A DNA stretch of 64,000 nt, taken from positions 7,379,383 to 7,443,382 of the forward strand of contig NC_089732.1 in assembly GCF_035083965.1 (NCBI RefSeq), given 5' to 3'. Source of the DNA: Branchiostoma lanceolatum. Its lineage: Eukaryota > Chordata > Leptocardii > Amphioxiformes > Branchiostomatidae. Positions 1 to 64,000 of the stretch are shown piece after piece (the first letter of the stretch is position 1; every line of letters begins with the position of its first letter). The translations under genes were made by a program, and so were the position numbers. The notes beneath the pieces were generated by a model. The model worked only from the letters and a program-made list of their open reading frames with translations, made no database searches and was not told the DNA's origin.

Positions 1-464
1 AAGAGCAAGGAAAGTCAATGTAAAGGAAAGGGTAAAGAAATTGTTCATGGTATAAGTGTCTGTAGTGTATATGTACTAATGTAGGTCTTTGTGTGATATG
101 GAATATTAAATGGTCAAAGTTAGGAGGCTAAAATTTTTGCATGGGATCAAGTTTAGAGTCATACTCTAGATCTAAATGTTTACTACATGTATTTAAGAGA
201 ACACCACATCAAACTTATGATTCGTTTTTAACTTCCCTTTCAAAACCTACATAGGGAAATTATAATACAACAGAAAGCAATTATTGAAGACTATCTGGAA
301 CCAATTTATGACACAATATTTTCTCTTGTACATGTATATGTGTTGAAAGTCTTCAGTTTCAAAAATAAAAACCACTTAAGGATATTTTAGAATCTTTAAA
401 AAAAGACTTCTAGTAGTACATACTTTGATGCAACACAACTGATCATACCTCTGTTTTTCACCAG

Positions 465-3400
465 TTGATTTACCCAGAGACCAACACCACGTACACAGAG
501 TCCATGTTGACAGTGAAGGCCACGTCGCCGTCAAACTACACCTGCGAGGCGCGGAACCAACACTCCGGCGGGGTCACCGTGCTCCGCAGGACTGGCAGAG
601 TCGTCATCACAGACAAGAGGTAACGTCTTCGAACATAATTCCATGGTACACCAGGGTACTTAACTCTGCCACCCTGAAAAGATACATCCAAACAGATCGC
701 TAAACCCAATGCCCCCCAGTTTAATGTACTCCAGCCTGTATATCTAAACTGTGCATACCAGGGAGGGTGCTGCACTATATAGCTAGAGATGTCTCAAACC
801 CACTGTTTTTCAAAGTGGCGGATTTGTGTAACCCGGCGGATTAATGTTAATGGAGGCCACAGCTAGCCTATATTTGTTCTTCTCTTTATTATTTTTTAGA
901 TGATGATTGATCTATTAAAACATTTTAATTGGAAGAGAAATCAAAAGAAATGCAAGAAATCTGACTGTTTCTCAGCAAGTAGTCTTGTCTATGTATTCTC
1001 CCATTTCTTGTTTCAGAACTTATGTTTATTTCTTATAAATGTGACAGTAGCCTTCAAAAATGTTTGCCAGTTCCAGGAATATCTAATCTTTTCACATAGC
1101 TGAGTGAAAATATGGCACTTTTTTTAAGGTCCCCAAGATATGAGGAAAGTCCCTTTGAGCACTGTATGTGCTTAGTTGTTGATTAACAGTCAGCAATTAC
1201 ACGACGTGTATTTCCAATTTGAGAAGAAGATATTGCCTTAAAAGAAAAAAATATATAATACCCTTAAGAATACATGTAGGAGCTCTAATTGAAGAATGAT
1301 TGTCTTCTTATTGATGTTTTCATTACACCTGCAAGAGCATTAATTAAATAACGAATACTGTAATTCACTTTTTCTTCACGGTAGCAAAACGTCACGGTGT
1401 AAGGAAAATTGACATTTTCACTGAACTGTAACTTAACGATGGTGCCAAGTGATTGGAATCATGAATAATCAAACAGGTTTTTCACAGTGATGATAAGTAA
1501 ATTCATGCATGGTACAGAGGTGACTGTGAAAACAGTGAACATAAAGTTACAGTGAAAGAAACAAGAATTACAGTATTGTGTAAGAGAATGAAATGACACT
1601 GAAAGTAAGCCAATCTGACATCCTGTGTACTTGATATGCAAATTGTTCTCTGAACCTGATAATGCAGATCAGATATGATCGATCGCAGCAGTTAGGCTAA
1701 ATCAATTCATTTCCTGTTATTACTGTATTATCATATCTTGATATTTTGATATAGATACCATCGTAGCAAAAACAGGATCAGGTGATTGTCAGTGATAACA
1801 GCAGGAGAGGGAGGGAAGTTTAAAAACATTTTAAGACTGGAAACATTCATTCATACATGAATGTACACATCTGCCCTGAAATGATATTCATCTTCATCTA
1901 CATCTACACATTAGGCCAATGTTGATTTGATTGTATGGATGACATCTGCGCACGCATCAATTTTCGTTCGATTCCAAAAATTAAAGGTTTTCCACCATAC
2001 TGTAAATCGTAGAGAGCATCTGCAAAATGATCAAATCCATGCCGTAAATTGCAAGAAATATTGGAAAAAGATACTGATGTCGTAGATCGCCAAAATCAAT
2101 TCCAAAGTTAAAGAAGAGGATATGAAGAAATGAAAATGAAGAATCTATCATTCGCTATACCGTAATCTTTGTATTTAGTCATCTGTTCAACCTTCCTGAC
2201 CACGTAGAGTTCATAATGAAGGCAACTTTATTTTTTGCTTAGAATTAACTTTTTTTTATTTGCATGCTTGCATCAGTTTAAGGATTCCCAGAGGATGTCA
2301 TCCATATCATCAAATCAACATGGCCTTACTAGACAAAACCCCGGATGGGGCATCCATAATGTACAGGGGCAAAATTAGAGGCCTTACCCTTGTGTGGCTG
2401 TGGTTATGTTTATCATTTCTGTTTCCCATTCATCCCAGCAAGTACCAGAGTCCCGCGGGCTACTGTGCACCTTACTCCGGCAGGATGTGCCGTAAACACG
2501 TGGGCAGTCGGATGGTCTGGTACAACAGCTCGCTGGAGAATCCCGAGCAGCAGAACGAGGCCATCGTGCGGGCGCTGGAGATCGAGCTGCTCAGCACAGT
2601 CAGCGGCATGTGCCGTCCTGTGGCGGAGGCGCTGCTGTGTCATTACGCCTTCCCGTCCTGCGACACGGACACCGGCGAGCCACGCCCTGCACCGCTATGC
2701 AGGTGTGTAATGTTTTTTTAAATTGAGAACACAACATTCATATCTGAGACACTACCGTTGTTGCCTACAATGATGTTGTGATATTACAATATATGACCTT
2801 AGCGATAAAAGTATGACCAATATTTAAAACAAGCGAATCTTAAATATAGGAATGTTTAAAATCAGTGTAATAGATAAATATATGGACGAGCGGGTGTGTA
2901 GGAACATGTTGACATTGTCGCACTGTTATGGGCCATTTGCAGCACCTGTTTGGATAATGGAAAATCCTGTCACATTCAGCTTTTTTTTCACTTAAATATG
3001 TTCTCTTCGGTTTGAGTTGACAGTTGCATATTGTTTGAAGTACTGAATGTAAGTTGGGAATTATGTCTTTTGACTTGCAGTAATTGTTTCCTTGTAACAT
3101 TTTATACTGTTTTAGGAGAACAAGATTTTCTGTGGTTGTTCAGTTTTCAAACTGATGCTCATGGATGATTAATTGATTGATTCAATTGTGCAATCTGTAA
3201 GGATGGACCAGGCGGTGAAGGTGCAGTATATGCTGCACTGTGAAATACACAAACATACAAGCACAAAGTCATTGAAAATAAATATGTGCATATCTCATAG
3301 TATATAATTTTTCTTTTCACAGGGAGCAGTGCCTAGCTGTGCGAAACATTTTATGTTTCCAGGAGTGGGCCCTTCTGAACGAGAAGAAACGTTCGGGGAT

Positions 3401-6400
3401 CTACCTACGTTCCCGCGGACACTTTCGCCTCCCGGTCTGCGAGGAACTTCCCAGCTTCATCAACGGCACCAGGTCCTGCTCCAACGCTTCCGTGTTTGGT
3501 GAGTACGCTGAGGAGTTACATCATGCTTAAACTTTTCTATAGTAATAATTTCTTACCTTCCTCCATTTAGTTCTTTTGAAGAGCAAGTAAATGACTATTA
3601 GTAAGTACTTTATTACTTGAAATGACTTACTTTACTTTTTTTTAATAGTGAGTGTGAAATATTGAAGAGTTATATTGGTCAACAGAAACAATTTTTCAAA
3701 TCATCTACTGTATTTTTGTCACCAACTATGTATTTCAAATCATGTGACAAGTATAGTTTGCTCAATTTTCTTTTTTTTGTCAGACTTCAACCATTGAATA
3801 TGCAGAAAGATCAATGACTTTAATTCACTTTGAAAAACTGAAATTTTATGATGTGATGAAATGATGTCATAATTTGACTGTACTACATGTACATGTACAT
3901 ATCTCTAACCCTGTCTGATCTGATCTATTTTCCATGTTACCATGACGACTGCCCCCAACAGAGATGAAGTCAGAGATGGTGACAGGTAAGTGTGATCATA
4001 AAACTACAACGTCACTTTGCTCTTGCAGCTTGTTCCTATCATCCACCCTTGATTTTCACATTATGTAGATGGAAATGTTGCAGGGTGTTTTTTTGTTGAA
4101 ACGTGGACAAAAATCTTTTTAATGTAATGCAACAATGTTCACCAAGCCCTATTGCGTATTGAAAAAGAAGGAAATCATGTAGTCCAGGTCATAGAAGCAA
4201 TAGAGACTTTCACATGAGTAATAACAGTTCCAGGTTTTCTAACAATTATTGAAATAAGCTGAATGGTACAAATATCAAACCTTTTTTAGGGTTTCCACTG
4301 GTAGGTTGATAATCTAGCCACGATAAAGGAGGTTCTGTCAAATCTAAAACGAAATCTAAATTTAAGTGTCAAATCAGTTCTCTAAGCTCAATGTAATAAA
4401 ATGCATTAAAACTTTATTGTGGTGTTGGCATGCACAGATGTGCACACAAAATGTCACCAATCATATTTAAAGGGTCCAACAGAAAATCCCAGCAACCGAA
4501 CAAGCTGGACTTACGAGTGTCTCTTTCCCATTTCTATTGCTCGTTTGTTTTGTATAAGAGGCACAGAGAGGATGTCCTCTTTATTTGACCTCTCGTGCGA
4601 CCTTTAAACCTTGTCTTTGATTTGTTGTTGCAATCTCAGCTGTCCCCTTGTCATCGACCATCACCCCACATTCCAAAGACCTTGCATTTAAGAAACAAAG
4701 AAATGCAGCAGCATAGACCTTATCAATAATGACAGTTGACAACTGGTGTCACCTTGAATTTAAAGTTTGGTCCTTGTCCCACCCCTGCTGTTGTTGCTCC
4801 AAGTGTGGCCTGCATGTAGCCCCACCCCCTACCGGGCGTTGATGGTCTTAGGTTCTATTTCAGTTTTCAGAGCAAACATGGCCGACTTTGATACCTCAGG
4901 AAGGAAAACATGCTATTGTATGCCAGCTATGCCGCCAGCAGGCGGTGGATGTGCCTCGGTTATGACAGTTGGGGCCCCCTGCAGTGGTTGTCCGCAAGGA
5001 GCCAGCGAAAATTTATAGGGAAAATCTCTTGTTGTGATACATCTACCGTGGTAGTTCGTTTACAAGGTCGGGCAGATAACAGCAGGGTTCCATCCTGTAG
5101 AACACATAATATCGGCAGCGCCCGTGTCTCTTGCTGCCATGGAGCCCGCCGCTTAACCTCCGAATCATCAACCTCAGAAAAAATGCGGATGAATAACTGG
5201 GAGGAATACCATGTGGGTACTCAGCATTGCTGGGAGCTATTATTGGAGCCGAAAGTGTTTTGCCAGGTCTAGGAAGTGACAGGCAGCTCTCGCCACAGTC
5301 TGTCACCCCGCCGTAATCGTGGACCACGGAGAAGGATCGACGTATTAATTTGGCATAGTCATCTGTCGGAGTGGCGACAAGCGTAAAGAATGTTGTCGGT
5401 CATTGTGCTTCTAAACCTATTTTTGGTTGAGAACTGGACAAATGTTCGACTTATTGTGTGACAGGTGCTCCAGTGTCCTACAGAATAAAAAGGAACTCAA
5501 CTTTTGAATTTTTTTGCAACAGACTCAAGTTGACTATCATTGTATTAGTGACTTAATCCTACTCTAGCCTAATGACATTCCATCTTAGAAATTTTCTGCT
5601 AAGAGGTCTTAAGCAGAAGAACCTCATCAAAACAACAAAAGAAAACTTAGCAAGGAACACTTAGAGTAGTACCGTAGATGCTAATTGTATTTAGAATCTG
5701 CCATTTAGAAACACCCACAAAAGTTCTCACAAACTCTCTATGCCATCAGTTGTATTGAACTTGTATCTTCCTGTTGTTCCCTCCAGTTGACTGTTACCGC
5801 GGGAAGGGCCGATATTACCAGGGTACGCTAAACGTGACGGAGTCGGGATACGCCTGTCAGCCCTGGGCAGCTCAGGTCAGTACAGCCAGGACTTAGCTTT
5901 GTTCAATTTTGCTGTACAGGTTAACAATTTTTTAGAGTTGACGGCCTCTGGCTGCGTTCAGGCCATCCCAAGGAAGCTGAGCCTGTCATTTGACGGGAGG
6001 ACGCCCCTCTGGCGGAAACACTGCTTATAGACGATGGAAAAATATAAGCACTTTCGATAGAAGGTCAACCACATAGACTCATGGACCCCAAACTTCCAAA
6101 TTGTGCTGTATTCTTCAGACGTTTCTGTTTTACAGACATCACCTGGTTTAACATGGTCCTGTGTTTGGATTTCTTTGTCAGTTGACTTGTATTGGACATG
6201 TATGCTGTTTAGTATCATTTAATAATGATGACAAAATACATGACTTTTGTTCACTTGTCTCACAGGAGCCCCACCAGCACGACCGCCTACCTGAGTACTT
6301 CCCGGAGTTACAGAATGCGGAGAACAACTGTCGTAACCCCGGGGGCGAGGAGCCCCAGCCCTGGTGCTACACCACCAACCTACGCCCACGCTGGGAGAAA

Positions 6401-9400
6401 TGTAACATTCCCCGCTGTGAGGATGGTGAGTCATAGAACATCATGCTCTGCTTTACACAGTCACTAGCCAGCATATACTTGTGTCGTATAGGACTGTCAA
6501 GTGGATCAGTATCACATGGGAGTCACCATGTCAAACTGATGAAGTACACATAAGCAGTACAAATGATACTCTAGATGATCACTACAGTGGAAGTCAGTTG
6601 TAAATAGGTCGATGAAGGTTAGACATCTAGGTAATGAGATGCGCCAAATAGCAGTTACTCAAGCAACTGGATAAGATTTTTGAAAAGTTTCCCAAATCAT
6701 ATCCAGTTTGCTAATGATTGAGTAACTGCTATTTGGCGCACTTATTGTAAATAGACAATCTACTTTAGTTGCCTGTGATTTTCTGCTGCCAGTGGAGATG
6801 AATTAGACTCCACAGTAATGTTGAGACTTACCTTGTACCTGAACCTGGTTATTCCTGATGGACGTTAACAATGGGATACATATAGCAAAAGTCAGATATT
6901 TCTACCCTTGGAAGGAATATCATCTCTGCTGTTTTGTGTTGTTCTCTTTAGAGTAGGTGTGGATACGATCAGTTTGCCATGGTGACATTCCATGTACATC
7001 TATTCTACATGATGGGATGCTAATCCAATGGCATTGTTCCTTTTAAAGATACAAAACCATGAAGACAATATGGCAGTGGAAAGTCTCTAATGAAGTCTAA
7101 ATTATACCTAAAGACAAGGCTCTGCTCATTTGAGAAAGAAGGTAGTCTTGTTCATGAGTTGGATCTACAGAGATTTGAAGTTGGGTTTTAAAAGAATTGT
7201 CACAGAGAAGGAAAAACAGACAAGCCATTCATTAAAGAAAATTGCTTTTGAAACAGTTACTGTTTCTGTCAAGAATTTGTTGATATCAGCTACAATGAAA
7301 CTGAAATTTTTAAGGGTTTTAAATGTTCAAGATTAAGGACCAAAACGATTTCTAAAGTGATTTATGAAGAAACCAAAAAATTGATGAGAAAAACACAGAG
7401 CGATCCTAACATTTGTGTCTCCTGCTACATGTCATTGAGCAGTTTTGTTAAGTTTGCTCTTGTTCATCATGCATTCTGTGTCTCCAACTCATTCTGTTTC
7501 TCACGTTTTCTTGTTTTTTTGCTAAGTCTTATATTTTCAGTTCTGCGTCCATGTGTGTTGATAATCTATCCAGCCATTTTGTGTTGTCACTTCTTAGGCT
7601 TTGAAGGTTTAGTAGAATGATGTGTCAGGCTCCCTTCCTGTGTCTGTCTTCCCCTCTTCTTTCTCCTCTCTGTCTATTCCTCCTTCTCTCCATCAAAGAC
7701 ACAAGTACCGATCAAATTGACACCGACAAAAACGAGGAAACCTGGACGCTTGGGAGGGATGACTTTCCCTACTGGTCGGATGGTAAGGAGGAGTACATGT
7801 GGTGGTACGGTGGCACGCCGCCTACGCAGGAGGACTTGCGCGGCACCCCGCCTACGCAGAAAAACTGGCACGTTACCGCCTTGCCCCATTTCCCGCCCGA
7901 AATAGCCCAAATGGAGGACGGGACAGAAGAAACCTTTATCGACCTCGACATGCAAGTTGTCGCCAAACAGAAAGAGGAAGATCTTGAAGCAGAGGTGGAG
8001 AGTGAAATTGAGTGGGCCATAGAGAAGGAAATAGAACAGGACGTTACGACTACCGTGGCGGGTACCACGCCGAGCGGCGATTGGTACGACAGAACAACAG
8101 CAACAACCAATCAGGTCAGCGTCAGTCCTGTCCCCTCCCAGCCGAGCAACGAGGCCTTGCAGGACGAGATCATGACGCTCTGGGACGTCCTTCAGACTCT
8201 CTCGCGCAACATGAACAAGCTGGCGGAGGAAGAAGAAGAAACAGACCGCGAGCTGAGGAGGCTGGACAAAACCGTAAAGGCCCTCGAAAAGGAGATGACA
8301 TCAAGGTACAATATGCTGACCAAGGAACTGGAGTCGGCCAAGGAGACCATCGCGCAACTGGAAGAAGAGTTAGAGGAGCCTTATGATCATGAGCAAACGG
8401 GAGGGGCTGATGAACAAGGGGGAGGAACTAACAAGCAAAGAGCAGTAACTGACGGGCAAGGGGAAGGGACTGATGCACCTGTAACTTATGAGGCACGCCG
8501 GGGCGGGACTGGGAGAGGCTCACTTCCTACAGTTGGGCAGGGCATGATGATAGTTTTGCTAGTCTGTTGCTGGATGATAAGTGAACTGATATGATAGAGG
8601 TTTGTTTTGAACTTTGATGGACAAGAGTAGATACTCTAAGCTAGCCCCACTAGCAATGTTCTAACCTAAAGTCTTATTTGGTGTGTTTTTTTACACTTGG
8701 CGAGTGTTGCATTTTGCTGTTTTCAAGATTACATGCAAAACCAGAAAAAATGGTGTTGTGCGATATTTTCGTGATCAAAGCTCTTACAGCTTATTTCTGA
8801 AATGATTTGATGTGATCACCTTTATGATTTTATCAATTATTTGATACCAATGAGGAACACATTTGAAATAGTCAGCACTTTTCATTACATCAAATTTCAT
8901 TGTGGTCAAAGACTTTGTCCATGTCAATTTCAGAATTGGAAGATCTTTGTGATTATAAGTTCTGAGAGGCTACTGTTATCATGATGTTAGTATCTTACAA
9001 TAATATGCAGCAGTTTGAATAGAAATTTTTATCTATGCAATAGATTCTACAGGGTTGATAAAATCAAACAATGTGACTCACCGTTTTTATTTGAGGAAAT
9101 ATCTACTGACAAATCACATTTGGATTGTAAAAGATGTATGATTAGTAATGGGTGGCATGTGCCTTTTACAGACATGTAGACTTAATTTGGTTTATGTTAA
9201 CCCTTACCTTATGAATAACGTCAGAGTCCTTTTTTTGTCTGAAAAGCTGCCTTAGCTAAGCCACAGTAACTGTACCCCATTGTAGGCACGCAATTTGGCC
9301 TTGTTTCTGGTCGGACTTCTTCAGAAAAATGTGAAGAATTTTCATCCGGAATGTTTATTATTGACCTTGGCGGTTTATTTGGGATTTGATATGACGTTCT

Positions 9401-12400
9401 ACATGGCAAGGCGTGCCTCTCCATGGCAACGGGCGTAAATGCAAGACACGTGCATATTTCATGTTGTATAGAATTCGCTGATGTCAGTTGTGTGGCTCTA
9501 TTTTTGCATGAGATAGTTTATTGTTTCTAGAAGAATGCATCAGTCTGGGTGACAGAGGGCAAGTAGTAGTATATCTCTAAGCATCTGCTTTGTCTAACTA
9601 CTGGTGGGTTGATGATAGGTGAAAACTGCATGAATCAGCAGTCCAGCAGTATAAAAGACAGGGGCTCCAAACCACAATTGTCTAGCTTTAATCTACTTGA
9701 CAGGGAATCTTACAAGCATGCAAGTCAGGAAAAATAACTTACTGATCGATGATATGTTTGTACGGTTCACATCGGATTCCGCAATATAGCACAGTGTACA
9801 AAATGTAGTTAAATCGTCATTACAAACATGAAGTTATGGGATTCTGCATTGGCCCAAATCAATTCACTGCAAATTCACCTTACAGCTGAGCACTATTATC
9901 CTACTGTAGTGCTTGGGAGGGTAAAGCACTCATAACTGTGACCTGAATAAGATTATTCAGTATTGTAAATGGTATACACTGAGTCTCAACAAATGTTCAG
10001 TTCACATCTATGATAGTTACTTTGTAGTTTGTAAACATAATCTATAGGTAATTTTTAGCTGCTTTACGATTTTGTTATCAGAATTATTGATTTCTGTGCA
10101 ATAGAAGAGAAACTGCCGTATATGAAAATGATTCACACTAAAAAGTTTGAAAGTTTGATAATTTTATTTTTGACTGATGTGGTCTTTTAAGGGAGGTATT
10201 GTCCTTTACACAAGCCTTATAGATGTGATAAGAATGTAGTTTTGGAAAAAATGTATGGAATAAACATATTTTCTTCCACTGTGGCTAAGGTTTGAGTGCT
10301 AGATATTATAGGATGAATGAAACTAATTGAACATTTTTAGCAGTGTTTAATTTTTGGGGTCTTTTAAAAAACACAAAAGGCTTTACATGGTAAAGTTAAG
10401 TTCCACCAATCATGCTATGTTTCATAATATGTAATGGTAAGCCAAAAGTACTGTCTCGTTTTGGAATTAAGCTTGTAATGTTTCTTTTTATTTCAGTTTT
10501 TCTGCATTTTTCTAACTGTACTTTTTGCACTAATTATGATAATCTACATGTCCTTCTAGCTTATAAGCTTTATTTTAGCATTATATAATATAACTGGTGA
10601 TCAAGTTATACATCATTAATTTTTGAGTATCTTTTTCGTGATTCAAACATGTCAACCAGTCACTGTTGACCTTGTCCCTTTCCCCCATTTTTTTGGCAAC
10701 CAATCAGCTCAGTTGCCTTCATATTTTGTGCCAGAAAGCCATCATTTCCCATCAACCAGTCATGACATTTCCTCTCAATTTTGGACCTCAATGACGAAGA
10801 CATGAACCAAACCGGGTATACTTGTGTTTTCTCTCCACCTCTCCTTTCCTTCTATTCCTTGTTCTCCCCTTCTATTCCTCCTTCCTCCCTCTCTCTCACT
10901 CCATCCCTCCCAGGCCCCCCTTCTCCTGTGCCTCCTTCTGCAACAGATAGCTCCAACTCTTCTGTCCCCTTCCATGGCGTCACCACAGCCCCTCCTCAGG
11001 CAAACGACGGCCGATCGCCCGCGGAGGCTGTCGCAGGGAGCACCCAGAGGACCCCTGTGGTACCTGAGGGTACCGCTAACCCCAAATCAGGTATAAAATC
11101 AACAAACAAACAAACAATGGGCATGCTGTGTGAGCCAAAGAGCTAGGTTCTGTCTCAGTGTTTCATTGAAAGCAGTGTGTTCTTGGATAGTGTTAGATAT
11201 GAAATTGCAGTGCACTTGGGGTCCATGTAACATTACTCCAAACCATACAGAAGAGATAAAAACTTCTTTGCCTAGATTGTCTGTGATCTCCTACAAAACT
11301 ACCTGTACATATCAAGACTATGACGTCAGTGACAATTGATCTGGAAAAACGATTGGTAAAGACCCCAAAGTTTTTTTGTTTTTTTTGAAGTTGAATGACT
11401 CTCACGTGTTTAACTTGTTGAGCATCATGAGTTGAGTCGATCAAAATATCCTGACAACAACCCTGCACAGAATGATCACTCCCTCTCTATTCCTGACAGC
11501 TACTACCACTACTTTTTCTTCTTAACCTGTATCTACAGAAGACTGGGTCTGTGTGCTTACAGTGCTGTACACTGTAAAATGCCTTTACACAACGAAATCT
11601 ATTCTGATTTAAACATGGTCTATACGTGTTTGTACACTAACTCTGATCTGTTTTCTTAATGCTGTCGTCCTATTCTCATTGTACTCCTGCAACGTTTACA
11701 CAAGAAAATGACTGACTTTTGAGACGTTAATTTTTCTCTCCAGACAACTTCACGATTCCGCTTGACTCGGTGGCTACGGAAGAACTGCAGGTAGCGGAGA
11801 AGAACATCGTGTTGTCGTCCACCACGCTGATTATCGTGATCTCGGCGGTGTCCGGCTGCGTGGTGCTGGTTCTGGTGGTCTGTATCCTCATGATGTGTAA
11901 CAAACTCCTCAAGCAGTACAGCAGGAAGTAAGTCATTATTTCTACATCAATAAAGCTGTAATGTAACATTTAGTACTAACAGTTATGGAGTGAAGTGTGC
12001 TTTCAAACAAATGTTTTTGGATTTTGAATCATTATGAAAGTGAACTGTGTTGTCAATTTTGATTGGATACAGTTATATTTCAAATGTAGATGCTTGCATA
12101 ATGAACCAATGAATGAATGGTTGATTATGATAAGTGAATGAGTTGATTTTTTTCAGTTTGGTAATTGCTAAAAGTAGTTACTGTACAGTTGTAGGTATTG
12201 AAAACTGCATTGAAGTAAAAGTTTTTGTTTTGACTAGAACATTCATTGTTTGTACATTGTCACAATGTACACAGGCAATAGTCAATGTAAAGTCTTGTTA
12301 AATCATTTTACAGTTACAGTTCAACTTCAAATGTACATGTACCTGTACACATCACTGTTTACATGTACATATATATAGGTGGCTGTTGCTGTGTTTTGCA

Positions 12401-15400
12401 GAAGAGACAAAAGTGACAAAATGTTTGAAAATGCTTGGACTATTAGTATAGTAATAGTACTTTGGCTTTCGAGTCGCAGTTCTGCATTTCTCATAGACAT
12501 TTATAATTATAAGTCCTTTGTGAATAGCTAGTTTGTAGAAGACAAGCACTCCTGGTATGTGACAATGTCTGTAAAAGTATCAACCTTAATGTCACTAAAC
12601 AGTCTGAAAGCTGGTATATTTTGCAGCAAAAATTGTTTTTGCAAATGAATGAAGAAGTCCATTCTGAAGTAAAGAAGTGGTGCAGCAAGTAAAATGTAAA
12701 ATGGCATGTGCCGTTTGGACTGGGCATGTGACACAAAATGGTTGAGATATCGAAGTTTCCTTTTACCCAAAAAAGCTCTTCTTCTTACATGCCAGCACTT
12801 CAGTAATCCTTCTCCTACATGTACCTTCCCCCTGAGCTTTATACATGTAGGTAGGAATGTAGCAGAAGGATTGACACATTGGGAGGTAGGAAGAAGAACT
12901 TGGTTTGGGTGCAAGAAAAACTCCAATATCTTGTAATCTACCAGTCTGATGAACGTATTCAGCAAAGTGGTTGAGAGCCCAGAGAAAACAGAGAAGAATC
13001 TAACTGTGTTTCTGTTAAGAATCCAGAGAAATGGAGAAGAATCTAACTGTGTTTCTGTACTTGCAGCGCCTCCGCTGCTGCGCAAGCTGTCAGCTACGAC
13101 CTTCCTCCTCCTCGTGCTTCCAGCTTCCGCTCCTGTCCCTCCCCGCTTTCCTCTGTGTATTGTAGCTCTCTGCGTCCGCGCTCCCTGCCCTTCTATCCCC
13201 ACTACAGGTACAGTCACTCCGCTGGGCATGGGCAAACCGTCCGTCCTGCTGTATCCATGTGCTGGGCACAGACATACTATCAACTAGAGGCATCCAGTTC
13301 TGAACTGCCGCTGTTGAAGTACAGTATTGAGAAATATTTATGTGTGGAAAGGTCTCATCAATGATCATGATGATCTACCAAGTAATTGTTTGAACAATTT
13401 AGAAACTGCCACGAAAAGATCATGTGAAAGAACTATGACAATGGTGCAGTTACAATGTAGTGTACATATAACAGTGGAAGGCGGTTCAGCACTCTGGATG
13501 TCTTTAGTTAAGAACTTACAATCTCTTGACTGTCTCTGTGGCCATATGGCTCAACCTGTTCTGTCTTGGCTCCAGTCCTGCTTAGTTAATGTGAAGCCTT
13601 TAAATGATTAACTTCACAGAGTTCTACTTGCTTTGACCATGGTCAGTGTGCAGGCTGTTCCTATTGTTTGCCTTGTGAAGAAACATAAAACATTGTGAAC
13701 TTGCTAGAAAAAACAACCTTTTCATAATGATACCTCGTTGAAAATTTGATTCCTGTTTGGAATTGCCTTTCTGATGCAGGCATTCTTTCCTTCTTTTAAA
13801 ATGTTGGGGTAATATTACATTTACCTACGTCTACTCGCTTTCAAATAAAAAGAAGTTTCAATGATTGTGTTCTTTATCAAAAGTTACCAACCTTCTGAAA
13901 GATCTAGAAACCGCTTGTGGCTAATGTCTACAGATTTGAATAATCTCCTTATGAGAGAGTTTAGCCCTAGTCATTTATCCTAAAGGCAAAATTGTAAGTT
14001 TTTTGCCGGACTCAAATAATGTAACTGTCAGAAACTAAGAAGCAGAGGCAGTTTATCTCTAGCCTTCAGCACAGCGGGTTCACCAGGACTGATGGGACTG
14101 ATACTAAGATTATCATTTCATTGTCATGACAAAGTTCATTTCATGGTAATTAACACTGCTGCTGTTTTTAATGCTGTACATGTCTACTCCACCGATCCTA
14201 GTGATGTCATCACACAATATTAACCTCTGTTACATGTAATTATTCACTGCATAACATGTACTGTACCTTGGTTCCTTCTTAACATTCAATCATTTAACCA
14301 TTTTTAAAAACCTTTTTGCTCCCAACCAGGCAACTTTCCATCTGTTCCCAAATGTCCTTGTTTTCAATGTCTTCATGATGGACAATTTAGAACTGTAGCT
14401 ATCTAATTTGAACTATTAAGTTTATTTCGTAGCTTGATGACCCATCCTTCAGTCACTCATTTCTTCCATCATTCTTGTCACTTTTGTCTCCTCTACCACT
14501 CGTGTTCATTCCTTGCATGTTTCTTAGAGACATGTCTTGTAGCTTAGACGACTTGAGGAAAGTCTGAAATAATCTCCACAATGTGCAATTAGCTTTGTTA
14601 TAGGAGATGATCATGTAGATACATCCATGCATTGACTCTGCACGGTAGATTCTTTCACCATCACCCCTCTCTATCTGGGGTTGAGTTTGATAAGTGCATA
14701 TATCAATCAGGGTTCATACAAAAGGACGCAAAATTTGAATGCAAAAATGTTGCAACACTTTATGGAAAAAAGTTGGACCATTATCCTATGTAGTTTTACA
14801 ACATAATGTTGTATAGACACATGAACTATTTTGCTAATGTTACTACAGTAACTGCATTTTAAGTCTTGAAAAATCACAAGGTACTTTTGGAAGTTTAATA
14901 ATATTACACAGAAAGTCATTCCACAGATGTCGGTTTAGAGTCTGAATCCATGTTGTATGAACCCTGCTGTTGACTCCACAGAAGTTAACCATGTTTCCAT
15001 GTTGTTCTCTCTGTGTGCGTACCCACCAGGGAGGAAGAAGACACACCTTCCAAACTCCCGTCTGAGTAATCGCCACTCTTCTATTCCAACTGCTTTCTTC
15101 TGTGTACCACAGGGCTCAGTTTTGGTCTCAACGTGTAGGAGGGGCATGTGTTAGTCCCTTTTCAAAATCTATTCAGTTTCTGCTAGAGGCAAAGGTCATG
15201 AAAATTACCTGAAGCTCTGTGATCACTTTTGATGTGTATAACCAAGGAGGTTAACCTCCTTGGTATAACTTTGTGAAATTGCTTGTAAGCTTTGCATTCA
15301 TAATATCTTCCAAAGAATCAAAAATAGTCATTGTGAAATGTTGTTTTTTGATTGATTCTTTCCAAGCGACCTTTCTAAGCGACCTATGAACTATCAATTT

Positions 15401-18400
15401 GTAAGTCTAAATTGAGCCCTGTGTCTAATACAACATTCTTAATATCAACAACCAACAATGCATTCCTTGTTGTACAGCAATTGTGTGAAAATCTCATTTT
15501 CTCTTGTGCTTCTCTCTTCAAACACAATTCTTCATTAACAACAAACAAAACCTCTGTTGTGGTAGATGTATCACATAAAAAACCTAGATAGTGTCTGTGT
15601 TTTCAAAACCTCAGATACGTTCTAATTTCTTATTCTGTACTGATGTGTACAGTTTACCCTTGTTTTTTTCTTACTGTTGTGGTGGACTTTGTTAACACAG
15701 AACTGTGTAAGGAGACTGACTGAACAACAGAGGTTTTATCTTGTCATTTCTATCTTTCTTCCTTCTTCACTCCTTCTGTCCGTCCGCCCTGTAACTGTCT
15801 CTCACTTCCACCATGACAGGAAGGCGGAAAAGGCAGCGTCTGAAACGCCTGTTCCCAAGTTTGCCACCAGTAACGGAGGGTACAGTACCGTCCTCTTCCC
15901 ACTTCTGCTCTTTTGTTCCTCACTTCTTCATCTGTAAAATTTGAATATTCCACCTTTGCACTTCAGAATTGGGTAAAGGGTTTCATTTGTCAGCTATCAC
16001 AGTTTTCTTTAAATTTTTAGATGCTTCACAAATTTAAGACAGTTAAATCACTGAATTGCTCTATGAAAGGTAAACTGCTATTGGTGCCTTAAAGTTAAGA
16101 TAAAATTACTATTAGCTGCTGCAGTAAGGCAATGAGAGACATTAAACACTTGAATGATCTTTTATGGTGTTGTTTCATTTTAAATGAGACGTCATGTTCA
16201 TCTTCATGGCTTTTTGTTGCTCCTGTAGGGGTGGCCTTCCTCCATGTAACACCTTCAATTCTATACGGTCTGTTCTGAGTCTTTTCTGTGCTCCCCTTGT
16301 GGGGGATGTCTGCTGTGCTGTGTTTCACCATAATAACCACATTACTTCAAGCATGTCTTCTTCTATAAACTGTCAATCATTTCATTCAACAACTACATGT
16401 ACCATTTAGTTGTTCTTCATTTCAGTAACCCAAAAGTATCTTTGTTTGAAGTTTGCCACTGGTGTGGTTTTTGCGTTTTGGTTTTTGAGTTCAGCTTGGT
16501 TTATTGAGTTGTTTTCCGCATGTTGAATCTGGATTCCTTTGCCTGTGATTTGTCTCTTGATGGTATCCCTCCTTGGCTTTAAGTTTTTATCTTGGAGGCT
16601 GACCACCGAACTTTGGGCATCTTTTTTTAACACTTAAGGTTATATGTTACCAGCTAAGCATCTTTTGCTGAGGCTTGTGTATCTGTTAAGCAGCTTTTGT
16701 GATGATTTCTTTTATGCTTGATGTGGACTGTCATTAGAAGTACTTTAAGTTTTGTTGATGATTAAGTATTTCATGTATGCATTGATTATTTTGCTTAGAT
16801 CTAAGACATTTCTTTTGGCTGAAAACTCCTTTTGGTGAAACAAAGTGACAGCAGGGATGTTATCCGTTTTTTCATCAAAGAGAGACTCAAGTAATCTCAC
16901 AAGTAAAATCCCTGCTATCTTGAGCATTTGCTCAGTTTCATTTGGTACAAGAAATAATGGCTGTGTCATGAACAACTTGAAGTAGAATAGAAATTTAAGT
17001 TGAAGTTATTGGAAGGGACGGACCCAAAATTATACAATGTGAAAGATCAAAACCAGGCCAAAGACATACTTTTCAAGTTTTCATACTTTTCAAGTTTCCT
17101 TGTGTTTTAGAGGTGAAAAGAATTTTGTAAACAGAATGTCATCTATACATGACACAGAATCCCAGTCTCAGAGTAGAGTCAGTTCAGTCTACACTCCTGT
17201 GTATACTAAAGGCTGTGTGAATTTTCTTCCCCCAGTGGTCCGTCCCCCGCTCCCCTCCCCGATGAGCTGATGCTGGACAAGCTGCCTGCGAACCCCATGT
17301 ACCACCGGTCCGCCCCCACCCTCATGAATCCCAAACTGGAGAAACTGGAGTACCCCAGGAACGACATCGTCTTCATACGCGACCTGGGGGAGGGCGCATT
17401 CGGCAGGGTATTCCAGGTCAGTATCATAATCATACATTGTCTGTTTTATATGTAATAAACTATGTAGACAATGGTGTAGTGATCTAAATCATTAACTCTA
17501 AGGCACAGTTACAAGAGGTTAAAGTTTACTGCCTTGAATATGTCAATGAAATGGAAAAAAAAGGAAAAGTGCACAACATACATATGGTTGCAGTTTTATA
17601 AGTTTGGGAGAAAATATCACATACAGTTTCCCAATCTTCACAGTAACATTATGTGATCTTCTTGAATGTTTTGCATGAGACCTTTGGTTTAACCCTTTTA
17701 ACCCCGGCTATAATCTCTCGCAGGCCAAGTGTCTGAACAAGAACTATCATTTCTCGCAGGCCAAAGCTCCGGGAATCGTGCCCGGAGAGGACCACATCAT
17801 GGTCGCCGTGAAAATGCTGAAGGACGAGGCCAGTTTGGACATGCAGCGGGACTTTGAGCACGAGGCTCTGCTCATGTCGGAGTTTGATCACCCGAACATT
17901 GTGAAACTGCTTGGCGTGTGCGCGGTGGGCCGGCCGCTGTGCCTACTGTTCGAATACATGGGTCACGGGGACCTGAACGAGTTCCTGCGGTTGTCCAGCT
18001 CCAGCCAGTACTTGATCCGGCGGGAGGGCAGGACTACGGCCACCCTGCCAAAACTCGACAACATCGATCAGCTTCACGTCGCCAAACAGGTCGCCTCCGG
18101 GATGAAATACCTGGAGAGGAAGAACTTCGTACATCGCGACCTTGCCACACGGAACTGTCTGGTTGGGGAAGGATTAACGGTCAAAATCGCGGACTTCGGA
18201 CTCGCACGACAGATGTATTCCTCGGATTACTACAAGGCCGATGAAAACGACGCGGTGCCGATCAGATGGATGCCGCCGGAGTCGATACTGTACAACAAGT
18301 ACACGACAGAGTCGGACGTGTGGGCGTACGGCGTGGTCCTGTGGGAGGTCTACTCCTTCGCTCTACAGCCCTACTATGGCATGACACACGAGGAGGTCAT

Positions 18401-19322
18401 CAGGTAGGGTCCACAGCAACAATTTTTGTGGTTTTTGATATGGCTTTTTCCCAAAAGCTTCATTACGTACTGTAAATACAGAAATGTTCACGGTATTAAA
18501 TTTTGCAGTAAAAGAGAAAAAAAGAGTGTTTGTGGTGGGTTTGAGTTTACGTTTGAAACAGTGCTACAGTCACACAACGGAACAGCTTCTCACGGTGGTT
18601 TAAGTTCACGGTAAAGAGTTCATCGAGAAAACTGCAAACATAAAACCACTGCAAACATTTCTGCATTTACAGTATCATGACTTAAAACAGTCCATTTTGT
18701 CTCCTGTGGCCTTGCTACTTGCGTGGCTGTCTCCTGTCATACTTATTATGCTACACTGTATAGTTGTACCCCCTTGAACTTTGTGTATTACACTACAATA
18801 TAATGAATGATTTCACCCTGTTGAACTTACTACACCACAATGCATAGTTTTACCCCCTTGAACTTTGTGTATAACACCACATTGTACTAGCCCACAGCTG
18901 CCCACCCCTGTGTCGGGGAACCTCACAGCAGTATAATCAAATACTGGATACTAGAACTGCTACTACTATCACAATACATGGTCGTACCCCATTGAACTTA
19001 TTACACCATATGGAATGGTTGGTTGCACCCTCTTGAACTTATTACACTGCAATACAAGCTTGTACCTTGTTGAGCTTATTACAGTCATTACCCTTCTAAC
19101 TTTGGGCCTTATTTTACTCCCTCCTGTCACCACAGATACGTCCGTGACGGGAACGTGCTGTCACAGCCAGACACCTGTCCGCACGAGGTCTACCAGCTCA
19201 TGAGGAGATGCTGGTCTAAGGTTCCGTCCAACCGTCCGTCCTTCGCTACCATCTACAAGGCGCTGTGCACGATCTTCGACGAATACGTCAACAGAGCTAC
19301 CATGGTGACCAACGTTACGTGA
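465..19322 (+). CDS. MUSK: MuSK-type receptor tyrosine kinase, 5' end outside window
   Basis: Muscle-specific-kinase-like receptor, a plasma-membrane tyrosine kinase that organises the neuromuscular synapse in vertebrates. Exons read: 465-619, 2439-2702, 3323-3498, 3962-3985, 5787-5875, 6266-6425, 10914-11090, 11744-11927, 13067-13207, 15820-15879, 17236-17416, 17760-18403, 19136-19322. All junction phases agree and give 813 residues plus stop. Domains in local residues: end of an Ig fold (YTCEARNQ) 1-52; Frizzled-type cysteine-rich domain about 53-205; kringle 207-289; Pro/Ser/Thr linker 290-348; transmembrane helix 376-399; juxtamembrane NPMYHR with Tyr499; kinase about 515-805 with [21 protein letters not shown] and activation loop YSSDYYK. 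Closeness to MuSK rather than ROR rests on the [16 protein letters not shown] and NPMY stretches. Kinases of the ROR family share the Ig-Fz-kringle layout and are the main alternative. The signal peptide and earlier Ig domains must lie upstream. Confidence 0.93.
620..2438 (+). other. MuSK intron between Ig and Frizzled exons
   Basis: AT-rich intron with no supported gene. Its only clear structure is the inverted repeat element at about 1909-2330, next to the acceptor of the Frizzled-domain exon. Confidence 0.7.
1909..2330. repeat. Dispersed inverted-repeat element, copy 1
   Basis: Starts near TTGATTTGATTGTATGGATG and ends with its inverted relative CATCCATATCATCAAATCAA, so the ends are diverged terminal inverted repeats. 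The right 230 bases match, in opposite orientation, the stretch 63082-63305 at the other end of the window. This marks it as a dispersed family, not MuSK coding sequence, even though an open frame runs from it into the Frizzled exon. No target duplication was resolved. Confidence 0.6.
3986..5786 (+). other. MuSK intron between CRD and kringle exons
   Basis: Intron without a recognised gene. A more GC-rich stretch at about 4860-5340 carries open frames on both strands, but they show no domain, no consistent splice context and no codon pattern like the neighbouring exons. Confidence 0.6.
6640..6740. repeat. Short inverted-repeat element (MITE-like), family A
   Basis: About 100 bases with arms starting TGCGCCAAATAGCAGTTACT and ending with the reverse complement AGTAACTGCTATTTGGCGCA. 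The internal motif CTCAAGCAACTGGATAAGAT is shared with 24751-25008 and, more weakly, 25456-25580. Flanking DNA (GATGAAGGTTAGAC) is also shared, so the full unit is probably longer. Lies in a MuSK intron. Confidence 0.75.
7699..8594 (+). CDS. Alternative last exon of MuSK, or a nested single-exon membrane protein gene
   Basis: A long open frame in the intron after the kringle exon. A polypyrimidine tract ends in AG at 7698, and the frame continues the phase-1 kringle exon exactly (g + AC gives Asp). Read this way it adds 298 residues: an acidic Trp/Tyr-rich start, two GTPPTQ repeats, a glutamate-rich segment, a long Glu/Lys/Leu heptad-like helix (about 8158-8379, likely coiled coil), a Gly/Thr/Gln low-complexity stretch and a hydrophobic tail [16 protein letters not shown] (8544-8591) directly before TGA. 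The tail could be a short membrane anchor or a GPI-attachment signal. A phase-1 donor at 7783 (TG|GTAAGG) would instead make 7699-7782 an 84-base cassette exon that splices in frame to 10914. A third reading starts at the ATG at 7617, where the pyrimidine tract itself encodes a signal-peptide-like leader. No known domain is recognised. Confidence 0.6.
8595..10913 (+). other. MuSK intron and possible 3' UTR of the alternative last exon
   Basis: AT-rich, no gene seen. AATAAA at 10259-10264 is a candidate polyadenylation signal for a transcript ending through 7699-8594, implying a long 3' UTR. The end of the stretch is a strong pyrimidine tract feeding the acceptor at 10913. Confidence 0.5.
12991..13066 (+). 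repeat. Short tandem duplication before a MuSK acceptor
   Basis: The 25-base string beginning GAGAAGAATCTAAC occurs at 12991 and again at 13034, a period of 43 bases. The second copy runs into the acceptor of the exon at 13067. It looks like a recent local duplication in the intron and leaves the coding sequence unchanged. Confidence 0.7.
13208..15819 (+). other. MuSK intron, juxtamembrane region
   Basis: Intron of 2.6 kb with no supported gene. It holds the 24-base perfect palindrome at 15241-15264. Open frames here are short and lack any recognisable domain. Confidence 0.6.
15241..15264. repeat. Perfect palindrome built on CCAAGGAGGTTAA
   Basis: ACCAAGGAGGTT followed directly by AACCTCCTTGGT, with no loop. 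A relative with a short AT spacer lies at 51217-51247, inside another gene. The shared GGAGGTTAA / TTAACCTCC halves suggest a tiny dispersed hairpin element. Confidence 0.75.
15880..17235 (+). other. MuSK intron before the kinase-proximal exon
   Basis: No gene supported. If the donor at 15880 (GG|GTACAG) is not used, the frame reads on for 19 codons to a stop at 15935-15937 with a hydrophobic end. That is probably intron read-through, not a designed exon. The rest is AT-rich and featureless apart from weak open frames. Confidence 0.5.
18470..18672. repeat. TA-flanked inverted-repeat element (MITE-like), family B, copy 1
   Basis: Ends are CTGTAAATACAGAAATGTT and its inverse AACATTTCTGCATTTACAG, directly flanked by TA on both sides, as expected for Tc1/mariner-type target duplication. 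The interior contains GGTGGGTTTGAGTTTACGTT and CACGGTGG. A close copy is at 41111-41311, and more distant members at 33714-33872, 44277-44466 and about 59675-59730. Lies in the last MuSK intron. Confidence 0.85.
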
Positions 19323-21847
19323 AGATTTCGCGTCAACACGTATATCCAATATTTGGACAAATCAGGAGCAAACTAACCATAGACAAAATAAGAGAGAAAG
19401 TGTAGTGATATCACTACAATGTAAGGATAGCAACTTTCTCTTGTACAATGACCTACAGGTACTAGGAATCTGATTGTAGAAATAGGAGAGGATATCTTGT
19501 ATACTTGAGCATTGAAGATGTTGCTGTATTTCTTTGGTTGTCTGAGACGCTGTGCTGAACTGAACTGATGCTGTGACAAAGTCTTGGAGCAGGATTCCGA
19601 ATAATAATCTACAATATGTACTTTCTTGCCAGTTGGACTGAATACCAACAGCAGCAGGAACAGGACTAAAAGAAAATTATGTTCATTGAACTCCTGCTGC
19701 TGATGAAGAGAAAGCTACAAATATTACCGGTTGCAAAGATAATGAAAAAACAATACAAAGATATACTGTTGTATTATTATTATGTAGCATGGTGACTAGC
19801 CTTGATTTTACAATGGGGACATGATATGCTAATGTTGGCAACTTATATTCCATTTTTCAATGCATTGAGTAACACTTTATTTAGCCAAGGTTGTCAACCA
19901 TTTTTGCTGATCTGTTCAGAGGCATCTAAACACAAGTAATGTTATAACAGCAATTTGAAATGTTCACACAGCAATATTATGATTATTATGATCTTCTTCA
20001 TAATCAATCGTTTTTCTGAATCGGCCCAGAGGTAAAAACACACATCTTTGTTGCTCGACATGTGACATTTTGTAATCCATTCAATTGAATTGGGATGTAA
20101 AGTTGAAACTAATCATGTAAATACAACACTGGTACAAGAGGAGCAAGAGAAGCTTCGTTTTGAAAGTGCAAGTATCAAAATGAATGGTAAAAGGCAAACT
20201 ACTGTACATGTAGGAAAACTATTGTTGGGAACAATCAAATATTGTTACAAGATAGAGGTTGTATGTTTAGAGTTGGTTGTAGATATTGATTAAATGGAGA
20301 AGTTTTCGTTTGGTACCATACATGTACAATGCATTGGGTTCAATTGTAAAAAAAAGAAAGATATGACATCTGAAACGTTTGGATGATAAAAAAAAAATTC
20401 AACACCCTTGGAATTCTCAGCATTTGTAAGAATGCTGAGACATTCACTGATGACTACATTCAATGTACATTATATGTGCATCTACATTTTCAGCAGTTTT
20501 GTTATTCCAGGCAGCCAATTTTATGACATTGAGAAAATCTAGTTTTGATTGTTACAGCTACATATAACCTTTTCCCTGCCTACATACATGTACGTAAGAT
20601 TACCATTTAATTTTGTAGAGTGAGAGGAAATCTATGGTGACCTTAACCAATCCATGAAAACAGCTGTGGCTGCTACAAAGCTCTTGAAATACCCAGTTTC
20701 TAATGATTTAGCATTACTTTCTCCGATTAATACCTATATTACATTTCTGTAGACTTGTAATTCTACATTTTGAACCAAAAATTTTGGAATTGTCATATAG
20801 TTTTTCACTGTACAATGCCTAACTTTGGAAATAGGTTGGTACTTTGTAGAAACCCATTTTGTAGCAATTTGTTAGGTTTACCTGTTTTTTGGTGCTTGAA
20901 AGTCACTGACTATAAAACCTAGCACCAAAGACACGAGAGCCAGCTAAAGTTTGCTTGCAGATTGTCAAATATGATACAGTTAAGTTGATTTATCCTTATG
21001 ACATTTTCGATGAAAGATGTTCAAGTTGATGTCCAAAAAGTGTTTGTTACATTTACTGTTAAAGCAACTTTCTATTGTACAGAGTCTACAGACCAATGTA
21101 AATAGATTCAATCTTGTAAATTACTTTGAATATATCTCATGTACATTCATTGAAGTACTGTAATTAAAAGGATATGAAGGTTTTTCAGTCTGTTTCTTTG
21201 GAGGAATAGTTTTAGCTGAAATCACCGCCTACTATTTCATAGTACTAACCAACCCACACCAACCAGTATCATTGAATTATTAGTTGCGAACAGATCCGAT
21301 ACTCGACAGTTGTGAAGTGCCCCTAAAAATGCCCCGACTGAAAGTATTATTAATACAGAAACACTTGTATAGGTTCAACACCGATAGACATTCAGTAGTT
21401 CAATAGCGCCCCATGACGGCGAAAAATATTATTGCAGCAACAAGTGTGCAGCTTACTGCAATTATGAAACAAACCGCTAGAGGTCCCCATTGCCACGTGC
21501 ACAAACTTTCTCCTGGCTGATCTGACATGCTGCCGATGCATGCTTTTAACCAATGAGGTATAGAAACTCATTGATTTTAACGTGTGGATGAAATATTTGA
21601 GAACGATAAATATAAATGCAGATTACAAAACGATGGTGCGGAGACCGACTGCACGTTTGCAGTTCCTCTCAGGTTTGCAGCGTGTCCAGTCAAACCGAAG
21701 CCTGGATATTACCATATAGCTAGCTGGTAAACGTTACCGGTGTGCTTATGTTGACAGCCACACTCCATAGAGTAAAGCAAGTCTACCCGTGTATAGTCGA
21801 GTCCTTTGCTACACCGTATTCTGAAACAAGACATCATATCTCTGCTT
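19323..21847 (+). other. MuSK 3' UTR and intergenic DNA
   Basis: Sequence after the MuSK stop. AT-rich, no gene recognised. ATTAAA at 21163-21168 is a possible variant polyadenylation signal, but without transcript data the 3' end cannot be placed. Confidence 0.5.
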
Positions 21848-24536
21848 CAAGCAGATGTTAGGGTGACGGTTCGTAATGTTTTCAGAGTGACGGCCGGACT
21901 TCTCTGATAGTCCCTTACCCCATACAAGCAGCTGAATAGTTGAGTAAAAGGTAAATATGTGAAGGAAATGCGGATAATGTCCAAAAACATCCTTAATCTA
22001 CTCAATACGTACAATACATGATGTATTCGCGAATGTAGGTGGCGCTTTGACGGGCTGACATGGTGTTACGTAGTGCCTGGCGCGGCGCCTATCAATTGAT
22101 TCTTTTTATGTCAACTATTATATTAAAGGGGATTCTAGATGTATGTGAGGATGTCTGGGCCTATTTGGGACAGTTTTTACAGGCTTTAAGCCTAATCTCT
22201 TGTACACATACACATTTTATAAGTCGAGACTATATACCCTATTGGAGCCTCCTCTGCAGTACCGCTCCCGACCGTATCATGAAAAGTGACAAAGGAGACC
22301 GCCAAATTGCAAAATTTCCGTCTTTTCGGGGATGGGGAAATCGTGAAAGACTCGTAAAGGGGTTTGAAGTTTTGAGACTTATTTGACCTTGAACTCGGAA
22401 CTGCGACCATGTGAAACCAAGAATTACGATATTTTAGACATTTAGCCAAAAATCACATGTTTCCCTCTCAGTTCACCAATTGTAGTGGTCGAGTCTACAT
22501 TTCCTGTACATTTTCGCTTTGTGAAGAGCGACCACATCCAAAGTTCAATCGTACTTTATGAAACAAGAAGACTTGGAGCGGTTGCAACGATTGTAACAGT
22601 TGCAACGTTGTTTATTTCTGTTTGTCTATCAATAGGTCCAATTTCCTTTCAAAAAGCTGTAAGATGTACATGTATGTATTGCTAAGCAGTGGAATTGTGA
22701 ATGCTATGGTGGTTATTATCATAATCTATTCGTTTAGATACGGATGCCAGCCAATATGCATGTAGTTGTTTTGTCGGGCATTGCATTTTATATGTTGTAT
22801 ATGTTGTACCTGATTATGCATTTATGCCATAGAAATAGCTAACGTTTATCACAGTAGTTCAGTGACTTCAATTTGTTGCTGGAATACTGATGTTGCACCG
22901 TTGTTTCATAAACAATGCGCCATATCGGACCACAAACAAAAGTTTTAGAGTCACAAAGCTTAAAGAGAGCTACTCGAAGCCACAGGTACCTAGGTATGAC
23001 AGTTCTTGGGTATGTTGTACGAATGACAACTACCAAGTGTCGTCAGTCCAGTGTGTCTGGAGTTACCTGTAATCCAGACAAGATGGCTGTTGTTGTACTT
23101 TGTCTCGATGATCAGTGATTTCTTCAAGGAAGCTCACTTCAATCTTATAAGCGAAGACTATAAACATACTATGATATAGTTTTGCTATCATCACACAGAA
23201 AACGTTCCTTTGGCTTTGCTGTTTATTCTCATATACTCCCTGCCATGGGGGAAGTAGTTTTAAGACAACATGTTCCCTTGATTAAGTAAGCCACAATTAA
23301 GTGAGCCACCGATCTTTAAGCATAGCCATCTTGCATTAGGCTTGGCCCTACACTTGGTAGGCTAGCTGTAATTCTGAAAGAACAACACACCGCAAAATTA
23401 TCAACTCTGATCTGATGACCAGAGTAGTTTTGTTTGTGGTCTGATATGGTGCCTTGTTTATCAAACATCAGTGCGACATCAATATTCCAGCAACAAAAGT
23501 CACTGAATTACAGCAATAAACTATTTCTATGGCATAAGTACATCATGAAGTACAACATTTCACATGGAAAATAACATTTTCCTGATAAAGCAACTTCATC
23601 TCTTAGCTACAAGCATATTACATGAATAGATTATGATAATAACCACTATAGCATTCACCGTTGCAGCCTCAAGTCACCAAAACACCTTACAGCATTTTGA
23701 AAGGAAATTAGATCTTTTGATCAATAACAGACATGAATACGTTGCATTTGTTCAACGTCTTCTTTTTTCATTGTTTAGGATTGAACTTGGATGCGGCCTT
23801 TCAGAAAGCGAACATTTACAGGAGATGCACACTTTACTGCTTCTATTGTTAAAATGCAAAGGAATTACGTAATTTATAACCAAATATCCCATTGCATTTT
23901 TGGCGATATGTCTACAATACCACAATACTTTGTTTGGCGTGCACGCAGTTTCAAGTTCAAGGTCAAATAAACCTCAAAACGTCAAACCCCTTTGCGAGTC
24001 TTTTGCGATTTGCTCATTCCTGAAAAGACCGAAATTTGGCAATTTGACGGTCTCCTTTGTCACTTTTCATGATACGGTCGGGAGCGGTTCTGCAGATTAG
24101 GCTATGATAGGGTATGTAATCCCCACTTGTAATATGTGCAGATTTAGAACACAGTAGGCATAAGGCCAGTAAAATGTTCCCAAATAGTTCCAGACATCTT
24201 AACAAACATCTAGAATGACCTTTAAAACACTAATTGACATATAAAAAGAATCGATTTGTAGGCGCCGCGCGAGGAGCCCATATAACATGATGTCCACCCG
24301 TCGAAGCGCCGCCTACATTCTCGTGTACATCGTGTTTTGTACGTAATGAGTATTTTAAGGATATATGTGGACATCATCCGTTTTCCCTTAACAACTTTTG
24401 CCTTTTACCCAACTTCTCACCTGCTTATTTGGGGTAATGGACTGTCAGAGAGGCCCGGCTGTCACTCAGAAAACATTACGATCTTTCACCCCAACATCTG
24501 CTTGGAGACCTTAGCCGAAATCTCTAAGCAGATGTA
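21848..24536. repeat. Long foldback repeat, arms about 1.1 kb
   Basis: The left arm (about 21848-22957) and right arm (about 23415-24536) are reverse complements over most of their length, estimated by eye at about 80 percent identity with small gaps. Matching landmarks: GGCGCGGCGCCTA near 22081 with TAGGCGCCGCGCGAGG near 24260; the stretch around 22262-22330 with 24010-24085; GGTGGTTATTATCATAATCT near 22710 with its inverse near 23635; GACCACAAACAAAA near 22930 with its inverse near 23435. The centre of about 450 bases is unpaired. The last part of the right arm is partly duplicated at 24541-24620. No transposase frame is seen. It may be a non-autonomous foldback transposon or two inverted copies of one element. 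Confidence 0.8.
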
Positions 24537-24717
24537 AGGATATGTAAGGATACTGTTTTCCCTTGACAACTTGGTCCTTTTACTCAACTGCTCATCTGCT
24601 TATATTGGGATTATCCCGTTGCTAAAGAATAGCAGTAAGTCTGCACCTGACCAGGACTGTAAGTCCTACATTCACCAAGATTTCATTTTGTAGAAATGAA
24701 GTAAATAATTACGTTGA

Positions 24718-25010
24718 TGAAGGTTAGATATCCATGGAGGTATTAAGATACGCCAAAAATAGTTACTCAAGCAACTGGATAAAATTTCGAGACAGTCAGA
24801 CGTTTCAGACAGCATCCGCTATCTTTTGTCAGTGACTAAAGAAGGATCTGGTATTCTGGTAGAACTAGGATTTATACCAAAAGTCTGAATAATGTTAATG
24901 AAGGGAAGACAATTTCAGATGGTTCAATAGGAAAGATAGCGGATGCTGTCTGAAACGTCTGACTGTTTCGAAATTTTATCCAGTTGCTTGAGTAACTATT
25001 TTTGGCGAAG
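24718..25010. repeat. Inverted-repeat element, family A, long-armed copy
   Basis: Arms of about 75 bases at 24752-24826 and 24934-25008 are nearly perfect inverted repeats, starting CGCCAAAAATAGTTACTCAA and ending TTGAGTAACTATTTTTGGCG. The loop is about 105 bases. Upstream GATGAAGGTTAGATATCCAT matches the flank of the copy at 6640. No coding potential. Confidence 0.85.
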
Positions 25011-25455
25011 TAAATAATTGTTAATCGTATTTTGCAATAAGAAACATGACACAATACAACATGTAGTTGACATAAAAATCCTGTATTTCAAATCTCTTGA
25101 TGGTTGACATTGTCACAGAGAGAGGTAAAACAACAATGTACAACAGAAATAAATCCACAACATGTCCCATCTATATATCAAAGGAAAAGGCAAATAGAGA
25201 TAATCTAAAACACCCTTTACAAATCATATTCCTATAGAATTATTCCATTTGGGCAAGCAGGGGCTGCTTTTACAGTGAGATGTCTACATACAAATATGTA
25301 CTGGGCAAAAATTTCATTTCTGAAATACATCTGAATGAAATAACAGAAAGGAAAGCTGATGACACATTTTAACTTAATCCTTGACAGAAAAATATCCTCT
25401 ACTGACATGGCAAGAACACTGGGTCTGTTGTTTTGAAAGCAATTTCAGTCATAGT

Positions 25456-25580
25456 ACATGTATTATGCAAAATAACAGTAACTCAAACAACTGTATAATC
25501 TATCCAATTGCTTGTCAGTGAGTAACTTTTATCTTGCATATCTTACTACCTGGATGTGTAACTTTCATCAACATAGTAAT
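25456..25580. repeat. Degenerate family A element
   Basis: Contains AACAGTAACTCAAACAACTG and, inverted, CAATTGCTTGTCAGTGAGTAAC, followed by GATGTGTAACTTTCATCAAC, the inverse of the flank seen at the other two copies. Diverged but recognisable. Confidence 0.6.
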
Positions 25581-27602
25581 GTAGTTCATAACTAAACAGG
25601 ACATGGTGGACTATACAGTGTAACTCAGCATATATAGTTGAGCTAGGTTCTTAGCTGCTTGCGGTGGTCGGAAACTATTGAAATTAAAACCTGACATATT
25701 TCTTAAATATAACAGCCTTTTCTTCTGCACACTTATCACCAGATCATCCTTCTATCTTATCTAAACCTGAGAACTATTAGAACTATCACCTCACGCTTAA
25801 CACTTTCTGAACAGAGCAAACATGGTCTATTGTAGGCTAGTCAGATGTCTTTACAAAGTTATTAATAAGTATTAACTCAGAGGCAAAATACCTTATAACC
25901 CAATACACATACAATGTTGGACAGCTTTCACCATATTTCATCTGAACAGAGGTCTAGTTATCTAACATAGTTCTATCAAACTATCAAAGAATAAATACTC
26001 AGACTTTATGAAATCTCAAACTTCCTAAATATACAGATATGAGCCAAGATTGCTTAATATACATTGTATACTTTAGAGGAACACAGCTGCAGTACTTGTC
26101 ACCTTCAAGTCTTATGAGTTGAATGGATAGGAGTATCTATGTTGAACTTCTTAAGATAACTGCACCTATCAGAGCCCCTTATGGGATATTCACTCACACT
26201 GCAGATTAAGCCATTTAGGAAATTCAATATATTCAATATATTCACAAGTGCATAGTACAATATACCATCATACAGGTACAATCACCATCATAACACCCTG
26301 AACTACAAAAATACTCTCCTTCTCCTTGCACAAATACTACCTTTGATACAAAGAACCAATTCAAATCTAGATATTTTTTTTACATCTTGAGAAGCTGGCC
26401 TTACTTTTATACTTTGTTGAAAAATATTCTGAATTTTTCCATCAAAATATATTTCTTTTTCTCAGAATTTAAAGTAGATCTGCCAGGTACAGATTGTGCA
26501 TAGCAGCTATTCCTGTTTGAGTTTAAGTACTAGTAAACATTAAAATCTCTTCTCTCATGTAACTGGAAGAAACAATTATTACTTCAATGCACAAATACTG
26601 GTCCCTCAAAGGCCACTAAGTTAATTCAGAACAGGGTAATGCTATCTTTAAATATGATGACTGACTGTGAGTTGGATTGAATTTCATACATTTTTATCGA
26701 TACATCTGATGTTGGCTAGAAGAAGGACTGGTGACACAATAATAGTTTTACAATTACCAATTTTGGCATTATATTTCAATTTCATAACTTACAACAGAAA
26801 TCATCACTCTTTAGGATTGTTGGAAACACAATAGTGATTCTAGTACATAAAGCAGTTACTGTACTAGAATCACTTAATGTGATTCCCCACACATATAAAC
26901 TCCTTCACTGATATGTCTTAGTTCATGAGAATACAACAGTTTTAATGGATCAGTGAGAAGTCAAACATAAATGGAAGGCTATAGATCCAAAATATTTTCA
27001 ACATTCAAGTGTCTATGATACCAAATATACAAAAAAAAATCTCACAAAAACAGCTACAACTCCAGAAACAATACTATGTATAGGATTTATCGACAGGCCA
27101 CAAATTCAGACTCCTATATTTTGTATACATGGTAGTACCTGAATCCAGACTCAGTACATTCAGCCTGGCTTTCTTTCTTTCTTTTGGAAAATTTACACAC
27201 TGCTGTGCTGAACACACTTTAAGGTTCCATGTTCAGCTATAGGACACAATGGGCCAGCCTAAATGTATCCCATAAGCCACTTCTTCCCATTTGGAACCAA
27301 CAAATGCAAATTTTCTCTATAGAAAGACTTGAGGTAGGCTGGAGAAGATTGTCATGATCATGTTTTATCTAAATTTACAACAATATATTATCAAACTACT
27401 CAATGAATTTCCTATGTTGGTTGTAAGACCAGAGATTCTCCCAATGATTGTCATTGGCATTTTACAGAACAACTTAAAAGAAAAACTACAAACAACTACT
27501 TTACATGTGACTAGACTAACTAATAATCACCCCACAGTTCGTACAGTTCCTTCTCTTCAACCCCCCTAAACAAGGTGGCTTATGGGATACATGAGGACTA
27601 GT
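25581..27602 (-). other. CLIP4 3' UTR or intergenic DNA
   Basis: AT-rich stretch after the CLIP4 stop on the minus strand. No gene and no clear AATAAA were found on that strand, so the 3' end is not assigned. A small inverted repeat (GTGATTCTAGTAC / GTACTAGAATCAC) lies at about 26834-26873. Confidence 0.5.
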
Positions 27603-30600
27603 CTATTGTATGAAGGAGGAGGACATGTCTGTACTGTGGCGGTCGGCTCGCACCCCCGGACCAAAGCCCTTTTGGTCTCTCCCACCCAGCAGCTTGGTGC
27701 CGTTGATCCCGCGACATGTCACGCGGCTCGGTCGGACCAGCAGCCCGTGGTTCGGTTTGCAGTTGAAGTATCGCGTTCCCTTCACAGAGCCGTCATTTTT
27801 ACCTGCAATACATTCATTAAAGGTTATTTAACGCTTCAAAAGGCAGACACATTCCAATGATATAACATGATAAAAGAACATACTGTACTACTACAAAGCT
27901 AACAATTAGTTGGTAGATATTTCATCTTACTATTCTCTTTAAAAGTAAAAGTTAATTGCAAAGACTAACAACATTGACTCTGTTGTAAGAACAGCAAATT
28001 CGACCTGGGAAAATATCCAATTCTATGTGTTTGAGAGATTAGGACTTACTTTGGTCAGGTGAATTTAAGTTTTTGTCATATGGCTTTACTGCTAGTTTGG
28101 AGTTTTCTTTACATATAACATTGACCTTGTGAAATGTATTCTAGCATAATTTCTACTTCCTACATGTTGAGTTAGTAATTGTAAAGCATGTTCGAGTTTG
28201 TTAAAAAAAACTGAGTACCTTTCGGAGCTCTTAGTTCCACACCCAGCCACACTCCTTCAGCGAAGTCGGCTGGTCCGATATAGCGGATGGTTCCCAGCTC
28301 ATTAATATTCGAGACCAGCACTGTCATCCCCTCCGTCAGGGCAAAATCCACCGGACCCGAGCCGCTCAGGGATCTCTTGAAGGGGGTGGCCTTGGCACTG
28401 AGGAATTACAATATCAAAGTTAATCTTATCATCACTTTTCAGTATTTTGTCAGCCTGGTATCCAAACCTATAATAGCTCTCAAGTCTCCTCCCCTCAAAT
28501 ACTACATGTATTTGGGGAGAGGAGACTCGGGAGCTAGAAAAGGTTTAGATACCAAGCTACATTTTGTGACCTACAATTTCTTTGTTCACTTGTGGACTAC
28601 ACGTACCTAAAAAACCTTAAAAAATGACCAACACTTTTTTGTATCGTCCCTATCCACCATGTGATCAAATGTATGATATGATGCTGTGTTACTAAGGTTT
28701 GGCCATTGCTAGACTAAATTGAGCGAATCCCGTATTGACTTGCAGCTTGTACTTACTGTACAAAACTGGTGTTTTACACCTAAAGACAGCTTACCATTTA
28801 GATATATATATATGGCCTCCGTCGGTCAGTATGTGAAACAAACAAACCAAATTCTATTCATCTATCTTCCTAATAGTATTATTCTAAATGCTGAAATACA
28901 AGATAGCTTCCTGTGACATATGAGTGAAATACCAATCAGACAGGTGAAAATTGAGTGTCTATAATAACGAACAATATGGCGGCTGACCTGCGCTGTAGGA
29001 GGATTCTGTCTCTTCGCGGACTGCGGCCGCTGTAGGACGCGCTGCTGGCCGTGCGGTGGACGGACGAAACTGTCAATCAAAGATTACAGGTGTGTTACAG
29101 GAACAAGATTTCAACCAATCAGAAATTCAGAAAATGTTGACCTTGACGGAAGTTGACCCTTTTATATTTTGACTTTGACTACTTACTCTCACTTCCCACA
29201 CTTGACAAAGATTCCATGGACCCCATGCGGGAGGGAGTGGCTCTGGAAACAAAAGGAACCAAACAAAACTGAAGCATATGAAACAAACTTATAACAATCA
29301 TATTAGGTAACTGAAAAAAATCCAATGATAAAAGGTATTTTCTATGTTTGTCACATAACTGGAACAAGTAAACAACAAAATCCAAAGTGTACATTCTAAC
29401 CAAAAACACAAAGAAGGATAGTTTGTAAGAAAAAGTACACTGCAAGTGCAACTTGTAAAGTAGTCTGACATCCCATGATCAAAGAGAATTCATCAATTTC
29501 TGCAACCGCTTTATTTTGGGCCCCAAAACTACTTCAGACAATCCTTCTGCCTCCAGGACCTGGGCTGTTGTTTCTGCCTTACCTTGTGACCCTGGAGGGA
29601 GGTGCAAACACCCCCTTCATGGGTTCACAGCTGAAGTACCGTACTCCTGACACGGAGCCGTCGTTCTTCCCGCGGGGTTTGTCTAACTCCACTCCGTACC
29701 ACCAGCCTGGAGAAAACAAAGGAACACAAAACGTCGTTTGTAAAACAGTAGGTTTAACAAAACTCAGCTTAAATATCTACCTCGATATTAGAAATGCTTT
29801 TGGTTTTTCTGTTTTAATTGGATTTTGTTGGATTCTTATGCATGAATCTTTATACATGGGGAAGATAGAGACTGTAATAGATCCTGTTGGGTGTAAAAGA
29901 TGGTGTACCAATGAAGGAGAAATCACCCCCTAGTTGCTACATTTCCTCACCCTTACCTGGAGCAAAGTCAGTCTTCCCACTGAACCTGATGACCCCTGTC
30001 CTCTGACCTGCCACAATGACCCTATCTCCGACCTCCAGCTCTCCTGGCTCAGAGGTCATACTTGATGACCTCTTCCGAAGTCCTGGAGGCAAAAGAAAAA
30101 TTGCATTTTAACCTGCTAGGAAGATGCAGTGATTATCATACTGGTGTCATAATACATGTGTAGCAATGTACCAACAAACCTCGTCCATATGAGACAAACA
30201 TGAACTTGTTTTTTGTGTTCAATGCCAGTTAGCTATAATTTCTAATAGTATCTATGGACAAATTGTCTTCCGCAATAACTTGAATTATCATTGAACAAAA
30301 AAGTACTTCCTCAAAGCTAAGATGAAAAATCTGCTTTATTGCATATTGGAGAAGAACTATAGTATAACAGCAGTTGCCTATCTGTCTACTAAGACAAACA
30401 CATTTTCCAAACTTAACATTGACTTTGTAGTTTCTTCATGTTTCATGTCCCCACCTGTTTCCACCCTAGCGGTGACGTGTGAGAAGTCCATCTTCGGTGC
30501 GGAGAGTCTGCGGCGCTGCGGGGTGGAGGGGCGACTGCCCCGGGGGGTGGTGGAGGGTGAGTTAGATTTGGAGATCTTGGACAAGGGTGCAAAGATACCT

Positions 30601-33600
30601 GTGGGGAAAATAGGAAATGCAGCAAACAATTAAAATGCATGCAACGTGTAAAACTCATAACGAGCAGAATGTTCACATACAAAGACCACTACTTCATAGT
30701 TTTTGCACAAGGAGAAAGCTTCTTCTGAGATACGTTTTAAAGTCTGATTGTACATTTTTCATTTTGAATATATACGAAGGTTTGAATATATGCCGTTGTT
30801 GCATTAAGGAGAAAGGCTAGCAACCCCTCCCTGTAAAAATATGTCCTGCTACTGAAACAGCAAGGAAACTTGCTGCCGTATGTGCCACTAGGCACTACAA
30901 GGGTCTGAACATACGAAACAAATTATCCAGTGATATCCCAACCATATTTATGATTATAGTTATAGCAAAAGACCCACCATGTTTAGGGGCACATTTGAAG
31001 TAGTAGATCCCACCAATACTGCCATCGTTTTTCCCCTCAGGCTCGTCCAGCTCAATCCCGGCCCACACGCCTGACGCAAACTCTGTTGTACCGCAGAACC
31101 GCAGCGTGCCCATCTGCAAAAATGTGCAAAATTCTTCATTATGACCATCTTTGTGGTAGTAAAGTGGTCTTTCCGTTGACAATCATTTCTAAACAATGTC
31201 ATACACATTTTCCCGACTGCTCATTTCCATGTTGCGCATCTCGCAAAGTTTGTGCACAATTTAGTTGACCTTTTATATGAACATACTGTACATACATTCA
31301 AGTGGACTCAAATTCTATTATCTTTTATGCTAAATTGAATCAAAAGCTAAACCCATTTCAATTTTCAATAGATATAGAATGCATTTAACACATCGACTTA
31401 AATTTTCTCCATGATATTACATGATCTTTGATTATGAAATATTATGCTGCGGTTGTACTTGCCTTTACTCCTCCGATGATGACCCGTTCCCCCAGTTTCA
31501 GCCCCCGTGATGACAGCAACACCTTCCCTGATACAGTCTCGTAGCTCGGCATATCGTACTGCGTAGTGTTTTTCTGCGATGACAATGGCTCTGCGTCCTT
31601 CAGCAAGATCCGCATCTTTGTGGCAATAATGGCAGTTTCTGATGTGGCATCGAGGCCTGATGTGTCAGGGATGCATTCTAAAGGCGTGTGTCCAGCGCTG
31701 TCTTTTATCGTCGGATCGGCGCCGTGTTGGAGGAGGCAGCGGGCAGCCTCGAAGCAGAGGTTTGTGGTAGCGATGTGCAGGGGTGTGCCGTTGTCATACT
31801 CTTGACATAAGTTATCTACATCTGGAGCAAAGAGACAGAGAAGACAGCTACAATAAGCAGTGAACAAAACATCAGAATCCTCCTACTAAAGTTCTAGTCA
31901 CTAAATATTGTTGAAATCCACTGAGAAAATCTTTATTACACGAAACAGGGGGTGCCCTATCATAAGATGTTTTAGTATTTCTTAAGTGTATGACAGCTGT
32001 GTAACTGCTTCGTAAGGCCGTAGATTTTGCAGTATGAGATTCCGCTAAGCAGTGCCCTCCATTTGACACCAGTATTATCATTGTTAAAGTACTATTTTTG
32101 AAAAAAACAATGAGAAAACTAGATGAATATGCACAAGTAGATGTTTTTATGCAAATGAGAGCTGTGTGCATGGACTTAGGTTTATTTACCTTTCTAATCA
32201 GCATAGTCAGTGGTAACAAACACAGCGTGTTACTAATAAGATCAGAAAAAATGTCTCAACTTAGGGTACGCCTCAACTTAGGGCACTTCGTTACTTCAAA
32301 CAGTGAGTGTCAGGATCACCTAACTTGTATTTGCTCAACCATAACAAAATTTTACTGTTCTTTGGGGTAATCATAATGTAAACAGCATCTCCTACCCTTA
32401 TTGCAGTGAATGTTATTTGTTTGCAAACGTTTAAGAATATAATCCACCGGTTGTACACTGTCTAAACAGTCCGTCATAATGTTCCATACACATGTAGGTC
32501 ACAGTTGTTTGATTGGTGCAAACATTCGGTACAAAAGTTCGTAACGGAAGAGTGCTGGGTTTTCAAACAAGCAACACGACAGCGACATGTGATTGCGACA
32601 AAGCCTAGCAACAGAGAAAAAATCAAACCCTGGCAGAGAATGGCACATTGGGGGTCAGCGTGGTGTAAAGAAGTAGTTTGCTTTGTAGTCATGTACAGAT
32701 AACACATGCAGCATGGAATGGCCAGGAGTAAATAAAGCAGTTGTTGACACCTGTTATGTTCACACAGACTCACACAATTATCCCAGCAGTGTTTAAATTT
32801 TCCCAAAACAAGAACCGGTTAATATAAAAATACAACCCTGAAAAAAAATAAAAATACAACCCTAAAAACGGCTCCATAGCAAAAATCAAATGTTCTTCCA
32901 AAAAAGCTATGAATAAAATTTGTACAATTCTGATTAATGATAAACTTGAGGTGCTTCAAAAATGCAATGAAACATGCACACTGTGACACACACAACTTGT
33001 TATAACTGGTAGGACAGATTAAACAAGTAAATGTTACCGAAGCTCCCAAAGTAAAAGCGTAGAATCAGGTGGACGGGGATGCTACTCCAGACCATCCCCA
33101 TACTGATACACCTGACACAGGTGTTACCAACAGGTGTCAATAACAGGGGAGACAAACAATCTGCATAATTATGGACCAATCATCCAGGTTTGTACTCACC
33201 TGTTACTTTTCTACAAACCAATACCTGAGTTTTCTGAAGTATACTAGGCATTCCCAGAAACACTACTCACTTCATAGATCCAATTTAACTCACAATTTTG
33301 CGCAGCTACTAATGATTGTGATTACAATAATAATGATAATAGTACTCAATTTCACACATTGTAAATATAAGGTAGTACTAATACTACTACTATAACTTTA
33401 CAGTGATTATGTTTGCAATTCTCTCACCAAAAAGCTGGTACATGCACAACAAGATCTTCCATTCATGAAACACAAGCCAAGATGCAAAATGGATGTCATA
33501 TCTAATACATCTTATAAAGCATTTTAGAACCCCTTACCTCTCCCACCAGATGCCTTTAACAGCATGCTGATAAGTACAGCCACGTCGAAGTACGCTGCAT

Positions 33601-34803
33601 AGTGGAGGGCGGCCATGTTGGTCCATCTGGAACGGATTCTGACCTCTGCGCCTTTGGAGATCAGAAGCTCTGCCAGTCTTGACGCTTGAAACGCAGACAG
33701 ATGTTGTTAAAACTACAGTGAAATGCATTTAAGTTCATGGAGGTTTAATGTTTGCAGTTTTTTGCGGTAACCTCTTCACCGCAAACTTACAACACTACAA
33801 CACTGCTTGTTCTGTTCTGCACCACGAACACTCCATTTCCTCCCTACTGAACTTAAATGCATTTTACTGTATCTTGGACTTATGATTTTCACTTTACCCT
33901 ACTAGTACTAGTACAGTATGTGCTTTACTATGCATTTTGAAGCAGATGCTACTTTGATTTTTTTTTCATTTCAAATGTTTAGAAACAGAGACAGAAGAAA
34001 ATAGAGTTTTCCCTTAAAAGTCACCTGCTTCAACGCTGCCGATCCCAGTAGCACCTGCCTTGCACGCATACTGCAGTAACGTCATGTCAGTCAACCCATC
34101 ACGATCGTTCACATGGGCTCCCCTTCTCAGGACCTGAAAAAAAAAATGTTAATCTACCACAGTGGCTACTAGGTTATCGTTACAGTTCTTTTGGATAGAA
34201 GGGGTACGAAAAGTTACCAAGAAAGTTGGCTACAAGAATAAACAACAAGGCTGATCAAAATGAAAACAGGGGGCTGGGAGGAAAACTTGCATCTGACTAT
34301 ATTGAAATTCACTTTCTGAAACTAACAACTAGTAAAGGTGTACAAACTATTCCTTCAGAACTTGTTTTTCTGCTCATCATTACTACTAGCGTGTCCAAAT
34401 CTGAAAACCAGCATTAATTTCAATAAATTAAATAGACTGTTGATTGATTAGTCAGTGTTATGAGTCTCTGTAACTTTCTCTCTATACTTCATGCAAATCT
34501 ACGAACCTCTTCTCCGAGTACGTCTATCCTCCGCTGCACCTGCGGCACCCACTGTCTGATGATGGCGAAGATCTGACTGACAGACAGGTTCATGTCCTGC
34601 AGCAGCAGCTGGCACCCTGGGCAGTCCGGGTCGAAAAACGTCAGCTCCAAGTCGCGACATCTTTCGCACAGGGGAGCGTCGGTGGCGCGGTGGATCATGG
34701 GCCGCTCACGTGGAGGGACAGAGAAGTTGGTGGGGGACAGCTCGCCATTTGCGTGTCCGTTCTGCTGCGTCTCGGACTCTGCCTTGTGGTCACCCAGCGC
34801 CAT
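27603..34803 (-). CDS. CLIP4: CAP-Gly domain-containing linker protein 4 (three CAP-Gly domains, ankyrin repeats)
   Basis: Microtubule-binding linker of the CLIP3/CLIP4 (CLIPR-59) family. Exons in transcript order: 34803-34507, 34133-34025, 33684-33538, 31821-31463, 31113-30978, 30598-30455, 30082-29957, 29706-29583, 29242-29187, 29069-28988, 28397-28219, 27802-27603. Together they give 652 residues with every phase closing. The N-terminal segment ends in the family motif [11 protein letters not shown]. Ankyrin repeats span about residues 100-270 ([17 protein letters not shown]). CAP-Gly domains lie at about 292-358, 413-480 and 545-620, and each keeps GKNDGS, the tubulin/EB tail-binding loop. 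Serine-rich linkers join them. Three CAP-Gly domains and the ending [15 protein letters not shown] point to CLIP4, not the two-CAP-Gly CLIP3. Intron 4 appears to use a GC donor (see findings). The start is the only ATG that fits the first exon, which has a spliced 5' leader. Confidence 0.95.
28452..28558. repeat. Short inverted-repeat element in a CLIP4 intron
   Basis: AGCCTGGTATCCAAACCT at the left and AGGTTTAGATACCAAGCT at the right, with CAAGTCTCCTCCCCTCAAAT pairing with ATTTGGGGAGAGGAGACT across a TACAT loop. A hairpin of about 107 bases, imperfect, without coding potential. Confidence 0.75.
31822..33537 (-). other. CLIP4 intron between ankyrin exons
   Basis: Intron of 1.7 kb. At about 32160-32250 it holds a sequence around GGTTTATTTACCTTTCTAATC that matches, inverted, about 63400-63500. 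The rest shows no gene. Confidence 0.55.
32160..32250 (+). repeat. Dispersed repeat shared with 63400-63500
   Basis: The block from GCATGGACTTAGGTTTATTT through ATAAGATCAGAAAAAATG is matched on the opposite strand near 63400-63500. The reading frame through the block ([11 protein letters not shown]) is also similar in both copies, hinting at decay from a coding transposon, but no domain can be named. Confidence 0.55.
33714..33872. repeat. Inverted-repeat element related to family B
   Basis: Starts ACAGTGAAATGCATTTAAGT and ends ACTTAAATGCATTTTACTGT. The interior has TTTGCGGTAACCTCTTCACC followed by GCAAACTTAC, as in the family B copies. Lies in a CLIP4 intron right after an exon acceptor. Confidence 0.7.
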
Positions 34804-35457
34804 CTTACTTCACTCAGGCACTGTAATAGTAGACACATGTATTATCTTAAGTTAAGGTTAAATATCATCCCAGTTATATAACGTAATGTTGCTGCAGTAA
34901 TAAATCAAATACTTGACAAGGACTCACTGTTACCTTTGAAATGACATTCTAAAGAAATGAGCTCTATCAAAATTAAACCATTACAGCATTAGAACTCAAA
35001 GCAACTGTTCTTGTTGTCTGCAAACATCCCAGATATATATGTATCCAATTAAAGATGGCCCCTTCCAGTCCAGATGACCTACATGTTTTATGTAAATTGA
35101 TAAAACATTCAAAACCCATTTAAAAAATGGCTTTGATGCAATATTGTAAGTCAGAAGCTGCACAGACAATAATGTGTGCTATGAAAACAAATATGAGTAC
35201 TAGTTATAGAAGCAGGCTGCTGACAGCAGGCAAGTGTTGTAAGTTACACTTACAGCGAGCAGGTGTTATGTGATACCTGTTATTATAGACAAATTATTAG
35301 AAGGTCATGTGACTAAGATAATGTCCATCAACTGCCTGTAATTTTGTAATCAATTCCAGAACAGCGCTCTTCACACGATGACTAAATATCTAATGTTGAC
35401 ATTTGAACATTCTAATCTTAATCTTAAAAGAAGTCGCTTTGCACCATGGCACAGAAT

Positions 35458-35563
35458 TTCATTTCCAACAGTTACAAAATGTATTAGCAATAGATACAAT
35501 GACACATAACTTATGTGTCATTGTATCTATAGCTAATACATTTTGTAACTGTTGGAAATGAAA
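35458..35563. repeat. Near-perfect long hairpin 1
   Basis: The left arm TTTCATTTCCAACAGTTACA... pairs with ...TGTAACTGTTGGAAATGAAA over about 50 bases on each side with almost no loop. Only a small mismatch or bulge is visible around GCAATAGATA / TATCTATAGC. Its 3' end overlaps the start of a second hairpin. Confidence 0.85.
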
Positions 35564-35624
35564 CGTCACATTGTAACAGTCAACGTTATGTGACATAACA
35601 TTGACTGTTACAATGTGACGTTTC
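35560..35624. repeat. Near-perfect hairpin 2, adjacent to hairpin 1
   Basis: GAAACGTCACATTGTAACAG pairs with CTGTTACAATGTGACGTTTC at the outer ends. The inner part (TCAACGTTATGTGACA / TAACATTGA) is slightly asymmetric. Both hairpins contain TTATGTGNCA and GTTACAA words, so they may share an origin. Confidence 0.8.
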
Positions 35625-36137
35625 AAACAATATGAGACATTGGAAGTGAAGGGGCAAACAGCAACCTTTTAAACACAGAACTGTCATAAAGACAATCAAT
35701 GGTCATGGGTAAATTTGTTTTGCAATGGCAGGATCGCAATCATGTCACATTTGATAATATTACATTTTACAGTAAAATTCTGTTACTCAGTAACCTTTCA
35801 GTGCTACAATATATCAACATTGATATTGAAGCTGGCTGAAAAAGTTGACAATAAAATACTCTCCAAGCAGCCACACAAGCTTGACTTCTATTAAACTGTA
35901 ACAGCACGTTTGACAAGGTGTCACTTTGAATATACATGTACTGTAAATGTTGACATTTGTTTGTAGTGTTTTTAAGTTAGCTCTTTTGGGCGACCTATAA
36001 TCCCACAGACATAATTGAAGATATTCAGTATCAATGTTTCTACAATTGTTTCAATTATGAACTCAAAGACATCACGAGCTTGTAACAGCCAACGTGCTGG
36101 AAATATAAGTGCCGTGAAGTTAAATAAATTTATAGTA

Positions 36138-36290
36138 CAGCATTAGTAACACAATGGGAACTCACTTATTACAGCCTGAAGCAAGAAACCGTGGTAACGT
36201 TAGCGTCTCTACCTCCATAGTATTAGTCGCACAATGGGGACTGATGACAGCCTGAGGCAAGAAACCGTGGAAACTTTAGCGTGCCCACCT
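36138..36290. repeat. Diverged tandem duplication of about 80 bases
   Basis: Unit 1 (from about 36138) and unit 2 (from about 36223) share CACAATGGGAACT / CACAATGGGGACT, ACAGCCTGAAGCAAGAAACC / ACAGCCTGAGGCAAGAAACC and TTAGCGT. Two copies only. Confidence 0.65.
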
Positions 36291-37238
36291 TCAACCACTT
36301 CAGCCAACCCTATGCAAGCAGAATCAACACTGGAACAACCCCTGAACAAACAAGTGTGCTACACGAATCATTACAACTGGAACCTTTAGCTTTACCAAAA
36401 CATATAATCACAAAACAAGTTCCTGATATACCTATTTAAATGCTAGGACAGATAGAAGCTCTTCATACACCATAGACTGCAATCAAAAGAAGCCATCTAA
36501 CTGTCGCAATAATTGATTAGATACACTATGAGATTTATGATGTTTACATGCAATTATGGCCCCCAATGCATTATTTACATTCAAACATGTATACCCGAGT
36601 CATATAACTGTCAAATCTTTTAGCTTTCTATCTTTGTTGTCATTCAAAAGTTGAACAATGTAGAGTTATGTGGTGGGAAATAATTGAAATTCCGCGGAGA
36701 AAATACAATTTTTAATGGTAGATTAGAGTCTACTCTAATTTAAACTGGCTTCCTTTAAATAGTTCCTAGGAGAAGATAAGAAATCGGAGCATTCCGTGCA
36801 GTTTTGTCAACAAATACAACCTACATTGCCACAACAACGCCACGTGCGACACACACACCTGGCTATCGGTCAATCCAACAGGTGTCCGAGCTCACCTGAC
36901 CCCCCGCAGAGCCAAGGCACTGTCTATCTTCAAACTGACATCTGAGGATTAACCCGCTATCTGACCTCCAAACACCTGAATAACAACAAGTACGCTAGTG
37001 TGCTGACAAAATTTGACATAAAAAGATAGAAAAAACAATTTGGTATCATCTGATTAGCGCATTTTTGCAAACAGTTGAGAAAATCAAAGTCTGTCCGCAT
37101 GGCTGGGAAAATATAATTACTAACCAAGCAACGCGTGCACGCGTGTGTACAAACAAATTATCACATCTGACCGCAATTTCTGCGAATACGGAGGGATCTG
37201 AAGAGACCAACAACATTGAAAGGCATCTATATGCTTAC

Positions 37239-37686
37239 CTGAACCTCTGAGTCATGTACGGCTAGCTAAATCCCGACATTACGGCTGTGAACTGGCGTTG
37301 TGTCCGAGACAAACTTGGACTAAGTCCAACCGTAAACATGCGCCATGTTGTTTACTTCCCGCCACGCATCGCGCTGACGATACCAAGTATATAGGGGGAA
37401 TTTAATTTTATTCTTTAAAATTAAACTTATTACCTGTTTTGTTTCTTCAATTTCAAATAAATTACAAGAGCCATCATTTTTGTTCACATCTGTTCTATAA
37501 TTCAATCAGTTCTATCTAAATTTATGCACTTAGGTTTTTAATATACTTTTCAAACAACCCTTTTAAATGAATGAACTAGCCCAACAACTCACTTCCGGGT
37601 TTTGGACATGTGTGTACTGTTGAATTTTCTATCTTGTGAATGAGATCGTGGTTTTTGAGCAGACAGAGTCACTCCAGCTGATAAAA
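37239..37686. promoter_or_regulatory. Shared promoter region of CLIP4 (-) and REX1BD (+) with CLIP4 non-coding exon
   Basis: On the minus strand a donor (CAG|GTAAGC, exon end 37239) marks the end of a non-coding first CLIP4 exon, whose start is unknown. On the plus strand REX1BD begins at 37687. Between them are TTCCCGCC at 37356-37363 (E2F-like) and ACTTCCGG at 37591-37598 (ETS/GABP-like). No TATA box is evident. Bidirectional use is inferred from the head-to-head layout. Confidence 0.55.
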
Positions 37687-40600
37687 ATGGTAGGGAACAT
37701 GTCTTCTTATATGCTTACTCTGTTAGATACGGAATCGGTAATGCAGAAGCGTCAGATGTGTTGCAATTCAACTAAATGCAAAAGTGCTGTGTAACGCTGC
37801 ACAGGGAAACGACCTACCGACAATAGATTTCGGCCATTTTATGCAAATTAGCAATTTTGCGACAGACCGGAAAATGGCGTCCCATTTGGCCCATTCAAAC
37901 TTCCCACCAAACTGGACTTAGTAGAATAAGTTCTCTTCGTGGTACGCATTTAGAATTTATATCAAATTGTAGGTAGATTTGTCATAAACATGATGGCGAA
38001 AACCGCACGGGGGTACCATTGAGGGGTAAGCTCAGACACGTCCGAAGAGTTGTAATACATTTAGATAGGAAGTTCTGATGTGACCTCGCGACCTCGTGTG
38101 ATTTTGCGACAAAAAGCGAAATTACGGCCCGAAGCTGCCGGGGAGCTTACTTTAAGATGGAAATTTCACATATATATTTAAATATATATTATTGTGAGCT
38201 GCCGCGAGCAAATGTCACATAGGCGCTATTGTTAATGTTTCCCTGTGCGCTGGACTCTCCAACAATTTGCAACATGTTAAAATTCACAGTTAACACAGTT
38301 ACATTCATTACCTTCGCCGAGAAGGTTATGCAGAGGGTAGCGTTTGTATGTATGTATGTGTGTGTGTAATGTACAGGATAACTCAAGAAGGCTTGGATGG
38401 ATTGTCTTGATATTTGGTAGGTGGGTAGGTCTTGATGAGACTTGGAAATGATTAGATTTTGGGTCCCCTAGCGGCTTGTTAAGGTACTGCAGCGGAACTT
38501 CCTGTTTTGATATCTCGTGTTCTGGACATGCTATGGAACTGATTTTTAAGTGGTAGATAGCTCTTTGGACAGAGAGTAAGTGGTATGGGTTTGGGCCCCC
38601 TAGCGGCTTTTTTTGGAACTGCAGGAGCAGGTTTTGCATCTGACTTTGAAAGGGAATAACTCAAGAAGGGCTTGATGGATGGCAATGATTTTTGGTTAGT
38701 AGATAGCTTGAGTGATGATGTACATGATTAGATACTTTTTATGCAAATCAGTATCTAATTTGCATAATTAATGAGTAAAGTTTATCCATCCGCCAAATTC
38801 CATGATAGGACTCTGAAACATGTGACATATGTAACTGAGGAAGAGAGAAATATTAATTGATATGAACTATGCAAATGAAGACCTCATTTGCATAATTAAT
38901 GAGAAAATACTATAACTCAAGATGGCCTTAATGGATGGTCATGATTTTTGGTATGTAGATAGCTTGTGTGATGCTCAGAATGATTGGACAATAATTATGC
39001 AAATCAGATGCTAATTTGCATAATTAATGAGGTAACTTTAAACATCTGCTTTGTGCCATGATATGACTATTCAAATTGTAACTGAGGAAGAGAGAAATGT
39101 TGAACATAGAAAATATGCAAATGTGGGCCTAATTTGCATGCTTAAATGAAAAATATAATTCCATACTGGTAAATGACTGAAATTCCATGCATTTAATACT
39201 TTTTTGTGGCATCGGGAAGTTATGTGAATGTGAACATCGTCGAATCAAATAATGCTAATAAGGGCCTCATTTGCATAATTGATGATCAATATTAGCACAA
39301 CCTTCTTAAGCTCATACTTTGTTAAGCTCATACTTTGGACATGTCATATTTTAAGACAATCAACTGGTCTGATTTATAATTGATGAGAAACACTCCTAAT
39401 ACGTCAGTCACAATTGTTAAAATCATTTGGCGAAGGTATGAGGTCGTGGAACTCTAGTTGTTCCTGGAATGATTTCTATGAAAGCAGTACCTAGATAATA
39501 ACATTAACAAACGTTCCACAGTTTGGGTGTGGCCAGTGTCAGTTTGAAAAAAATTACAACATATAACATACCTTTAAACGGCTTCCTTTAATCACACTTT
39601 CTAGACTCTTCAGTATTTATATGCAATGCCATGCATGTTCCTTCAGGGCTCAGAATGTCAGCAGTTGATCCGTAAGTTCTATGGACTCCAAGAGGAGAGG
39701 ATCAAAGTGTACCGCAGGTTTCAGGAGTGAGTAGATCTCAATAAAATCTTACCACTTTATATATATAACGTTATATAAATGAGCAATCTGCTTAAACTTC
39801 TCTCTGCTAAAGTATAGCTCGCAAAGTGACTTACATACATATGATGCAAGTATTGATATATCGCGAATCTGTGATTCACACAAAATTTATGATAAACTTT
39901 TTCACAAATGGTTTTGTTATTGCAGCTCAATGTTAGATGTGATTAAATTCCATGATCTTCTATAGGGTAATTTGTTGTCTTCATATGGTTGTACCTGTGT
40001 ACGCAAGAACAACATGCCAATGAAAACCTGTTTCTCCAATACAGGGGTTTTGAGACTTACCTGGACACATCACCCAATTACGACTTTGCACCATACCGTC
40101 AACTTGTACATGATGTCACACAGGTCAGTACTAAGTACTCTGTCATTGGATGCGTCCAAATCAGTGTCAAGTTCTACCCTTGGTTCTACAAAATATGACC
40201 TTGTCTTTGGAGAGAAAAATGTTTCTCCTCAATTTGACGTCATCATATGAAGCGATGATAATAGAACTGAAACAGGTTACAGAATGTATATATTTCCGTT
40301 GGGGTTACATGTTTAAAATGTTGAACATTATGCTCTACACTAAATGTTACCTGAACATACCATTCTTTGTGATATATGTTCGCTACAAAAACTTGTCAAA
40401 CTATTCAGTTGGGGTAAGGACATGTATGTGACAGAAACCATGTTAAATGTATGAACAACTTTCAGTTACTACATGTTCTATGTGGCTTAGTCTTTTTCCT
40501 CTGTCTGTTAGGAGTTCCAGAGAATCTCCAGTGATGTCATGGCAATCAGGGATCGTCTCAGAGATGATCACAACCAGGTGGAACTGGTCACACTGCTGGA

Positions 40601-41499
40601 GAACATTCAGGAAGAGGAGAAGAAAAAACTACAACTAGTAAGGCAACTTCTCATCTGAGCTTTTTGAGTCATCCTGTTAACCATTCAACAAATGGTGAAA
40701 ACATACATGTAGCTTGCTTTGTAGAGTTTACAATAGTTCATTTGGACACCTATCAATCTTTGCTTGAACTGCAACAATTAGAATCAACTACACAATCACA
40801 AAGATTGATCTTCAGTACATTTTGTTGTTCACTGCTTCTGTAAGGTCATCAGAGCATGGTTTGTTTCTTTGAGTATTCACCTGCCTGTCGGATTGTTTCC
40901 TCCTGTAGACAGCAGAACTCCAGGTGGCCAGACAGGTAGAGATAGACAATGGAGATGTTGACCACTACAAAGAGGAGGTCACACAGGTGAAGAAAAGGTC
41001 AGTCTGGTACTTGACAAAACTCTTTATAATCTATTAGGGCTTTTGGCACCAATTAAGCAAAACAAAATTACAAATACATCTGTATTGGTACATTTTTAGC
41101 AGCCCTCATACTGTAAATGCAGAAAGGTTTGCGGGGATTTAATTTCGTGGTAGGGAGAAAATGGAGTGTTCTTGGTGGATTTGAGTTTGTGTTTGAAACA
41201 ATAGTACCAGTCACACAATGGAATGGCTTTTCACGGTTGTAAGTTTGCGGTAATGAGTTTACAGCAAAAACTGCCAACATAAAACCACTGCGGACATTTC
41301 TGCATTTACAGTTTTTTCATTTTCTATTGATCTTTTGAAATTATCTTGATGTTATTTGTACAATATGTATATCTAGCTTGAGGGCATCATTGGTTGTCTT
41401 ATAATTACTACTTATGTCTATTCCCCCAGGTTGCAGCAGTCAGTTACCAGAATATGTGAGCACATGGACGACCTGAAATTCGAGTCAGAAGACTTATGA
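37687..41499 (+). CDS. REX1BD: REX1BD-like protein (required for excision 1-B domain)
   Basis: Small helical protein of the REX1BD (C19orf60) family. It is named after algal Rex1, which acts in DNA repair; its role in animals is poorly known. Exons: start codon in 37687-37689, then 39647-39726, 40045-40123, 40512-40637, 40909-40997, 41430-41499. This gives 148 residues with all phases closing. Family blocks are visible: LIRKFYGLQEERIKVYRRFQ, GFETYLDTSPNYDFAPYRQL, VHDVTQ, and a long charged helix to the C-terminus, probably coiled coil. The start is uncertain. With the donor at 37690 the first exon ends right on the ATG. A second option starts at a downstream ATG (37699) and uses a later donor at 37738 (TCG|GTAATG), giving a 13-residue N-terminus in the same phase. 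The large first intron carries a transposon-like repeat at 38311-39460. Confidence 0.9.
38311..39460 (+). repeat. Dispersed element with CCTTCGCCGAGAAGG / GGCGAAGGTATGAGG ends
   Basis: Opens with CCTTCGCCGAGAAGGTTATG and a (GTAT)n/(GT)n stretch and closes with TTTGGCGAAGGTATGAGGTC and GTGGAACTCTAGTTG. Inside, a unit of roughly 250 bases recurs about four times, each beginning near AACTCAAGAAGG..TGATGGATGG..ATGATTTTTGG and including AATTTGCATAATTAATGAG. Elements with these ends are known as abundant repeats in many marine invertebrate genomes. No protein is encoded. It fills most of REX1BD intron 1. Confidence 0.75.
41111..41311. repeat. Inverted-repeat element, family B, copy 2
   Basis: Starts CTGTAAATGCAGAAAGGTTT after TA and ends CATTTCTGCATTTACAG before TT, so one side of the target TA is changed. 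The interior GGTGGATTTGAGTTTGTGTT and TCACACAATGGAATGGCTTT matches copy 1 at 18470 closely. Lies in the last REX1BD intron. Confidence 0.85.
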
Positions 41500-41897
41500 T
41501 GCAGGGAAAGTCAGAAGGCTTCAATATGACGGGAAAGACTAAGTTGACTCATAAGGTCCTGTCACCAACTAGTAGTAGTAGTACTGACAGGCATTTTAAG
41601 TGTTGCAGATGTTTCTTGAATCAGCAAATACCGGCAAGTGTTACCCAAAGTTTTGTTCAATTAGGATTTCTTAAAAGGGCTTATAGGACACTTCTATGCA
41701 TATATTCACCTCAACAGAATCTATAAAGAGAGCTCTTCTGTTTTCTGATGGTTAAACACTGCAAGTTGATATGCGCTCTCTTTGAAGTCTCATGTAACAG
41801 TGAGAACACTGTTTCTTTAAACTTTGTTTTGATTATTGATCATACCAATATACCATATCAAAATGGTTCAATTTTCAAATGAATGAAGCATACCTCT

Positions 41898-41903
41898 AAT
41901 AAA
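41898..41903 (+). terminator. REX1BD polyadenylation signal (AATAAA)
   Basis: AATAAA about 400 bases after the REX1BD stop and upstream of the hairpin element at 42029. It would put the 3' end near 41920. Confidence 0.55.
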
Positions 41904-42028
41904 GAGTTAATATTGACAGGCTTCTTTCGTAATCCTCATCTTTTTACTTGCATAGTTAGCAGGCCAAGTAGCACAACTATATGTATTCATACACTGCTGA
42001 TGCTGCAAAGGGCATATGGTAAAGCAAA

Positions 42029-42153
42029 TTATTCTCCAAGCAGAAGTTTCGGTCAAGTGGGGTAGGAGTGTCCGGGATTTTTTATGTTCCTCTTGTACGT
42101 AAAAATCCTGGACACTCCTACCCCACTCGACCGAAACCTCTGCCTGGAGAATA
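42029..42153. repeat. Hairpin element between converging REX1BD and NASP
   Basis: The left arm ATTCTCCAAGCAGAAGTTTC and GGGGTAGGAGTGTCC pairs with GGACACTCCTACCCC and CGAAACCTCTGCCTGGAGAAT. Arms are about 48 bases with a loop of roughly 25. It lies between the candidate polyadenylation signals of two converging genes. Confidence 0.85.
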
Positions 42154-42189
42154 AAAGCAAAGAGTGAGTTGAGCACCTCTAACTAAGTT

Positions 42190-42195
42190 TTTATT
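42190..42195 (-). terminator. Candidate distal NASP polyadenylation signal
   Basis: TTTATT on the plus strand, AATAAA on the minus strand, about 1.4 kb after the NASP stop. A second candidate is at 42454-42459. Which one is used cannot be told from sequence. Confidence 0.4.
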
Positions 42196-43632
42196 GGAAA
42201 AAGAACAAACCAAATGTGTCTGCTTATACATGGATGCTTTAATGTCTCAATTATCCAAATCAGTCATTTGATATCAAAGAGTATCTCAACCATTTCATTT
42301 GAAGCAACTTCATATTTTGAATTTCTTGAATATGTGTACACATGTTTATAAATGTCTCTGAAGGAGTACACCTCTAACACATATAAAATGTAGAAAAATG
42401 ACATATCTAGATCTGGATTTGCAAATGTTGGTCCCTTCCAAACTAGAAGTTCATTTATTTCTTGGAAAAGTAGAAAACTTGTATTTTAATATTTTCTAAC
42501 AGCTCTGTAGTTCATACAAGTAAGCTTAGACACTAATGAATTATCAATGAGTAAGAAAACTCTTATGGAAGATCAAACAAGTCCAAACAATGCCTTCTGA
42601 TCACGTATGATGACATACAAAATAGACATATCTGTCCAAATGTCAGGTAAGTCAGGGTTATTTTGCTGTTGTTCTTTTCCAGCCTTCTACCGCATTTCTA
42701 ATACTACTAATAGTTATTCTAAAGGTGCACATTTTCTTTGGGCTACCCGCCTGCAGTAGTAATGCCGAAAAGGCTTGAAAAGACCACCAAAACAACCCCA
42801 ACCGATTGTGACTGGGTAGCTGAGTTCGGAATTCTTTAACTGTCTCTACTGCAAGTGCACAATCATGGAACACATTAGAATGAGATAATGTAACAGAGCA
42901 TTTTACAACAAAGACAGTATCAGCTAGCACCATCTGCTACATTTTTGGCAGAGGAGACTCTTAATCCAATTGGTAGTACACACATACAGAGGAGCAATTC
43001 ATGATGGAATAAGCAAGACTCAAACACACTGAACTATTTTGTCATATAGAAATATAGGATTTCGTATAGTAGAAATGACAGTGGAAGTCTGACCAGCACT
43101 AGAAATGGAAAACTTGCAAGATTTAGTGTTCAATACAGAGACAGAATTTTGTACACAGAACACCTAAATCTGTACAGACAGTCATTTATATTCTTGGACA
43201 TCTCGTAGTAAGCGGAAGGGTCAAGGTCACAAAGTACATGGCATGTGTTGAAGAGGGAAGTTCATATTCAAACAGGAGTTGGAAACAAAACCTGTCTTTT
43301 TTTTTTAACATTTCATCTTTGGAACGCACATGGAAAGACTGACACGTTTTACAAGGTTTGTACATTTGTCAAGTTCACAGTCATACCAACAGACCTTTGC
43401 AAATGCCTATCGAAGTATCACCACTACAAGATTTATCTATGAATAAGTACAGAAATGCTTTGAAAAGTAGTTTACATGGCTGAGTTTTCCAGTTGTTTAA
43501 TTCCTGGCAGAAAACTAACAGCACCCCCAGTAAGTTTGTGCTATTGACAACATATTGCCATTTGATGTCAAGGTGTTCTCTGGAAAGTGGTCATGTCCAT
43601 AGAAACTTGAGAGGGGTCATCACCATGGTAAC

Positions 43633-46600
43633 TTATGAGGTCGTCTCCATGGCAGCAGTCTCAGTGTCCTTTGTGTCTTTCTTAGATTCCTGGTCCTTCT
43701 TAAGGTCCTCAACAGTCTTAGGGGTGATCTTCTGCAAACAAATATATTTTCATGATTTAAAAATTTGACATCGGTCAGTCATACCACATGTAGTAGGAAG
43801 ACAAATCAACAAACCGACTGAACTTTTTCTTTTTGGTGAAAACTTTTGCTATCTTCAGCTAGACTAGTACAAATCAAGTGAAAACTCATTGAAATGATTC
43901 CAGAACTTACAGTCTGTTCTTTGTCTTTCTCTGGTGACGTCTCTGTGCTGCTACCACCGGCGCCGTTAGTGGCTGTACCGTTCGTCGCTGTTCCGTTGAC
44001 GGCAGTCCCGTTCACTGCGGCCTCGTCACCAGCACCGTTTTCCTGTCGAGGCTTCTTAGCGTCACTGCTGCCGTTTTCCTTCTCCTCATCAGATGGCTTC
44101 CTCTGTTATACACAAAGGAACAAAGTGTTTTCTTTACAACAGGTCTCAGATAATGCCATTTTATTAACCTACAATGTAGTCCATAAACTTAACACTTAAC
44201 AGCACCATATATCTGAAACTGTACCAAGAATGTTCTCTTTCATAAACCTGTCAAACTATGAACATGACAAGGATGTCCTAAATGCATTTAAGTTTGCGTG
44301 GTTTTGATTTTGCAGTTTGAAGAAAATGGAATGTTTGCAGTGGTTTTAAGTTTGCATTTCAGACAATAGTAGACAAGGGAGTAGGAGGGCAAAAAATTTC
44401 ACTGGTTTTTAGTACGCGCCGGAGAGCTTACCACGAAAACCGCAAACATGTCTACGTTTACAATATCTCGTTAGGTAAATGAAATGATCACAGATTGAAG
44501 AGGAAGTGCCACAAACCTTCTTCCTGACAAGGTGGCTGATGTCAGCAGCGGGTTTGGCATCAGCAGACGATGACGAAGAACCCTCCCCTGCTTTCTTCAC
44601 TGCAATCTGTATAAATGAATATCCAAATCAACATTAGGGTCAACATATCTCTAAATTAGACTTGTTTATCGGTTACAAACAAAAACACCACCACAATTAT
44701 CAGTGCTGTAAACATGATTCCCTACCGTAGAAGCTGGTGCAGCTGATGATGACGAGGATGCTCCTGCTCCAATGCCCTGTGGAAGAAAGCAGAGTTATTG
44801 TCTGAGAAATAAAAAAAACAAGACATGAAGGCCCTTTACCTTAAATATGCACCTTTCCAAACTAGTCAGTATATCATATCTTACATGTGCTTTTATGGCT
44901 ACTATTTTCCAATGACATCAATGTACAGAATGTGCACCAATTCTTTACATAGTCCATCTACGTACCAGTTCAGCAGCCATGATGGCACGGGCTTCATCCT
45001 CAGCTCCCTTCTTCATCTCCTCGGCATCTTCTATCTGTTGAAGGAAATAAGATTGTCTTAAGTCCAGCCTACAAAGGTCTCAAAGAATTCACAAAATATT
45101 GATGCAGCCTATGAGTATGAGATAGATCCAAACAAAACTTGAGTGCATAAGGATGCTTTTCGCGCTGAAAAATAGACATGTTGCACAGGAAATTAGTAAT
45201 GAAAATGACACTTGGCAGGGGGTAAGAAAAATATGTTGGCCAAGCCTCTAGAAGGTGTGTTTTTGACAAGTGAAACAGAAAAGCCCTCCCCACCTTGGAG
45301 CTGATCTCAGGCAACAGGGCATTTAGTTCTTCCACCTCCTTCCTGTGAACCACGATGGGGTCATCTGAGGACACAGACTCTGCAAAAAAACAGTGCCAAG
45401 GTTAACTACATATTCTTCCTTAGTTGACAAGACAGCTTTCTTTCTACTCAAACTGTCTGCTTGGGTATGAGCAATTAACTTGAGAGTTCTTGCTGTTCAT
45501 CTTGAATCCCATTATGTCATGGTTAACATTGAAGCTACTGATTCAAAAAATGTATGTTGAACCTGAAGTACAAAAATACAGATGAATTAACTGACAGAAG
45601 CAGAAATACAAGTACCTTTCCCTTTTCCAGTTTCCAGCTCTTCAATCTTGCCTTGCAACATGCCTGAAAGAAAAACAAAATTCTGTTACAGACACCTCCT
45701 ACCAATCATGCATCCTTTGTATTAAGTCCCATTTAAAAACATTTTAATTCTATTCTGCAAATCTCTGCCTCTAAGTCCGTACAATGACAGAAATTGTGAA
45801 ATAATGCTTGCAATAGTCAATTAAATTACTACAACTTACCTATTCTTGATTTCATAACATTGTGGGAGTTGCGGTAGTACTGAAGAAGAGAGAACACATT
45901 TCACATTAAACCTGTGCAAATGTAATCCACATGCCAATACACAATCTATTCATATCAAGAAATCAATCTAAAACTAGTGCATTCCATCTGCATGTATTCC
46001 ACTCTGTTGTGTGCTAGCCAAAATATATAAATGTTCTGAATGCACATTCACACTTTACATGGCTGAACAAAGGACTAGCAACCTCTCTCTGTGTACCTCC
46101 AAAATCTTGTTCTAGAAAAAGCAAAGTTTAACTTTCTATCTATGTGCCCACAGGTAGGTAAAAAGTAAACAACCACCACTAACAACATGGTTGTTGACTT
46201 AACGTCTTTCCCCTTGCTTACCTCAATGGACTTGTCATAGTCCTTGCTCAAACTGTAGGCCAGGCCCAGTTGGTAATGACTACATCACAGGTCAAGGTTC
46301 AAATACAACAGAAAAAAAAAACTGCAGCACTTCACACTACTTACTTAACTATGATACCCAACTAGTGGATTTAAAATGTTGAAATTATAGCTATTGGAAA
46401 GAATATGTATCCACAGTCACCTGCATGATATCTACTTCCATTTTTACTACCGTTTGTCCTATACTTCCTGGTGTCCAATGGTAACCCTCCATTAACATTC
46501 ATCTGCCATCTGAGAGATTTCTTGTGCAGCACCCCCCAGGTATGCACAGTTTAGATATACAGGAGTGCACTATACTGGGGGAAGCTGGGTTGGAGATCTG

Positions 46601-49600
46601 TTTGGACGAATCTTTTGATGGTGGCAGTATCATGTACCCTGGTGGAATTATGTTAGCTGTCAAATGAAATTACAGCCTTTAACACAAGTTTGGCTTCTGT
46701 TTTCCTTGCATTTGTAATATTGCCAGAGAAAACAACCCAAGGATACGACTCAGCGAGCAGCCTGTCTTCAGCGTCTAGCAGTCCCTGTTGGATCTTTAGA
46801 CAAGACATGAAGTCCTCGGCAGCCTGGTCGTACTTCTCTGGAACAAATAACAAAAAAAAACATTCAACAGGGTCTTGTAACAGTATTGCTATTAATGGAG
46901 ATCTTTGGATACCTTTCTCTACAATAGGTCCTCAAGAAGTAAGGACCTTTTTTCACACAATTCCATGAATATTGCTGTATGTCTACATCAATTAATTAGA
47001 CAGAAAGAGTGGGAAACTTGAAGTGGGTTTGAAAATGCATAGTACCATGTCATCAAGAAGTAGAGACTTTATTTTCATTAGAACCCTGGAAAATTTGGAA
47101 CATGTCTACATCAATCAATTAGCCAGAAACAGTTGGAGAATTGTGATTGGCTAGTCTGTAATCATCAAAACTGACCTGTCTCAAGACCAATCTCTCCCAG
47201 GTGAAGGTAGATCTGAGCCAACTTTAACCTGTCCTCCTTGGCTTCCTTCCTGTGGAAAAGACAAAGGCAGAAAATAGCTGTTTGAAAACGTCTATCACAG
47301 AATCATTTGTCTAATCTACAGAAAGACTTCAAGGCAATAAAGGGAAATATCCTCCAGTTGTCAGAATAACATATTGAAAAAAGACTGAACAATTATGGAC
47401 ATCAGTTTTAACGAAGTCATCGTCATTGAGATTTGTGCTGCTGAATTCAAAGAAAAGTAGTTGGCAACAGAACTGACTTGCTGTAGATGCTCCTGGCCAG
47501 TTCCAGAACTTCCCAGGCCAGCTGTAGGTTACCAACATCCTCAGATTCAGAAGCCTGGATATGGAACAAAGCATGTGTCAATAAAGTTAACTATAAATGG
47601 ACTTGTTCACTTACATCATTCTCTATTGCTTATTACATATGATGGTAAAAAGAGGATGAATGCATTGTATTATCAAAAAATGAGGGGTATCGTTTTATGT
47701 CCATATGAGTCAATTGAGAATTTTCCATTCGAACAAAATCAAGAAAATAAAGACCTCTGATTCCTTCTCTGACTCCTTCTCTGAGTCCTTCTCCTCAGTT
47801 CCCTCTGATTGGTCCTCCCCTGTTTCCATATCTTCGTCCTGGCTGACCTGTGTAGAAAGGTCAGGTCTCTATTATCAAATAGAAAGAAACCTAGAACCAT
47901 CGTCTTTCACCAGGGCTCTGTTCTTCTAGTTGAAAACAGCAGATATACATGGATCACTTATGGTCTCATGCCTGTATCACTGAGTGTGCACTGTCAGACG
48001 GCTAGGCTTTTTCGCCCTGAGTGATGCTGTCAGCCACTGGCAGCCAAAGAGGGCCTCTTGCGGATAGTTGATAAGTGCAGTTATAAATGCCATAAATATC
48101 GTTTACTGGGTCAGATTGTTGTGACATTTTTTTTCAGTGCCTAACGAACAAGTCTGCTTACAATAGAAAGCGCAATATCTCCAAAAAAATGTCTTTATTG
48201 GATTTGCAGTCATATTCATAAAAAAAAGAAACATTCTACTCTCACCTCCTCTCCAGTGTCCTCTGCTTCTTCTTTCTCAGCTTCCTCTTCTTCGTCTTTC
48301 TTTTTTTCTTCTTTCTCATCAGCCTTTGTGTCGGGGTCTTCATCTTTCTTTCCATCAGCCTTTGCTTCTGTGTCAGCATCTCCCTTCCCATCATCCTTTG
48401 CCTTGGTGTCATCACTATCCTTCCCATCATCCTTTGCTTTGGTGTCATCGCTACCCTTCCCATCGTCCTTTGCTTCCTTCTTGTCTGTGTCTGTCTCTTC
48501 TTCTGGTGTATCTTAAAAACCAAAGATCCTAATGAGTTTAATGTGTTATACAACATAGGACTTACAAGTACAGCACATCAGAGTACCATCAGTATGTCTG
48601 CAGATAGCTGTGTGACAAAGCAACAAATAATTAGTATAAGAGTCCCCAGTATATTTGCAACAAGGAAAGAAGCTTGGGCAAGTTATATTGTTCAATCAAC
48701 CTTTCAACAGTGGAAGAGTCAGGGGTAGATATTTCGCCATGTCATTTTTAACAAAAAGGTGATTAAATAAAGCCAGACACAAAGACATTACTTACAAACA
48801 GAATGTCTTATTCTATGCTAACTTCTTGGAATTTCATCATAAAGCCAGTGCTTGTTATCTAGTGTGCATTTGACAGACAGTGCAGCGTTAGCAACACTCA
48901 GGGACAAACCTTTCTCCCCTTTCTTTTCCTTGGCGGCCTCAGCGGCCTCTATAACTGCCTCAAAGGCTTCTCCCACCTCTTTTGACACTTTCTCCCTCTC
49001 CTCTCCTACAGAACCATGCAAATCACACCACTTCTTTAGGTCAGTCCAATAGGAAACTTTCAAACAAGTGGGGGGTTGGGTGGGGATGTTTCCATACAAT
49101 TGGCTTGTAATCACATAGTACAAACATTTCTGGCACTGTGACAATCTTTACGCTCCCTTTTCATACCCTTGCATCCAAAACAAATTTGAGGCAAGCCTCC
49201 CCCCTTCTATACTAGTGAATGACACTTAAAAATGCAATCCCTCACTAATAATCCTCAGCAGTACATTACCAGTTGCAGCTGAATCAGACTAAGATAAGCC
49301 AGTTTACCTTTGATTTCATCAGGGTTGCCGACTGTGCTGTCTTCCCCCTCCTCAGCTTCAGAGTCTGATTCATCTGGGACTGTGTGAACAAAGAAGAACT
49401 GTAACTTCATTTATCAACATGACCATTTTCATATTTACTCTGCCATTTACTGTATAGATTTTAGAGAGAAAGTAAAATGTTATACCATTTATCAAAAGGC
49501 TAGACTGATCACAATATGATATAATTTCAGCTATCAAAAGCCCATTAAGGTGTGAAGGTAAACAAAACAAATCAGTAAAAAAGCAGAATTTCACTAGATA

Positions 49601-52099
49601 GGGAACCGTTCTACCAAGTCTAATGATGTACAACATTAAGAGTAGGAAAGCCATCTACGGGTGAAGAAAGATGCAAGAACTCACCTCCTTGTAAGGCGTT
49701 ACCAAGGACACCGGTCTCCAGCCTGGGAATCAAAAATCATAAAAGGTAACACAAAAGAAACCTTTTCTATCCAGATTCAAGAAATCTCTTCACTCACTGA
49801 TTCAGAGTCTGATGTTGGTATCCTATCAGCCCTTTAGTTTACTAAGACTCCCAACTGACAGTTACCGTATCTTGGGGGTCAAAATACATTGAATCGGAGA
49901 GAATTTGTTTCACTAAAGGTTTCCAAATGAGATATTCTGAGGAGAAAAGAATGAAACCTCTCTTCAGATTCAAGTTGTACCCACCTTGCCAATTCTATCA
50001 GGGACCTTCCATACAGATAGTAGGCCTCACCAACCTCGTCTGCGGTCTCTCCATATTTGGCAGCCCTGCAAAAGACAACCATCAGCTTGACACAGAGGTT
50101 TTCGACTGATTACAACAACAGCAGCTTAGCTAGTGACAATAGGTAGTGTGAGAAATAGAAAGTCATATTAGATTCATTGTCGAGATGATTTTTTACAGCC
50201 GTTATGTACCCTATTATGTATGATGATGACTGTACAGAATTCCCTATCTATTACCAAATGCAAGCTAATACCATAGAACAAATGTATATACTTACAAGAT
50301 GCCGCAGCACTCCTGGAAACAGTTGACAGCATTTGGAATCTCTCCCATCACAAGGTGGCGCCGGCCCTGGCCAATCAGATCTTTCGCTTCAGCATCAAGG
50401 TCCTTACTAGAATGGAAAAAAAAAAAGAAGTCTTTGAACATCAACATCTATTGCTTGATACCAGTTTCATGTCACATGAGTAGAATATGATTGGCAGTAT
50501 GTATTGCACAGAAATTAATGTCATGGAAATGGAGCAAATTATGACTAAAAGATGAAAAACAAAAACATCCCCCCAGGCCTCCGAAATGGTACAGTCCCAA
50601 GGTCATTACCTAACATTGACTGAGTGAGGCTTTACTGCACCTGTCCATGCAACTGGGTCGAGTAAACATTTATGACTGAGTTTCTGATTGAGACTGTAAC
50701 GTTAAATGAATGCCTTTAAACCAATAAGTCATGCAAGTCTAGGCTTTATAAGAATATTCAGTTCAGATAAAACAAAGGACATTTTTGATTTGAGGAAAAT
50801 GATTAATATAGCTTATATAAAATATATATAAAAATGGGCAAAAGACAAAGACCTTCACCAAAGCTGACACCAGCTATGCAAAGAAACATTTCCATGGGAA
50901 GGTGGCAATGGTGGCAATAGTTATAGAAGTACAAATAAGTAAAATACTTGTAATAAGCTAGTTCGGAGTTGCTACTACGCATGTGCAGTGTCAAAGGTGA
51001 AGGCCCCCGCGACGGAAACAGTGCTCGCCTCCACATTGTCTTGATTTGCATAACAACGCCCCGACGGGTCTTGTTTCCGTCGCGGGGGCCTTCACCTTTG
51101 ACACTGCACATGCGTAGTAGCAACTCCGAACTAGCTTATAAGCTGTATAATGTAAAAAGCTGTATAATGATTGTTCATTTTCAACCAAACATTGAATCAT
51201 GAAATAGAATTCTAATCCAAGGAGGTTAAATATATTTAACCTCCTTGTCTAATCCAAGTATCTGAAAGAGTATGGCAAACAGTAAAATAGAATTCTAATT
51301 CATGTATCTGAAAGAGTATGGCAAACCACCAGGGTAGGAAAGATTCACATATTTTCTTGAGACTTCAATTGTAGGGATGTTATTGTTATTTCAAAACTGA
51401 TTTTATCTAATATGTAATCATACCTGTCCAATAATTAATGTCTACTATAATGCACAGTAAACATATCAGCTTTCAACAAACAAATAATGTAGTCTCATGG
51501 CATTCAGAAAAAAAAAACTGTACATATTTCTAACACTAAAGGCATATCTAATTCATAATCAATGCATATAAAGAATGAATTAAAAACAATCACAGTATTT
51601 CTTGAAACATACTTTTACACACAGTAAGATAATTCTAGTTTTTATCGAAAAAAAAGAAATGCACACTTTGCAATCCCACCTGTGAAACAGATAATGATTT
51701 TCAGGTGGGAGGCGCGAGAACTTCATATGCATGAATCTCAGAATATTCACATTCATGACCCCCTGCACCGCATGGCGCTAAAATCACATTCTCACCTGTC
51801 AAATACCACAATTTCACAGTAAACTCCACAAAACAGCGAACATGTACAACCCACAGTTATAAGCTGGTATAATATACGAACATATGAAGAGATAAATGTA
51901 GATACAGATACAAGTATTTTACGAATACCCTTCATATTGGCGCGCTCCGAATTTGAAGGCAAATGCGTTTCAGTACAAAAACAGACTAAGTCGTGTCCAC
52001 TTTGACTGCAATTATACGCGATAAATTACTCTCTGAGGAAAGCAGTCGGTACCTTGGGCTGCCTGACGAAGTACTCGGTGCCGCTACGTCCGTTGCCAT
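43633..52099 (-). CDS. NASP: NASP, histone H1/H3 chaperone with SHNi-TPR repeats
   Basis: Nuclear autoantigenic sperm protein: binds H3-H4 and linker histone in the nucleus and maintains soluble histone supply. Twenty coding exons (minus): 52099-52053, 50406-50296, 50065-49985, 49722-49685, 49379-49308, 49005-48910, 48511-48246, 47847-47755, 47554-47478, 47249-47176, 46837-46747, 46279-46222, 45879-45840, 45663-45616, 45379-45294, 45034-44966, 44776-44726, 44606-44517, 44102-43911, 43731-43633. They give 592 residues and close in phase. TPR blocks: [57 protein letters not shown] with [30 protein letters not shown] with HYQLGLAY. An acidic insert of about 175 residues (about 93-268) interrupts TPR2, as in the family. 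The C-terminal part has a long helix, ISHLVRKK, a basic KKPR and NGTA repeats. ATG 52097-52099 is the first in the exon. Confidence 0.95.
44277..44466. repeat. Diverged family B element in a NASP intron
   Basis: Starts CCTAAATGCATTTAAGTTTG and carries GTTTGCAGTGGTTTTAAGTT and CACGAAAACCGCAAACATGT, then CTACGTTTACA. These are the same words in the same order as the copies at 18470 and 41111. Confidence 0.6.
50953..51139. repeat. Near-perfect long-armed hairpin in NASP intron 1
   Basis: Arms of about 68 bases: ATAAGCTAGTTCGGAGTTGC ... CCCCCGCGACGGAAACA and the exact inverse TGTTTCCGTCGCGGGGG ... GCAACTCCGAACTAGCTTAT. The loop of about 50 bases is itself partly GC-rich (CCCCGACGGG). The arms show no obvious mismatch, suggesting a young insertion. 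Confidence 0.9.
51211..51257. repeat. AAGGAGGTTAA hairpin flanked by a direct repeat
   Basis: GGAGGTTAAATATATTTAACCTCC is a perfect inverted repeat with TCTAATCCAA on both sides (51211-51220 and 51248-51257), like a 10-base target duplication. Downstream, GAATTCTAATYCATGTATCTGAAAG repeats in tandem. Related to the palindrome at 15241. Confidence 0.7.
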
Positions 52100-52703
52100 G
52101 TTGTAAAATGTGCTGGAAGGTGTGAATTAAAGAATTTTGGCAAGTAGTTTCCAGTGACTGAGACTTCCACTGCACAACACCTCGCGGCTTTCGCGCCTTT
52201 TATTCCGCGCTGATGACATCATCAGAAGACTCGACTTTAACACTTATATAGGGGTGTATGTCATATTTTTGTTGTAAAAATTTCAATTGATTTTTCAGCT
52301 ACAATATCAATCGCGATATTACGTTCAATTTAATCATATAGACTAAGTACATAAATACTGTATTGCATTTTCTAGTGATGCATACGGATAGGAAATAAGT
52401 AATATTATATAAACATTTCAAACGCCTCCCCATATATATAGTTTCGGCTGATAATCTTTAACCCCTTAGGGTCAGACTTATCAGAATGCTTTGTTCTTTT
52501 TCATAAAATCTGAAAGAATCTCCATTAAAAGTAATTATCTAACACCAAAGTCCAAAAAAAGCTAAGAAACTGAACTTAATTGACATTTGGAGGACATTTG
52601 ACAAAAATGTGAGCGACTTGAGTTGACCTCTGACGTCACTCCACACGAAATTCCTGTCCCGCCATCTTATTGCCTCGTGCATGGAAAGGTAGCTGCGACT
52701 TTT
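52100..52703. promoter_or_regulatory. Shared promoter of NASP (-) and BTF3 (+)
   Basis: The head-to-head starts are about 600 bases apart. Just before the NASP ATG, TTTCGCGCC at 52189-52197 fits the E2F consensus, and TTGGCGCGC at about 51937 in intron 1 is a second E2F-like site. On the BTF3 side are TGACGTCA (52631-52638, perfect CRE) and GCCATCTTA (52661-52669, YY1-like, near the likely BTF3 start). A non-coding BTF3 exon ends at 52703 with donor GTAAGT. No TATA box is evident. Confidence 0.65.
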
Positions 52704-53477
52704 GGTAAGTTTCTCGTTTCCTCTTAGTTTTACTCCGTTAGATTGACACTAGAACCGTAATCTTATGTCTATGATCAATTATTGAATGTTTCTGATGACA
52801 AATGTGGATAAATTTTTGATACAGACGAAGCTTTCGTGGAATGAAAACGACGACACATAATTTTTGGTTGCTTGGCCGAATGATTTTTACATCACAGGCG
52901 TGCTTCTCACGACTTGCGGCATGTCCCAAAATTAGGACCCATTCACTCTTTTGATGTTTTCCGACATAACCTGTGTTAGAGATGGTTGATTTTTTTGGTC
53001 ATATTAGAATATGTGTTGATTTTGGTCGGCCCTAGCAACTTGAACAAAAAGTGAGCCATGCGATCGCTATTTTTGACACAAAGGAAGCAGATCACATGGC
53101 ATGATACATGTATGTCAACTGCCCCCCCCCCCCCACATCATGTGTGGATACAGCTGCGAATGCTAAAATCTGCTTACAATATTATACCAACGACAACTAG
53201 AGTATACAAGGACAATTTCCATTGGGAGTACCCATATTTTTTCACTCCTGCCTTGTGTTTCAAAAGTATGATAATGATGATGCAAATTATTTTAGGTGAA
53301 ACTGTGAGTAAAACCTTGAACTAAAACCTTAATTTTGAAAAAAAGCTTTGAAATTATGCAAAATTGCAACTTCAGTAATATATGACATATCCTACCAATG
53401 TCTTAGCTACTGTCATTTACTTACATTTTGCTGACCGTAACACGGATTGTCAGTCATATGTTTTTTTTCCTTCACAG
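52704..53477 (+). other. BTF3 5' UTR intron
   Basis: Intron between the non-coding exon and the first coding exon. It contains a run of 13 C (53122-53134). No gene was seen. Confidence 0.6.
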
Positions 53478-53513
53478 TTTATAACAAGAAAAATACAATA
53501 AAAAGCCAGAAAG

Positions 53514-56500
53514 ATGAATCAAGAAAAGTTAAATAGAATGCAGAAGATGTCGGAGCAAGTCCGTATAGGAGGAAAGGTGAGTTTTTAAAGTATGTCTTTA
53601 TGTCATGTGAAAGGAAAAACCACCACTCGTGCACCAAGAAGGAATGAATGCATGAATGAATGAATACACACATACAGATGTAGTGAATGAATGAATGAAG
53701 GAACGAACCTTGTACTAAAGGTGCAATGGCAGACAGATAGCCTTCATACATTGCAGCAAGCCGTAACAAAAAATGTTGTAACTTGTAGTGACTAGTGAAA
53801 CAGACTTAGTTGTTGTGAATGTTAGTAGTGACATGTGAAAAGATATTGCATTGGATTAGAACTTTTTATCATAGCATCTGACACTTTTTTTATTGATAGA
53901 GAAATGCACTGTTTCAAGAGGAAACTATCCTTTTTATATTCCTGTAATGAGCATAATGTTACACGAGGGACATAAAAAGATAATCACACTATACATGTAT
54001 CTGCTTTACTCCATTGTGAGCTTGTTACATCTCTGTTGTTTCTAGGGCAGCGCTCGTAGGAAAAGAAAGGTTGTCCACAGGACGGCCACCACCGACGACA
54101 AGAAACTGCAGTCCGTTCTGAAGAAACTGACAGTCAACAACATCCCAGGAATAGAGGAGGTACAGCCGAATTTCTGGCCATTTCATCTTCTTAGCTCTTG
54201 ATCTTCATCTTGACCCTTCAACCAGGGGTTAATCTGAATATGGGAACAAGGGCGCTGCACCCTATGCCCTGACCATGCGCCCCCTTACACAGGGGTTCAG
54301 ATTCTCTGACAAGCATAAAATTCTGCTACTTGGTCACATGTGTCTTCAACTTTGACATATGTGACCTGTCTGACAGTAATTTCGCCCCTCAGGAAGCCAA
54401 ATAATGCCCCATTTTAGCTAAAAACTCTCTAAAACCCCCCTTCCTCACAATGGGTTGGGGATTTGTGCGCGTGAGAAATTTGTGCGTGAAAAAATAAAGT
54501 TCAAGAAATGTGTTAGAAAATGTGCACTACAAAATTCTTAGTCAGAAAAATGTTACCCCATGATATGATTTTGCATCTGTTTCCTGAATTTTGGGTTTGA
54601 ATTTTAGGTCCCTTGGGAATATCTAAGCTGACTCCCAAGGGATTTAAAACCTTTTGGGAGGTTTTAAGCTTAAAACTTGAAATAAGATGACCCACAATGG
54701 AATAAAGTATCTTATTGTTGCATTCTACAGTTCAAAATGTTGTTCTTTCAATCTTCAAGTGACTTTTAAGTGATTTCCAAATGTTATGTTTTCACGCGCA
54801 AAAAAGTTTGAAATTTGCGCGTGAAAGAAACTGCTTGAGAAAAGATGAAATTAGGCTAATAGACTGGAGAAAAGCTTCGAATAGTTACATTTTACAATAC
54901 AAAACCTTATATAAGTAAGTTGACTATGTATTTCTTAAAGATTTAAGTGATTTTCAAATGTTAAGGTTTCAAGCCCTCAAAAGTTTAACTATTCCCAAGG
55001 GACTTATTCCCAAGGGACTAAAAATCAAAAGCTTCAAACCATAAATTCAGGTGTCAGATGAAAAATTGTATCATGGGATCACATTTTCCGGTCTAAGAAA
55101 ATTATACTGCACATTTTCTGACACATTTTAAAGAAATTTATTTTTTCACACGCAAATTCTTCACGCGCAAATTTTCACGCGCAAATTTTTCACGCGCAGA
55201 AAACCCGTTCCCCTCACAATCTCCCCTCTTGGTCACTCTGCTCCCTTGCAATGCTCCCCCTTGCAATTTTTTTTTCAAGAAAACCCACCAAGTTTTGTTG
55301 TTGGAAAACGGGACTGAAGCTTTTCCTTATGACTGTTTTGAACTCTGTATCGTGACTGTTTTCACTTCCTCCCACAGGTGAACATGATAAAGGATGACGG
55401 GACTGTGGTCCACTTCAACAACCCCAAGGTCCAGGCCTCCCTCGCTGCCAATACCTTCGCCATCACTGGCCACGCTGAAAACAAACGTGAGATACCCTCT
55501 TATCTGTCTGTATCAGTAAAAAAGCTAGTGGCTGTTGTGAGTGAACCAGAAGAAATCGTGAGAGTATTGGCAACAACGTGTAGTACAGTCTTTGCTCGCA
55601 GCCAAAGTTGTTAATGAAGACTAAAGTGATCTGAACATTCAGCACATCATCTTACTCTAAAGATAAAAAGGTTCTGTTTTTTTCCTAGTGTACGTTTTAG
55701 GGGTCCTAATACCCAATAATGGAACATTACATTTATGTTGAAGAAGTCCTGACAATAGTGTGTTTCTTCTCTTCATTGCAGAGTTGACAGAAATGTTGCC
55801 AGGCATTTTGAACCAGCTGGTAAGTACACATACAAGTTTTACAAGTCTTTTTGCAAGAATAGTCTCATAAAGTAATGCAGACATACATTGTACTCTGGAT
55901 TTGTTTCACATGTTGTTGAAATGTATTCAAAATTAATATGATTTGTTAATCCTTTCTCTCAGGGAGCTGACAGTCTGTCCAACCTGAAGAAATTGGCGGA
56001 GTCTCTGCCTTCACAAGGTAACGGGCGCTCCAAAGATTAGGCTAGAGGAGGGCTTCGGTGGATCCAGAGAATAGATGGTTTCACCTTGATAGACTTGGCC
56101 TTCAAGATAGGCCAAGAAATTATATAAAGGGGGAAATTCACTTGTAGTCAGCAATCTTATTCTATTGTTCTTGGTCTACTGTTACACAGATTAAGTTTTA
56201 GAAGTATCTCATGTTATAATGTTATGAGACTATAATATAGAAGTTCTTAATGAAAATATAAATCAGCTATAATCTCTAGAATCATGCCTTTTATTGTGGG
56301 AAACATAGAATACCTCCCTCTTTATCATCACAGTGTTATTTGCTTTGTAACAATCAAATTCATAGTCTTTCAGGTTGTTACTGATCCAAACCTTGAAGTA
56401 CTAAACTAACATTGTGTGCATGTGGTATGGGCAACTTTACCCTCTAAAAGAATTACAAGTTACTACTAACATTGGACAGTGGTGGTTATCATTATATATC

Positions 56501-57310
56501 AGCTTTTCACAAAACATGCTACTAGCATCTCTACATATTGATACAGTACTCACCATGACTAACATACATGTAGAGCATGAAAAACGTTGAAGTAACATGT
56601 TAAAAAACCTCTGCTTTACTGGCCTTGTGGACTATTCTATAATGTTTACCACGTTTTGCACTGGTCCTGTCTCATGCCTGTTTGAAATGTTCTAACGATG
56701 GGTAAACCACTAGCTGCATGTGTTTGGAGTGCTGTACTCATGTGGGAACTGTGGGCATGCCTGTAGCGCTGCCCCTAACCAGACTTTTTTATGCCCTTCT
56801 CAGCGCCGACCGCCACTGCCGGAGAGGACGATGACGTGCCCGGTAAGTCTCGTACACTCGTCGTATCAAATCAGATTCCCCCTTACAAAACGCCTGGTAA
56901 CGTTGCAACATCTTATTACTGTTAAAGTGTAACCTACTTGTCAGAGTCATCCATTACTTTGCTGAAGATACGTCTGAGAGACATAAAATTTTTCCCTCCA
57001 AATTTAACATGCTTACCTAGCAGTTCCACTGTGTATGCCCTCCCCCAATGGATTTACTAAGTGCTGAAGTGTGCCAGTGATGATCATTTCTTGACAAGCA
57101 TATGTCTGAATTGCTGTGCTGTAATTTACAGTTGCTGAGGCACACCGTGTTTCTAAAAAAAGTAACCCCAAGATCAAATTTCTGTTCGAAGAACTGTATT
57201 GGAATATCTTAAAGAACAATACATGTATGTTTTTTGTAAGCTGTCATGTTTTCTTGCCTACAGAACTGGTGGCCAACTTTGACGAGCCTTCCAAGGGAGA
57301 GGGAGTCTAG
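53514..57310 (+). CDS. BTF3: NAC-beta subunit, BTF3 / BTF3L4 type
   Basis: Beta subunit of the nascent polypeptide-associated complex, which sits at the ribosome exit and shields new chains. Coding exons: 53514-53576, 54046-54159, 55378-55486, 55782-55819, 55963-56017, 56804-56842, 57264-57310. They give 154 residues, all phases closing. The N-terminal [10 protein letters not shown] and QVRIGGK are followed by RRKRKVVHR, the conserved basic ribosome-binding motif. The NAC beta-barrel runs from about residue 38 to 105 ([34 protein letters not shown]). The acidic tail [16 protein letters not shown] is typical. Length and start match vertebrate BTF3L4 (158 residues) better than the longer BTF3 isoform; in an unduplicated chordate genome a single gene would be ancestral to both. 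ATG 53514 is the first in its exon, after a spliced 5' UTR. Confidence 0.95.
53641..53708 (+). repeat. Imperfect (GAAT)n microsatellite
   Basis: Runs of GAATGAATG interrupted by CATG and by ACACACATACAGATGTAG, in BTF3 intron 2. Confidence 0.8.
54440..55210. repeat. Foldback element in BTF3 intron 3
   Basis: The left arm (about 54460-54625) and right arm (about 55000-55170) are inverted relatives: AAAATGTGCACTACAAAATT with its inverse near 55100, CCTGAATTTTGGGTTTGAA near 54585 with its inverse near 55035, and TCCCTTGGGAATA with its inverse near 55000. Near its right edge CACGCGCAAATTTT is repeated in tandem (about 55148-55199). No frame of note. Confidence 0.7.
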
Positions 57311-57873
57311 AACAGGACCAAGACTGCACTGCGCCACGCCCACCCCTCACCCCTGCTGTCTTAACCTTGGACACCCCTCCAAATGATCAGTTTTCTTCTC
57401 CTGTGCTTTGTGCAATGCTGATGAATCAATGTTTTTTTTCTTACACATAGTAGTGATATATTTGGACTTCACACTTGTCATTTAAACTGCACATCACTAA
57501 AAAGGATGAATTTACTGAAGGATTTTGAATACCGAGGCATTGTGAATTCTCTGTATATGTTAATCAGACTTGTAACATTATAAGAACTTAAATGTTGTGG
57601 CCCTTGAGGAACATTACTTTTACTGTAGAAGGGGTTGATGGTTTGGTGTCGGTAAGGATATTGTCTAAAGTTGTGTTTATGTTGTCTTCTGGAATGTTGT
57701 CCTGTCATTCAGGATGACAACAATAAGGGTGTTTATTATAACTTTTCTGTTTCCCAATTACTTGCAAAATATAATGTAACAAGGCAGTAAAAAAAACTTT
57801 GTGCTTTCAGAATTATGACTAAAAACAAAATCAAGCAGATGGTGTATGTCCTCTACAAAGTTTACTGTTTGCA

Positions 57874-57879
57874 AATAAA
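57874..57879 (+). terminator. BTF3 polyadenylation signal (AATAAA)
   Basis: AATAAA 564 bases after the BTF3 stop, in an AT-rich 3' UTR. It puts the BTF3 end near 57900, only about 125 bases from the likely TOE1 end. Confidence 0.6.
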
Positions 57880-58037
57880 AACTAATTACGGATGGAGCAA
57901 ATCTTGATGAAGTGTGTTTTTCTATCAGTGTCACAATATGACAGTATAGGGATGATAGGGACAGGTTATAGTTTATACAACTGCACATAGTGAAATCGTG
58001 GAGAAACTGGTAGATCCTTGAAAATTGCAACAATGTT

Positions 58038-58043
58038 TTTATT
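58038..58043 (-). terminator. TOE1 polyadenylation signal (AATAAA on minus strand)
   Basis: TTTATT on the plus strand, about 370 bases after the TOE1 stop, converging on the BTF3 3' end. Confidence 0.55.
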
Positions 58044-58410
58044 GGGATAAAAGAATGTAACAAAGTTCAAATACAGTAACTGTACTTTTAAAATCCAGTA
58101 AAGGATTCTGCTTCGGGTAACCTTACTCATGTTTTTTATGCTCTTAGCTACTTGTCTTTTAATATTTTTATTCTCCTATTCCTTACTTAGTTATGAACAA
58201 ACAAAATGCTGTTTTTGATCTTTGACAGGGACAGGCAGCAGTCTCAAATGAAGGTACAATCAACCCATGCTGAAATGGGCTCATATTGGTAGTCAAACCA
58301 CAGTAAAATTCCAGTTATAATTACACATTTTTATAAATGCACATATCATTAAGACAGTTAACCAGATTTTCAGCAATCTTAACTAACATCTTAAAGATTC
58401 TTTAAAATCT

Positions 58411-61400
58411 TCACTGATATGAGGTCCCTCCAAACTGTAGTCTTTGCAACTTAGCCTTGTGGTTGTTTGAAGGTTTGGCAAAAGCACTCCGGGCTATCTG
58501 CAACGGAAAGTCTTTTCCACTGAGATAAATCCTGTTGGCAAACTCTTCAAGCTGGAACTTTGTTGTAAACGAATCAGTCTCTCCACAGAGCTTGCCTAAT
58601 TTGCATACCATGGTTGCCATGGCAAAGCCTGTCATGAAGGCATCAAATCCGGCTCTATGACACCCCACACGTGTCTTCGCAACCACATTATCAGTTCCGC
58701 CATCTGATTGGTCGGTGTGTGTCTGACCGTCAGAGCTCACAGAGTCGGTACCATCTACACTTGTGACATCTCTCCCATCATGTGTTTCCATGGAAACGAG
58801 ATGCTCTGTTTTGTCTTGCCCTTCATCCTCGATCTTGTTGCCTTTCTTCTTTTTCCTGTCACGCCTTCGTTTCTTCTTGGCTTTGACCCAGTCCTCTTGG
58901 TCAATGATGATGTCAGGGTCATGTGACAGGGGGCACTTCACGCCTTTGGGACAGGTACCATGGGCCTGAAAGGAACAACATGCTACCTTATGAGCTAATG
59001 TAAGTTGATGTTACATGCAAGCAAAATCAGAGAAGCGTACTGACAAGGTTTATTTATTTATTTTATTTATCTATTTAGTCAGATTTACCACATATGTGGA
59101 AAGATTGACATAACAGGTGACTATCGCCATTTCAAGATGTCAACCCGGACCAGACTATTAAAGGTTTGATCCACTCACACCAGAAAGGACACCTATTCTT
59201 TTTGATAAGTGTGGTAGGTTCTTTTACATGCTGGAGGTGTGGCTCTTCTCAAACACGGGACCTCCATTTAACGTCCTATCCAAGGGATGTCCAACAAAGA
59301 ACAAAGTACTGCAAAGAACAAAGAAGTCCAACTTACACCATATTGTTCACAGTAGGGTATGACCATTGTGCTCTGTGTGGTGTTGAGAAGGGTGTCAGGC
59401 AGGCAGCAGTCCCTGAACTCTACACATGCCATGTGTGGTGGGTAGGGGGGGAAGGTCAGGGTCACATGGGGCTGCTCTTTAGACTGGTGCACTGCATTCT
59501 CTCTTTGACTGCAAAATGTACACAAGTTCGTAAACTTCTTAATTGTTTTAAGTTCTGCATGAAGCTTGAAGAAGTTTAAGAGGAATTGTGAAAATATCTC
59601 CATAGATAAAATCCTTACTGCGAATGGGACAATATACATTGTGTATTTCATGCAAGAATACTGCAAGTTCCCAGTGGTTTAATGTTTGTGTTTTTCACAG
59701 CAGACTCTTCACCGCGAACTTACAGTAGGGGGAGGTACTATTTCGCTATACTATTTCGCAAAAGTGCAGTTTTTGCTGAAATATGCACCAAGGAATATGG
59801 GGGCGATGTATCTGAATATGAAAATGTAAAAAATGTAACACTCTTTTTATGTATTTTTGAAAAATATTTAGCTATACCTTCTTCTGAAGACATATTCCAG
59901 GTAGGAGGCTGGCATGCGGATGTGGAAGTCTGTGATACACTTTGTGTCAAAAATCCCTGCAGGAAACATCTCGGACAAGTCGGCCAGGAAACTACCCAAA
60001 GTGGAGGGGAGTTCTGTGTAGAAGGACTGGAGGACAAAACAAATGTTTTAGAAATACAGATTCATCCATAACTTCTTGTGCTATGCTGTTGGAGGTGGGA
60101 TCAGTGTCCCAAAGCTTGGACCAACAGACTCCACAATTCCTTTCTACAATTCCTTTCTTTACTACGCCATTCATCTGTTCAACAGACACTGCAGTCATAA
60201 GGTGTTTGTGTTCATGTAAAGTCTACTTTTGTGTTTTAACTGTGTGTAAATAGGACTACTATAAGATCAACTCAATTCAGGAATACATTACTAGCGGAAT
60301 GGGGGCCTGCGGAATAGTGGGACCGGTAAAGTTTGGGCGGGCGTGCGTGCGGCGGGTGATCACACTGAATACGGGGTATGGTCTCCCAGGGTAGGGGTAC
60401 GTGTATTTTTCAATGTATTTCTGCTATGTTGATTTGAATGAATAAAGATTGTATACAATGTACAGGCAAACAAACGTGAAAGCAAAGAAACCATATAACC
60501 ATATAGCCAGGCATTTGATAAGAGATCACAAAAGTAGCCGATGTTTGCTAAGAGACAGCTGGGTCTGTGATGTTCTATTACCTGGGACAGGAAGACAAGG
60601 TCCACCAGTCCATTGTGCAGTATCAGGGGAACTCTACTGCATACCAGCTCACTGAACAACTGACGCACACTCTGGGGTGCTTCCCCATTCTAAAGGAACA
60701 AGGAACAGGTTTCTAAGTAAACCATTGCAACACATGTACAAGTATAAGTGACAGATACGTTTTTAGATAATTTTAATCCTGAATATATATACTGAAGGAT
60801 TCTTTAACTACTGGTATAATGAAACAATCTTTTCAGCTTGATTATCTGCCAGTGATGCAGTTAAAATCTCTTTTATCCATCTTGTATCCATACTCTCTTA
60901 TTTCATTTTTCATGGTTTGTAATTTGTATGTAGTCACAGTATCTCTGCCCTGCAGTACCTGATCTGCTCCTCTGTGATAGGGGGCGCCCTGTGAATACTG
61001 CACGTTGAAGTCAAAGCCGTGATCCACCAGAAACTTGAGAGAAATGGGCTCCACCACATACTCCTCTGAACACAGCAGTGTCAGGTTAAAGGTTTGGGTG
61101 GTGAACGGGAGAACAAGAGGTCCATCCTGTAAAACAATGAAATGAATTAATGAAATATGACCCACATCCCTGAAGGGACCTCAGGTATAATCTCGGGCTG
61201 TTCGTGCAACTGCACGGCGGCCTCACCACGGCACATATTTTTGGCCAAGCACACTGGGTCACCCCTACTCTCCTCGATAAGTGTGTTGGGTTCTTTTACG
61301 TGCAGAGGTTTGACGCTTGAGACTTATGCCCGAAGCCCGTCACCATCCGATAGCACGAATGCAATCCCTTACAACATGTGCGAGCTAGAATCAACCTTGA

Positions 61401-62558
61401 GGATCGAACTCAGGCCTCAGGATCCAAGGAATTTGATCTAGATGGCGAAGCAGCGGGGTTGCGTTACCACTTCTACCATGGGGACATGCTAATAATAGGT
61501 TTGATAAATATTTTACAATGCTTCACTTGTATTTAGTTTCTTGAAATGCGTATCAGAACAACAAAGTTACACAATTATGATAACTTTTTGCATGGTAGGG
61601 CTGCTATTTTTGTGTTCTAGATTTTAAACAAAACATTATTAAAACACAAAATCTTGTTATCAATTATTGCAATTTCTACAAGCAGTACTGGGTATGATAG
61701 TAGATCCTCTGACAGAAAATTACATCAATATTTCCACCAATCACTGCCCACTGACCTCATCTATGTTGTTAAGTTTGAAGCAGGAGAGTCCTATGGAGAG
61801 CACAGCACGTGACCTGGCCACTCCAGCCAGTGACTTGTACCGGTCATCCACTGACCTATGGGGGCAATAATTGTCCTTAATTCTCATCAATGTCACAAGT
61901 TAGGACTGCATTACAATGTAGAGTTATGAATAGTTAATATTTCAGCTGAATTCTCACAGCTACACTAACATACCAAATTTCAGCTCATTTGGCCCAGGAA
62001 CGACCGAGATGAATCGATTTGAAGATTTGACAGAAGGAGTATTAGAAACATAAGAGAAAACAATATGTATGGGCGATGCATAATAAAGGTTGCATTTTGC
62101 TTCATTGGGTGCTTTAAAGTAAAATTATACACTGTTAAACGTCTACATAGTCTACTCACGGTGTGTTCAGCTTCCTGCGGTTTCCCAGACCACTCAGCTC
62201 CTGTGGTGACAAAAATATAAGGACTGTCAACAGTTTCAAGGACTTTCAGACCATCACTGCAGTTGGATTTACCGATTTCCTGATTCAGACAGATACATAG
62301 TCTTTGTTTGTTTTATAGAAAGACCATAATTTGATTGTCATTTCATGACTGTCATAGTAGCAACTAGCAACACATGACAAACACAAAGATCTAACATACG
62401 AATGCCCCCCTCCCACCACCATCTACACGTTTATCCCGACTTACCAGATCTACGGCAATAAATGTCGCCGTCTTCAGTGCCACTAACATGGTCGGCCAAA
62501 GCTCCTTGAAGTTGTCTTTGGTCACATCCACGACAGGAACCCGGGAAAACCATGCCAT
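58411..62558 (-). CDS. TOE1: TOE1, CAF1-like 3' exonuclease with CCCH zinc finger
   Basis: Target of EGR1 protein 1: a DEDD-family 3'-5' deadenylase of Cajal bodies that trims snRNA 3' tails. Exons (minus): 62558-62445, 62200-62160, 61855-61756, 61126-60959, 60689-60582, 60026-59878, 59508-59337, 58965-58411. They give 468 residues, all phases closing. Catalytic acidic residues: Asp37 and Glu39 (AVDLELSG, split across exons 1 and 2), Asp171 ([10 protein letters not shown]) and Asp204 (GIFDTK). The CCCH finger is Cys280, Cys289, Cys295, His299. A basic nuclear signal follows at 312-328 ([14 protein letters not shown]). After an acidic, variable stretch the family C-terminal block [15 protein letters not shown] appears. 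ATG 62556-62558 sits in GCCATGG, a good Kozak context; the open frame upstream has no better ATG. The N-terminus is about 30 residues shorter than in human. Confidence 0.95.
59155..59300 (+). repeat. Dispersed repeat in a TOE1 intron, copy 1
   Basis: GATAAGTGTGGTAGGTTCTT TTACATGC, followed by GGGACCTCCATTTAACGTCC and TCCAAGGGATGTCC, resembles 61157-61480. Such blocks are common dispersed repeats in marine invertebrates; the class is not assigned. Confidence 0.5.
59675..59730. repeat. Fragment of a family B element
   Basis: CAGTGGTTTAATGTTTGTG and CTTCACCGCGAACTTACAGTA are words of the family B ends and interior (compare 33714-33872). Truncated; in a TOE1 intron. Confidence 0.45.
61157..61480 (+). 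repeat. Dispersed repeat in a TOE1 intron, copy 2
   Basis: GC-richer than its surroundings. It carries CTCGATAAGTGTGTTGGGTT CTTTTACGTGCAGAGG, shared with copy 1, and GGATCGAACTCAGGCCTCAG near its right end, reminiscent of a tRNA-derived B-box-like string. A SINE is possible but unproven. Confidence 0.5.
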
Positions 62559-62845
62559 GGCTGATCCCGACGTGAGGCTGACGACAAGACTTTTTAAATC
62601 TTGAACATAGGACGATATCAATAATTTGAAGGGGGTTCAGATGTCTTTTCTCATAAAGAATACCCATATCAGCACGACAATCAGCAACACAAATTATCTT
62701 CAAATACCAACGTGCATTATTATAGGATATGATAATAGATACATGTAATATATGAGGGAATACAAGATATCAAAAATTGTATATCCCCCAATCTGTTTAA
62801 TGTATTTTTCCAATCTAACCCCTGACCTGTCGCTTCGCGCCAAAT
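62559..62845. promoter_or_regulatory. Shared TOE1 (-) / MUTYH candidate (+) promoter with E2F site
   Basis: Only 287 bases separate the TOE1 ATG from the first in-frame ATG of the plus-strand gene. TTCGCGCCAAA at 62834-62844 is, on the other strand, TTTGGCGCGAA, a full E2F consensus. No TATA box. A promoter firing both ways is inferred. Confidence 0.6.
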
Positions 62846-63050
62846 TTGACCACTCCCCCGATCAGCCGACGTCCACCGTGTGTCCAAGGAGGTGTTGGTG
62901 TGTCGAGCTTCAGCTTATTTTCAGCGATCTTGGTCAAGATTCTGGCCCATCGAGTTTTCCTGTTGTTTGTTGGGAAGTTCAGGAGTCTGGAGATGGTGAA
63001 ACCTCGCCGGAAAGCCTCACAGGCTGCCAAGAAAACCGCAGAAAAGGAAG
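62846..63050 (+). CDS. MUTYH: First coding exon of a probable MUTYH adenine DNA glycosylase, truncated by window
   Basis: Open from ATG 62846 to a good donor (GAAG|GTATGC) at 63051. The inner ATG at 62993 in the same frame begins MVKPRRKASQAAKKTAEKE, resembling the basic start of the nuclear human isoform (MRKPR...). The 49 residues before it are rich in Arg, Ser and hydrophobic residues with almost no acid, as expected of a mitochondrial presequence. Human MUTYH likewise has a mitochondrial start and an inner nuclear start, and lies head-to-head with TOE1. The identification rests mainly on this neighbourhood; the catalytic domain lies beyond the window, so it could be another gene with a basic N-terminus. 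Confidence 0.5.
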
Positions 63051-63081
63051 GTATGCAAGTGGGGCATTTTCAGATCTTGCA

Positions 63082-63305
63082 TAAGGCCATGTTGATTTGA
63101 TTATATGGATGACATCTTCTGGGATACCCAAAACTGATGCGAGCGTGCGAATAGAATAAAAAGTTTGGCAAAAAAGCCTTCATTATGAAATCTATGTGGT
63201 CAGGAAGGTTGAACAAATGACTGAACACATGGTGAATTTCATACCAAATCATGGATTCTTCATTTTTGTCATATATTTTCACATCTTCTTTTTTGACTTT
63301 GGCTT
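63082..63305 (-). repeat. Dispersed inverted-repeat element, copy 2
   Basis: Reverse complement of about 2098-2327, sharing GAACAAATGACT / AGTCATCTGTTC, CCTTCCTGACCACNTAGA, TTCATAATGAAGGC and the end CATGTTGATTTGATTATATG. On the minus strand it is open for about 70 residues (positions 63070-63282), with the end [11 protein letters not shown] also present in copy 1, so it may be a decayed coding element. Confidence 0.6.
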
Positions 63306-63370
63306 TCTACAGCATTAGTATCCTCTTTCCAAAATATCTGTTTGCAATTTACAGCATATAACGGGGGCCG

Positions 63371-63500
63371 CCCGAACATCGCACGCGCCCGAACATCGCA
63401 CGGATTTTTTACTGATCTTATTTTGCATAAGTACGCCGTGTTTGTGTCCAATGACTATGCTGATAAGGAAGGTAAATAACCCAAGTTCATGCACATAATT
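63371..63500 (-). repeat. Dispersed repeat with 17-base tandem pair
   Basis: CCCGAACATCGCACGCG is followed at once by CCCGAACATCGCACGGA (63371-63404). The part to the right matches 32160-32250 on the opposite strand. Confidence 0.55.
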
Positions 63501-64000
63501 GTCATTTACATTCAAAACATATATGTGTACATATTCATTTCTTGTTTTGTCGAAAAGTAGTATTTTGACAATAATGATGGCAACGCTGAGTAGAGGGTCA
63601 CTGCGTAGCTAGACGGCCCGGCACCTAAATATACGACCTGTCCAAGCAGATACATAAGTCACACAGCTATCATACACATAAGCAAAAAATAACTTCATAA
63701 AACACTAAAAATTTGGGTCTTTAAGTGTTTGTTGAGAAGAAACCCGACCAAAGAAAAACAACGTAAACATTGCTGTCGTCTGACGACGTTGTTTTCCCGC
63801 CATTTTTTTGGACCGCGATGGTGGCGGGACGATTCAACGCACAGTTTTGTTACGCTCTAACATGTGATTGGTACCGTCTATGAAAAGGAAACTGAATACA
63901 GAGATGGCGAAGATGTTTCCCAATAAGTAGACGGAGTATTGTTGATGTAAGCGGTGTCGTTTTTTCGTAATGATTTCGTAAGTCGGGCCGCATTCAATAC

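Follow-up and report, generated by a model that had tools for sequence, protein, structure and literature searches.

A candidate composite exon in the kringle-to-linker intron of a lancelet MuSK gene, predicted to provide either a short stalk insertion or a kinase-less receptor end

A long open reading frame lies in an intron of a lancelet MuSK gene, directly after the exons for the kringle domain: is it part of the receptor, a gene of its own nested within the receptor gene, or an accident of base composition? The window, i.e., the whole stretch of DNA that was analysed, comprises 64,000 nucleotides of Branchiostoma lanceolatum (contig NC_089732.1, positions 7,379,383 to 7,443,382). The MuSK receptor gene occupies 465 to 19322 of its forward strand, as recognised by profile matches, PDB matches and the spliced chain. 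For the kinase region (17679-18404) the top four PDB sequences all belong to MuSK (E 1.4e-98 to 7.9e-98), with Trk and ROR behind, starting at 1.5e-70. Pfam detects a Frizzled domain (Fz, E 4.2e-10, in frame 2200-2718) and, in exon 6266-6425, a kringle domain (E 1e-11); both precede the transmembrane exon, and a single open frame of 746 residues runs across all joined exons (758 with the other kinase-exon acceptor). The window contains one Ig-like exon, recognised by eye and putatively the last of the immunoglobulin domains (465-619), and the 5′ exons of the gene lie beyond the window edge. Downstream follow Frizzled-domain exons 1 and 2 (2439-2702 and 3323-3498), an exon of only 24 bases (3962-3985), kringle exons 1 and 2 (5787-5875 and 6266-6425), a Ser/Thr/Pro-rich linker exon that starts in phase 1 and comes next in the full-length receptor (10914-11090), the transmembrane exon (11744-11927), an exon with the NPMY motif and the start of the kinase domain (17236-17416), the kinase exon (17760-18403) and the final kinase exon with the stop codon (19136-19322), all of them on the forward strand and all joined in the in-frame chain. 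The NPMY motif presumably has here its usual role in MuSK.

In the available parts of two papers, the kringle is described as absent from mammalian MuSK and present in MuSK of fish, amphibians and birds (PMC6966886, PMC5855712). The start of the lancelet kinase exon has tandem in-frame acceptors 36 bases apart (17724-17760, forward strand); the upstream one adds 12 residues, before AKAPG and directly after the glycine-rich loop, and with either of them the full-length frame stays open. Two candidate in-phase juxtamembrane cassette exons, 13067-13207 (141 bases) and 15820-15879 (60 bases), sit on the forward strand, downstream of the transmembrane exon and before the NPMY exon, and the intron ahead of kringle exon 1 holds a 126-codon forward frame (4892-5272). 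Other genes are found on the minus strand, at 30895-34809, 43806-49147 and 58411-61180. They include exons for ankyrin and CAP-Gly (CLIP-like), an acidic frame rich in K, E and D, which we take to be NASP-like, and a CAF1 ribonuclease whose CCCH zinc finger scores under its cut-off; the last of these is presumably TOE1-like.

The intron in question (6426-10913) separates kringle exon 2 from the linker exon. On its forward strand, the frame 7605-8594 extends over 329 codons from stop to stop and is the longest among the 87 window frames listed at 90 codons or more. It ends with the stop codon 8592-8594, and comprises 325 codons when read from the ATG at 7617 or 297 full codons after a candidate splice joint at 7699. 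Over 7699-8591 this frame contains no stop; the other forward frames contain 19 and 15, and the reverse frames 4, 7 and 11. None of 20,000 dinucleotide-matched Markov controls stays open over the same interval, be it in the given frame or in any forward frame, and the part past an internal donor taken by itself (7782-8591, 270 codons) is likewise open in 0/20,000 matched sequences. When intron-like sequence was simulated at the full intron length, a 297-codon run occurred in none of 2,000 cases, the longest being 241. The G+C content of 200-base windows is 0.50-0.585 within 7700-8599 vs. 0.295-0.41 within 6600-7699, and drops again to 0.305-0.365 within 8600-9199, past the stop.

Codon usage was scored with a table trained on 1,064 codons taken from 14 exon stretches elsewhere in the window. 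The frame reaches 0.32 bits/codon, and the training exons, left out singly, span 0.00 to 0.85; 214 of 3,000 stop-free dinucleotide-matched controls equal its score. Among its segments, the coiled-coil region (8181-8390) scores best, with 77/3,000 controls as high, and the last 201 bases (8391-8591) score worst, with 2,714/3,000 controls as high. The frame is very probably coding, a conclusion that its openness and the pattern of its protein support well and its codon bias weakly. An origin by chance, within a G+C-rich patch of the intron, is hardly credible. Weak codon bias would suit it, and 12 of 5,000 matched 990-base stretches do hold a 297-codon run in some one of the six frames, but the forward-frame controls gave no case in 20,000, and the heptad and tail statistics of the product as well as the coincidence of splice sites and phase, set out below, argue against it. 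An antisense frame of 208 codons (7674-8300) was also considered and is not favoured: the reverse frames score -0.26 to 0.00 vs. 0.32 bits/codon for the sense strand, a comparison in which stops weigh heavily. Inside the sense frame, 7812-7871 is a 30-base tandem duplication that encodes GGTPPTQ... twice, with 80% identity and the frame kept.

Translated from the joint, the coding segment (7699-8594, forward strand) would give a 297-residue product that consists, in this order, of an acidic part, a Thr/Ser/Pro-rich part, a coiled coil, a Gly-rich part and a hydrophobic end followed by the stop. The best coiled-coil segment (8157-8303, residues 153-201) has a heptad contrast of 0.71 over 49 residues; none of 1,000 residue shuffles reaches this value (shuffle maximum 0.59), and it ranks first among the 299 window frames of at least 60 codons (runner-up 0.50). 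The C-terminal tail (8541-8591, residues 281-297) has a Kyte-Doolittle mean of 2.50 over 14 residues. A comparable stretch appears at the end of 1 in 20,000 residue shuffles, and anywhere in 20 of 20,000. Its C-terminal hydropathy is the highest of the 299 frames, by a narrow margin over 2.41, which belongs to MuSK's own transmembrane exon, and 2.33. The earlier note had proposed a frame of about 300 codons in the intron after the kringle exon, with a coiled-coil segment and a stop right after a hydrophobic tail, and all of this is borne out.

Over 19 residues the mean hydropathy of the tail is just 1.91 vs. 3.15 for the MuSK transmembrane segment, and its hydrophobic core comprises about 12 residues. 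Because of this low 19-residue mean, a putative GPI signal, judged from general knowledge of such signals, fits the tail better than a membrane span does. The stretch preceding the tail matches the GPI attachment-site pattern by eye. The tail end, SELI, is imperfect for a GPI signal and places a Glu three residues before the C-terminus; a Glu so near the end is unusual in such signals. The 297 residues contain no cysteine upstream of the tail and no N-glycosylation motif. The latter feature could also be read in favour of a cytosolic tail-anchored protein, started at an internal ATG and nested in the intron, and tail-anchored proteins likewise combine a coiled coil with a hydrophobic C-terminus. 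Such a protein is nevertheless very unlikely, since the core is short for a membrane span, a promoter of its own would be required and the splice sites described below would be left unaccounted for.

Comparisons with known families place the product in none of those covered. No Pfam family reaches its cut-off among 25 of the 29 weak families listed at E up to 1; the best, ATG17_like, has E 5.4e-4 and 20 bits vs. a cut-off of 43. Weak, scattered matches of this kind are typical for coiled coils. PDB yielded 7 sequences with E no higher than 10, the best at 0.092, and no relative among them, viral contigs gave a single pattern match for which a relationship was not confirmed, and Rfam has no match within the window.

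Splice sites and phase bear on a link to the receptor. Kringle exon 2 ends at 6425 in phase 1, and the joint at 7699 carries on in phase 1. Ahead of the joint lies a polypyrimidine tract with its AG (7629-7698, forward strand): 69 bases are free of AG, pyrimidines make up 90% of 7629-7691, and the AG is at 7697-7698. Among the gene's 1,137 AGs, just two have at least 87% pyrimidine over the 68 preceding bases, namely the candidate acceptor and the acceptor of the linker exon. In sequence the candidate site is weak: 7698/7699 ends in AAAG and ranks 92 of 1,141, with 13 of the 14 other listed acceptors outscoring it and that of the linker exon ranking second, all on weight tables of approximate vertebrate frequencies, so that the ranks of acceptors and donors alike are rough. 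A yUnAy branch-point match is present at the linker acceptor and missing within 80 bases of the candidate one. A duplication relating the two tracts (7629-7698 and 10825-10913) was considered and dropped, as their alignment score of 23 was matched by 69 of 300 shuffles; the repeat family reported for both is low complexity. The same intron carries, at 6640-6740 on the forward strand, an inverted repeat with 26-base arms that are 96% complementary, and this resembles a small mobile element.

Within the frame, the donor 7782/7783 (ATG/gtaagg) ranks 5th of the 1,269 GT sites in the gene. The four sites ranked above it belong, from the first on, to the 24-base exon, to kringle exon 2, to kinase exon 1 and to Frizzled exon 1, and the two next below it (ranks 6 and 7) to the NPMY exon and to kringle exon 1; the first other site without an assigned exon is at rank 8. 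The ranking is informative, though not a classifier, since three listed donors rank low (linker 93, the optional juxtamembrane exons 52 and 154). If used, donor 7783 would bound an exon of 84 bases (7699-7782, forward strand) that encodes 28 residues, and a receptor with this exon spliced in keeps an open frame through the transmembrane exon. Because the exon is 84 bases long and has phase 1 at both ends, the reading frame is kept in silico in all three forms, skipped, cassette and terminal. Judged on sequence, the donor is the best evidence tying the segment to MuSK. Three further sites were tried and rejected: as links from the frame to the linker exon, donor 8114 (score 4.1) does not keep the phase and donor 9603 is located past the stop, and acceptor 8142, inside the frame (score 7.3), has no partner in phase with 6425.

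A terminal form would also need a polyadenylation signal. From the stop to the linker exon, the sole AATAAA or ATTAAA is an AATAAA at 10259-10264 (forward strand), 1.7 kb past the stop, and its presence is at chance level (1 seen vs. 1.43 expected). The earlier note had correctly located a candidate polypyrimidine-AG acceptor in exact phase with the kringle exon, a donor at 7783 that could bound an 84-base exon and a candidate poly(A) signal near 10264, although the last of these is no more frequent than chance predicts.

If donor and acceptor are so unequal, the MuSK exon might consist of the 84-base cassette (7699-7782) alone, with 7783-8594 read through intron retention and either functionless or of other origin. 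The far stronger donor, the poor codon usage of the last 201 bases and the chance-level polyadenylation signal are all compatible with this. It is, however, distinctly unlikely: the 270-codon frame past the donor, open in none of the matched sequences, contains both the coiled coil and the hydrophobic C-terminus, and an exon of 84 bases only is hard to square with such a frame.

The segment may instead be independent of MuSK. An intronless nested gene could start at the ATG 7617-7619 (forward strand), in which case the pyrimidine tract would encode a signal peptide, and the product, a coiled-coil protein with no relation to the receptor, would be secreted or GPI-anchored. Consistent with such a gene, the open frame begins as early as 7605, acceptor 7699 is weak, and the in-frame leader from ATG 7617 is signal-peptide-like, with a hydrophobic mean of 2.45 that exceeds the 1.28 of the equivalent leader from ATG 10802 through the linker tract. 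Pyrimidine tracts encode Leu, Ser, Pro and Phe anyway, and as the second frame of the tract reaches 2.65 vs. 2.45, the hydrophobicity of the leader is partly a property of the tract; this control fails to dismiss the leader, because the linker-tract leader in frame reaches just 1.28. The codon usage of the leader is poor (-0.10 bits/codon, 590/3,000 controls as high), CTG accounts for 2 of its 9 Leu codons vs. 50 of 100 Leu codons in the training set, and its start lacks a basic residue. Above all, a nested gene leaves the donor at 7783 and the phase match unaccounted for, and a strong in-phase donor inside the frame is hard to square with an unrelated gene. A nested gene therefore appears rather improbable, and weaker as a reading than an exon of MuSK.

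The reading favoured here takes 7699-8594 to be a composite alternative exon of MuSK, used either as a cassette or as a last exon; we assign it a probability of roughly 0.6. A composite exon would account for both the strong donor and the long frame that follows it. Counted against it are the AAAG acceptor, the missing branch-point match, the chance-level AATAAA, the weak codon usage and the Glu near the end of the tail.

The computed features, i.e., the open frame, the ranks and phases of the splice sites, the heptad pattern and the hydrophobic C-terminus, would fit together as follows. Skipping of the segment would give ordinary MuSK. If the segment is included and donor 7783 is used, the receptor would gain 28 acidic residues between the kringle and the transmembrane exon. 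If it is included and the donor is bypassed, the transcript would end in the intron, with the AATAAA at 10259 as the sole classical candidate for its polyadenylation, and would encode the ectodomain plus the 297-residue tail, without the transmembrane exon or the kinase. Inclusion would thereby be set by the weak acceptor, and the choice between stalk insertion and kinase-less last exon by use or bypass of the donor. The terminal form would probably be minor, because splicing should seldom bypass a donor of such strength. In this form, the coiled coil would oligomerise the ectodomain and a GPI anchor would tether it to the outer membrane leaflet, or the protein would be secreted if the signal fails. 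By analogy with truncated receptors, we infer that the kinase-less form would compete for MuSK ligands or present them, with no kinase output.

A further-reaching version of the composite exon can be put forward only tentatively. One splice choice may switch lancelet MuSK between a signalling receptor and a GPI-tethered decoy or co-receptor, multimerised by its coiled coil, for agrin/LRP4 or Wnt-type ligands, with use of the donor resulting in a longer stalk. If lancelet MuSK does have a kinase-less form, its ligand-binding part would have had a role of its own in a chordate outgroup. Such an arrangement would also show that a cassette exon and a last exon can share one place in a receptor gene, split by a single donor choice.

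Among the matches listed in the open-access literature (titles and opening abstracts; subscription papers fall mostly outside), searched for MuSK isoforms, lancelet MuSK, and receptor kinases with alternative last exons or in GPI form, no such MuSK form is described. Known systems share parts of the proposed arrangement. NCAM-120 is a GPI form that arises from an alternative last exon, and as in the candidate, this exon with its GPI signal replaces the transmembrane and cytoplasmic parts; unlike the candidate, NCAM is a cell adhesion molecule and its alternative exon is not known to encode a coiled coil.

Among receptor kinases, secreted decoys can arise through intronic polyadenylation, e.g., in intron 13 of VEGFR2, where U1 at the upstream donor restrains the process (PMC3826338, in the parts available). 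As described there, these decoys resemble the MuSK candidate in retaining the ectodomain, losing the transmembrane segment and kinase, and ending in an intronic C-terminus. Unlike them, the candidate would have an intronic tail of 297 residues that combines a coiled coil with a hydrophobic C-terminus, and its intronic piece has a candidate acceptor and donor of its own. For soluble receptor kinases in general, 60 splice variants from 21 genes have been reported (PMC2575619), and according to the accessible part of that paper they likewise stop within the ectodomain after intron fusion; MuSK and GPI each have 0 occurrences in its main text.

The truncated insulin receptor DAF-2B of C. elegans is produced when a donor is left unused, dimerises and sequesters ligand (PMC7041946, as far as the available text describes it). 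It shares with the MuSK candidate the bypass of a donor beside an alternative exon, which results in a non-signalling receptor. In contrast to the candidate, DAF-2B is described as secreted, its cDNA includes 128 bp from an intron, and it belongs to another receptor family; it was also demonstrated experimentally, whereas the MuSK form is predicted from sequence. In MuSK itself, the zebrafish unplugged/MuSK isoforms FL and SV1 control different steps, a precedent for alternative splicing of this receptor with separate developmental roles. SV1 differs in that the accessible part of the report calls it a splice variant and does not describe it as kinase-less (PMC2809748). Decoy receptor kinases are thus a kind already known, and the MuSK variant proposed here, in which one donor would separate a stalk insertion from a kinase-less last exon, appears to be new.
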